IMG/VR virus record: IMGVR_UViG_3300031227_010601
Coordinates: 1 to 31,732 of that record
Length of the DNA: 31,732 bases
DNA from: a virus
Direction: 5' to 3' (one strand)
The notes below the pieces were generated by a model that saw only the letters and a program-made list of their open reading frames with translations, did not search any database and was not told where the DNA came from. Of this stretch, positions 1 through 31,732 are shown piece by piece. Both the position numbers and the translations under genes were made by a program. Numbering within the stretch: the first letter of the stretch is position 1; each line of letters begins with the position of its first letter.

Positions 1-75
1 TACCCCCTCAGGGACTCGAACCCTGGACTCCCTCATTAAAAGTGAGGTACTCTAAGCCAACTGAGTTAAGAGGGC
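1..75 (-). tRNA. tRNA-Lys (TTT)
   Basis: A complete cloverleaf reads on the minus strand. The acceptor stem pairs GCCCTCT with AGGGGGT, the D arm is normal, the anticodon stem is CCTCA/TGAGG around the loop CTTTTAA (anticodon TTT), and the T arm carries TTCGAGT. CCA is not encoded. The discriminator A falls on the first base of the window, so the gene is just complete. Confidence 0.9.
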
Positions 76-103
76 AATTGCCTTCACTAAGAAGGACTTT
101 TGG

Positions 104-179
104 TAGCGGGTACGAGATTTGAACTCGTGATCTGAAGCTTATGAAACTTCCGAGATAGGCCAGACTTCTCCAACCCGCA
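104..179 (-). tRNA. tRNA with CAT anticodon (Met, or Ile2 if lysidine-modified)
   Basis: The anticodon stem GAAGT/GCTTC encloses the loop TTCATAA (anticodon CAT). D arm GAGA/TCTC and a T arm with GTTCAAA are visible. Read with a 7-bp acceptor, position 1-72 is a T-T mismatch, but the anticodon stem lacks the three G-C pairs typical of initiators. Elongator Met or AUA-reading Ile2 are therefore both possible; sequence alone does not decide. Confidence 0.8.
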
Positions 180-258
180 ATATATTTTAAAAATTAAGAT
201 GTACTCCATTATACTACGTTGCCGAGGGGAGATGACCCCCCACCTTCTTAATTTTATG

Positions 259-333
259 TGGTGCCCGAGGATGGACTTGAACCACCGACTTCCACTAATT
301 TCTACGGGTACTCTTTCTCTGAGTTACTCGGAC
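259..333 (-). tRNA. tRNA-like gene with a defective anticodon arm
   Basis: The acceptor (GTCCGAG/CTCGGGC) with encoded ACCA, the D arm (ACTC/GAGT) and the T arm (GGTGG TTCAAGT CCATC) are good. The anticodon arm is not: CCCGT faces AGTGG with two mismatches, and the seven-base loop AGAAATT lacks the invariant T33. Read literally the anticodon would be AAA (Phe). It is either a decaying or non-decoding tRNA, or a tRNA with an unusual fold. Confidence 0.6.
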
Positions 334-339
334 ATTTAT

Positions 340-411
340 TGGTGCGCGAAGATGGAATCGAACCACCGTCCCTCGGTACTAGCAAGGATTCTAACATTGA
401 ACTATTCGCGC
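340..411 (-). tRNA. tRNA-Thr (AGT)
   Basis: Acceptor GCGCGAA/TTCGCGC is followed by encoded ACCA. The anticodon stem CCTTG/CGAGG encloses CTAGTAC, giving anticodon AGT. The T arm has TTCGATT. An A34 threonine tRNA is unusual in bacteria, where TGT and GGT are normal, so decoding of ACU would depend on the modification state of A34. Confidence 0.75.
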
Positions 412-415
412 TTTG

Positions 416-489
416 TGGATACGTCGGGACTTGAACCCAATCTTCCGCATTGCAAGTGCGGTGCTCTAGCCTATTTGAGCTAACGACCC
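416..489 (-). tRNA. tRNA-Ala (TGC), irregular acceptor stem
   Basis: A perfect anticodon stem CCGCA/TGCGG encloses CTTGCAA (TGC). D arm GCTC/GAGC and T loop TTCAAGT are normal. The acceptor GGGTCGT pairs with ACG-T-ATCC only if one T is bulged. A second, regular Ala (TGC) gene lies at 2102-2175, so this copy may be redundant and drifting. Confidence 0.75.
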
Positions 490-492
490 AAT

Positions 493-637
493 AAAGTTGA
501 GAAAGGTTGATGTGGGTATGTTTACTGTGCTAACATTACACTATACCGCTATTTTAATATCTGGTCGCGGTAGAAGGAATCTAACCTCCTCTAGTCGTTT
601 ATGATACGAAGTAACCCATTGTCGTTACTACAACTTT
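493..637 (-). ncRNA. Pseudoknotted RNA element, copy 1
   Basis: A closing stem pairs 493-499 (AAAGTTG) with 631-637 (CAACTTT). Just inside is a hairpin GAAGTAAC/GTTACTAC (plus-strand reading, one A-A mismatch) at 609-629. Its loop, CCC-A-TTGTC (615-623), can pair with GATGT-GGG at 509-516 through GGG:CCC plus wobble pairs. The middle contains a TACCGC/GCGGTA helix. It fills the gap between tRNA-Asn and tRNA-Ala. Minus-strand orientation is inferred from the flanking tRNAs and from copy 4. Confidence 0.6.
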
Positions 638-638
638 G

Positions 639-790
639 CTCTTGAGGTAGGATTCGAACCTACGACCTGCGGATTAGTGGATAAGGAGAGTTTCGCTCTC
701 TTTATTTTCCTAAAACCTTATCCGGGGATTGTTAACAACCACCTCTGGTTGTGATACAGTCCGATGCTCTACCAACTGAGCTACTCAAGA
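639..790 (-). tRNA. tRNA-Asn (GTT) interrupted by a 79-nt insert in the anticodon loop
   Basis: Outer parts are a normal tRNA: acceptor TCTTGAG/CTCAAGA, D arm GCTC/GAGC, T arm GTAGG TTCGAAT CCTAC. The anticodon arm reads CGGACTGT, then 79 nt (677-755), then TAATCCG. Removing the insert exactly restores the standard loop CTGTTAA with anticodon GTT, and the junction is unique. The insert contains a perfect 8-bp helix GGATAAGG/CCTTATCC, a GAGAG/CTCTC hairpin and an ACAACC/GGTTGT hairpin. It is far too small for a known self-splicing intron and has no terminal G. Whether a mature tRNA is produced is unknown. Confidence 0.75.
677..755 (-). other. 79-nt structured insert in the tRNA-Asn anticodon loop
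   Basis: The insert lies between U35 and U36 of the tRNA. On the minus strand it begins ATCACAACC and ends TTATCCAC. It folds into two helical domains and contains GTTAACAATCC, an echo of the normal Asn anticodon arm, so a partial duplication is one possible origin. No protein-coding capacity or group I core motif is visible. Confidence 0.65.
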
Positions 791-810
791 ATATGTTCAT
801 AAAATTTTAG

Positions 811-886
811 CGTGCCCGGAGGGACTCGAACCCCCATCGTGCGGCTTAACAGGCCGAAGTTTGATCCTATTTAGTACTACGGACAC
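811..886 (-). tRNA. tRNA-Asn (GTT), intact
   Basis: Acceptor GTGTCCG/CGGGCAC with discriminator G; anticodon loop CTGTTAA in a CGGC/GCCG stem; T arm GGGGG TTCGAGT CCCTC. The D arm pairs poorly. This uninterrupted gene lies right beside the interrupted tRNA-Asn and may make the latter dispensable. Confidence 0.82.
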
Positions 887-890
887 ATAA

Positions 891-1006
891 TAAATCTGAG
901 AAAAGTTAAAAGAGCATTTGGTTTGGTTCCCCGATGGCTTCCGCCTGGTGGAGAAATTGATAAAAAAATCAAAATACGAAGTAACTCTTTCATTACTACA
1001 GATTTA
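891..1006 (-). ncRNA. Pseudoknotted RNA element, copy 2
   Basis: The closing stem pairs 891-898 (TAAATCTG) with 999-1006 (CAGATTTA). The hairpin GAAGTAA/TTACTAC at 978-998 carries loop bases CTCTTT (985-990) that pair with AAAGAG (909-914), giving a pseudoknot. A TTGAT/ATCAA hairpin and a GGC-TTCC-GCC hairpin lie in between. It sits five bases upstream of tRNA-Asn in the direction of transcription. Its first closing strand overlaps the stop codon of the neighbouring homing endonuclease. Confidence 0.65.
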
Positions 1007-1693
1007 TGTTTTTATTTCTTTCTCTATTTCTTTTATATCTTTATCAAACCAAACTTGCAATTTATATCCAGCATTGCCAACAGCTTTCCATTTTAAGCTA
1101 TCATTTGGTCTCTCAAATCCCTTAGTTTCAATGTAGTAAAAACTTTCATTTTCAAAAACTTTGAAATCTAATAAGTATGTATGTTCTTTCTTATCTTTTC
1201 CAATATAACTAATTTTGTCATTAGTATATTCCCAATCTTTAATTTTCCCTTGTGCTTTCCATTTATCAAGAATAAAACAAGTTCTAAGTTCATAAGTTCC
1301 TTGGACTCTTATATCTTTATAATTAAGCCACTTAGCTGTTCCTCCGGCAACAAAATTATTACCATTAGCATACGATTTCTTATTTATTTCTGACCATTGT
1401 TCTTTAGATAATTTATCATGAACTGATTTCCATCCTCCTCTTAATTTACTAGCGCAGGATATAGAACAACATGTTGTATCTCTTTTAGCGTATGATACTT
1501 TAAATTCATTTCCACATTCAGGGCATATTTTTTTAACTTTATGTCTATTTAATGATAATTTTTTACTAACTTTTTCGTTTATTTCTTTCCTCTTAGCTTT
1601 TGTACTAAATCCTCTTGAACATTTAACAGAACAAAATCTTCCCGAACCATATTTTCCATCATGTTCGTTACCACAATTTTCACATTCTTTCAT
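1004..1693 (-). CDS. Homing endonuclease, zinc-finger plus PD-(D/E)XK-like nuclease
   Basis: This 229-aa protein has two Cys4-type zinc modules in the N-terminal half (CENC...CSVKC and CPEC...CSISC). Its C-terminal half has the layout of a PD-(D/E)XK/VSR-like nuclease: YELRTCFILDKW, then LLDFKVFENE and YYIETKG as candidate D...E-x-K active-site residues. The first 46 residues are nearly identical to the endonuclease at 3505-4317, while the catalytic halves differ, so the DNA-binding head has been shuffled. It is a free-standing mobile gene within the tRNA cluster. The stop codon lies in the closing stem of RNA element copy 2. A TATATAAAATAAA motif precedes the start by a few bases. Confidence 0.7.
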   Translation of the reverse strand: MKECENCGNEHDGKYGSGRFCSVKCSRGFSTKAKRKEINEKVSKKLSLNRHKVKKICPECGNEFKVSYAKRDTTCCSISCASKLRGGWKSVHDKLSKEQWSEINKKSYANGNNFVAGGTAKWLNYKDIRVQGTYELRTCFILDKWKAQGKIKDWEYTNDKISYIGKDKKEHTYLLDFKVFENESFYYIETKGFERPNDSLKWKAVGNAGYKLQVWFDKDIKEIEKEIKT

Positions 1694-1698
1694 ATGTG

Positions 1699-1716
1699 TT
1701 TATTTTATATATTCAC
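1699..1716 (-). promoter_or_regulatory. TATATAAAATAAA promoter-like motif of homing endonuclease gene
   Basis: On the minus strand GTGAATATATAAAATAAA lies only about six bases before the ATG. The same motif precedes every homing endonuclease gene here and resembles the T4 late promoter core TATAAATA. The closeness to the start implies a very short leader or a leaderless mRNA. Confidence 0.55.
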
Positions 1717-1757
1717 TTAGAAATTTGAACTTTAAACTTTCATAGTGAACTAAAATG

Positions 1758-1832
1758 CGGTATCGACGGGATTCGAACCCGCAAATCGCGATCCGTGACA
1801 GGGATGCACATGCGCCAATATGCTGCGACACC
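1758..1832 (-). tRNA. tRNA-Asp (GTC)
   Basis: Acceptor GGTGTCG/CGATACC, D arm GCAT/ATGT, anticodon stem ATCC/GGAT around CTGTCAC (GTC), T arm GCGGG TTCGAAT CCCGT. A second Asp gene lies at 2402-2473. Confidence 0.85.
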
Positions 1833-1838
1833 ATTTTG

Positions 1839-1921
1839 TCGGGAAGGTGGGATTCGAACCCACGTTTTCAACATACCTACCTACGGCTATACACTTTATC
1901 AGAGTGCCCCGGTATATCCCG
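1839..1921 (-). tRNA. Aberrant tRNA-like gene (possible Ile GAT)
   Basis: The T arm (GTGGG TTCGAAT CCCAC) and acceptor 3' strand (CTTCCCG) are clear, facing CGGGATA with two mismatches. The best anticodon arm, GCACT CTGATAA AGTGT, would read GAT (Ile). It starts only 14 bases from the 5' end, so there is no room for a D arm. A long, partly paired segment follows it, as in a class II variable arm. It is either a D-armless oddity or a rearranged, non-functional gene. Confidence 0.5.
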
Positions 1922-1931
1922 TTAATTTTTG

Positions 1932-2002
1932 TACCCCCGAATGGAATCGAACCATCGTCACCAGATTAAGAGTCTGGGGCATATCCCCTTTGCTACGAAG
2001 GC
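1932..2002 (-). tRNA. tRNA-Lys (CTT)
   Basis: Acceptor GCCTTCG/CGGGGGT is rich in G-T pairs. Anticodon stem CCAGA/TCTGG around CTCTTAA gives CTT. T loop TTCGATT. Together with two Lys (TTT) genes it covers both lysine codons. Confidence 0.87.
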
Positions 2003-2101
2003 ATGGTGAGATTTTTTGATCTAATTCTTTGGCGATCATGGAATTACTAAACCTCAATATAAACAAAATCTCTTAAACCTTCCATTTTATACTGAACTTC
2101 G

Positions 2102-2175
2102 TGGAGCTGAAGAGACTCGAACTCTCGACATCCTGAATGCAAATCAGGTGCTCTAGCCAACTGAGCTACAGCCCC
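2102..2175 (-). tRNA. tRNA-Ala (TGC)
   Basis: Acceptor GGGGCTG/CAGCTCC, D arm GCTC/GAGC, anticodon stem CCTGA/TCAGG around TTTGCAT (TGC), T arm GAGAG TTCGAGT CTCTT. A regular second copy of the Ala tRNA at 416-489. Confidence 0.9.
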
Positions 2176-2179
2176 AAAC

Positions 2180-2276
2180 ATTGTCTTCAACATACCCGGC
2201 CGAATACGCTTTCCCATAGTGCACCTAGAGAGATCCTCGCCTGCGTCCTCACTGGGCCGGCAAAAACCTTGACAAT
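2180..2276 (-). ncRNA. Compact structured RNA between tRNA-Trp and tRNA-Ala
   Basis: Two nested inverted repeats are visible: ATTGTC (2180-2185) with GACAAT (2271-2276), and CCGGCC (2196-2201) with GGCCGG (2255-2260), plus an inner CCC..AGTG/CACTGGG helix. It fills the whole spacer between two tRNA genes and is far more GC-rich than other spacers. It resembles no RNA family I can name. The strand is inferred from the flanking tRNAs. Confidence 0.5.
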
Positions 2277-2286
2277 TTTTTATTAG

Positions 2287-2357
2287 CAGGCCATGAAGGA
2301 TTCGAACCCTCGACGTTGGTTTTGGAGACCAAAATGTTACCACTACACCAATGACCT
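2287..2357 (-). tRNA. tRNA-Trp (CCA)
   Basis: Acceptor AGGTCAT/ATGGCCT is fully paired. Anticodon stem TTGGT/ACCAA surrounds CTCCAAA (CCA). T arm GAGGG TTCGAAT CCTTC. Discriminator G. Confidence 0.9.
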
Positions 2358-2401
2358 ATAGAAGCAAATCAGAATACTCTAAAGTAATCCTCAATGCCCA
2401 G

Positions 2402-2473
2402 CGGTCCATGTGGGATTCGAACCCCTCCTTCGCGCAGACAACGCGTTGTACTACTCTTTATACTACACGGACC
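2402..2473 (-). tRNA. tRNA-Asp (GTC), second copy, weak T stem
   Basis: Acceptor GGTCCGT/ATGGACC is perfect and the anticodon stem CGCG/CGCG surrounds TTGTCTG (GTC). The T stem has only three good pairs and the D arm is irregular, so this copy may be less functional than 1758-1832. It follows RNA element copy 3 directly. Confidence 0.72.
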
Positions 2474-2476
2474 AAA

Positions 2477-2590
2477 TAAACTGAGAAAGTTCGGAAGAGA
2501 TTAACAGACGGTTTCGACACCGTGACTTTTGTGTTGTAAACAAATGCTGGACACCCAGCTCGAAGTAGCTCATTCCATTACTACAGTTTA
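2477..2590 (-). ncRNA. Pseudoknotted RNA element, copy 3
   Basis: Closing stem TAAACTG (2477-2483) with CAGTTTA (2584-2590). The hairpin GAAGTAG/TTACTAC at 2562-2583 has a loop with CTC-A-TTCC (2569-2576) that pairs with GGAA-GAG (2493-2499), leaving one A bulged. The middle has three clear hairpins: ACGGT/ACCGT, TTTGT/ACAAA and GCTGG/CCAGC. It lies three bases upstream of tRNA-Asp in transcription order. Confidence 0.68.
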
Positions 2591-2591
2591 G

Positions 2592-2652
2592 TTAAGATAG
2601 AAGGTTCGGGCCCTTCCAAGTGATGCATCACCATGTTCCATATTTATCTTAA
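2592..2652. other. Stem-loop overlapping the end of the GIY-YIG gene
   Basis: TTAAGATA (2592-2599) pairs perfectly with TATCTTAA (2645-2652) and encloses a GAAGG/CCTTC hairpin and the palindrome GTGATGCATCAC. The outer stem overlaps the stop codon of the endonuclease gene. It has no clear T run, so it may be an RNA-processing or 3'-end structure rather than a terminator. Confidence 0.4.
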
Positions 2653-3264
2653 TTTTCGACCTAATCTCCATCCTTCTGGAATTAAGTCATTTTTGTGTAT
2701 TTTTTTACTTTCTTTATCATTTGTTATCCAACTAGTTCCAAATTGAGAATTTTTAATTCCTGTTCTATCAGCATTTCTCATTTTTTCTTTAGTTTCTTTT
2801 GAATGTTTCTTATTTGTGAATCTAGAAGAATTCATTTTACCTTCTTGCCATAATTTTTTATATCGAATTCTCTGTTCTTCTATTTTTTTTTCTCTCCAAT
2901 CTTCATATAATAGACTGTGCCATAAAAGTTCATTTCTTTTCTTAGCTCCTTTTGTACTTTGTTCTTTAGTAAATCCTCCTCCACCACCTGGTTGAAGATT
3001 CATGCAATCTTTTTTTGCTAATTCATTTAAATTTACAATTTCAGATTCTCTATTTTTTAATTCTTTACGATTCTTACAATATTCTAATATTTCTCTAATA
3101 TGGTTTTCTCTTCCATACTTATTTATAGAATATCTTAATCGTTTTCCACTTCCTAAATAATCATCTTCTATATTATGAGTAGAATGCATCCCGTAATAAT
3201 ATTTTTTATTTACTTTACAAGTTGTTTTGTAAATAAAGTGGTACTTTTTTTGTTTCCTTGGCAT
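2644..3264 (-). CDS. GIY-YIG homing endonuclease
   Basis: A 206-aa protein starting with a GIY-YIG domain: FIYKTTCKVNKKYYYGMHST matches the two tyrosine strands (first ~30 residues), followed by YLGSGKRLRYSINKYG and the conserved Glu region (ESEIVNLNE). A basic middle and C-terminal NUMOD-like DNA-binding repeats follow (KHSKETKEKMRNADRTGIKNSQFG). It is a free-standing mobile gene between tRNA-Gly and RNA element copy 3, with the shared TATATAAAATAAA motif upstream. The target is presumably nearby tRNA or RNA-element DNA, which is inference. Confidence 0.8.
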   Translation of the reverse strand: MPRKQKKYHFIYKTTCKVNKKYYYGMHSTHNIEDDYLGSGKRLRYSINKYGRENHIREILEYCKNRKELKNRESEIVNLNELAKKDCMNLQPGGGGGFTKEQSTKGAKKRNELLWHSLLYEDWREKKIEEQRIRYKKLWQEGKMNSSRFTNKKHSKETKEKMRNADRTGIKNSQFGTSWITNDKESKKIHKNDLIPEGWRLGRKLR

Positions 3265-3271
3265 AATATAC

Positions 3272-3289
3272 TTTATTTTATATATTCAC
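3272..3289 (-). promoter_or_regulatory. TATATAAAATAAA promoter-like motif
   Basis: GTGAATATATAAAATAAA on the minus strand, seven bases before the GIY-YIG gene's ATG; same motif as upstream of the other homing genes. Confidence 0.55.
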
Positions 3290-3313
3290 ACTCAAGGAAC
3301 AAAAATGACCATG

Positions 3314-3390
3314 TGGTGCGGGTAAAAGGATTCGAACCCTCACCTCGAGATTGGAAATCTCATATGCTAGCCGTTAAACACCACACCCGC
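3314..3390 (-). tRNA. tRNA-Gly (TCC)
   Basis: Acceptor GCGGGTG/TACCCGC with encoded ACCA, anticodon stem TGAGA/TCTCG around TTTCCAA (TCC), T arm GAGGG TTCGAAT CCTTT. Confidence 0.9.
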
Positions 3391-3504
3391 ATTGTCTACA
3401 CCGCATGCCATTCAGTATAGATCTTGATTTTTGCCTTTACTAGCATGATGTAAAGAGAATCCCGAAAGAAATCATAAACTTTCTGTTGATAGTTTTCGTA
3501 AAAA

Positions 3505-4317
3505 CTAACAAAAATGTGTTTCTTTATTATTTAATATTAACTTGAAATTATATCCTTTTTCTTTATATGCTTTTACTCTATCTTTCATATTTTGTAAATC
3601 TAATGTATAACTAGATTTAACTTCTGACAAGGTATTAGTTTCTGGCAAATAAAAATCCACTATTGCTATTCTTTGTTTATTTTCTATCGTATCAAAATAT
3701 TTTATTCTTTTTGATTCTACATCATATTTAATTTGGTATGAATCTAAAATTTTTGCATAATTAAATTCATAAGAACTTCTTAAATAAACTTTTTTATTTT
3801 CCCAAGTATTATACCATCCGCGTTTACAATTCCCATAAGAAAAATTATCTTGTGGAGTTTGCCTTCCTAAATCAATGCTATTAATATTTGCTTCTGAATT
3901 ATTTTTTAATGATATCCCATTATTTTGAAAAAAGAAATATAATGTATTAAGTTGGATTTTATATTTTTCTTTTATCATTAAAGAAGTTTGATTATTAATA
4001 AAATATTCTTTTTTTAAAAAATCTAAAGCTTTTTTATTTGCAACTTTTAAATTTTCATCTAATATATTCAATTTTTTATATAAACTTCTTCTTTGAATTA
4101 ATGGATAGCAATCATCACAAAACTTTCTTCTTTTATTTAAAATTTTACCACATGAACTACATTTTGTGATTTTGTTCTTATTTAATGTTTTGCTTACCTT
4201 TTCATTTATTTCTTTTCTTTTAGCTTTAGTGCTAAATCCTTTAGAACATTTAACTGAACAAAATCTACCACTTCCATAAGAACCATTATGTTCATTACCA
4301 CAATTTTCACATTTCAT
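3505..4317 (-). CDS. Homing endonuclease, zinc-finger plus PD-(D/E)XK-like nuclease
   Basis: A 270-aa relative of the 1004-1693 protein. The N-terminal zinc module (CENC...CSVKC) and basic linker of about 46 residues are nearly identical, and a second CSSC...CDDC zinc ribbon follows. The C-terminal third has a VSR/PD-(D/E)XK layout: RSSYEFNYAKILD, then IAIVDFYLPE and SEVKSSY, giving candidate E, D and E-x-K residues. The middle includes a helix-turn-helix-like stretch. The gene ends in TAG, showing amber is used as a stop here. An AGTTTT/AAAACT hairpin follows the stop. The upstream motif TATATAAAATAAA is present. Confidence 0.68.
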   Translation of the reverse strand: MKCENCGNEHNGSYGSGRFCSVKCSKGFSTKAKRKEINEKVSKTLNKNKITKCSSCGKILNKRRKFCDDCYPLIQRRSLYKKLNILDENLKVANKKALDFLKKEYFINNQTSLMIKEKYKIQLNTLYFFFQNNGISLKNNSEANINSIDLGRQTPQDNFSYGNCKRGWYNTWENKKVYLRSSYEFNYAKILDSYQIKYDVESKRIKYFDTIENKQRIAIVDFYLPETNTLSEVKSSYTLDLQNMKDRVKAYKEKGYNFKLILNNKETHFC

Positions 4318-4322
4318 AAGTG

Positions 4323-4340
4323 TTTATTTTATATATTCAC
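4323..4340 (-). promoter_or_regulatory. TATATAAAATAAA promoter-like motif
   Basis: GTGAATATATAAAATAAA on the minus strand, five bases before the endonuclease ATG. It is the same 18-mer as upstream of the genes at 1004-1693 and 2644-3264. Confidence 0.55.
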
Positions 4341-4386
4341 CTATGAATTTGAACTAATGCAAATAGATTAAAAATTTTAATTTCTG

Positions 4387-4471
4387 TACCCCCAGTGAGA
4401 CTCGAACTCACGATCTATCGATTAAAAGTCGATGGCTTTAAGGTTTCCCAATCCAACTAAGCTATGGGGGC
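4387..4471 (-). tRNA. tRNA-Lys (TTT) with enlarged D loop
   Basis: Acceptor GCCCCCA/TGGGGGT, anticodon stem ATCGA/TCGAT around CTTTTAA (TTT), T arm GTGAG TTCGAGT CTCAC. D-stem GCTT/AAGC encloses about 20 nt instead of 8-11, making the gene 85 nt long. It is a second Lys (TTT) gene beside the normal one at 1-75. Confidence 0.8.
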
Positions 4472-4497
4472 AAAAATTACAATACGTCAAAGATCGA

Positions 4498-4522
4498 TGA
4501 TTTTTTACTGAAATCTAACATT
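4498..4522. repeat. 25-bp direct repeat, copy A
   Basis: TGATTTTTTACTGAAATCTA and the five following bases recur exactly at 4570-4594. The two copies flank a truncated tRNA, suggesting a recombination event. Confidence 0.85.
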
Positions 4523-4562
4523 TAGAGGACCAACGAGGACTCGAACCTCATTTACTTACCAT
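4523..4562 (-). pseudogene. tRNA remnant (3' half only)
   Basis: On the minus strand a T arm GAGG TTCGAGT CCTC and the following acceptor strand TTGGTCC are present, but no matching acceptor 5' strand, D arm or anticodon arm exists. The place of the 5' half is taken by the second copy of a 25-bp repeat. This looks like a tRNA gene deleted by recombination. Its amino acid cannot be deduced. Confidence 0.6.
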
Positions 4563-4569
4563 TCGTCAA

Positions 4570-4594
4570 TGATTTTTTACTGAAATCTAACATT
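4570..4594. repeat. 25-bp direct repeat, copy B
   Basis: Exact second copy of 4498-4522; it abuts the truncated tRNA at the point where its 5' half should begin. Confidence 0.85.
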
Positions 4595-4601
4595 ATAAAC
4601 T

Positions 4602-4634
4602 AAAAAAGGCGGAAAGTTGTTAAACCATCCGCCT
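4602..4634 (-). terminator. Rho-independent terminator
   Basis: On the minus strand AGGCGGA (n14) TCCGCCT is followed by a run of T. It lies just after the 35-aa gene and before the tRNA cluster. Confidence 0.75.
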
Positions 4635-4657
4635 ATTAAATATTGTTGTTACAGTAA

Positions 4658-4765
4658 TTATATTCCTGTACCTCCATATCTTTCGGCGGACATTTTTCTT
4701 CCCTTCACGTTGCCTTTATCATCGGCCACGTTCCAAATATTCATATCTATATTTTTTCTTGTCAT
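4658..4765 (-). CDS. Small hypothetical protein (35 aa)
   Basis: A short frame encodes a 35-residue hydrophilic, basic peptide beginning MTRKNIDMNIWNVADDKG and ending AERYGGTGI. The codons look native (Trp, Gly and acidic/basic mix) and the frame sits alone between an AT-rich leader with ATATATAATAAAATA and a good terminator, which supports a real gene. Function unknown. Confidence 0.5.
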   Translation of the reverse strand: MTRKNIDMNIWNVADDKGNVKGRKMSAERYGGTGI

Positions 4766-4882
4766 CACTGAAAGTTTTTAACTTTTATTTGTTATTGTTA
4801 TCTATTTTATTATATATCATGCAAAAAGTTTCACATTTTATTACTTTTTGCATTAAAAAAATCCTGTAGGTTGTCAACGACC

Positions 4883-5074
4883 TTACTCGTTGTCATCAGC
4901 CCCTTTTTCGCCAGGATCTTTAATTTCCTCTTTATATTTTTTATGGTAATGATTAGCCATTACACCTGAATAATTACCATCTTCATCAACATCTTCATCC
5001 CAATGTGATAATGGACCAATTTGTTCGTCCATCTCATCCTCATCATCTTTCCAACTTCCTCCAAATAATGCCAT
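4883..5074 (-). CDS. Acidic hypothetical protein (63 aa)
   Basis: A 63-aa very acidic protein (for example WKDDEDEMDEQIGPLSHWDED and a DDNE tail) with no signal peptide or membrane segment. It has its own promoter of the GTTATATTA-type just upstream and is a monocistronic early-type gene. Strong acidity is common in phage DNA-mimic or regulatory proteins, but nothing more specific can be said. Confidence 0.65.
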   Translation of the reverse strand: MALFGGSWKDDEDEMDEQIGPLSHWDEDVDEDGNYSGVMANHYHKKYKEEIKDPGEKGADDNE

Positions 5075-5092
5075 GTTTTAATTTGTTATTGT

Positions 5093-5123
5093 TAATATAA
5101 TACTAATAATTGGGATAAAAAAA
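5093..5123 (-). promoter_or_regulatory. GTTATATTA-family promoter (variant ATTATATTA)
   Basis: Minus strand: a T run, then TATCCC, ten bases, and GTATTATATTA. The spacing from the TATCCC block to TATATTA equals that of the other family members. It drives the 63-aa acidic gene. Confidence 0.6.
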
Positions 5124-5171
5124 TTTATTTACAATTATTTTCAATTTATTTTTCAAGTATTACTCTACCAA

Positions 5172-5717
5172 TTACTTATATTTTCTTCTAGTAATCTTAG
5201 ATACTTTACCTGTATCATCATCAGTAAAATCTTCTTCCCAAGATTCTATTTCTTTCTTTTTATTTCCAGTTGGTTTATAGGAATCTTGTTTATAATTTTG
5301 ATTACCCCATCCAGCATTTCTTCCATGAAAATCAGTTTCATCATCACTCATTACATCATCTCTTAAAATCCATCTTCCTTCAGAATTCTTTTTAATATAC
5401 TTCATTAGGTGTCCAAAATTCCTGGCATCACGTGAAGGAGTTTTAAATGCTCCTGACCAATAACCTCTATGTGGATTACCACCTCCACTTCTATATTTAT
5501 GTTCTTGTCCACTAAGTTCATCAGTAAATTTATGTGTCTTAGATGGTGTATTGTCAGCATCATATGTTCCTTCTCCATATGAATATTCATATGCGAATCT
5601 TATAATATCTGTATACCCTCTTCCTTCCGGACCTGCATCTCCAATGAATTGAAGAATATCATCAGTTTTTTTACCACGAGAAGAAACTCTTTCTTCATTA
5701 ACGGTTCTTGCTCTCAT
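5172..5717 (-). CDS. Hypothetical protein, possible winged-helix fold (181 aa)
   Basis: A soluble 181-aa protein with no recognised catalytic motif. Residues ~18-42 (DDILQFIGDAGPEGRGYTDI and on) and ~98-122 (ARNFGHLMKYIKKNSEGRWIL) look like a helix-turn-helix followed by a wing, as in small phage DNA-binding proteins. The middle is rich in Gly, Ser and His and the C-terminus is highly charged. This fold assignment is a guess from pattern. It lies just downstream of the membrane protein gene at 5739-6212. Confidence 0.6.
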   Translation of the reverse strand: MRARTVNEERVSSRGKKTDDILQFIGDAGPEGRGYTDIIRFAYEYSYGEGTYDADNTPSKTHKFTDELSGQEHKYRSGGGNPHRGYWSGAFKTPSRDARNFGHLMKYIKKNSEGRWILRDDVMSDDETDFHGRNAGWGNQNYKQDSYKPTGNKKKEIESWEEDFTDDDTGKVSKITRRKYK

Positions 5718-5738
5718 ATCTATTTCTTATTTTATTTC

Positions 5739-6212
5739 TTAAAAATATTGTAGTATAAACGCTAAACTAATTGATATAAAGGCTACTACCTCTGCCCACC
5801 ATAACTTGGTTTTTTTATCAAATATCACAATAGGTATCACAATCGCTGCGGCTATTGCAGTTAACCACCACATATCATGCATAAATATAATCGATAACTC
5901 TCCTAGAGCTATTCCTCCTATTGCTGCAATCATATGTACCTTCCTTATGAAATCTTGATGCATTTGGGCCGCTGCTCCAACAAACATAATACCAGCAGCT
6001 GCAAAAAACATTAAACCGTCACCATTAGCTAAAATTGCTGCGGGTAATGCAAATCCCCATAAAGCTAAAGTGAAAACAATATTCCACTTTTTAGGAAGAA
6101 CGTAATAACTTTCCGATATTGATTTCTGAACTCCATACTTAAATCCAATAAACATCGTATATGATATAAATATCACATTCATTAAAATCACTAAAATCTG
6201 TTGATAATCCAT
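5739..6212 (-). CDS. Integral membrane protein (157 aa)
   Basis: Five hydrophobic segments are visible at about residues 4-24, 44-62, 66-82, 92-112 and 114-152, the last long enough for two helices, separated by short loops (QKSISESYYVLPKK and FDKKTKLWW). There are no recognised transporter or enzyme motifs. It lies between the large structured RNA region and a putative DNA-binding protein. Function unknown; a role at the host inner membrane is expected from topology. Confidence 0.7.
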   Translation of the reverse strand: MDYQQILVILMNVIFISYTMFIGFKYGVQKSISESYYVLPKKWNIVFTLALWGFALPAAILANGDGLMFFAAAGIMFVGAAAQMHQDFIRKVHMIAAIGGIALGELSIIFMHDMWWLTAIAAAIVIPIVIFDKKTKLWWAEVVAFISISLAFILQYF

Positions 6213-6226
6213 AGTCTATATTATTT

Positions 6227-6838
6227 AGATTATTTATCTCACAGATTTTTTAATATTTTTAAAAGTAAAATGGTGCAACTGGAAAAAGTTTCCTACCGTG
6301 GCCCGGCAATCTCCAGATACACACCATTTGATTTTCTATAGTGCCTATCTATATACTGAATTCGGACTCATATGTGGAACTACACACTACAACAACCATC
6401 ATGTCCAAACCATTCGTCCAACACCGAACCTACTTCATACCCCAAAGTTGCATGGTGGTCTAGCGATCGCGGAATCGCATAAAGGCTAAAAGAATAAGTT
6501 GGATTTCTTCGCCCCGTTGGTATTTCTTTTACTAATCCCTACCACTAGGAAGATTTTCATTAATTATTATTTTCATTAGTCTGGCACTGATTTCTAATTT
6601 AAGATGATCGTCAACTTATACATCCGCCATTATTGCGGACTCCTTAGCCTATACATTAGAACTCTTAATCTTTGCTTTATCAGCGTGGTTTGCATCTAAG
6701 TGCCTCCCACCTAAAGAGTTCTAGGTTATAAGGAAGTGGTTGATTAGAATAATCAAAACTAATCCCAGTTTCTCAATTCATCGACGCCAAATCCCCCTAT
6801 GATTCGGGTTTAACTTTTCCTCTGAACAATAATAATCT
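6227..6838 (-). ncRNA. Candidate large structured RNA (~610 nt), non-coding region
   Basis: This stretch has no convincing frame on either strand. Its ends are complementary: AGATTATT (6227-6234) with AATAATCT (6831-6838) and CAGA (6242-6245) with TCTG (6821-6824). Inside are a perfect 9-bp helix AGAACTCTT/AAGAGTTCT (6658-6666 with 6714-6722), a 7-bp hairpin TTGATTA-GAA-TAATCAA (6740-6756) and a TCCGC/GCGGA hairpin. Size and phage setting recall large ornate phage RNAs such as GOLLD and ROOL, but I could not match sequence. Strand is inferred from neighbouring genes. Confidence 0.5.
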
Positions 6839-6849
6839 CAAAAAATATT

Positions 6850-7197
6850 TTAAAATACCCCTACTGAAGATGCAACAAACACACCAACAGCAGCCATAAT
6901 TAAGAATATCACTCCAAAAATTATAAGATTTCTCTTTTTAAGATTCTTTGAAGGTTTGTATTTTGTCGGTTCGTAAAATACCGGATCTGTATTTTCTTTA
7001 ACAACTTCAACCTTTTCTTCTGATTCATCGACATGTAAAGGAATTTCCTCTACCGGTGCTTCATTGATCTCAGTAACTGAAGTTTTCCTAACAGTCTTTT
7101 GTTCTCCATTATCGAATAAAATTTTCCAACTTTTTGTAGTTTCACCGTTAATAACTCCAAGAAGTTCATCATAAGCTACTTTGTCACCAATTTTCAT
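6850..7197 (-). CDS. Tail-anchored small membrane protein (115 aa)
   Basis: Residues 1-45 look like a small beta-rich SH3-like domain (MKIGDKVAYDELLGVINGE, then KILFDNGEQKTVRKTSV). An acidic linker follows, and residues ~90-113 form a single C-terminal membrane helix after KKRN. It would expose the beta domain to the cytoplasm, anchored in the inner membrane. It has its own GTTATATTA promoter and precedes the large RNA region. Function unknown. Confidence 0.65.
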   Translation of the reverse strand: MKIGDKVAYDELLGVINGETTKSWKILFDNGEQKTVRKTSVTEINEAPVEEIPLHVDESEEKVEVVKENTDPVFYEPTKYKPSKNLKKRNLIIFGVIFLIMAAVGVFVASSVGVF

Positions 7198-7224
7198 AAT
7201 TATGTTGTTTAAATATTATAGTCT

Positions 7225-7255
7225 TAATATAACAAAAAGTTTTGGGATAAAAAAA
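7225..7255 (-). promoter_or_regulatory. GTTATATTA-family promoter
   Basis: Minus strand: T run, TATCCC, ten bases, TTGTTATATTA. It lies 28 bases before the start of the tail-anchored protein gene. Confidence 0.65.
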
Positions 7256-7280
7256 TTATTTGGCATTTATTTTCAAAAAA

Positions 7281-7559
7281 TTATCTACCCATTTCATTTC
7301 CACGCCAATCTGGTACATCCTCATCACCCATTCCACCTCTTGGTGCGCGGGGTACTTCATCCCAAGTAGATTTTGCTTCTTTTTCTCCTACCATATCAAT
7401 AGTCCAATCTCTCAACTTACCCATGAAATATTGTAAGTCGTCATCACTTAATTTCTTAAATACATTTGATCGTAACCTTTGAATTTCTTCCATGAAAAGT
7501 TCGTCAACCTTTTCATTAAATGTTACTTTTTCATTTAAACTTTCTTTAACTAATTTCAT
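7281..7559 (-). CDS. Hypothetical protein (92 aa)
   Basis: A 92-aa soluble protein, helical in its first 60 residues and followed by a Gly/Pro/Asp-rich tail ending in WRGNEMGR. It begins 14 nt before the upstream gene ends, so the two are probably translationally coupled. No known domain is recognised. Confidence 0.65.
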   Translation of the reverse strand: MKLVKESLNEKVTFNEKVDELFMEEIQRLRSNVFKKLSDDDLQYFMGKLRDWTIDMVGEKEAKSTWDEVPRAPRGGMGDEDVPDWRGNEMGR

Positions 7560-8481
7560 GTTGTGTAATTTTTTTTAAAAATTCATCTATTATTTCTTTT
7601 AATTCTTCCCAATCATCTGTAAATTCTACCTCTCCATATCTAGTACCTACTCTTGTAATCTCTCCATCTTCTACAGTATATGTTATAAGAGAATCTACAT
7701 CTTGGAAATCTAGATTGAAATTAAACCAAAACATTTGTTGGATATTATCATGTGAACCGATTAAATTACACCAAACATCCTCATTTCCAAAACAATATGA
7801 TCTGGACAAAATATTATTTTCATTCGCAGCATCCATTGCTTTAAATGTTTTAATATCAACTAATAGGTTTTTATCATCTTCAAATACTATTTCAGCATCT
7901 TCATCACTAAACTTAGAAAAGAATTGAGAATATTCGTTTTTTGTTATATTTCTAAATGTCAATAATTCATCTTGAATCACATCATATAATTCTTTAGATG
8001 ATTTATATCTTCTTCCATGAGTTCCTAAAAACTTTTTAACATATTCCAATGATTTAGGTACTGCTTTATCATCAGATTTAGCGCTTTTTAATAATTTCCA
8101 AATTTTTTCATCAAACAAATCACTTACTTCTTTTTTAATTCCTGATGTAAATTGATTCTCCCATTGTTTCTCAAAACCATCTTTTATATCATTATCAAAT
8201 TCTTCAAATGAATTAAATGAATCAATATTTCCTAATTTGATTTTTTTATTCTTAGCTCTTAAAAAGAACATGTGAGCATTTTTTAATTTCCAAAACGGAG
8301 TTCCCGAATACATCCATTCTGTAAATTTTCCTGCTAACCCTGGGGTTTTTTCAATTAATTTTCTAAGTTTAACATAATCTGGATCATTTGAGTCCTTTCC
8401 TTTATCAGCCAAAATCTTTTTAGATTGTTGAATGTTTTCGTAAATTCGCGTGAATTCTTTTATTGTGATGAAGTCTTTCAT
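7546..8481 (-). CDS. Hypothetical phage protein (311 aa)
   Basis: A 311-aa soluble protein starting MKDFITIKEFTRIYEN. I chose this ATG because it overlaps the upstream stop as ATGA; an ATG three codons earlier is also possible. The first ~160 residues are helical and charged. The C-terminal part has a SRSYCFGNEDVWCNLIGSHDN stretch followed by beta strands with an acidic end, an arrangement reminiscent of phage proteins with a conserved W-C core. No enzymatic motif is recognised. It forms an operon with 8478-8672 and 7281-7559. Confidence 0.65.
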   Translation of the reverse strand: MKDFITIKEFTRIYENIQQSKKILADKGKDSNDPDYVKLRKLIEKTPGLAGKFTEWMYSGTPFWKLKNAHMFFLRAKNKKIKLGNIDSFNSFEEFDNDIKDGFEKQWENQFTSGIKKEVSDLFDEKIWKLLKSAKSDDKAVPKSLEYVKKFLGTHGRRYKSSKELYDVIQDELLTFRNITKNEYSQFFSKFSDEDAEIVFEDDKNLLVDIKTFKAMDAANENNILSRSYCFGNEDVWCNLIGSHDNIQQMFWFNFNLDFQDVDSLITYTVEDGEITRVGTRYGEVEFTDDWEELKEIIDEFLKKITQHEIS

Positions 8482-8672
8482 TTTATCCATGCATTTTTTA
8501 CTGTTGGATTCTTTTTCACTTTTGCTATATATTGCCAAGGAGCTTCAATACAAGGATATTCTTTTTGATATCCTGACATATATTGTACAACTACAGTATA
8601 TTGTTTTGGTCTAAGATTTCCTTCAAATCCTTCGAAAAAATCTTCCTTTAAGTTTTTATAGAAAAATGACAT
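8478..8672 (-). CDS. Hypothetical protein (64 aa)
   Basis: A 64-aa mixed alpha/beta protein with no membrane segment or known motif. It opens a three-gene operon with ATGA coupling to the next gene. A TATATAAAATAAA motif ends two bases before its ATG, as at the homing genes, though this protein is not a nuclease. Confidence 0.6.
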   Translation of the reverse strand: MSFFYKNLKEDFFEGFEGNLRPKQYTVVVQYMSGYQKEYPCIEAPWQYIAKVKKNPTVKNAWIK

Positions 8673-8674
8673 AT

Positions 8675-8689
8675 TTATTTTATATATCT
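8675..8689 (-). promoter_or_regulatory. TATATAAAATAAA promoter-like motif
   Basis: GATATATAAAATAAA on the minus strand directly before the ATG of the 64-aa gene. It is one of the few such motifs not attached to a homing endonuclease. Confidence 0.5.
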
Positions 8690-8693
8690 AAAT

Positions 8694-8724
8694 AAAAAAG
8701 CCCTACCAAATAAATGATAGAGCT
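8694..8724 (-). terminator. Rho-independent terminator after RNA element copy 4
   Basis: On the minus strand AGCTCTA (n12) TAGGGCT is followed by TTTTT. It lies just downstream of the fourth pseudoknot element in minus-strand orientation and upstream of the next gene. This supports minus-strand transcription of the element as a separate RNA. Confidence 0.7.
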
Positions 8725-8736
8725 TCTTATTTTAAA

Positions 8737-9005
8737 TTTCTGAGATTACTGTATAGCGATCATTTAGTGTTTTGATCACGGAAAGTTTTAATTAAACCAG
8801 ACTTTCCAATACTGTTCTAAGTGTATTACTACCAGCCATCTTAGATTCCTGACCTTTTCTGCCTCCTCCGAAGAGTTACATCATGCCGAGTGCGGATTTT
8901 TAAACCAGTTTAGAGGTTGCCCCTAAACCCATTCATCGTTTGCTGATTGTATAATCAAGGCCGAGGCCTTAGTTTACGAAGTAACGCATATACTTACTAC
9001 AGAAA
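8737..9005 (-). ncRNA. Pseudoknotted RNA element, copy 4 (long form)
   Basis: Closing stem TTTCTG (8737-8742) with CAGAAA (9000-9005). The hairpin GAAGTAAC/TTACTAC at 8979-8999 carries CGC-A-TATAC (8985-8993), which pairs perfectly with GTATA-GCG (8751-8758) leaving the same bulged A as copy 3. The middle is longer (~220 nt) than in the tRNA-cluster copies and includes further inverted repeats. It stands alone between two protein genes with its own terminator, so it is a free-standing RNA rather than a tRNA spacer. No gene lies in this ~420-nt gap. Confidence 0.68.
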
Positions 9006-9093
9006 ATATTATAAAGAACGTTTTTACATATTATATATGATACAATATAACCTTTTTATGACAACTTGTTGCACAAGTTTTGTTAAATTTTTG

Positions 9094-9336
9094 TTAATAT
9101 TCCCTCTTTTCAAATATTCGAGGGAATCCATATTCATATTTTTTGGCAATTTCTCTAGAATCATTAATCATTTTAATGAAATCTGGAACTTCTGTATTAG
9201 GCGATGATCGTATTTCATTTCTCCATTCTTCTGGATAACTCCATTGAGGAGTGTTAATTCCAGTACCTTTTTTCACTGGATGTTTTACAAATCCTAAAAT
9301 GTTTGCTATTTTTTCGTTTTGTTCTTTGTGGGTCAT
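9094..9336 (-). CDS. Hypothetical protein (80 aa)
   Basis: An 80-aa soluble protein. The pattern EKIANILGF, then TPQWSYPEEW and PDFIKMINDSREIAKKYEYG resembles small phage proteins of the ABA-sandwich type, with a G-F/W core near the start. This is a weak resemblance. It starts 4 nt after the stop of nadR and so is the last gene of that operon. Confidence 0.6.
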   Translation of the reverse strand: MTHKEQNEKIANILGFVKHPVKKGTGINTPQWSYPEEWRNEIRSSPNTEVPDFIKMINDSREIAKKYEYGFPRIFEKREY

Positions 9337-9340
9337 AATT

Positions 9341-10375
9341 TTAAAATTGAGTTAGAAATTTATCAACATGTGCAATTACTTTTGCTAACCTATGCTCATA
9401 TCCATCATATCCAAGAGGATCTACATAATCGTTAGGTGGAAATTCAAAAAATGTAGGAGTTATTCCGGCATCATCAAATCCCTTTCTATGAATTAAAGCT
9501 AATTCATCTCTTTCTTTCTTTGGCATCCTTGTTCCATCATTTTTCCAAGGAGTGTCTTTAGTTAAGAAAATATACTCATCCATTACATTTGCTTTAGTTA
9601 CCCATTGAGGAACTTTGAGATCTCTGTTAAATAAATGTTTAGCATAAGATTTCGTAATTACTACATCAGTATCAACAAACAAAACTTTCCTTGCCATACG
9701 AGTATGTTTCAAAATAGCTCTGGCATGTTCAGAAGCAACTAAATTCAAATCACTAAAGGTACATTCCCTTGTATCAGGAACTAATTCTCTTCCTAATTCA
9801 GGACACCATGCTGTATTATAATGATCTGCCAATTGTTGACACATAGTAGTTTTGCCAGTGGATTCGGTTCCTACGATTGCAATTTTCTTTGTGTAATAAT
9901 CTTTTGCAAAATTATTCAACATATTCCAATGAGTGATTGGCTTTTGTCTTATCATGGTTCCACTTATAGGAACAATGGTTCTGGCTTGATTAAAAACTAA
10001 GTTTTCTGCTCCCATAGCTTTTGCAAAGAAATCTCCATAATCTTCAGAGCTAAAAACCCTATCAAACTTACCAAAATTTTCTGCAATATGCTTACCCCAC
10101 CATACACTGAGATCATCATAGCTTAAGTCTTCTGGGTGAGATATATTATCCCCTAATACAGTTATCTTGGGGTCATTAATATAGGTCGAGATGACCCAGT
10201 GTAAACGATACTTAAGTGGAATTGGTTCACCTTCTCTGGCTCCAACTAATATTGTTAAATGATCACATTTACTTTTAGCGTATTCAATTAAAGCCTCATG
10301 ACCTTTATGAAATGGCATTGCCTTCATGATTATAAAACCCTTAATTAACTTGATAGAATTCTTTTGTTTGTTCAT
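9341..10375 (-). CDS. nadR: Bifunctional NMN adenylyltransferase / ribosylnicotinamide kinase (NadR type)
   Basis: This 344-aa protein has two domains. Residues 13-145 are an HxGH nucleotidyltransferase: FHKGH at 22-26 binds ATP phosphates and ISGTMIR at 137-143 is the signature near the end. This domain adenylylates NMN to NAD. Residues 162-344 are a P-loop kinase with GTESTGKTT at 169-177, as in NadR ribosylnicotinamide kinase, which makes NMN from nicotinamide riboside. The N-terminal helix-turn-helix repressor domain of enterobacterial NadR is absent, so it is probably purely enzymatic. The gene start overlaps the end of an inserted homing gene by 35 nt. Confidence 0.88.
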   Translation of the reverse strand: MNKQKNSIKLIKGFIIMKAMPFHKGHEALIEYAKSKCDHLTILVGAREGEPIPLKYRLHWVISTYINDPKITVLGDNISHPEDLSYDDLSVWWGKHIAENFGKFDRVFSSEDYGDFFAKAMGAENLVFNQARTIVPISGTMIRQKPITHWNMLNNFAKDYYTKKIAIVGTESTGKTTMCQQLADHYNTAWCPELGRELVPDTRECTFSDLNLVASEHARAILKHTRMARKVLFVDTDVVITKSYAKHLFNRDLKVPQWVTKANVMDEYIFLTKDTPWKNDGTRMPKKERDELALIHRKGFDDAGITPTFFEFPPNDYVDPLGYDGYEHRLAKVIAHVDKFLTQF

Positions 10376-11135
10376 TATATCTATAAAATTTACATTCTAA
10401 TAAATCTATTATTTCTTTTTGTCTTGTTTTATCTTTTTCTATAAGTTCTCCATTCTTATAATGTGCTGCCTCGTCATATTCAATGACTATATTTTTCTCT
10501 TTATCATATGCATCTACAAAATATCCTAATTCTTCAATATGAAATTCTCCACCATTTTTAGCATGTATTAAATTCCAATCTTTTTCTTTAGATAAATTAT
10601 CAAAAAATAAACATGCTTTGTAATTATACCTTGGAGTTATTCCACCATTTTTATCTTTTATATAATTGATGGCAGAAATTCTCATTTTTTTAATAGTTTC
10701 GGGAGTGTTTTTTCTACCTGTGTTTTTTTCAGCAACTATTTTCCAAGGATTTTTCTTTCGAATTTTCTCTTTTACATCTGGCCAAGTAAATGGATTTTCA
10801 TTTTCTTCTCGCCATTTTTCTAATGATTTTTTCGTAGTTTCTGGCATTTGTTTTCCAAAAGCCGGATTTCCCTTTCCTTTTCTATTACAACTTTGACAAA
10901 AATGTTCATTTATATTTTCATCTAAATCACATAAACGCTTTTCTATAAACTTTCCGCAATCATCACATATAACTTCTATTTTCTCTCTTCTATGTGATGA
11001 TGTTTTCAATAATGTCCATTGAATATCAAATTCATCTCCAACCTCTACATCTTTTTCGAGAATTTTTTTATAAAACCATTTATTTCTATAATTTTCAATT
11101 TTAATCCTAAGTGTTTGGTTTCCTTTTATAAACAT
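10341..11135 (-). CDS. Homing endonuclease, zinc finger + NUMOD3 + VSR-like (EDxHD) nuclease
   Basis: A 264-aa protein. A zinc ribbon (CDDCGKF...CQSC) lies near residue 57-84. NUMOD3-like DNA-contact motifs follow (GKGNPAFGK and NTPETIKKMR). The C-terminal nuclease contains GYFVDAYD, IEYDEAAHY and KDKTRQKEIIDLLECKFYR. The E-x-D...H...D..R arrangement matches VSR-like/EDxHD homing nucleases. It lies directly upstream of nadR and overlaps its start codon, a typical free-standing insertion next to a conserved gene. TATATAAAATAAA precedes it. Confidence 0.75.
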   Translation of the reverse strand: MFIKGNQTLRIKIENYRNKWFYKKILEKDVEVGDEFDIQWTLLKTSSHRREKIEVICDDCGKFIEKRLCDLDENINEHFCQSCNRKGKGNPAFGKQMPETTKKSLEKWREENENPFTWPDVKEKIRKKNPWKIVAEKNTGRKNTPETIKKMRISAINYIKDKNGGITPRYNYKACLFFDNLSKEKDWNLIHAKNGGEFHIEELGYFVDAYDKEKNIVIEYDEAAHYKNGELIEKDKTRQKEIIDLLECKFYRYNEQTKEFYQVN

Positions 11136-11138
11136 ATT

Positions 11139-11155
11139 TTTATTTTATATATTCA
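11139..11155 (-). promoter_or_regulatory. TATATAAAATAAA promoter-like motif
   Basis: ATGAATATATAAAATAAA on the minus strand, just before the homing gene's ATG; member of the same motif family. Confidence 0.55.
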
Positions 11156-11208
11156 TAGAATAAAACCACTTTATACCATTTCATAAAAGACATGATACAA
11201 TCCTTTTA

Positions 11209-11451
11209 TTATGGGTATACAACTAAGCATCTTGGTTTGCTACAAATTTCTTTCCATTCATCCTCTTCCATACAAGCGTCATCAGCTGTCCATGCAAGAT
11301 TATAAATTTCACTTTCACTTTCTTTATAAACACATTCAGGATCTGCTCCTTGAGCAATCTCATATCCATTTCCTTCTGCATCTCTTTGTACTATAACTTG
11401 CATATCATCTGGCAAGTTTTTGATAATTTCTTTTAGTTCTTTTACATTCAT
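11209..11451 (-). CDS. Hypothetical protein (80 aa)
   Basis: I start this gene at MNVKELKEIIKNLPDDMQ because its ATG overlaps the upstream TGA (ATGA). The 80-aa product resembles small phage proteins that begin with a helix and a D-M-x-V strand followed by acidic residues (QRDAEGNGYE). Function unknown. It closes the macro-domain operon. Confidence 0.65.
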   Translation of the reverse strand: MNVKELKEIIKNLPDDMQVIVQRDAEGNGYEIAQGADPECVYKESESEIYNLAWTADDACMEEDEWKEICSKPRCLVVYP

Positions 11452-11609
11452 ATGTTTAACGCTTTTATTAATTTTTTTCTTCCAAACCAGATGATTGCTA
11501 TACATGACCAGTTTACTATCAACAATCCAGTTACATCAAAAAGTAAATATCCTGCCAAATTAAGTAATGACCATAAAAATCCTATCAACAAAACTCCTTT
11601 ACCTTTCAT
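11448..11609 (-). CDS. Small two-helix membrane protein (53 aa)
   Basis: A 53-aa protein with two membrane helices (GVLLIGFLWSLLNLAGYLLF and TGLLIVNWSCIAIIWF) and a basic C-terminus. It is linked by ATGA overlaps both to the macro-domain gene before it and to the 80-aa gene after it, which strongly supports it as a real gene. Function unknown. Confidence 0.7.
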   Translation of the reverse strand: MKGKGVLLIGFLWSLLNLAGYLLFDVTGLLIVNWSCIAIIWFGRKKLIKALNI

Positions 11610-12085
11610 GATCCATCATAATTTACGATCCAAACATCCATTGCGTTTAGTTCAGTTTCAATAATTTCTTTAATTCTATTCCAGTCTCCACCAGCTAAAC
11701 CAGCTCCAATTTTTGGTAATCCAATAGTTTTGCCCTTGAATACATGATTAATTTTGCGCATACACAAAGTCAATGCTTCATAATCAATAGGTGCGCTGAC
11801 TCCATCTTTATGATTCCTACCATAATGATATTGAGTGTATGAATTCACTACAGCTAGTTCATGATTTTGATTCATAATTAGCCATTCATAGTCAATTTCT
11901 CCTAATTTATTTTTATTGCCTCTATGTTTAGCTGCTTCCATTGGATAATTATCACAACCAAAAGCCTTTGCCATTTGTGGAGCAATCCCTGCACCCATTT
12001 GGCAAAAACAATTACAACCATGAGTTATAACATCAAAATGTCCTTCCTTAGCTAATTTTATTAAATCTCCATCTCTTTCTCTCAT
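11606..12085 (-). CDS. Macro-domain protein (ADP-ribose binding/phosphatase type)
   Basis: The whole 159-aa protein is one macro domain. The start GDLIKLAKEGHFDVITHGCN, the glycine loop MGAGIA and the later LPKIGAGLAGGDW loop form the ADP-ribose pocket. Short single-domain members are often ADP-ribose-1''-phosphate phosphatases or deacylases of O-acetyl-ADP-ribose. Beside NAD salvage genes it could clear ADP-ribose derivatives made by host NAD-cleaving or ADP-ribosylating enzymes, or by tRNA repair; this role is inference. It is coupled by ATGA to genes on both sides. Confidence 0.85.
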   Translation of the reverse strand: MRERDGDLIKLAKEGHFDVITHGCNCFCQMGAGIAPQMAKAFGCDNYPMEAAKHRGNKNKLGEIDYEWLIMNQNHELAVVNSYTQYHYGRNHKDGVSAPIDYEALTLCMRKINHVFKGKTIGLPKIGAGLAGGDWNRIKEIIETELNAMDVWIVNYDGS

Positions 12086-12282
12086 AATGTAATTTTATAA
12101 CAAGATTTCATAATTTTCATTTTTCCTTTTTCGTCATCAACAAGCAAAACTACCCTAGCATTTTTAAAGGGATCCAATGCTCGTGCTATATCAGTGTATT
12201 GAATTTCTTTGAATTTCTTCTCTCTTCCTTCCATAGTTAAATCTCCTAGACCTAACGTTAAAATTCCGTTTGCTTCTCTCAT
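12082..12282 (-). CDS. Hypothetical protein (66 aa)
   Basis: A 66-aa soluble protein, starting MREANGILTLGLGDLTMEGRE, between the TonB-dependent receptor (TAATG overlap) and the macro-domain gene (ATGA overlap). Its tight coupling shows it is translated with them. No known domain. Confidence 0.65.
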   Translation of the reverse strand: MREANGILTLGLGDLTMEGREKKFKEIQYTDIARALDPFKNARVVLLVDDEKGKMKIMKSCYKITL

Positions 12283-14240
12283 TAAAACGAATATTTAAGA
12301 GTTAAAAACCCATTGGTCCCAGCCATTACAAAATAAAGAGGTTCCCCATCATATCCCATCACAGCATTTCCAAGAATTAACTCGTTGGTTAAATTATTTA
12401 AGCTTCCTATTAATTCAAATTTTTTCCATTTGAATCCAGCATAGGTATTTAGTGTAGTTGCAGCAGGAAGAGTATGTTCATTTGAGAAGTCAATATAACT
12501 ATCTCCTCTATATTTAACATTCAAACCTATATTAAACCAATCGCTTAAATTATATTTTATGTCAGTACTAACAATAACATTTGGAGTCATAACAGGTGAA
12601 AATATTTCTCCATCTTCTTTAATTTGATTATATGAAACATTAGCAGCTAATACATACTCGAAACCATTTTGCCATTTATATCTTCCATCAAGTTCTATTC
12701 CACTCCTAAATGATTGATCTACGTTTTGGTGAAGTAAAATTCCATTAGGGCCATATTGTCCATTCAATACAATTTCATTCTTAAAACTCATATAATACGT
12801 ATTCACATTTACTTTAAGAGATTGATCATTGTACCTAAATCCTAATTCATTATCTAGAGCTTGTTCCGGAACAGTTGGATTATACATTTCTGGAATAAAA
12901 TCATCGTTCCCCATAAATAGGTCTGTTCTAGTAGGTTCTCTGTGACTCATTCCAATTCCATAGTAAATATTAGAATACGCTCCGGTCCTTATAGTGACAC
13001 CACCTGACCAATTAATAAAACTATATTTCTGTGTAGGGAAAGGTGTCTGACCATCATAAGAGAACATACTGTAACGGTACTGTACATCCCCATAAATTGA
13101 AAACCTTCCAGATGTAATTTCACCTTTAACATAAGGTGCTACTTCATTTCTATATCCAGTATTTTTATATGCTTCTTCTCCATTATATGAACCAACATGC
13201 TCTCTATAATAAGTATATGCACTAACTCCATAATTTGTATTCAACCAATTTCCAACTTTTAGATTGTAATTTAAATTTGTTCCGAATTGATTAGACCAAA
13301 GTTCAATTCTATTCATTAGATCCCCCCAATTTAAAGAAGGATCAAAATGAGCTATATCTGTATCATACCATCCATGAATTCCGGTATGATAAACTGTAGC
13401 GTGCAATCCAAATCGTTCCCAATGTAATTGGCTATGAATTTGTGAGAAATCATCAGTTTCATTCGGCTTATTAGAATTATATCTCGGATTAGAATTAATT
13501 GAATCTAGTGGTTCTCCTAACCAACCCATTCCATTTCTTTGTTTTCCAACAAAACCATAGAATTTAAAACTCTTTAATTTGGCACCATAAAATGTTGAGT
13601 ATGAATTATTAAACACATTATTTTTATATCCATTGGTATGATTAGATGAAGTGGTTATAAAAAAATTAGGGTACATTATACCACCTGATGAACCTAGCGA
13701 TCCATATGAACCAACACTTCCTTGGGCAAACAATCCAGGTTTATCTGGAAATTTTAATGAATTGAAGTTCATACTTCCACCATAAGAAGATACACCAGAT
13801 TTTGTCATTCCAGCTCCTCTAATAATTTGAATGTTATTGACCGCGCTAAGGAAATTCGGATAATTGTTATAATAAATTCCTTGATCTTCTGGTTCATTCA
13901 TTGGAACACCATTAAATGTAGAATTAATTCGTGTCTGATCAATCCCTCTCATTCTATAATAAATATAGCCATTTCCTAATCCATTATCGGAATGAGTAAC
14001 AATTGATGGTGTTTGACTAAGAAGTATTGCTGGCTCAGAAAATGGTTGCCTGGCTTGAATTACTTCATGATTTAGATTTGTAAAGGAAAATGGTGTTTCT
14101 TTTACAGCGGTGTAGGAACCAGTTACAGTGACTTCATTCACATTAATTGTGTCCTCTGTGATGTTCCCTTTTTCATAAAATGTTTGTGCGAAAACTACAC
14201 TTCCTATAAATAATAGGATTACAATAAATAAATTTTTCAT
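12282..14240 (-). CDS. TonB-dependent outer-membrane receptor
   Basis: This 652-aa protein has a cleavable signal peptide (first ~18 residues, VVFA|Q), a TonB-box-like NVNEVTVTG at ~33-41, and a plug domain to about residue 165 (MRGIDQTRINSTFNGVPMNE, then VNNIQIIRGAGM). A barrel of alternating aromatic strands follows, ending in the C-terminal Phe typical of BAM substrates (FLTLKYSF). It would sit in the host outer membrane and import a ligand with TonB energy. Finding one in a phage is unusual. It overlaps the next gene by one base within an operon next to NAD genes. The ligand is unknown; an NAD precursor is a speculation from context. Confidence 0.88.
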   Translation of the reverse strand: MKNLFIVILLFIGSVVFAQTFYEKGNITEDTINVNEVTVTGSYTAVKETPFSFTNLNHEVIQARQPFSEPAILLSQTPSIVTHSDNGLGNGYIYYRMRGIDQTRINSTFNGVPMNEPEDQGIYYNNYPNFLSAVNNIQIIRGAGMTKSGVSSYGGSMNFNSLKFPDKPGLFAQGSVGSYGSLGSSGGIMYPNFFITTSSNHTNGYKNNVFNNSYSTFYGAKLKSFKFYGFVGKQRNGMGWLGEPLDSINSNPRYNSNKPNETDDFSQIHSQLHWERFGLHATVYHTGIHGWYDTDIAHFDPSLNWGDLMNRIELWSNQFGTNLNYNLKVGNWLNTNYGVSAYTYYREHVGSYNGEEAYKNTGYRNEVAPYVKGEITSGRFSIYGDVQYRYSMFSYDGQTPFPTQKYSFINWSGGVTIRTGAYSNIYYGIGMSHREPTRTDLFMGNDDFIPEMYNPTVPEQALDNELGFRYNDQSLKVNVNTYYMSFKNEIVLNGQYGPNGILLHQNVDQSFRSGIELDGRYKWQNGFEYVLAANVSYNQIKEDGEIFSPVMTPNVIVSTDIKYNLSDWFNIGLNVKYRGDSYIDFSNEHTLPAATTLNTYAGFKWKKFELIGSLNNLTNELILGNAVMGYDGEPLYFVMAGTNGFLTLKYSF

Positions 14241-14278
14241 AAGTTTAATTACTTTTATAATTTATATTTTTATTAATG

Positions 14279-14533
14279 TTACTGTATTGTTGTAATTTTT
14301 AATTGAGGATATTCTTTTAATCTTACCTCTGTTTTTTTCCACCGGCACTTTTCAAATAATTCATCAGTACAATCTTTTACTGATTTAAATTTTTTAATTT
14401 CATCAATCCCTCCATTGTCAATACTATAATCTTCCCAGAACATTCCGACTTTATATTGAATGGCCCATTTTGATTCTGTGGTATATCCTTTTCGTACTAC
14501 ATGTTCAATTAATCTAAATTTCAGTGTTTTCAT
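14279..14533 (-). CDS. Hypothetical protein (84 aa)
   Basis: The start MKTLKFRLIEHVVRKGYTTE is preferred over an ATG 15 codons upstream because the extra residues are a low-complexity translation of overlapping DNA. The 84-aa product is a small alpha/beta protein with a WEDY motif. It overlaps the end of the MazG-NadD gene by 20 nt. Function unknown. Confidence 0.6.
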   Translation of the reverse strand: MKTLKFRLIEHVVRKGYTTESKWAIQYKVGMFWEDYSIDNGGIDEIKKFKSVKDCTDELFEKCRWKKTEVRLKEYPQLKITTIQ

Positions 14534-15413
14534 TTGTGTATAAATTATTATGTTCAATATATTCAAATACTTTATCATCCAATCCGGATGGTTTAGCTTC
14601 AGAAGAGGGAGCTAAATGTCTATCTTTTAATTCGCTCCGGATTTGAGTTGAAGAAATTTCAATAATATCATTCTCTTTATTTAAAAAGATATGAGGTTCT
14701 TTCAAATACCAATTAACATCAGGATCTCTTTCAACTCCTTTTCTTGGGATAACTACAAATCGAACCATTCTTTCAAGTTCTCTATAATTAACCCATTTGT
14801 CAAAATTATTAGCATTATCTAATCCAATTATCATTGAGAAATTGAATTTCTCATTTATTTTTTTATTAAGTTTTAACCTCTTAAAGAAATTATAGGTCTC
14901 TCCGGCTAATTTGTTTTCAATTTCGTAAGGGAAAACTTTTATTCTACTATCAACCTTGGCAGCTATTTCACACATATGCAATCTCCTATAAGCTGTTGCC
15001 ATATCTTTACCAGCCATATGATTATAAGCTGGCATTAACCACACCTCATCAAATTCTCCAGAAGTATTTAATACAAATTGGGCTGATTGAATATGTCCCT
15101 TTGTAATTGGATCAAATGCTCCTCCAAGAATGGCAACTTTAGTTTTTCTACCCAAAGACTTATATTGTAAAGTTCTGGATTTGATTTTATTAAGAGTTGC
15201 CATGATGTTTTCATCAACATCCCATCCAGATTCATTGTGAAGTTGAATTAAAGAACATATCAAATCTCCAGATTCTTCTTTGAGATTTTCAACATCTTGC
15301 CATTTCATTAACTCAAAGAATTCATTTTGAATATCTTTAAGTCTTTCTCCTAAAGGAGTGTAACCAAAATTCTCCTCGAAAACTTTTTGTACATCTTTTT
15401 GTGTTTTATTCAT
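14514..15413 (-). CDS. nadD: MazG-like pyrophosphohydrolase fused to nicotinate-nucleotide adenylyltransferase
   Basis: The 299-aa protein has two parts. Residues ~10-82 match the MazG-like fold, with E31-x-x-E34 and E47-x-x-D50 metal ligands. Residues ~92-290 are NadD: GGAFDPITKGH (97-107) and ISSTQIR near residue 253. NadD makes NaAD from NaMN and ATP and is the third step of Preiss-Handler salvage. The MazG part could hydrolyse a non-canonical nucleotide or the released NTP; this fusion is unfamiliar to me. The gene ends in TAG. The usual NadD length (~190-200 aa) is intact. Confidence 0.88.
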   Translation of the reverse strand: MNKTQKDVQKVFEENFGYTPLGERLKDIQNEFFELMKWQDVENLKEESGDLICSLIQLHNESGWDVDENIMATLNKIKSRTLQYKSLGRKTKVAILGGAFDPITKGHIQSAQFVLNTSGEFDEVWLMPAYNHMAGKDMATAYRRLHMCEIAAKVDSRIKVFPYEIENKLAGETYNFFKRLKLNKKINEKFNFSMIIGLDNANNFDKWVNYRELERMVRFVVIPRKGVERDPDVNWYLKEPHIFLNKENDIIEISSTQIRSELKDRHLAPSSEAKPSGLDDKVFEYIEHNNLYTNENTEI

Positions 15414-15495
15414 AACATTTTCTTAACATTCTCAGCGAAACCTTTTTGTTGGGCACCATAAAATAAGTACTGAACGTTTCAGTGAAAGTACTCTT

Positions 15496-15936
15496 TTATT
15501 CTTTAATATTAGATATTATTAATTCTAAACCTTCAGTTAAACCGAACTCTAAAGCTGTCTCATAGTCATCATAAACTCCCTGAGTAATATATTTACTTAA
15601 AGGATGACCTTTAACATATTCTTTTGCAGTCAATTTCATATCATAAGCATGTGAATCCCATTTTTTTACATTTGGTCTAAACCCAATAAAGACATGGATA
15701 TTATGCTCATTTCTTAGCCATCTTTGTAATCCAGTAATTGTTGGCCTATGAACCATGAAATGTTCTCCTTCTGCAATTAATCCTGACCAACTATCAGCAA
15801 TGTGTTTTGTATCATCACTACAAGTAAAGCATTCTACATCATACCCATTTGATATATTCGCATATCCTGCTTGATCAGCTTTTACTGCAGTATCAAAAGA
15901 AACTAACTTATCTTCGTATTCGTTATATTCTTTCAT
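15496..15936 (-). CDS. Conserved phage protein of unknown function (146 aa)
   Basis: A 146-aa soluble protein. The pattern 'FDTAVKADQAG', then 'RPTITGLQRWLRNEHNIHV', 'W.....Y' and 'YETALEFGLTEGLELI' is one I recognise as recurrent in Bacteroidota phages and prophages, always without an assigned function. It ends one base before the next gene's frame (shared A), so it belongs to the PncB/Pth2 operon. Confidence 0.7.
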   Translation of the reverse strand: MKEYNEYEDKLVSFDTAVKADQAGYANISNGYDVECFTCSDDTKHIADSWSGLIAEGEHFMVHRPTITGLQRWLRNEHNIHVFIGFRPNVKKWDSHAYDMKLTAKEYVKGHPLSKYITQGVYDDYETALEFGLTEGLELIISNIKE

Positions 15937-16202
15937 TATTCGAAAAATGAATTAAGTTGAACTTGCATATAATCATTAAAATCTTCAATTGTAATTTTGT
16001 CAAATTTATCACCCCAATTTTCTCTCATTGATTCTATATGATTAGCATCCAATGTGTTAATTATTCCTTTAGCGACATGTAAAACTCTACCTTTATCTTG
16101 TCTAAAATAATGTTTTTTACTATCAATAAAGCAGGCACCAATATCATCGGATTGCTTTGGTTCTTTCCATTCTTTTTCAGGCCAAATTCTTGCTATTTTC
16201 AT
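15936..16202 (-). CDS. Hypothetical protein (88 aa)
   Basis: An 88-aa soluble protein (MKIARIWPEKEWKEPKQSDD...). The central IDSKKHYFRQDKG and VAKGIINTLDANH stretches suggest mixed alpha/beta structure. It overlaps both neighbours by a single base (TAATG-type junctions) in the pncB-pth2 operon. Function unknown. Confidence 0.65.
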   Translation of the reverse strand: MKIARIWPEKEWKEPKQSDDIGACFIDSKKHYFRQDKGRVLHVAKGIINTLDANHIESMRENWGDKFDKITIEDFNDYMQVQLNSFFE

Positions 16203-16636
16203 TATAATAATTTTAAATTTCCGGTTATTCTATCAATTTCATCTGGGTACCATGGACCAATGGCAACCGCAGTAATAGTTATCTTTCCTCCAAATTCAGT
16301 TAATCCTTTATCTTCAATTAAAGAACAAGGAATACCTTTCGCTGATGCATTTTGATATGCAGTAATTAATTCAGTTAAAGTACCTTGAACCACAATTTTT
16401 ACAAAAGAATTATTGATCCATTGATATATTGGTTGATCTTCATGCAATATGATTTCTTTATGAAGAGTTTTGTAAATTCCATGTTTGTGTTCGTCCCATT
16501 CTCTTTTTCCATATTCCCCAAAAAATGAATCAAGCAAAACTGCTAATGATGCATGAGCACCTTGAGCAATCATTTTACCTTTCCTCATCTTAGGTTTAGT
16601 GTCGGTTCTGATTATTATGACTTGTTTTGGTTCCAT
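16202..16636 (-). CDS. Peptidyl-tRNA hydrolase, Pth2 family
   Basis: A 144-aa protein with Pth2 landmarks: KMRKGKMIAQGAHASLAVLL (catalytic Lys/His region), a central VKIVVQ strand, GIPCSLIEDKGLTEF and the terminal ITITAVAIGPWYPDEIDRITG. Pth2 releases tRNA from peptidyl-tRNA that has dropped off ribosomes. This is the archaeal/eukaryotic family, found in several large phages. It overlaps pncB by one base (TAATG). A second, different Pth2 gene lies at 28936-29268. Confidence 0.82.
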   Translation of the reverse strand: MEPKQVIIIRTDTKPKMRKGKMIAQGAHASLAVLLDSFFGEYGKREWDEHKHGIYKTLHKEIILHEDQPIYQWINNSFVKIVVQGTLTELITAYQNASAKGIPCSLIEDKGLTEFGGKITITAVAIGPWYPDEIDRITGNLKLL

Positions 16637-17811
16637 TATTTTATGTTCAATACGTGTTTAGCCATTTCAATTTCATCTACATTTCCAGTATATTTTCCTT
16701 TAGAATCAGAAAGTTTAATAGTATGATGCCAATCTTCTCCTTCGGGTTTAGCTTCTACCATCTTAATAACCATATTAAGTGGTTTAACACCAACATCATT
16801 AGAAAAATTTGTTCCAATACCGAATGAACATTTAATTTTACTTCGGCAATGATCTTTTATTTTAACAGCCTTTTCAGGATTCAATGAATCAGAAAATACA
16901 ATTGCTTTTGATTTTGGGTCAATTCCAAGTTTTTCATAATGAGCAATTACCTTATCAGCAAACTCAATAGGATCTCCAGAATCATGTCTTACTCCATCAT
17001 ACAATTTAGCAAATTTCTTATCGAATGATTTGAAAAATACTTCAGTTGTAAATGTATCGGATAATGCAATACCAAGATCTCCACGATAAACATCAGTCCA
17101 GTTTTCCATAGACAAATGGTTTGCCATTTTATAACCATATTTAGCTGCATGGAACATAAACCATTCGTGAGCATGGGTTCCAATAGGAGTTATATTATAT
17201 TTGTATGCAAAGTACACATTTGAAGTTCCAACAAAGTTTGAATTTCCATGTACACTATACATTTGTTCTACAAATTCATCATGGATATCAAATGATGCTC
17301 TTCTCCTTGTTGCAAAATCAGCAAAATGAATTCCATTTAATCTGAATAACATTTTTTTATCGTTATTATTCTTAGATCTTTTTTCCTTATCCCAAAACAT
17401 CTCACCAGTCATCATAAAAAACAATTCTGAAATAAGAGCCATTAAAGGAACTTCCCAAAGAATAGTCCTGTGCCAATACCCATCAATTGAAATTTTAAGG
17501 GATGTCCCTTCTTGAATAATTCCAACTTCAGAAGAATCAAATCTATATCCATAAAGAAAATCAAGATATGTTGGGTCAAGATAATAACATTTCTTACCCA
17601 TCCAAGATTTTTGATCTTTAGTTAATGCCAAAGTTTCCATCATCTTAACTTGCTTTCTAAGTTCTTCAGCAAATCCTTCAGGAAATTCAGTCTCTCCCCT
17701 ATTTATAAAAGCATATTTTACTTTTGCTCTAGGGAATTTTTTGACAACTGCTTGTTGCATTGTAAATTTATACAAGTCGTCATCTAAAATGTGGTTGATA
17801 ATTTGTTTCAT
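16636..17811 (-). CDS. pncB: Nicotinate phosphoribosyltransferase
   Basis: A 391-aa protein of the bacterial PncB length. Landmarks in order: DDDLYKFTMQQAVVKKFP at the N-terminus, YGYRF, WEVPLMALISELFF, ATRRRASFD, GTSNVYFAYKYNITPIGTHAHEW (the regulatory/phosphorylated His region), DSGDP and SFGIGTNFSND. It makes NaMN from nicotinate and PRPP with ATP. I start at MKQIINHILDDD because its ATG overlaps the upstream TAA (TAATG); an upstream ATG would add eight residues. Second step of the salvage route here, in an operon with pth2. Confidence 0.9.
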   Translation of the reverse strand: MKQIINHILDDDLYKFTMQQAVVKKFPRAKVKYAFINRGETEFPEGFAEELRKQVKMMETLALTKDQKSWMGKKCYYLDPTYLDFLYGYRFDSSEVGIIQEGTSLKISIDGYWHRTILWEVPLMALISELFFMMTGEMFWDKEKRSKNNNDKKMLFRLNGIHFADFATRRRASFDIHDEFVEQMYSVHGNSNFVGTSNVYFAYKYNITPIGTHAHEWFMFHAAKYGYKMANHLSMENWTDVYRGDLGIALSDTFTTEVFFKSFDKKFAKLYDGVRHDSGDPIEFADKVIAHYEKLGIDPKSKAIVFSDSLNPEKAVKIKDHCRSKIKCSFGIGTNFSNDVGVKPLNMVIKMVEAKPEGEDWHHTIKLSDSKGKYTGNVDEIEMAKHVLNIK

Positions 17812-18155
17812 TATTTTTTGCCTTTTAGTGTCCAATAATCTGCGCCTGACATGTTTGGTCCATCTAAACCATCATCTATTTCTACTTTAATTATCCATCC
17901 GGCATCTTCATATCGCTTTTCTAATTCATTCCTCATTAATTTGCGCCGAACTTCTTTAAGATTCAAATATATATCTTCGCCTGGCATAAATTTAAAAGAA
18001 GCAGTACCTAATTCAATTCTTATAATATCATCGTCAAAAACTCTTAGAATTTTCTCATCGATATATTTTTCAATTTTAGCTATTATTTTTAGCTCTCCAT
18101 CAGACAAAGGATCTGTCTGGATTTTCTCTTTAATTTCTTTATAATTCATCGCCAT
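17811..18155 (-). CDS. Hypothetical protein (114 aa)
   Basis: A 114-aa soluble alpha/beta protein (MAMNYKEIKEKIQTDPLSDG...; later FKFMPGEDIYLNLKEVRRKL). No catalytic motif is recognised. It overlaps its upstream neighbour by 17 nt and pncB by one base, so it is co-translated with the salvage operon. Confidence 0.65.
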   Translation of the reverse strand: MAMNYKEIKEKIQTDPLSDGELKIIAKIEKYIDEKILRVFDDDIIRIELGTASFKFMPGEDIYLNLKEVRRKLMRNELEKRYEDAGWIIKVEIDDGLDGPNMSGADYWTLKGKK

Positions 18156-18414
18156 TTTCTTTATGTTTTGTATCTGGAAAATATTTCATTGTTATAAATG
18201 TTCCAACCCCCGCTCCAATCATTGAAGAAACTAAAAGCCAGTTATTATCTACATAGCCAATTGTGATTTTTGCATATAAAACCCATGCAATCATATTCAT
18301 CATGGTAGCCATATATGCTTGATTTCTTGCAATGGATTTAATAACATATATGTAAACTATATGCCAAACAACTGTTAATCCAAATGCTATTAAATGTGGT
18401 GTAATAAATTCCAT
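18139..18414 (-). CDS. Small membrane protein (91 aa)
   Basis: Three hydrophobic helices at about residues 7-25, 36-54 and 58-76, with a charged C-terminal tail (KHKENGDEL) that should be cytoplasmic. There is one base between its start and the stop of the radical SAM gene. It is too small for a PnuC-type transporter. Function unknown. Confidence 0.68.
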   Translation of the reverse strand: MEFITPHLIAFGLTVVWHIVYIYVIKSIARNQAYMATMMNMIAWVLYAKITIGYVDNNWLLVSSMIGAGVGTFITMKYFPDTKHKENGDEL

Positions 18415-18415
18415 A

Positions 18416-19357
18416 TTAAAATATTAAAGATCCTTCATCGTCCCAAGCCCAATAGAGTTTTCCATTTTCTCTTAGAATAACATATTTCAAAGTTTCTGTT
18501 GGTTTTTCTTTTGACATACAATCATTATCAATTGCTACTGACATTCCATTGATAGAAAAAACCCAGGCTCCAAATGGAAGTTTATAACCAGCTTTTCCTT
18601 CACCGTCATTTCTCCATTCATTTCCGAATCCATCTCCATCCCAATTACCACCAATATATGAGTCTATTTGATCAATAATATGATCACCACATGCATTTGC
18701 ATCAACCCATTTAGATTCAGGATTATCTAATCCTCCACCATAAAGTTTACGAAATGTAACTTGATCAGCTCCAAGAAGTTTACATTGAGCTAGAATATCT
18801 TCGGGTGATATTGTGTCATATGCGCTTGTCATATTTAATGATAACCTAAGATTGAATCCTTGTTGTTTAATAAATTCACATAATTCATCTAATTCTACTC
18901 TGAGCGATGCAGGAGCTCCAATAATATCCCAATTATTCTTTCCATTAAAAATATCAGAAACTGAAAGGGATATTGTGTTGACACCTAACTCTTTAAGTAT
19001 TTCAACATTAGGATATGTGGTATATTCTTCTTTATTGAATGAATTTATAACAAGTTCAGATTTCATTAACATTACTCCGGAAGTTTGGAGTTCTACATTT
19101 GGGAAAGGATGTCCCTCTTTGTCAAGGACAATTCTTAATTTTCTAAGAAAGGGGATGTTTTGAAGTGCTTCACCTGTTCCGGTGATAATCATTGTACTGA
19201 CATGTTCAATAGATGCTCTTTTTATTCTTTTACGATAAGCAATCTCATCAAATTTCTTTTCATAAGGATTATCATGCATTCTAGATACACAAAACTTACA
19301 ATTGTTAACACATGCTTTAGTAGGTACAACTACTGATATACTTTGTATGAAATTCAT
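18416..19357 (-). CDS. Radical SAM protein of unknown substrate
   Basis: A 313-aa protein with the cluster motif CVNNCKFC (C16, C20, C23), a TGTGEALQN glycine motif, and a barrel continuing through LELQTSGVM-like and LSLNMTSAY strands. The C-terminal part has a beta hairpin region with a lone DNDC. It resembles small radical SAM enzymes of the QueE/PqqE type in layout but cannot be assigned. It leads the operon containing pncB and has its own GTTATATTA promoter. Confidence 0.75.
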   Translation of the reverse strand: MNFIQSISVVVPTKACVNNCKFCVSRMHDNPYEKKFDEIAYRKRIKRASIEHVSTMIITGTGEALQNIPFLRKLRIVLDKEGHPFPNVELQTSGVMLMKSELVINSFNKEEYTTYPNVEILKELGVNTISLSVSDIFNGKNNWDIIGAPASLRVELDELCEFIKQQGFNLRLSLNMTSAYDTISPEDILAQCKLLGADQVTFRKLYGGGLDNPESKWVDANACGDHIIDQIDSYIGGNWDGDGFGNEWRNDGEGKAGYKLPFGAWVFSINGMSVAIDNDCMSKEKPTETLKYVILRENGKLYWAWDDEGSLIF

Positions 19358-19391
19358 TCTGTATAGATTTAAGTATCTTTAATAACAGAAG

Positions 19392-19422
19392 TAATATAAC
19401 CAATTACTTTGGGACTAAAAAA
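19392..19422 (-). promoter_or_regulatory. GTTATATTA-family promoter
   Basis: Minus strand: TTTTTTAGTCCC, ten bases, TTGGTTATATTA, about 35 bases before the radical SAM gene. It probably drives the long operon through pncB, pth2 and nadD. Confidence 0.7.
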
Positions 19423-19429
19423 TTCTGAG

Positions 19430-19882
19430 CTATAATTTTGATATTTTTAGCTTAATTTTATCTGCTGCTTCATAATCTTCTTTAGCTAATGCAGCTTTTA
19501 ACTTTTTCTTAAGAGTATCAAGGGTTTCTTCGAATTCATGTATACCTTTTTCTCCAATATTATAGGGATCTACAAAATACGACCACCCTTCATCATAAGC
19601 ATCCAATGGTAAATTAATTGGTCCATCACTAGCGAATATCATTTTAAGAAATGCCGATCCCCCATCATTCATTCTTCCACTATCCATTTTACTAGGACGC
19701 ACCCCATCTTTTTCGACATAAACACATCCATTCGCTACGCCGAGAAAAAGAAGTGCATCTCCAATAAAATTTCTATCTACTATAGTTTCCTCTCCAAAGA
19801 CTTCGATAGGTTTAGAAGGAATGATTCTAGTAATCAAATCTCCTTTTTTAAAATCATATATTGATTGTGGTATTTGTTCCAT
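19430..19882 (-). CDS. Protein with C-terminal UVR motif (150 aa)
   Basis: Residues ~1-105 form an unfamiliar beta-rich domain that contains YDFKKGDLITRI and IGDALLFLGVANGCVYVEKDG. Residues ~112-150 match the UVR (UvrB/UvrC interaction) helical hairpin: LKKKLKAALAKEDYEAADKI. UVR motifs mediate protein-protein contacts, also in Clp adaptor-like proteins. A direct role in repair is not shown. It lies next to the HD-domain gene. Confidence 0.65.
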   Translation of the reverse strand: MEQIPQSIYDFKKGDLITRIIPSKPIEVFGEETIVDRNFIGDALLFLGVANGCVYVEKDGVRPSKMDSGRMNDGGSAFLKMIFASDGPINLPLDAYDEGWSYFVDPYNIGEKGIHEFEETLDTLKKKLKAALAKEDYEAADKIKLKISKL

Positions 19883-19890
19883 TATAAATC

Positions 19891-20409
19891 TTATTTTAAT
19901 AGATAATCAAGATGTTCCCACATTTCTTCCCATCTACCATCATATAATTCTTTTCTGAATTTTTCATATTCTTTCTTATACATAGAATACATTCTAGTTC
20001 CATGAGTTCTGGAATATTCAACATTAAAAATTCTATCACATAACTTTATAAAAGAGGCATGTTTGTATATTCTAATCCCGTAATAATATCCAGGACCTGC
20101 TCTTTCTGCTCGGTTTCTACCTTTATCATTAGTAAGCGCATATGAATATTCTGCTACTATTAAATTTGTGGCTTCCTTTACATTATTGTAAGTTACACCA
20201 GCATCTTCAATAGTGTCATGACACCAGCATCCACCATACACAGTATCTCTATCCTCTTTAGGTATAAGATAAATAAATCTTTCTGCGACTCTAGCCACAC
20301 CTATTAAGTGATACCAATATGGATGATTATCAAACATCTGTCCAGTAATTCCATGTACTTTACGTGCATAAAATTCTGCCTTATCCTTTATGTTTCTACG
20401 ATGCGGCAT
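19891..20409 (-). CDS. HD-domain hydrolase, SpoT/MESH1-like
   Basis: A 172-aa single-domain HD protein. Ligands are visible as H in YWYHLIGV, HD in CWCHDTIED and D in IKLCDRIFN, with the ED pair and the TNDKGRNRAER segment typical of (p)ppGpp hydrolases. The synthetase, TGS and ACT domains of SpoT are absent, as in MESH1. It may hydrolyse an alarmone; animal MESH1 also removes the 2'-phosphate of NADPH, so an NAD(P)-related activity is conceivable here. The substrate is inference. Confidence 0.75.
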   Translation of the reverse strand: MPHRRNIKDKAEFYARKVHGITGQMFDNHPYWYHLIGVARVAERFIYLIPKEDRDTVYGGCWCHDTIEDAGVTYNNVKEATNLIVAEYSYALTNDKGRNRAERAGPGYYYGIRIYKHASFIKLCDRIFNVEYSRTHGTRMYSMYKKEYEKFRKELYDGRWEEMWEHLDYLLK

Positions 20410-20566
20410 TTTTTATTCTATTTTTCTCTCTCACATTAGCTCTTACTTTTCCAAGAAGAGCACCAGATTTATCTATAACTTCATCGCAAACAGTTGCAAC
20501 AACATAAGCATCATGAGTATTTTTGCAATAAAGCTCAGCTAATTTTTCTATTTTTTCTCTATTCAT
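20396..20566 (-). CDS. Small hypothetical protein (56 aa)
   Basis: A 56-aa frame starting MNREKIEKLAELYCKNTHDA and containing VATVCDEVIDKSGALLGKVR. It ends in TAG 14 nt inside the HD gene, suggesting coupling. It looks like a compact helical phage protein. Function unknown. Confidence 0.6.
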   Translation of the reverse strand: MNREKIEKLAELYCKNTHDAYVVATVCDEVIDKSGALLGKVRANVREKNRIKNAAS

Positions 20567-20572
20567 TTTACA

Positions 20573-20749
20573 TTAAATTAAAATTCTAATTATATTTGCA
20601 ATTACTACAAATACTATCATCCCTAACGAACCTAATATAGGTATCAATTGTGTAGAAATATTATTATTCAATCCTATAAATACCCATAATATGTATAATA
20701 AAACAGATACAACCCATATTTTCTCTCCGTTAGTTAGTAAATTCTTCAT
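20573..20749 (-). CDS. Small two-helix membrane protein (58 aa)
   Basis: Residues ~11-27 (IWVVSVLLYILWVFIGL) and ~35-57 (LIPILGSLGMIVFVVIANII) are membrane helices. It ends six bases before the 56-aa gene and starts right after the GIY-YIG homing gene. Function unknown. Confidence 0.6.
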   Translation of the reverse strand: MKNLLTNGEKIWVVSVLLYILWVFIGLNNNISTQLIPILGSLGMIVFVVIANIIRILI

Positions 20750-20750
20750 T

Positions 20751-21449
20751 TTACATTAAGTTGATATACCATTTATTAGGTACTTGTTTAATATTTTTCT
20801 TTGATTGATAATAAATAAAATGTTTATTCACATTATATTCAGGATGATTATTTATGAATTCGGTTGCAGAATTAACTATAAATTCTTTATTATCTGGTGT
20901 TTGAATAAAATATTTTTTAGCGTTTGGATTTTTATTGCCCATTTTACTTTCGCTTAATTTTTTTATGTGCTCCTTTGTTTTCTTTATTCCAAATATTGGA
21001 GAATCTGCCCCCTTTTTCCCAAACATTGGATTATATTTACCAGTATTATTTGAATTCATTCTCATTTTTTCTAAAGTTTCTTTAGAATATATCCCTTTCT
21101 TTCCTTTATTCCAAGGTGTCTTTCCTTTTCTTTTTTCACTTAATATTCTTTTAGTTTCTTCAGAATGTATACCACCCCATTCGTTCATTCCCCCAGTAGG
21201 ACTTATATTATATCCTTTTGGTCGTAAAGTATTAAATTTCTTAATATAAAATTCTTCTAAATCAAAAGCTTCTTTTCTTGTTTTTGTTATTTCCAGTATT
21301 TTTCTTTTGAAATTTTCTTTACCGTGTAAATTAATAGATTCAGATAAATATAAACCACTTCCTAAATAAGAATCATTTAAATTTCCTCTATGAGATCCCA
21401 CATATTGTTTACTATTTAATTTATTTGTTGTTAAATATACAAAATTCAT
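20751..21449 (-). CDS. GIY-YIG homing endonuclease
   Basis: A 232-aa protein. The GIY-YIG domain begins FVYLTTNKLNSKQYVGSH and continues with YLGSGLYLSESINLHGKENF and the catalytic-Glu helix (EAFDLEEFYIKKFN), about 90 residues. Four NUMOD3-like repeats follow (HSEETKRILSEKRKGKTPWN, YSKETLEKMR, GKYNPMFGKKGADSPIFG, GNKNPNAKK). It is free-standing between pncA and small genes, with a TATATAAAATAAA motif abutting its ATG. Confidence 0.83.
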   Translation of the reverse strand: MNFVYLTTNKLNSKQYVGSHRGNLNDSYLGSGLYLSESINLHGKENFKRKILEITKTRKEAFDLEEFYIKKFNTLRPKGYNISPTGGMNEWGGIHSEETKRILSEKRKGKTPWNKGKKGIYSKETLEKMRMNSNNTGKYNPMFGKKGADSPIFGIKKTKEHIKKLSESKMGNKNPNAKKYFIQTPDNKEFIVNSATEFINNHPEYNVNKHFIYYQSKKNIKQVPNKWYINLM

Positions 21450-21466
21450 TTTATTTTATATATTCA
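21450..21466 (-). promoter_or_regulatory. TATATAAAATAAA promoter-like motif abutting an ATG
   Basis: Minus strand ATGAATATATAAAATAAA runs straight into the start codon. If this is a -10 element, transcription must begin at or inside the start region, i.e. a leaderless mRNA. Confidence 0.55.
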
Positions 21467-21479
21467 TAAGTGCATTTGA

Positions 21480-22157
21480 TTATTGTGTTAAAAACGTTAA
21501 AGGTAATTGCCAAGAATCTATCATTTTTACTCCATGCAAATGAAGTTCTTTTATAGTTTTAGTTATATCTGGATTAATTGGTTTAGTTGCATTCATAATA
21601 AAGAATGTTTCAAACCCTTCATTATTTGCATCTATTGCTGTATCTTTGCAGCAATAATCGGTTGCCAATCCACAAATAAATACAGTTTCTATATTTTTCT
21701 CTCTTAAAAAGAATCCAAGTCCTGTTCCATCAAATCCAGAATAAGGATGTTTATCTTTTTCCAATCCTTTTTTAAAGATATAAAATTCAGCTTCATCTTT
21801 AATTAAACTGAGATCTATTCCTTCATGGATCATAGCTCCATAAGATTCGGCAATACAATGATCTGGCCACAACGTATCTTCTTTTCCATTTACTTTATAC
21901 GTATCGAATGGCTTCTTAGTTTTATATGAAGAGGCAAATGCCTTCATACCTGTAGGATGCCAGTCCTTTGTAAAAATAATTAAATCAAATTGGGGTAACA
22001 ATTCATTTATTACAGGAACGATTTGATCACCGTTCGGTACTGCCAATGCTCCCCCTTGTCCATTCTTATAATCCTCTTCAGTCGCCGGCATGAAATCATA
22101 CTGGGCATCGATGATAAGTAAAGCCTTCCTACTTCTTGTGTATTTTTTTTCTTTCAT
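21480..22157 (-). CDS. pncA: Nicotinamidase
   Basis: A 225-aa cysteine hydrolase of the isochorismatase fold. Catalytic residues are visible: Asp17 in LLIIDAQYDF, Lys in FTKDWHP and Cys in GLATDYCCKDTA; the Asp/His metal site is FTKDWHP plus DHCI. It deamidates nicotinamide to nicotinate, the first step of the route completed by pncB, nadD and nadE. I start at MKEKKYTRSRK (ATG after an AAATT leader); earlier ATGs overlap the divergent homing gene. Its natural promoter may now lie beyond that inserted gene (22871-22900). Confidence 0.9.
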   Translation of the reverse strand: MKEKKYTRSRKALLIIDAQYDFMPATEEDYKNGQGGALAVPNGDQIVPVINELLPQFDLIIFTKDWHPTGMKAFASSYKTKKPFDTYKVNGKEDTLWPDHCIAESYGAMIHEGIDLSLIKDEAEFYIFKKGLEKDKHPYSGFDGTGLGFFLREKNIETVFICGLATDYCCKDTAIDANNEGFETFFIMNATKPINPDITKTIKELHLHGVKMIDSWQLPLTFLTQ

Positions 22158-22180
22158 AATTTTAATATATATAATAAAAA

Positions 22181-22858
22181 GTGTACATTTATAAAACAAC
22201 AAATTTAATAAACGGTACTATTTACATTGGCCAGCATACTGGAGATGTAAATGATCAATATTTGGGATCTGGACTTTTAATAAAAAGAGCTATTAAAAAA
22301 TATGGAAAGGAAAATTTCCAAAAAACGATCATCAAAGAATGCAATAATATTGATGATCTAAATAATAACGAAATACTTTTTATTAAAAAATTTAATTCTA
22401 TTTATCCAGGTGGATATAATTTAAGAGAAGGAGGAAATAACTCATTGTTATCTAATTCAACTAAAAGAAAAATTAGTCTTTCTCGAAAAGGAAAATGTAT
22501 GGGTGAAAACAATCCAAATTGGAACGCTAAATCATTCAAAAAAGATACTAAAAATAAAATTAGTAAATCTATAAAAGAACGATATCAAAATCATCCTACA
22601 TATCGTACCACAATATCCAAAACATCAAAGAACCGAAAACATTCTAAAGAAACCAAAAATTCTATCAGTCAAAAAAATTCTGGTAAAAATAATGGAAGAT
22701 ATATCCATTTTTCTAAAAAAGATATAAATTCAATTATCAAAGATTATTTAAATAATATTTCAATGAATAAAATAGGAATTAAATTTAAAACTTCTCCCCA
22801 AACCGTTAAACGAATATTAATAGAATCAAATATTTCAATAATTAAAAGAACTAATTAA
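22181..22858 (+). CDS. GIY-YIG homing endonuclease on the opposite strand
   Basis: The only plus-strand gene in the window: 225 aa from a GTG start. The GIY-YIG domain reads YIYKTTNLINGTIYIGQH, then YLGSGLLIKRAIKKYGKENF and the Glu helix (NNNEILFIKKFN). NUMOD-like repeats (STKRKISLSRKGK, HSKETKNSI) and a C-terminal helix-turn-helix (MNKIGIKFKTSPQTVKRIL) follow. It starts 23 bp from the divergent pncA start, with TATATATAATAAA in between. It has separated pncA from an upstream GTTATATTA promoter. Confidence 0.83.
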   Translation: MYIYKTTNLINGTIYIGQHTGDVNDQYLGSGLLIKRAIKKYGKENFQKTIIKECNNIDDLNNNEILFIKKFNSIYPGGYNLREGGNNSLLSNSTKRKISLSRKGKCMGENNPNWNAKSFKKDTKNKISKSIKERYQNHPTYRTTISKTSKNRKHSKETKNSISQKNSGKNNGRYIHFSKKDINSIIKDYLNNISMNKIGIKFKTSPQTVKRILIESNISIIKRTN

Positions 22859-22870
22859 ATTAATTTATAT

Positions 22871-22900
22871 TAATATAACCAAAAAATTAACACAGATGCC
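22871..22900 (-). promoter_or_regulatory. GTTATATTA-family promoter now isolated upstream of the plus-strand homing gene
   Basis: Minus strand: TGTGTTAATTTTTTGGTTATATTA, one base shorter than the consensus spacing. It overlaps a bidirectional terminator. Downstream on this strand lies the antisense of the homing gene and then pncA, 710 bp away, which suggests it was the original pncA promoter. Confidence 0.55.
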
Positions 22901-22920
22901 ATTTTCTGTATTAATTTTTT
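22881..22920. terminator. Bidirectional terminator
   Basis: AAAAAATTAA (22881-22890) pairs with TTAATTTTTT (22911-22920), with an inner ACAGA/TCTGT extension. It serves the minus-strand gene 22928-23239 and the plus-strand homing gene. Confidence 0.75.
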
Positions 22921-22927
22921 GTTAAAA

Positions 22928-23239
22928 TTATTTATTTAGTTTGTTACCTTGACCATTCTTTCCATATTTCTTATTAAGGAAATTTTGCTTTTGAATTTTG
23001 TTAAATTCTGCCATTTGTTGTGGAGTAAGCTTGCCTTGTTGTTCAAAAGCATGATAAACTTCACTTTGTTTAAACATATATTCCGGAATAAAAAGTGGAC
23101 ATACGATCCAAAATACAACGGATCGAACAAACCATGCAGGAAAAATAATAATTTTTCCTATTTTATTGTAATCCGACCAATCCTCTTGAATATGGTTGGT
23201 ATAGAACCACAAAATAAATTTAATAAATGTAATTTTCAT
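22928..23239 (-). CDS. Membrane protein (103 aa)
   Basis: The N-terminal half has two hydrophobic stretches (ITFIKFILWFYTN and IIIFPAWFVRSVVFWIVCPLF) around a conserved-looking HIQEDWSDYNK loop. The C-terminal half is a soluble helix with LTPQQMAEFNKIQKQ. It follows nadE by 14 nt and shares its operon. Function unknown. Confidence 0.68.
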   Translation of the reverse strand: MKITFIKFILWFYTNHIQEDWSDYNKIGKIIIFPAWFVRSVVFWIVCPLFIPEYMFKQSEVYHAFEQQGKLTPQQMAEFNKIQKQNFLNKKYGKNGQGNKLNK

Positions 23240-23253
23240 AATATGTGTATGTG

Positions 23254-24132
23254 TTATTTATTTATAATATTTTCTCTTGAAATATTAAGAGGATTATGTC
23301 TCTTAAATTCAGTTCTTAAATGTCTATCAATAACAGGATGAGATTCGGGATATCTTTTTGCTAATGATTTTGGAAATTTTACAAGATCAACTGCTTTCAT
23401 AAGTATTTTATCAACTTCTGCATATCCAGCTCTGGAACTTCCTTTCCACCCGGGCATAATTTGATCCATATCAGATTTTGAAATACCAAGACCATCAGTA
23501 GCATCCGCATTTATTACCTCTTGAACTGCTTCTTTTACAAAATCTGATGTTAATTCATTTTTTACAATCCAATCAGACATTTCATAAACCTCTGTTTTCC
23601 ACAGACTTTGTACCATCCCATAATCTCCTACATCTCCATGCAATGTCCAAAAACCAAGAAGATATTCTGTCCAATTATCAGTAGAAAGAACAACACCTTG
23701 ATTTATACTTGCTAAATCATAAAGATAAATCATTCGAACTCTAGCTTTAACATTACCATTTTGAATGGCACGTTCCTCAGCATACAACCGCCACGATTCA
23801 TCTTGATTATGATAAGGTTCGTCTACTAAATGAATAAGACTGTCAGTTTGTCGACTAATATTTACTTCTTTGAAATTATCGCAAAATAAGTCCCCAATTA
23901 CCATGGCTCTTGTATTTTCACCTTCTGAATTAGAACTTGATGGTAGGGATCTACCAATTAAGGGGATGTTTAAATCATGACAAACTGGTTGGGCTAGCAA
24001 TGCACAGAGGGTGCTATCGATGCCCCCAGATACACCGAGTACTACAGACTTTAGGTTACTATCAACTAAGTAAGTTTTAAGCTCTGACCTAATGTTTTTG
24101 ATTGCTGATTCGTAATTAATTTTACTTTCCAT
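23254..24132 (-). CDS. nadE: NAD synthetase, ammonia-dependent
   Basis: A 292-aa protein with the N-type ATP pyrophosphatase motif SGGIDS at 35-40 and NadE landmarks (ARVRMIYLYDLA, STDNWTEYLLGF, GDYGMVQSLWKTEVYEM, DATDGLGIS). There is no glutaminase domain, so it uses ammonia. It amidates NaAD to NAD, the last step of the route. The ATG at 24132 is chosen; three codons upstream only TTG codons occur. It overlaps the stop of the preceding 72-aa gene. Confidence 0.92.
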   Translation of the reverse strand: MESKINYESAIKNIRSELKTYLVDSNLKSVVLGVSGGIDSTLCALLAQPVCHDLNIPLIGRSLPSSSNSEGENTRAMVIGDLFCDNFKEVNISRQTDSLIHLVDEPYHNQDESWRLYAEERAIQNGNVKARVRMIYLYDLASINQGVVLSTDNWTEYLLGFWTLHGDVGDYGMVQSLWKTEVYEMSDWIVKNELTSDFVKEAVQEVINADATDGLGISKSDMDQIMPGWKGSSRAGYAEVDKILMKAVDLVKFPKSLAKRYPESHPVIDRHLRTEFKRHNPLNISRENIINK

Positions 24133-24340
24133 TTTCAACAAATTGTTTAATTTTTATCAATAATTCTCTATCACTTATGTAATCAGTTTCAGTATCATCG
24201 TCACCATATTCAGCATCTAATGCTCCGACGTTATATGCAATATTCAACGACTCATGCTTTGACATTAAGGAAGATGTCCCATCTAATTCGTCGTCGAATC
24301 CCTTCATATACCATTCTAATAAAGTTTCGTTTGTAACCAT
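24122..24340 (-). CDS. Hypothetical acidic protein (72 aa)
   Basis: A 72-aa acidic helical protein (LLEWYMKGFDDELDGTSS, then AYNVGALDAEYGDDDTETDY). Such short 'GFxDEL...AYxxGxxDA' proteins recur in phages with no assigned role. It is first in the nadE operon, under a GTTATATTA promoter, and overlaps nadE by 11 nt. Confidence 0.68.
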   Translation of the reverse strand: MVTNETLLEWYMKGFDDELDGTSSLMSKHESLNIAYNVGALDAEYGDDDTETDYISDRELLIKIKQFVENGK

Positions 24341-24363
24341 AACTGTTTATTTTATTACATGAA

Positions 24364-24394
24364 TAATATAACCAATTTAATTGACACGAAAAAA
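24364..24394 (-). promoter_or_regulatory. GTTATATTA-family promoter
   Basis: Minus strand: TTTTTTCGTGTC, ten bases, TTGGTTATATTA, 24 bases before the 72-aa gene that leads into nadE. Confidence 0.7.
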
Positions 24395-24405
24395 TATCGG
24401 GGGAT

Positions 24406-24912
24406 TTATTTTTTAAGTTGTTTTTGTTTTGGTATGTATAGCAAATCATTGCCTTCCACCCATTCTTTTATTTCTTTAGCCCCGGGAACTTCTACAACAT
24501 TAAGTTTTTGAAGTATTACCGGATTCAATGTAGATTTATCATAAGGATATAAGAAATAAACATTCGTAATCCCCGTAGGAACTAGATTTTTAAGACATTC
24601 ATTACATGGAGAAATTGTAACATAGATATCACATCCATCTAATTCAACATTATGTTTAGCTGCAAAGGCAATAGTGTTCATCTCTGCATGGATCTCATTA
24701 TCTTTAGACCAAACATGATGTTCTTCTCTATCAAACTTATTCTTATCAAATATTTCACAGCAATTTGGCAATCCAGTTGGAGAACCATTAATTCCACTAA
24801 TGATGATTCTATTATTTTTTACAACAACAGCTCCAACATGATGACTAACACATTTACTTTTCTCTGCAAAAAGAAAAGCTGTTTTCATAAATACGTCGTG
24901 AAGTTTTTTCAT
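24406..24912 (-). CDS. dCMP deaminase
   Basis: A 168-aa zinc-dependent cytidine deaminase-fold enzyme. The catalytic motif is EIHAEMNTIAF (His ligand and proton-shuttle Glu) and the PCNEC motif gives the two Cys ligands. The insertion with CCEIFDK and HHVWSKDN is typical of phage dCMP deaminases. It converts dCMP to dUMP for thymidylate synthesis. It starts immediately before the stop of the 69-aa gene upstream. Confidence 0.9.
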   Translation of the reverse strand: MKKLHDVFMKTAFLFAEKSKCVSHHVGAVVVKNNRIIISGINGSPTGLPNCCEIFDKNKFDREEHHVWSKDNEIHAEMNTIAFAAKHNVELDGCDIYVTISPCNECLKNLVPTGITNVYFLYPYDKSTLNPVILQKLNVVEVPGAKEIKEWVEGNDLLYIPKQKQLKK

Positions 24913-25122
24913 TTAATTTAAGTCTAAGGGATCTGGTTTTGAATCTTCTGGAGGAGTTTTAGCTAATTCCCGCAAAACAGGAACTACTGTCCGAATGGTA
25001 TCTCTCATTGTTTTAGCATAATTAGTCCATTGCCTGAATTCTCCGGTAGTCCATTCAGTATTTGAAGAATCACGTAATGATTCTGCTAACGCTTTTATTG
25101 TAGCTTGTTCGGATGTTGTCAT
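24913..25122 (-). CDS. Hypothetical protein (69 aa)
   Basis: A 69-aa, mostly helical protein (MTTSEQATIKALAESLRDSS..., later VPVLRELAKTPPEDSKPD). It overlaps the upstream lipoprotein gene by four bases (ATGA) and abuts the dCMP deaminase gene. Function unknown. Confidence 0.65.
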   Translation of the reverse strand: MTTSEQATIKALAESLRDSSNTEWTTGEFRQWTNYAKTMRDTIRTVVPVLRELAKTPPEDSKPDPLDLN

Positions 25123-25433
25123 TTTGTTATACTTAACAATGTATCACCTTTTACATAACTAGCTACTAAAGTTGATCCATAAGGTTCACTATCAGTAAAA
25201 GTAACAGAGGTACCTTCAGAATCTTGCAATAAAATAGATCCCCTTAATCCATCAATAGCTTCTCCTTTTTTATTTGTTGCAGTAACATTTCTATCTGCCT
25301 GAGCAACTACAATTATAGGTGGAACCATATTTTCATACACTTCCATTCTATATTTAATAGACTGATTATTCAAACCAATTTCACATGATGTAAGCATTAA
25401 AAATGCTGCAAAGATAAAAAATATTTTTTTCAT
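25119..25433 (-). CDS. Small lipoprotein (104 aa)
   Basis: The signal peptide MKKIFFIFAAFLMLTSC ends in a lipobox (L-T-S-C) followed by EIGLNN, so it is a predicted lipoprotein of the host envelope. The mature part is ~88 residues and beta-rich. It overlaps neighbours on both sides by four bases. Possible roles include surface modification or superinfection exclusion; nothing in the sequence decides this. Confidence 0.72.
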   Translation of the reverse strand: MKKIFFIFAAFLMLTSCEIGLNNQSIKYRMEVYENMVPPIIVVAQADRNVTATNKKGEAIDGLRGSILLQDSEGTSVTFTDSEPYGSTLVASYVKGDTLLSITK

Positions 25434-25648
25434 TTTTGTAATTTTGAAATTCTTATTCTTATGTATTCTTGTCTTACTTTTTTATAAGACATTTTTTGAG
25501 TATCTTTAAAAGCGCTCCAAGCATATTTACCGGCTTCAATTTGCTGTTCAAAGACATAATATCTTTTTTTAGCAAATGCACTCCAAAATATAACTCGGAT
25601 TTTATTCCGTTCGTTAAGTATTTCTAGCCAATGGGTTGTTTCGCTCAT
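25430..25648 (-). CDS. Hypothetical basic protein (72 aa)
   Basis: A 72-aa basic, helical protein with several aromatic residues (VIFWSAFAKKRYYVFEQQIE). ATGA overlap with the lipoprotein gene. The leader AATTAAATTATG is the A/T-rich start context seen throughout the window. Function unknown. Confidence 0.62.
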   Translation of the reverse strand: MSETTHWLEILNERNKIRVIFWSAFAKKRYYVFEQQIEAGKYAWSAFKDTQKMSYKKVRQEYIRIRISKLQK

Positions 25649-25658
25649 AATTTAATTT

Positions 25659-25877
25659 TTATACGTAACCAGCATTATCTTTTCTCCATTCCTCTTCAGT
25701 TATTTCAACTAAAGGGACTTTATGTAACCAAGGCATTCCTTGTCCCCAATTCCAACTTATTAATTCTCCATCAACTATTCTATATTGAACATTCCAATTT
25801 CCTCCATCCCTGTAATAGGTCTTTCCTACTAATCTAAGTGCAGAATGCCCTAATTTTACATATTTTGGTAATATCAT
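25659..25877 (-). CDS. Hypothetical protein (72 aa)
   Basis: A 72-aa beta-rich protein (MILPKYVKLGHSALRLVGKT, YRIVDGELISWNWGQG). First gene of an operon running into the lipoprotein and dCMP deaminase genes, with its own GTTATATTA promoter only five bases upstream of the ATG region. Function unknown. Confidence 0.62.
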   Translation of the reverse strand: MILPKYVKLGHSALRLVGKTYYRDGGNWNVQYRIVDGELISWNWGQGMPWLHKVPLVEITEEEWRKDNAGYV

Positions 25878-25881
25878 ATTC

Positions 25882-25912
25882 TAATATAACAAAAAAAGCC
25901 GAGACTAAAAAA
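25882..25912 (-). promoter_or_regulatory. GTTATATTA-family promoter fused to a terminator
   Basis: Minus strand: TTTTTTAGTCTC, ten bases, TTGTTATATTA. Its upstream part is the right arm and T run of the terminator of the preceding gene. Confidence 0.65.
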
Positions 25913-25920
25913 TCTCGGCT
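25891..25920 (-). terminator. Rho-independent terminator
   Basis: Minus strand AGCCGAGA (n8) TCTCGGCT type stem followed by seven T. It ends the gene at 25934-26140 and overlaps the next promoter. Confidence 0.85.
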
Positions 25921-25933
25921 TATTAAGTTTGTG

Positions 25934-26140
25934 TTAAAAAAAATCTTTAAATATCTTAGCCATTTGATCAAATGTTATATTTTTAATTGCAGCAAACTGA
26001 GTAAACACTAAATCAGTTATATCTTTAAATTCAGAATAAGAACATATTGATTTAGTACTACTTCCAACAGTTCCTCCAACATTTTCATAAGGAACACCCC
26101 ATGTTTTTTCTGCATCTGCAGTAGTTGCAAGTTCTACCAT
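25934..26140 (-). CDS. Hypothetical protein (68 aa)
   Basis: A 68-aa protein (MVELATTADAEKTWGVPYEN..., ITFDQMAKIFKDFF). Unusually for this window it has a clear Shine-Dalgarno sequence, GGAGGT five bases before the ATG. Its 5' leader begins with a long perfect hairpin. These features set its expression apart from its neighbours. Function unknown. Confidence 0.62.
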   Translation of the reverse strand: MVELATTADAEKTWGVPYENVGGTVGSSTKSICSYSEFKDITDLVFTQFAAIKNITFDQMAKIFKDFF

Positions 26141-26142
26141 TT

Positions 26143-26155
26143 TACCTCCATAATA
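26143..26155 (-). promoter_or_regulatory. Strong Shine-Dalgarno sequence
   Basis: TATGGAGGTAAA on the minus strand precedes the ATG at 26140. Most other starts in the window have only A/T-rich leaders, so this is an exception. Confidence 0.65.
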
Positions 26156-26161
26156 TACATC

Positions 26162-26202
26162 TGTATCGGCTTAGATGAACACATCTAAGCCGATACATTT
26201 TT
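26162..26202. other. Perfect 16-bp inverted repeat with 4-nt loop and T run on the plus strand
   Basis: TGTATCGGCTTAGATG (26162-26177) pairs perfectly with CATCTAAGCCGATACA (26182-26197). On the plus strand TTTTT follows, so it would act as a terminator for antisense transcription. On the minus strand it overlaps the stop of a short frame and lies in the leader of the 68-aa gene. Confidence 0.7.
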
Positions 26203-26308
26203 CATATTTTAATCCTGGAGATGCAACCAAATTCGCATTAACGCCCCTTAGTATATCATTAATTGGGTCATTTCCAACCGCCTTCTTTGTAGAGTTATAA
26301 TTTAACAT
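26171..26308 (-). CDS. Possible small protein or gene fragment (45 aa)
   Basis: A 45-aa frame (MLNYNSTKKAVGNDPINDIL...SPGLKYEKCIGLDVFI) lies in an otherwise empty 240-nt gap. The frame is open for another ~17 codons upstream without an ATG and reads plausibly as protein (NRINKIPIV), so it may be a gene remnant or use a non-ATG start. It ends inside the 16-bp inverted repeat. Confidence 0.35.
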   Translation of the reverse strand: MLNYNSTKKAVGNDPINDILRGVNANLVASPGLKYEKCIGLDVFI

Positions 26309-26382
26309 TACTATGGGTATTTTATTAATTCTGTTGTCATATTTTTTATATTTATATGGTCGCTATTTAAAATGGTTTCACA

Positions 26383-27048
26383 TTAGTCATATGTATATAT
26401 ATTGATTGACTTTCCATATAAAGGAGCAAAGTTAGAAACATTTTTAGCTTCAATATAATCCACCATTTTCCAATCAACAGTTTTATCTTCATATTTGAAA
26501 ACCCGTTGATCTCCTATTTTATAAATGGGATCATAATGAGTTGTATATATCATTCTATATCTACCTTCATCAGTCTGCCACATTTCCATTGTGCCAACAG
26601 CATGAAGAGATAAATTAAATTGAGGACCAGTACCTTTATGAACGTTAATTTTTCCTAACGCTACGATTCGTGAAAACGGAGTTTTATGTCTTGCATTTGA
26701 AGTCATAAGCCTGTTTTCCCTTCTAGAGGCAGGTTGTTCATCTATAGGTATATTCTCATATTCAGCTTCTATACCTTCTTCAGAAGTGTCTAGAGGGTTA
26801 ACTGAGGCAACTGGTCTTACTTCCTTTCCTCCACTTAAATCATACGCTCTTTCAAAAAATACTTGGCCAATCACTGATTGATCTCCAAAAACTTCTTGAG
26901 CTGCATAACCTCGAGCCATTGCTTTGCCTGGTTCTGTGATTGCGCATGACATATTATAAGCATACATGACTTCATTCATATAATCACCTCTTGCTTTTTG
27001 TTTGATGGACTCCATTCTCATGATGTCCTTCGATCCGTAATTTCTCAT
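26383..27048 (-). CDS. Hypothetical phage protein (221 aa)
   Basis: A 221-aa soluble protein. The N-terminal ~60 residues are helical (MRNYGSKDIMRMESIKQKAR...), the middle is acidic and probably flexible, and the C-terminal half is beta-rich (GRYRMIYTTHYDPIYKIGDQ). No motif is recognised. Start context AATTAAATTATG. It is the last gene of an operon with 27061-27267 and 27269-27682. Confidence 0.62.
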   Translation of the reverse strand: MRNYGSKDIMRMESIKQKARGDYMNEVMYAYNMSCAITEPGKAMARGYAAQEVFGDQSVIGQVFFERAYDLSGGKEVRPVASVNPLDTSEEGIEAEYENIPIDEQPASRRENRLMTSNARHKTPFSRIVALGKINVHKGTGPQFNLSLHAVGTMEMWQTDEGRYRMIYTTHYDPIYKIGDQRVFKYEDKTVDWKMVDYIEAKNVSNFAPLYGKSINIYTYD

Positions 27049-27060
27049 AATTTAATTCGT

Positions 27061-27267
27061 TTAATAATTATCACATTCAGGCCTTAAACATTTTCCATCT
27101 GTTGGAGAAACCCAATATCCACAAATTTTACAAACTGGCTTTGCATCCGAAACACACAGTAATGAAAATTCTCTATGAAGATTCATCCTTAATTTTTCTC
27201 TTTCGGTTCCAACTCCATCAGTAGGAAGATACTCATCTAGTATTTTACTTATCAGTTCATCCCTCAT
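27061..27267 (-). CDS. Small zinc-ribbon protein (68 aa)
   Basis: A 68-aa protein with an N-terminal helix pair and a C-terminal zinc ribbon, CKICGYWVSPTDGKCLRPEC (four Cys, C-x2-C...C-x4-C). It probably binds zinc and contacts nucleic acid or protein; partner unknown. It starts one base before the neighbouring gene ends. Confidence 0.65.
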   Translation of the reverse strand: MRDELISKILDEYLPTDGVGTEREKLRMNLHREFSLLCVSDAKPVCKICGYWVSPTDGKCLRPECDNY

Positions 27268-27268
27268 A

Positions 27269-27682
27269 TTATTCTGTATCTAGGAAATAATTTAAGGCTT
27301 CTCTTATAGAGTCCTTCCATTGATTTTTGGTTATATAATGGCCTAAATGTATATCACCAGGAGATTCTTCTGGTATTTCAGACCATCCATCATCAGCTAC
27401 AGCAAAATGGCCATCGTCGTCATAAAGAAGACAAGGTGCCCACCCAAGTTTTGTGAGTTCATCAAAAATAAATTCAAATGGAAGAACATATCTCCATTTT
27501 TTAATAGAATCTAAAATTTCATCTGCTAATGTATCAACTTCATCCGGCAATTTTAATGCAGGGGCTCCATCACAACCAGAACCATATTCATCATCCCAAG
27601 AGGCTATACATTCATCATTAAGTTTGATTCTCTTTTTCGAGAGATTTTCAATATGGTTTTGTTCAATTGAAAAATTTTTCAT
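27269..27682 (-). CDS. Hypothetical acidic protein (137 aa)
   Basis: A 137-aa acidic soluble protein. Its C-terminal half (FIFDELTKLGWAPCLLYDDD, then GHFAVADDGWSEIPE) has the look of a small alpha/beta domain found in phage hypotheticals. No catalytic motif. It starts three bases after the 27686-28138 gene. Confidence 0.62.
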   Translation of the reverse strand: MKNFSIEQNHIENLSKKRIKLNDECIASWDDEYGSGCDGAPALKLPDEVDTLADEILDSIKKWRYVLPFEFIFDELTKLGWAPCLLYDDDGHFAVADDGWSEIPEESPGDIHLGHYITKNQWKDSIREALNYFLDTE

Positions 27683-27685
27683 AAT

Positions 27686-28138
27686 TTAATCTTCTAAAAA
27701 TTGTTCTAATTTATATTTTTCTTGTTTTATTACTCGTTCCAACATTCTACCTCGTGACCATCTAAGTAATTGAGATAAAGACCATATTTCTAATTTTTCT
27801 TGGTGAGCTTCTTCTAACAACTGAAAAAATATTTCAGTATATCCATCTTCTAATGTTTGGAATACATAACGAGCTTGTCCAAATAATTCATGGTGATGAT
27901 AACCATTTGCATCTCCTCCTGCTAGTTTGTTTTCGTAATCATATAACCACGATTCTCCATCTCCATCTCCAAAACAAGGATCATTGTCATTATAATCTAC
28001 AAGATATTCATTTGGATTGTTATCAATTCTAATTACATTTCCAGAATAGTCACAAATACTATGATCATAAACTTTCACTGATCCTGCCTTTTTTCCAGTA
28101 GATCTACTATATTGGTCTACTATCTTAAATACTATCAT
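27686..28138 (-). CDS. Hypothetical protein (150 aa)
   Basis: I start this gene at MIVFKIVDQYSRSTGKK (28138), because extending further would run the frame through the tRNA-Arg gene. Residues ~20-65 include strongly acidic, turn-rich segments (NDNDPCFGDGDGESWLYDYE) that could bind calcium; the C-terminal half is helical and basic. Function unknown. Confidence 0.62.
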   Translation of the reverse strand: MIVFKIVDQYSRSTGKKAGSVKVYDHSICDYSGNVIRIDNNPNEYLVDYNDNDPCFGDGDGESWLYDYENKLAGGDANGYHHHELFGQARYVFQTLEDGYTEIFFQLLEEAHQEKLEIWSLSQLLRWSRGRMLERVIKQEKYKLEQFLED

Positions 28139-28155
28139 AACCTTTATTTTATTAG

Positions 28156-28228
28156 TCGTCCCTGAGAGACTCGAACTCTCGGCCAACGGGGTTAGAAGCC
28201 GCTGCTCTGCCAACTGAGCTAAAGGACG
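28156..28228 (-). tRNA. tRNA-Arg (TCT), outside the main cluster
   Basis: Acceptor CGTCCTT/AGGGACG, D arm GCTC/GAGC, anticodon loop CTTCTAA (TCT) in a stem with one mismatch, T arm GAGAG TTCGAGT CTCTC. It lies between two protein genes and reads AGA/AGG codons, which are common in AT-rich genes. Confidence 0.85.
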
Positions 28229-28232
28229 ATAT

Positions 28233-28251
28233 GTGGGGAATCACACCCCAC
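28233..28251. terminator. GTGGGG/CCCCAC hairpin between tRNA-Arg and the 105-aa gene
   Basis: GTGGGG (28233-28238) pairs with CCCCAC (28246-28251). There is no long T run on the minus strand, so it may be a processing site for the tRNA rather than a full terminator. Confidence 0.45.
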
Positions 28252-28256
28252 TAATT

Positions 28257-28574
28257 TTATTCTACTACTTCTTCAACAAGTTCAGGAGCATACTCTTTAG
28301 TTATTTCTTCTACTCTTGATTTAAAATGTTCTTCATCCCAAGTAGTTTCAAATTTAAGACTATCAATGTCGGAAATTTTTCTTCCTCTTAATTCTGCATA
28401 AGCAGCATACATTGCTCTTAATTCATCTCTATTTTGATAATGTTTCATTGCTGCTTCAGAAGGACTGATTTCTCTTGGTCCTACCATTTTTACAGTTTTT
28501 CTTTGATTCTTTAAAAATTTCTGATAAGTTGCTGCAACTTTAATTCTTTCTACTAATTCTTTTCTTGTTTTCAT
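28257..28574 (-). CDS. Hypothetical helical protein (105 aa)
   Basis: A 105-aa, charged, all-helical protein (MKTRKELVERIKVAATYQKFLKNQ..., ISPSEAAMKHYQNRDELRAM). No domain is recognised. It lies directly downstream of the palindromic tandem repeats, which may be its control region. Confidence 0.65.
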   Translation of the reverse strand: MKTRKELVERIKVAATYQKFLKNQRKTVKMVGPREISPSEAAMKHYQNRDELRAMYAAYAELRGRKISDIDSLKFETTWDEEHFKSRVEEITKEYAPELVEEVVE

Positions 28575-28587
28575 GATATTATTTTTA

Positions 28588-28683
28588 TTTTTGATTGAAC
28601 ATAAACATGATGTCTATGTTCGTGCCTATGTATTTTGATTTTTGATTGAACATAGACATCATGTCTATGTTCATGTCTATGTA
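28588..28683. repeat. Two tandem 51-bp palindromic repeats
   Basis: Two copies begin with TTTTTGATTGAAC (28588 and 28639) and continue with variants of CATAGACAT/ATGTCTATG. The second contains a perfect 12-bp inverted repeat, GAACATAGACAT-C-ATGTCTATGTTC (28648-28672). The CATAGACAT unit recurs several times. It lies just upstream of the gene 28257-28574. Operator, replication iteron or recombination site are all possible. Confidence 0.75.
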
Positions 28684-28738
28684 TAAAAATAATACCTTAT
28701 GGGGGTCGGGGATTAATCTACCAATGTGCTTTCATAGC

Positions 28739-28939
28739 TTATTTGATTTTAGTTAATAATTCTTTAGCTCTCATGTTTAAATTATCTGGATGATCATAAT
28801 TTTCATTACAATCATATTCCATGTAGTAATTATCATATGAATTCCCATACTCATTTCGAATACTATAATCTTCTGATAATTCTCTTAATAATTCAATTAA
28901 TGCCTTGTGATCCTTTTCGTTTAATTCTAAATTTTTCAT
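28739..28939 (-). CDS. Hypothetical protein (66 aa)
   Basis: A 66-aa protein with a Tyr/Asn-rich middle (YGNSYDNYYMEYDCNENYD) between two helices. ATGA overlap with the end of pth2 shows coupling. Function unknown. Confidence 0.62.
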   Translation of the reverse strand: MKNLELNEKDHKALIELLRELSEDYSIRNEYGNSYDNYYMEYDCNENYDHPDNLNMRAKELLTKIK

Positions 28940-29268
28940 ACTTGTATTTCTTTTAACGCTAATGGTAATTTGCTTGTTAACTTTCTTGAATTTTCTCCGG
29001 GTTCGATCGCAATTGCTGTGATTTGATTCCCGATATCAGGTTCTCGAAATACGGTATGTTTAATTCCTCTATATCGGATTTTCTCCAGATATAACAATAG
29101 CTGTTCTTCATTTTCAACTGACAAAATGATGAGATAGTTGGATTGAGTATTCCACTTCTTAGAAATGTCTGGGTATTGGTGTTGAAAGTCTACCGCCGCA
29201 TGTGCAGATTGTAACATTTGAACACCTGGCTTTAAATCTCTTCGTGTAATTACATACAGTTTTTTAAT
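28936..29268 (-). CDS. Peptidyl-tRNA hydrolase Pth2, apparent AUU start behind a two-codon minigene
   Basis: The first in-frame ATG (29217) would lose the conserved N-terminus. Reading upstream gives IKKLYVITRRDLKPGVQ joined to MLQSAHAAVDF, a normal Pth2 start (~110 aa). That frame begins with ATT (29266-29268). The codons just before it are ATG-ATA-TAG (29269-29277), in the same frame. The rest has Pth2 features (YLIILSVENEEQLLLYLEKI, ITAIAIEPGENSR). The diverged copy at 29953-30024 has the same ATG-NNN-TAG-ATT head. Translation could use AUU, re-initiate, or read through amber; TAG serves as a normal stop elsewhere here. Confidence 0.78.
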   Translation of the reverse strand: MKKLYVITRRDLKPGVQMLQSAHAAVDFQHQYPDISKKWNTQSNYLIILSVENEEQLLLYLEKIRYRGIKHTVFREPDIGNQITAIAIEPGENSRKLTSKLPLALKEIQV

Positions 29269-29277
29269 CTATATCAT
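29269..29277 (-). promoter_or_regulatory. Two-codon minigene ATG-ATA-TAG in front of pth2
   Basis: ATG ATA TAG lies in frame with, and directly abutting, the ATT that begins pth2. The lambda bar minigene (AUG AUA stop) is known to generate Met-Ile-tRNA drop-off and to be toxic when peptidyl-tRNA hydrolase is limiting. Placed ahead of a Pth gene it could sense Pth activity. The regulatory role is inference. Confidence 0.5.
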
Positions 29278-29280
29278 ATC

Positions 29281-29922
29281 TTAATTTTTTAATTTACATT
29301 TATTTGTGTGTCTACTATAATTAGAAGGAGATATGAATTTATGACAATACATACATTCCTTTTTATTTACTTTTTTAAGACTTTCACTTATTTTTTTCTT
29401 AGTTGATTCTGATCGTGTAACTCCAAAAAAATATCCCTTTGTTCCGTACATTGGATTTTTATCTCCAATTTTTTTAGAACTCATTTTTTCCTTCGAATTG
29501 ATGGTGTGTTTTCTACCTTTACTCTTTTTACCTATTTTCTGTTTAGTTTCTTCAGAATGTTTTTTTCCATACATTGGATTACCTGCACCTATATATTTTT
29601 TCTTTAATACACCACTTACTAATAATCTAGCATATTCATAATCTCTTCCAGATTTAATATATTCATTATTGTTATTAGAATGAACCATTCTAGCAAACGC
29701 TAATTTCATTAAATCAGCATCATAAATGAACATTAACAATTTGTGACAAATATAATGTTCTTTAGCTGTTAATAAAACTAAATTTTCATTAGAATTATCT
29801 CCTTTAAGAGATTTTGGTAAAATATGGTGATTTTCATAGTAAATAGCTGAACCCTTTATTCTATTTTCAGATTTAGCTTTTTCTATGATTGAATGATAAA
29901 TTTTTTTATGATCCATTGACAT
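29281..29922 (-). CDS. HNH homing endonuclease
   Basis: A 213-aa protein. Residues ~25-70 form an HNH nuclease (YENHHILPKSLKGDNSNENLVLL followed by TAKEHYICH). NUMOD3 repeats follow (GAGNPMYGKKHSEETKQKI, GDKNPMYGTKG, VTRSESTKKKISESLKK) and a C-terminal CMYC...H...C zinc motif. It sits between a broken pth2 5' end and the intact pth2, and the frame is open from the pth2 fragment into it. A TATATAAATAAA motif lies just before its start. Confidence 0.85.
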   Translation of the reverse strand: MSMDHKKIYHSIIEKAKSENRIKGSAIYYENHHILPKSLKGDNSNENLVLLTAKEHYICHKLLMFIYDADLMKLAFARMVHSNNNNEYIKSGRDYEYARLLVSGVLKKKYIGAGNPMYGKKHSEETKQKIGKKSKGRKHTINSKEKMSSKKIGDKNPMYGTKGYFFGVTRSESTKKKISESLKKVNKKECMYCHKFISPSNYSRHTNKCKLKN

Positions 29923-29928
29923 GAATAA

Positions 29929-29944
29929 TTTATTTATATATTCA
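29929..29944 (-). promoter_or_regulatory. TATATAAATAAA promoter-like motif
   Basis: Minus strand GAATATATAAATAAAT, closest of all copies to the T4 late core TATAAATA, a few bases before the HNH gene. Confidence 0.5.
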
Positions 29945-29952
29945 TGATTTTT

Positions 29953-30024
29953 ATGAACAGCTTGGTAACCAGGGTGTAGATCTCTCCTGGTAATGATAAT
30001 TAATTTGTGATTAATCTAAGTCAT
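29953..30024 (-). pseudogene. Truncated pth2 5' end (diverged copy)
   Basis: ATG-ACT-TAG-ATT is followed in frame by INHKLIIITRRDLHPGYQAV, clearly the N-terminus of a Pth2 protein, about half identical to the intact gene's start. It then breaks off and runs in frame into the HNH homing gene. The homing gene therefore interrupts, or arrived with, a pth2 copy. The same minigene-like head as in the intact gene is preserved. Confidence 0.7.
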
Positions 30025-30053
30025 AATTTCTTTCTTTTATAATTTATATATCA

Positions 30054-30084
30054 TAATATAACAAATGTTTTCGACACGAAAAAA
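30054..30084 (-). promoter_or_regulatory. GTTATATTA-family promoter
   Basis: Minus strand: TTTTTTCGTGTC, ten bases, TTTGTTATATTA. It lies 30 bases upstream of the broken pth2 head and drives the HNH-pth2 operon. Confidence 0.7.
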
Positions 30085-30103
30085 CTTTTGGGCATTTATT
30101 TTT

Positions 30104-30134
30104 AAAAAAGGGGAAAATTAATTCCCCTTTTTTG
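30104..30134. terminator. Bidirectional terminator
   Basis: AAAAAAGGGGAA (n6) TTCCCCTTTTTT forms a stem with T runs in both directions. It ends the lipoprotein operon on the minus strand, five bases after the stop. Confidence 0.85.
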
Positions 30135-30138
30135 TATT

Positions 30139-30585
30139 TTAATGTTTTACTTTTCTTGTTGGTACACCAATTTTACCATTTCCTAAGTCTAACAATGGCA
30201 TTGGCTCAGATGATTTAGTAGATGAAAGAAACCATGTATATTGCATAGCTTCACATGCACTTAAATTCTCTACATTATAAACCCAATCAGTCCATACTCC
30301 ACCACCTAAATCTAGTGATATCCATATTTCAATGCTTCCTGCTTCAACATTAGTATATAAATATGAAGCACCATCATAAAGATATTTTTCATAATTTTCT
30401 GTCGCAGTTCCCCATGTCACATCAACTTCTCCTGGCCATCCCGTGTCATTGAAAACATCGACTGTTCCGACATTATCTATTTCACACTGTTCCCGTATTG
30501 GTTCTTTTTTGCAACTTGTCATAACAACCGACGTCATAAACATTACTATTGCAATAAACGACAATTTCTTTAATACTTTTTTCAT
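30139..30585 (-). CDS. Predicted lipoprotein (148 aa)
   Basis: Signal peptide of about 25 residues with lipobox M-T-S-C followed by KKEP. The mature part is beta-rich with several Trp residues (VDVFNDTGWPGEVDVTWGTA, IEIWISLDLGGGVWTDWVY). It belongs to a three-gene set of envelope proteins ending at the terminator. Exposed on the host outer membrane or facing the periplasm; function unknown. Confidence 0.75.
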   Translation of the reverse strand: MKKVLKKLSFIAIVMFMTSVVMTSCKKEPIREQCEIDNVGTVDVFNDTGWPGEVDVTWGTATENYEKYLYDGASYLYTNVEAGSIEIWISLDLGGGVWTDWVYNVENLSACEAMQYTWFLSSTKSSEPMPLLDLGNGKIGVPTRKVKH

Positions 30586-30596
30586 AATTTTCTGTT

Positions 30597-31088
30597 TTAA
30601 TGTGTAATAATATTTTTTATGTGTACTGAATAAACAATCATTCGACTATCTTCTACTTTACTTAGAACATAGAAGTAACCATAATCTTGCGTTTGCCAGG
30701 GTAGAGTAACTAATGTCCATTGTTCACCAGTTATAACATCTTCACAAACCCAGGTATATTTATCTTCAACTGATTTAGATTCAACGAAATCGAACATTTC
30801 AAGAGTTAAATCTTGGGGATAAAAACTTTTCTTAACTTCGTATTCACTTCTTCTGATATTCCAAAAATACCCTCCATCTTTTTTATACAAATATAAATAA
30901 GATTGTGTTTCAATTGCATCACTAGTGATTTTATCACCATCCATAAGTTCATATTGGAAAGTAGTAACTTCCCTTGAAATTTCTCCACCTTGATCTTTAA
31001 TTTCTTGTGGATATGTTACCATTTGATAAAGTCCACATGATGTCAAAGACATTAACATCACTGCAAATACTAATAATATTTTTTTCAT
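30597..31088 (-). CDS. Predicted lipoprotein (163 aa)
   Basis: Signal peptide MKKILLVFAVMLMSLTSC with lipobox L-T-S-C. The mature domain (~145 aa) is beta-rich with many aromatic residues (GGYFWNIRRSEYEVKKSFYP, EQWTLVTLPWQTQDYGYFYV). It lies four bases after the outer-membrane protein gene and 11 bases before the next lipoprotein gene. Function unknown. Confidence 0.75.
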   Translation of the reverse strand: MKKILLVFAVMLMSLTSCGLYQMVTYPQEIKDQGGEISREVTTFQYELMDGDKITSDAIETQSYLYLYKKDGGYFWNIRRSEYEVKKSFYPQDLTLEMFDFVESKSVEDKYTWVCEDVITGEQWTLVTLPWQTQDYGYFYVLSKVEDSRMIVYSVHIKNIITH

Positions 31089-31092
31089 CTTT

Positions 31093-31578
31093 TTAATCTT
31101 TTTTTAATGGGAATGTCCAACCACCAGTTAAACCATAAGTTAATACATTGGCATACTCACAGAATCCATAGCCGATTTCACCTTTAATGTGTAATCCTGA
31201 ATAAATTTGTAGTTTGTAACCAATATTTACAATACCCATTGGGGCAGTGAAATCATCAGTCCATGATCCTCCATTATAACTCATTTGACTACGATATCCT
31301 TGAGATGCTATACCAATTGATAGATATAAACCACTTCCATCATAATAATAGTTTGTTAATGCAAGATATCCAGATATTGAAGTAATAGAACTTCCCGAAC
31401 CTGGCATTGTCGAAGGCATAACACCAACACCCCCTTCAAGGAAGTTATACTGGTAAGAAACTCCTACCATACCCATTGTCCATGAATAACCACCTTGGAC
31501 TGTTAATGCCTGAGTTTGTGCAAAACTCATTGTTGCAAATGCAAAGATAGCAACAAATAATGTCAATATTTTTTTCAT
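31093..31578 (-). CDS. Outer-membrane beta-barrel protein (161 aa)
   Basis: Signal peptide of 20 residues (MSFA|Q) and then alternating glycine and aromatic strands (VQGGYSWTMGMVGVSYQYNF, YLALTNYYYDGSGLYLSIGI, GLHIKGEIGYGFCEY), as in eight-stranded OmpA/OmpX-like barrels. It would insert in the host outer membrane. First of three envelope genes. A role in altering the host surface against other phages is possible but unproven. Confidence 0.72.
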   Translation of the reverse strand: MKKILTLFVAIFAFATMSFAQTQALTVQGGYSWTMGMVGVSYQYNFLEGGVGVMPSTMPGSGSSITSISGYLALTNYYYDGSGLYLSIGIASQGYRSQMSYNGGSWTDDFTAPMGIVNIGYKLQIYSGLHIKGEIGYGFCEYANVLTYGLTGGWTFPLKKD

Positions 31579-31597
31579 ATTTTTAAATTTAAATTAT

Positions 31598-31627
31598 AAG
31601 AACAGTCTCCCGAAGGAAACTGTTCTT
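31598..31627. terminator. AAGAACAGT/ACTGTTCTT hairpin
   Basis: A 9-bp stem with a 13-nt loop between the truncated gene at the window end and the beta-barrel gene. On the minus strand only a weak T-rich tail follows, so termination strength is uncertain. Confidence 0.6.
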
Positions 31628-31636
31628 AAATAGAGA

Positions 31637-31732
31637 TTAGTCAACACTATCTTGAAGTTTTTCAAAGATACCTTTTAATGGGCCATCTCCTATAGTTTCA
31701 AGAATTTCTCTCATTCCTCCACCTTTACCAAA
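31637..31732 (-). CDS. 3' end of a gene running off the window
   Basis: The last 31 codons of a minus-strand gene are visible: a Gly-rich start (FGKGGGMREIL) and the C-terminus ending GIFEKLQDSVD, then TAA. A hairpin follows. Too little remains to identify the protein. Confidence 0.6.
   Translation of the reverse strand, partial: FGKGGGMREILETIGDGPLKGIFEKLQDSVD

Follow-up and report, generated by a model that had tools for sequence, protein, structure and literature searches.

The window analyzed here is a stretch of 31,732 nucleotides, positions 1 to 31,732 of the IMG/VR virus record IMGVR_UViG_3300031227_010601. It carries four copies of a small structured RNA element, found at 493-637, 891-1006, 2477-2590 and 8737-9005, where the first-pass annotation had placed them. 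The features that had been described are all found in the copies: a closing stem, paired hairpin strands and a loop that pairs with a distant segment. The two pseudoknot strand pairs (GGAA-GAG with CTC-TTCC, and GTATA-GCG with CGC-TATAC) are likewise present. The location of the elements stands, while their earlier reading on the plus strand does not: the transcript comes from the minus strand, as do all tRNAs of the window. Read in that direction, a tRNA begins 3-5 nt after three of the copies and a terminator-like hairpin follows copy 4, both as had been claimed. A search for the left motif, TGTAGTAAN{4,16}TACTTCG, hits the window at four places, each of them on the minus strand, whereas 100 dinucleotide shuffles gave no hit. 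In the list below, S1 is the closing stem of the whole unit, S2 a small hairpin, PKa and PKb the two pseudoknot strands and cargo the enclosed sequence; a slash marks a border.

493-637, minus: element 1 whole, clamp plus permuted tRNA-Met(CAU) cargo
631-637, minus: element 1, S1 5' strand AAAGTTG, pairing with 493-499
607-630, minus: element 1, left core TAGTAA-CGACAATGGGT-TACTTCG (hairpin S2, with PKa in its loop)
562-609, minus: element 1, exon 2, the tRNA 3' part (TCGT-ATCATAA-ACGAC anticodon arm, T arm, acceptor 3' strand, CCA)
551-561, minus: element 1, linker of 11 nt from the encoded CCA to the tRNA 5' end
525-550, minus: element 1, exon 1, the tRNA 5' part (acceptor 5' strand, D arm, first anticodon-stem nucleotide)
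500-524, minus: element 1, right core (predicted 5' boundary /UA, A-rich stretch, PKb, ..CCTTTCT)
493-499, minus: element 1, S1 3' strand CAACTTT
890-1007, minus: element 2, same core, S1 of 9 bp, PKa TGAAAGAGT with GCTCTTTTA
2477-2590, minus: element 3, same core, S1 of 7 bp
8737-9005, minus: element 4, same core, S1 of 6 bp, pseudoknot GTATATGCG with CGCTATAC
8699-8726, minus: hairpin and T run after element 4, intrinsic-terminator-like
417-489, minus: tRNA-Ala(UGC), 3 nt downstream of element 1
639-790, minus: intron-bearing tRNA-Asn(GUU), ending 1-2 nt upstream of element 1
811-886, minus: tRNA, 3-4 nt downstream of element 2
2403-2472, minus: tRNA, 4 nt downstream of element 3

Fold, covariation and distribution of the clamp

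On the transcribed strand, the elements are laid out as S1 - UAGUAA - PKa - N - UACUUCG - cargo - PKb - about 5 nt - UUUCU - S1' (in short form, S1-UAGUAA-PKa-NUACUUCG-(cargo)-PKb-..UUUCU-S1'). AGUA and UACU form the hairpin S2, whose loop (PKa) pairs with PKb immediately upstream of UUUCU. The core measures about 55-60 nt, and some 20 near-invariant nucleotides adjoin the cargo borders. The copies had been read as a free-standing non-coding RNA. An RNA element with a covarying pseudoknot it is, although that description is incomplete, the conserved part being a two-sided clamp around a variable cargo, often a permuted tRNA.

Homologues were collected by pattern scans of IMG/VR followed by a structural scan demanding the left motif, S1 and the pseudoknot. 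It gave 131 calls, against none in reversed sequence; 114 distinct elements were left after false and near-identical ones were dropped, and in a few of these the cargo limits are uncertain because a downstream partner may have been chosen. Since the set was built from patterns with a fixed left motif, the true diversity of the elements should be larger. In the IMG/VR scans the element is widespread in phage contigs, which are mostly fragments, and the same design recurs across dozens of contigs and in one GenBank genome. The motif is confined to one strand in 39 of 39 records searched whole. It was not matched in Lak phages, LR756502, phage PAU, Flavobacterium phage immuto, Klebsiella phage Muenster or Pseudomonas phage pf16. 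A scan of bacterial genomes returned the left motif in 46 contigs, many by chance; a few are real elements (L208, L221 and L243), which may lie on phage contigs in MAGs. Chance or simple repeats are ruled out as the origin of the elements by their absence from shuffled and reversed controls. A scan for a linear, non-permuted intron form gave no convincing case, the match in L127 being two adjacent elements.

The covariation first claimed is supported in these fresh homologues, where both the pseudoknot and S1 lie beyond the permuted range. As a guard against circularity, each helix was tested in the element set selected by the other. The pseudoknot covariation score was 311 against a permuted maximum of 286, and the mean length of S1 was 4.46 bp against a maximum of 2.98; in neither case did any of 2000 permutations reach the observed value. 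Where the loop is 10 nt long (72 elements), helix a scored 217/288 in a fixed register (z 5.6) and helix b 147/216 (z 7.8), slid registers of the latter giving 66-122. TA, AT, CG and GC pairs all occur at S1 positions, S1 being a selection criterion in that set. On this comparative evidence the covarying pseudoknotted RNA clamp is real and more extensive than first claimed.

The statement that no known RNA family has these features also withstood the search. Rfam release 15 yielded no family matching the elements at gathering thresholds over the whole window, nor at E<=0.1 or 0.5 in the loci carrying relatives, and only sub-threshold, chance-level rows at E<=10 over copy 4. Rfam ribozyme models (HDV-like/theta, twister, hammerhead and others) did not match the elements either.

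The association with tRNAs is general: 110 of the 114 elements lie in loci with tRNAs, and these tRNAs all share the strand of the element (1492 vs. 0, counted per element). A tRNA lies within 20 nt upstream of 44 elements, mostly at 0-2 nt, and within 20 nt downstream of 46, mostly at 3-5 nt. Because these gaps are so short, processing of the neighboring tRNAs would release the unit with almost flush ends.

Permuted tRNAs and other cargo

The cargo of element 1 and of about 30 relatives is, judged from its sequence, a circularly permuted tRNA, consisting of the 3' half with CCA, a linker and the 5' half. In element 1 the order is TCGT-ATCATAA-ACGAC ... T arm ... TACCGCG-ACCA, linker, AGCGGTA, D arm, ...GCACAG, and ARAGORN calls no tRNA in this genomic order. 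Joining the ends (predicted exon 1-exon 2 junction ...TTAGCACAG/TCGTATCATAAACGAC...) gives a 74-nt tRNA-Met(CAU) with a complete cloverleaf and 5/5 pairs in the anticodon stem. When cargo is circularized, ARAGORN finds tRNAs in many elements that have no linear call, and in 0 of 1000 shuffles. The pseudo-tRNA explanation that the first-pass annotation had set against itself is thus half right: copy 1 does hold tRNA sequence, as a permuted gene that restores a standard cloverleaf, while the clamp itself is not a tRNA.

Where a junction fell in the anticodon stem, both borders were allowed to move in the search for the best stem. The border exon 1/UA appears in all eight such junctions with a single best solution, and most tied junctions, several of them tied through a shared T, permit it; L131, L141+2793 and L208 have junctions without it. 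The 3' border ranges from UACU/UCG to UACUUCGAAA/ and shifts by up to 6 nt relative to the core. A universal ACTT/CG border was considered and rejected, as it suits the commonest type and others require a border up to 6 nt later. Such a shifting border is odd for a rigid active site and counts against a rigid ribozyme. Other tRNAs are broken in the variable loop (e.g., L127, L245, L246, L263, L266, L269 and L278-12754). The clamp, its covariation, the permuted order, the tRNA restored at the junction and the /UA border are established by the sequence.

Full permuted tRNAs retain CCA or a CCA-ready end, the acceptor and the D and T arms, and their anticodons include GCA, GUU, UCC, UGA, CAU and CCU. 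For instance, LR745206.1 (an uncultured huge phage in GenBank, 634,780 bp) has an element at 369039, flanked by tRNA-Gly and tRNA-Ala. This element encloses a permuted tRNA-Cys(GCA), and its pseudoknot has 9-10 bp. An ordinary tRNA-Cys(GCA) is found elsewhere in that genome, so the permuted gene is not its sole Cys supplier. In the parts covered of the arrays of L257 (37 tRNAs) and L278 (38), no ordinary Gly(UCC) was called; each holds a permuted Gly(UCC).

Cargo classes beyond the tRNAs supported by ARAGORN were assigned by inspection. By eye, element 2 encloses a permuted acceptor/T-arm top half (TTTCTCC-ACCA, hairpin linker GGCGGAAGCC, GGGGAAC), a class shared with L090-9224 and L144, and element 3 encloses hairpins resembling the D, anticodon and T arms but no acceptor stem, an acceptor-less tRNA body like those of L145-1187 and L151-246. 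A tRNA-Cys body capped by ACGGC-GAAA-GCCGT, a GAAA-loop hairpin, was likewise recognized by eye in L278-12455. In L256, L263+4752 and L278-13172 the tRNA is in native order and its 5' G is the G of UUCG. The cargo of element 4 is a structured RNA of about 210 nt, for which Rfam gave nothing at E<1 and DNA comparison produced no match of use; it shares AAAGGTCAGGAA.CTAAG..GGCTG with L090-2757 and, more weakly, with L015. Cargo sizes run from about 12-35 nt in minimal elements to more than 180 nt, and the long cargo of L161, L131, L130 and L280 resembles 23S rRNA around H69-H71, the first 22-23 nt of L161 being identical to E. coli 23S (H69/H70). Acceptor-less and capped cargo cannot become a translating tRNA, and together with minimal cargo it sits awkwardly with tRNA production.

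Such cargo could point to a separator or decoy within tRNA arrays, the clamp protecting or spacing transcripts or offering tRNA- or rRNA-like bait to RNases, with permuted tRNAs as one kind of bait that need not translate. Minimal elements, acceptor-less bodies with many anticodons, the GAAA-capped body and the cargo starting with H69/H70 sequence would all suit this role. We nevertheless consider it an unlikely explanation, given that the ends, arms and exact junctions of the full permuted tRNAs exceed what bait requires. A separator or decoy role is compatible with circle formation.

Comparison with known systems

Permuted tRNA genes have been described in six algae and one archaeon, 34 in all, with bulge-helix-bulge (BHB) junctions (Soma, 2014; PMC3978253). 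As in the phage elements, the 3' half comes first in these genes of unicellular algae and Thermofilum pendens, a linker joins the acceptor ends, joining the outer ends restores the cloverleaf (PMC3978253), and the junctions fall in the anticodon stem and at other sites. A circular intermediate is known for the algal and Thermofilum genes, whereas it is only proposed for the phage elements. The BHB junctions are attributed to the tRNA-splicing endonuclease; the phage elements carry a covarying pseudoknotted clamp instead, and the strict 4-bp central helix of a BHB is present in none of 19 phage junctions. To our knowledge, BHB splicing is not known in bacteria.

Permuted group I forms exist elsewhere, and in permuted intron-exon (PIE) group I introns the split halves are likewise ordered around permuted exons, with an exon circle as the expected product. 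In contrast, the phage clamp has a core of only about 55-60 nt with no recognizable P3-P9 scaffold and no Rfam match. In the /UA register, -1U is found in 0 of the 19 junctions, omega-G in one and both in none; a one-base shift of the tied junctions would yield -1U, yet no omega-G. It is therefore extremely improbable that the elements are decayed group I or BHB-type introns, even if BHB-permuted tRNAs are known elsewhere (PMC3978253), as neither the window nor the loci gave a group I match in Rfam and none of the 19 junctions has the strict BHB helix or the pair of group I border marks. Assembly artefacts, just as improbable, are at odds with the recurrence of this design in dozens of contigs and a GenBank genome.

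Permuted tmRNA is also encoded by a permuted gene, matured by tRNA enzymes, and bacterial. It remains as two base-paired pieces (PMC11915505), and a clamp like that of the phage elements is not described there; neither ARAGORN nor Rfam matched the window elements as tmRNA. By analogy, tRNA enzymes might remove the linker alone from the phage transcripts, the nicked halves staying paired without ligation and the clamp substituting for part of the anticodon stem. Exon 2 alone does carry the anticodon loop and, in the common type, 3/5 stem pairs. This arrangement seems quite improbable, however. The anticodon stem, at which the decoding centre has to fit, would still carry the clamp and flanking RNA; the junctions rebuild that stem with single-nucleotide accuracy, and the /UA border recurs among them; and acceptor-less or minimal cargo would derive no benefit.

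Theta (HDV-like) ribozymes are likewise small structured RNAs adjoining phage tRNAs, and an RNA ligase family is enriched among the phages encoding them (PMC10879173). Unlike them, the phage clamp encloses its cargo, and no Rfam ribozyme model matches it.

A candidate route to joined cargo ends

Our main reading is that a compact, split-intron-like clamp directs the joining of the cargo ends into a circle or a tRNA, to which we give a probability of about 60%. Neighbor-gene tRNA processing could free the unit. S1 and the loop-to-tail pseudoknot, together with S2, would pair the two clamp halves and hold the cargo ends adjacent. The cargo would then be cut at the 5' border exon 1/UA and, on the 3' side, within UACUUCG or directly behind it, after which its ends would be joined into an RNA circle. 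Because the stems are restored exactly, the two borders would be the ones joined. For a full permuted tRNA, RNase P and 3' processing may cut the circle at the acceptor linker, yielding a normal tRNA; for cargo of other kinds, the circle itself is possibly the end product. The cutting and joining, the role of the clamp in directing or catalyzing them and the fate of the circle are inferred.

The agent of joining is a separate matter. Among 46 records, RtcB was found in one, and two T4-type RNA ligase families in 14 and 8, respectively; none of the three occurs in records of 405, 181, 180 and 175 kb, which may themselves be fragments. A universal phage ligase partner was discarded, not being present in all long records. 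As T4-type RNA ligases do occur in many records, the circles might be made by proteins, the clamp being a recognition structure only, with a host or phage RNase cutting and a T4-type or other ligase sealing. The unfixed 3' border would fit such enzymes, and the algal and archaeal permuted tRNAs are thought to be matured by proteins (PMC3978253). We regard this as somewhat unlikely in view of the scarcity of RtcB, the long records devoid of all three families, and a border-flanking core conserved beyond the needs of a simple binding site. Near-invariant border nucleotides and long records lacking RtcB and T4-type ligase hits lend weak support to self-catalysis, and self-splicing is slightly favored over protein-driven joining. 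In its boldest form, put forward tentatively and at odds below even, the main reading would make the clamp the smallest known self-splicing naturally permuted intron. Its core, about 55-60 nt long, would cleave the two borders and ligate the cargo into a circle, and large phages would use it to make permuted tRNAs as well as circular RNAs of other kinds, namely acceptor-less tRNA bodies and a fragment resembling 23S H69-H71.

A small folded RNA module between the tRNA genes of large bacteriophages, often enclosing a permuted tRNA, appears to be previously undescribed; the literature search found no description of it, with thin coverage of subscription journals and preprints, so that prior art is possible. 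Since permuted tRNA genes are missed by standard finders, phage tRNA repertoires would be undercounted. The permutation of tRNAs at the anticodon stem, the variable loop and other sites would imply an unrecognized RNA joining activity in bacterial cells. If confirmed, the clamp would represent a new route to RNA circles or tRNA splicing in bacteria, and it could possibly serve as a very small tool for the production of RNA circles.

The interrupted tRNA-Asn and other features of the window

639-790, minus strand: interrupted tRNA-Asn(GUU) gene, Rfam match
12282-14240: TonB-dependent receptor
16636-17835: nicotinate phosphoribosyltransferase
23254-24141: NAD synthase
28155-28228, minus strand: tRNA with a CUA anticodon

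The anticodon loop of the tRNA-Asn(GUU) holds an insert of about 78 nt, which is bordered by CGGACTGT|...|TAATCCG and contains an 8-bp hairpin; the gene is detected by Rfam, though it received no ARAGORN call. The CUA-anticodon tRNA, from which the main tRNA array is distant, is amber suppressor-like. Between genes, a stretch of about 550 nt (6270-6840) has no long ORF and looks like a structured non-coding RNA. The three proteins listed are encoded by the phage contig.

Cargo of related clamps

Among the loci with relatives of the clamp (the pseudoknotted two-sided RNA module), L161 (10980-11200), L131, L130 and L280 carry as cargo phage RNAs similar to 23S rRNA H69-H71; in L161 the cargo opens with 22-23 nt that are identical to E. 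coli 23S. A second long cargo family comprises L052, L090, L195 and L262; GGCCGTAATTCCCGAAGGTGCGGTG is common to L052 and L090, and L195 and L090 have a GAGAGAAAACTC hairpin close to the right border.

A capped tRNA-Cys body

In the minus-strand element L278-12455, the acceptor side of a tRNA-Cys body runs on into a GAAA-capped hairpin and, therefore, this body could not carry CCA. It is possibly a decoy.

Follow-up and report, generated by a model that had tools for sequence, protein, structure and literature searches.

The pth2 locus

The window, that is, the whole stretch of viral DNA that was analysed (31,732 nucleotides, IMG/VR record IMGVR_UViG_3300031227_010601), carries on its minus strand a divergent relative of the peptidyl-tRNA hydrolase 2 gene (pth2), in which an in-frame amber codon follows the ATG after a single codon (29277-29266, ATG-ATA-TAG-ATT). 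A second head of the same type is found upstream (30024-30013, ATG-ACT-TAG-ATT), and a tRNA gene with the anticodon CTA is located downstream. The relevant features, all of them on the minus strand, are the following:

16202..16636, minus: ordinary pth2 with a plain ATG, an ungated comparison gene in the same phage (PF01981, 3.4e-24)
~28155-28228, minus: suppressor tRNA, anticodon CTA (ARAGORN; Rfam tRNA, 59.1 bits; also in loci L002 and L003)
28257..28574, minus: small ORF between pth2 and the tRNA (ORF list)
28739..28939, minus: small ORF between pth2 and the tRNA, no confident family
28936..29268, minus: pth2-like body, 110 codons plus a TGA stop; predicted divergent peptidyl-tRNA hydrolase 2 fold (profile, AlphaFold2, Foldseek)
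29269..29271, minus: in-frame amber TAG, codon 3, putative gate of pth2; the next base is A (purine context)
29275..29277, minus: pth2 start codon, ATG (in 70 of 115 representatives a homologous ATG precedes the stop by 1-9 codons)
29281..29943, minus: HNH/NUMOD3 homing endonuclease that shares its frame with the stub; its first internal ATG is at 29922 (phrog_655, 3.7e-42; NUMOD3, 1.3e-17)
29944..30015, minus: pth2-like stub of about 24 codons, 5' of the endonuclease (translation; also in L003; extent judged by eye)
30013..30024, minus: second head, ATG-ACT-TAG-ATT, which opens the pth2 5' stub

Both heads, with the stop as the third in-frame codon, had been pointed out in an earlier, sequence-only reading of this DNA, and they are indeed present. 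The bare pattern ATGNNNTAGATT has three matches in the window where 0.97 are expected, and three or more were obtained in 6 of 100 shuffles, a number within chance; it is the conservation of the heads in relatives, not the pattern count in the window, that sets them beyond chance. Among the 59 ORFs of the window, only these two heads fit the gate rule given below.

The upstream head had been assigned to a diverged and truncated, decayed copy of the gene. It really opens a 5' stub of pth2, whose Pth2-like sequence INHKLIIITRRDLHPGYQAVHKNH continues in frame into the HNH/NUMOD3 endonuclease. An identical order (stub, endonuclease, pth2) is found in L003, whose Pth2 is 86% identical to that of the window, so that neither head of the window counts as evidence independent of the other. 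Because the stub bears the same amber head, in frame, the endonuclease may also be suppressor-gated. In both alleles the stub and the endonuclease share one frame, and the difference in length between the alleles preserves it.

Other parts of the window hold features of a different kind, judged from their translations. Several ORFs between 9341 and 24141 resemble proteins of NAD synthesis and salvage (NMN adenylyltransferase-, nicotinamide phosphoribosyltransferase-, nicotinamidase- and NAD synthetase-like), and an ORF of 652 aa at 12282-14240 resembles a TonB-dependent outer-membrane receptor, in a viral contig. Positions 1-4500 and 20751-22858 contain a tRNA array, recognised from tRNA matches, interspersed with homing endonuclease-like ORFs.

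The Pth2-like protein

The window protein matches the Pth2 profile PF01981 with an E value of 8.4e-11 and 42.5 bits, above the gathering cut-off of 23, while the relatives from L057, L012 and L094 score below this cut-off. Its AlphaFold2 model has a pLDDT of 95.3 and was matched by Foldseek to the solved Pth2 structures 2zv3, 1q7s, 3erj and 1xty with probability 1.00 and, for most top matches, TM scores of 0.74-0.80. Judging from profile and model, this protein is a divergent Pth2, a putative hydrolase that shares fold and family profile with the archaeal/eukaryotic-type peptidyl-tRNA hydrolase 2. It differs from ordinary PF01981 members in its altered active-site region: the ordinary KGK motif (e.g., KMRKGKMIAQGAHA in the other Pth2 of the window) is not found in the divergent family, in which lysine occupies position 13 in 3 of 34 sequences and position 17 in 2 of 34, whereas R9, Q20, H23, E76 and P77 are present in 34 of 34, the last two forming an invariant EP. 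Since the KGK lysines are not kept, hydrolase activity is not assured.

Conservation of the early stop

The family survey started from 13 IMG/VR loci and five huge-phage records, most of them with TAG at codon 2-5 and many with adjoining CTA tRNAs, to which loci from three alignment-based scans, an L124 scan, two genome contigs and named phages were added, giving 152 analysed loci. Five loci with weak or doubtful anchors were dropped, both from the 136 of the ORF comparison and from the 152 of the final count; L024, L025 (plain ATG start) and L026 (GTG) have no suppressor in the locus, and the loci L091 and L092 each contain a CTA tRNA. The remaining 147 loci gave 115 representatives with a core identity below 90%, the duplicate loci L201-L212, L226 and L227 being kept out of the counts. 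For Mycobacterium phages, the heads were taken from Alice, Myrna and Phabba, of 193 matched records, together with the IMG/VR copies L106, L107, L110 and L111. A scan of the genomes of 84,980 species returned two loci, both in metagenome-assembled contigs and each with a suppressor tRNA beside the gene. The family is found in phages infecting Bacteroidota, Proteobacteria and Actinobacteria.

A gene was counted as gated if the last stop upstream of the Pth2 core is preceded, at a distance of 1-9 codons, by an in-frame ATG, and if this stop either lies no more than 20 codons from the core or belongs to the 181-codon fusion type. An early in-frame stop of this kind is present in 70 of the 115 representatives (65 TAG, 3 TAA and 2 TGA); the other 45, which count against gating, include a few GTG-TAG heads (e.g., that of Myrna), which are missed because the rule needs an ATG. 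Among ORFs of at least 90 codons, 42 of 83 pth2 ORFs have an ATG 1-6 codons ahead of the TAG that bounds their frame, versus 30 of 1,486 other ORFs of the same loci (p 9e-40). The conserved early stop is very probably functional. In a tree of 105 rows, restricted to those with at least 75 residues ahead of the first stop (L057 and L058, among others, were thereby excluded), the well-supported branches force at least nine switches between genes with a TAG head and the others; many forks have weak support.

It is the early in-frame stop that is conserved across the family, and not the two-codon spacing or the ATT. ATG-NNN-TAG is the commonest spacing of the TAG heads (30 of 65), the rest having 1, 3, 4 or 7-9 codons, and the gating TAG is followed by ATT in 19 of 65 and elsewhere by 19 other codons, mostly no start codons. 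In four Pth2 fusions (L067, L085, XacN1 and RAS14) the amber is the third or fifth codon, and the Pth2 core follows about 181 codons later. The proposal that the head is conserved and hence functional holds for the stop, and the comparison of pth2 5' ends that it called for did reveal a common early stop, but ATG-NNN-TAG-ATT as a fixed form did not emerge; with an ATG 1-9 codons before the stop, a two-codon minigene of the lambda bar type does not describe the family, and neither does a start at ATT with autoregulation of the infC AUU type. In 5 of the 65 heads, ATG or GTG directly follows the TAG, where an ordinary start would suffice, an observation that counts against gating.

Suppressor tRNAs linked to pth2

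Suppressor tRNA genes are present in 83 of the 115 loci. All 91 of these genes are on the same strand as pth2, at a median distance of 668 nt, and in 69 of the 83 loci the distance does not exceed 1.5 kb. The stop of the head agrees with the anticodon: the 65 TAG-headed representatives have CTA (45), CTA plus TTA (1), TTA only (1) or no suppressor (18), whereas the three TAA heads have TTA (L057, L058 and L086) and the two TGA heads have TCA (L124 and L089), with these non-amber heads and their tRNAs 0.3 to 5.4 kb apart. None is crossed, no TAA or TGA head being paired with CTA (Fisher p 2.3e-6, a value that, like those given below for base context, overstates independence because the representatives are related). 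Of the 52 gated representatives whose locus holds a suppressor, 51 show a match of stop and anticodon; the exception is a TAG head with TTA, an anticodon that reads UAG by wobble. The 18 TAG heads without a suppressor gene in the fetched locus count against gating, and when 16 records from which such loci come were scanned for the pattern, a single candidate tRNA turned up. Among the 45 representatives that are not gated, 28 have a CTA tRNA, 3 a TTA tRNA and 14 none.

The base context points in the same direction. The gating TAG is followed by A in 47 heads and by G in 18, a purine in 65 of 65. In the same loci, by comparison, a purine comes after 139 of 269 TAG codons at ordinary ORF ends (p 1e-16) and after 263 of 403 at 5' bounds (p 2e-11); among the TAA and TGA heads, 4 of 5 have one. 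Purines after UAG raise suppression efficiency. A chance origin of the early stop was considered and ruled out by the ORF comparison, the agreement of stop with anticodon and the purines after the stop.

A single charging identity of the suppressors was not found: among 102 of them the discriminator base is A in 56, G in 23, T in 18 and C in 5, some of the ends being hard to place.

The CTA tRNA of the window shares the strand of pth2 and is located 707 nt downstream of it, and its CUA anticodon reads UAG, the codon present in both window heads; the ARAGORN label tRNA-Pyl is due solely to the CTA anticodon. The anticodon stem has a C.C mismatch adjoining the loop, and the four other pairs hold in the CTA register (by eye). 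A one-base slide of the loop would give UCU (Arg), with poorer stem pairing. In the minimum free energy fold the acceptor, D and T stems are retained, whereas the standard anticodon stem does not form. Within the set the nearest non-suppressor tRNA is Arg(TCT). Both the mismatch closing the anticodon loop and the Arg(TCT) kinship count against the gating reading.

The position of the tRNA in ungated relatives deserves separate mention. In L064, L069, L012, L074, L225 and others, a CTA tRNA is found about 300 nt after the start of the Pth2 core, immediately 3' of the gene. In L019 and L123, a TTA tRNA lies about 400 nt after the ungated core start, and a TAA is found about 15 codons upstream of the core, with no ATG within the 9 codons before it.

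Pairing in named phages

Several phages with names and annotation have the same arrangement. Mycobacterium phage Alice has an ATG-TAG-GTG head, with the annotated start at the GTG; about 250 nt downstream of its pth2 is a gene annotated as 'tRNA-suppressor (cta)'. Myrna and Phabba have GTG-TAG-GTG heads with CTA tRNAs. ME3 has an ATG-ACT-TAG-ATT head and an annotated CTA tRNA, and TAG heads together with CTA tRNAs are found in Serratia phage BF, XbC2, GAP32, pT24 and Arash. In Salmonella phage Arash (L139, 6307-6381) the tRNA is annotated as tRNA-Phe, and ARAGORN reads its anticodon as CTA. A gate would account for annotated starts that fall inside pth2 (ME3, pT24) or just past the stop (Alice), as well as for the unannotated pth2 gene of Serratia phage BF.

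XacN1 has an in-frame ATG-AAG-TAG-ACC-ATT-AAA-GCG upstream of ORF364, and its two CTA tRNAs, near position 36 kb of the record, are separated from this ORF by some 208 kb. Fusions of the XacN1 type, with TAG at codon 3 or 5, are also found in Stenotrophomonas phage RAS14 and the IMG/VR loci L067 and L085, whose loci have no suppressor. RaK2, Hallingskeid, ZPAH1 and phiAS5 are ungated and have no suppressor in the locus.

Controls and use of TAG across genomes

Ordinary phage pth2 genes were used as a control, and neither a head stop (0 of 11 loci) nor a suppressor tRNA (0 of 11) was found; 6 of the 11 loci are devoid of tRNAs, and L220-L222 appear to be a single gene. The ungated relative in Klebsiella phage RaK2 goes with no suppressor among the 8 tRNAs of the first 200 kb. 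A six-frame profile search of phage Summit, which has a suppressor tRNA, yielded no family member, and this counts against the pairing; in Atu_ph07, whose suppressor has the anticodon UCA, Pth2 gave two weak matches, neither of them with an internal stop.

TAG is used as a terminator by 26 of 273 ORFs in ME3, 41 of 165 in Alice, 55 of 443 in XacN1 and 10 of 245 in GAP32 (ORFs picked mechanically, some of them not genes), and it ends 4 of the 52 listed genes of the window. Since TAG ends many other ORFs in these four phages, their genomes are not recoded wholesale, and the signature of TAG-recoded phages (code 15), absence of TAG as terminator together with its frequent occurrence inside genes, was found neither in the window nor in the four genomes. 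Avoidance of TAG was set aside as a sign of suppression, given that TAG is also scarce as a terminator in RaK2 (17 of 253), with no suppressor in the stretch examined.

A proposed suppressor-gated circuit and its alternatives

The arrangement suggests a module of two parts, a phage tRNA able to read a stop codon (here CUA, which reads UAG) and a divergent pth2 gene with the same stop a few codons past its ATG. Without the suppressor, the release factor would end translation after a few residues, and Pth2 would be made solely by suppressor-dependent readthrough at the early stop. On the comparative evidence, synthesis of Pth2 is in all likelihood gated in this way by the phage suppressor tRNA. 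Predicted readthrough by a linked suppressor is favoured because it explains the conservation of the stop, its agreement with the anticodon, the common strand and proximity of the two genes, the purine context and the displaced stop of the fusions.

A second, more tentative proposal, to which we give slightly less than even credence, is that the circuit is a feedback governor: stronger suppression would produce more Pth2, which would remove peptidyl- (or aminoacyl-) tRNA created by suppression, or the charged suppressor itself, so that Pth2 would limit suppression or clear its debris, with stop and anticodon (amber, ochre or opal) evolving together. Ungated sister genes also adjoin suppressor tRNAs (31 of 45), which extends the tie between Pth2 and suppressor beyond the gate and suggests an action of Pth2 on suppression itself or on what suppression produces. 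The stop at codon 2-5 could itself be a natural site of peptidyl-tRNA drop-off, feeding the same circuit.

A serious rival, if a somewhat improbable one, is a pure lock or timer without feedback, in which Pth2 would appear after synthesis and charging of the tRNA, and the gene on its own would never yield it. All the evidence for the gate is equally evidence for such a lock, and the frequent location of the two genes within 1.5 kb of each other suits it; a lock alone does not explain why ungated relatives also stand beside suppressors (28 CTA and 3 TTA of 45).

Quite unlikely is the sensor proposed in the sequence-only reading, in which AUG-NNN-UAG would trap tRNA as dipeptidyl-tRNA and the level of Pth would decide between re-initiation at the ATT and readthrough. 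The lambda bar and infC precedents, the Pth2-like product and the prevalence of ATG-NNN-TAG (30 of 65) speak in its favour, but the spacing varies from 1 to 9 codons, ATT follows TAG in only 19 of 65 heads, the stops of the fusions are 181 codons upstream of the Pth2 core, a purine follows the stop in 65 of 65, and the type of stop tracks the anticodon of the linked suppressor, a tRNA that a lambda-bar-like trap does not need. Readthrough into pth2, one of the two modes of control offered in that reading, gains support from the family.

Even less probable is a genome-wide reassignment of TAG (code 15), in which the early TAG would be one recoded codon among many. Suppressor tRNAs are a recoding tool of some gut phages, according to one report (PMC10607447), and the set includes a Lak phage with a TTA tRNA (L031) and a locus with a second internal TAG (L016). 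Recoding is contradicted for ME3, Alice, XacN1 and GAP32, where TAG ends many ordinary ORFs, as it does 4 of 52 window genes; moreover, only two heads among the 59 window ORFs fit the gate rule, and TAA and TGA gates exist too. Finally, an artefact of the homing endonuclease, whose insertion would have copied the heads with an accidental TAG, as the presence of stub, endonuclease and pth2 in both the window and L003 might suggest, is contradicted by the early stop in dozens of relatives from phages of several bacterial phyla (not each checked for an endonuclease) and is exceedingly improbable.

Significance and comparison with known systems

Suppressor tRNAs of phages that are not recoded had no known target: the authors of the XacN1 genome reported suppressor tRNAs and could not identify their target genes (PMC5852040), and those of Summit described the purpose of the suppressor as unknown (PMC9022506). 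The pairing would give the XacN1 suppressors a concrete target, ORF364. A pairing of suppressor tRNA and Pth2 in phages was not found described in a literature search covering open-access titles and the openings of abstracts, with subscription papers mostly outside it. If correct, the gating reading describes a natural tRNA-gated gene, testable in phages grown on laboratory hosts such as Mycobacterium smegmatis mc2 155. The governor, if real, would be a natural lock-and-key control of genetic-code suppression common to phages of several bacterial phyla, and a handle on how phages stop suppression from harming themselves.

The lambda bar minigene consists of AUG-AUA-stop, and the window head likewise starts AUG-AUA-UAG; in the family, by contrast, neither the two-codon form nor the second codon is conserved, and a suppressor tRNA is linked to the gene. 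Release factor 2 (prfB) is autoregulated at an in-frame UGA by frameshifting. In both cases an early in-frame stop would tie the production of a translation factor to the decoding step which that factor may influence, although in the phages this would be achieved through readthrough by a dedicated tRNA, and the feedback is inferred. The pyrrolysine system relies on a CUA tRNA and in-frame UAG codons in methyltransferase genes, and it shares with the phage module a dedicated CUA tRNA paired with particular genes that contain an in-frame UAG; the phage stop, on the other hand, precedes the folded domain, and the phage suppressors, whose discriminator bases vary, belong to many types. Phages with code 15 (crAss-like and other gut phages) also encode a suppressor tRNA that reads UAG inside genes, whereas here one gene is affected in the genomes examined, its stop lies within the first codons and TAG is a normal stop elsewhere. 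An engineered counterpart is a synthetic suppressor-tRNA feed-forward loop built in E. coli, in which expression is reported to depend on a suppressor tRNA (PMC7969014), as is predicted here for natural phages.
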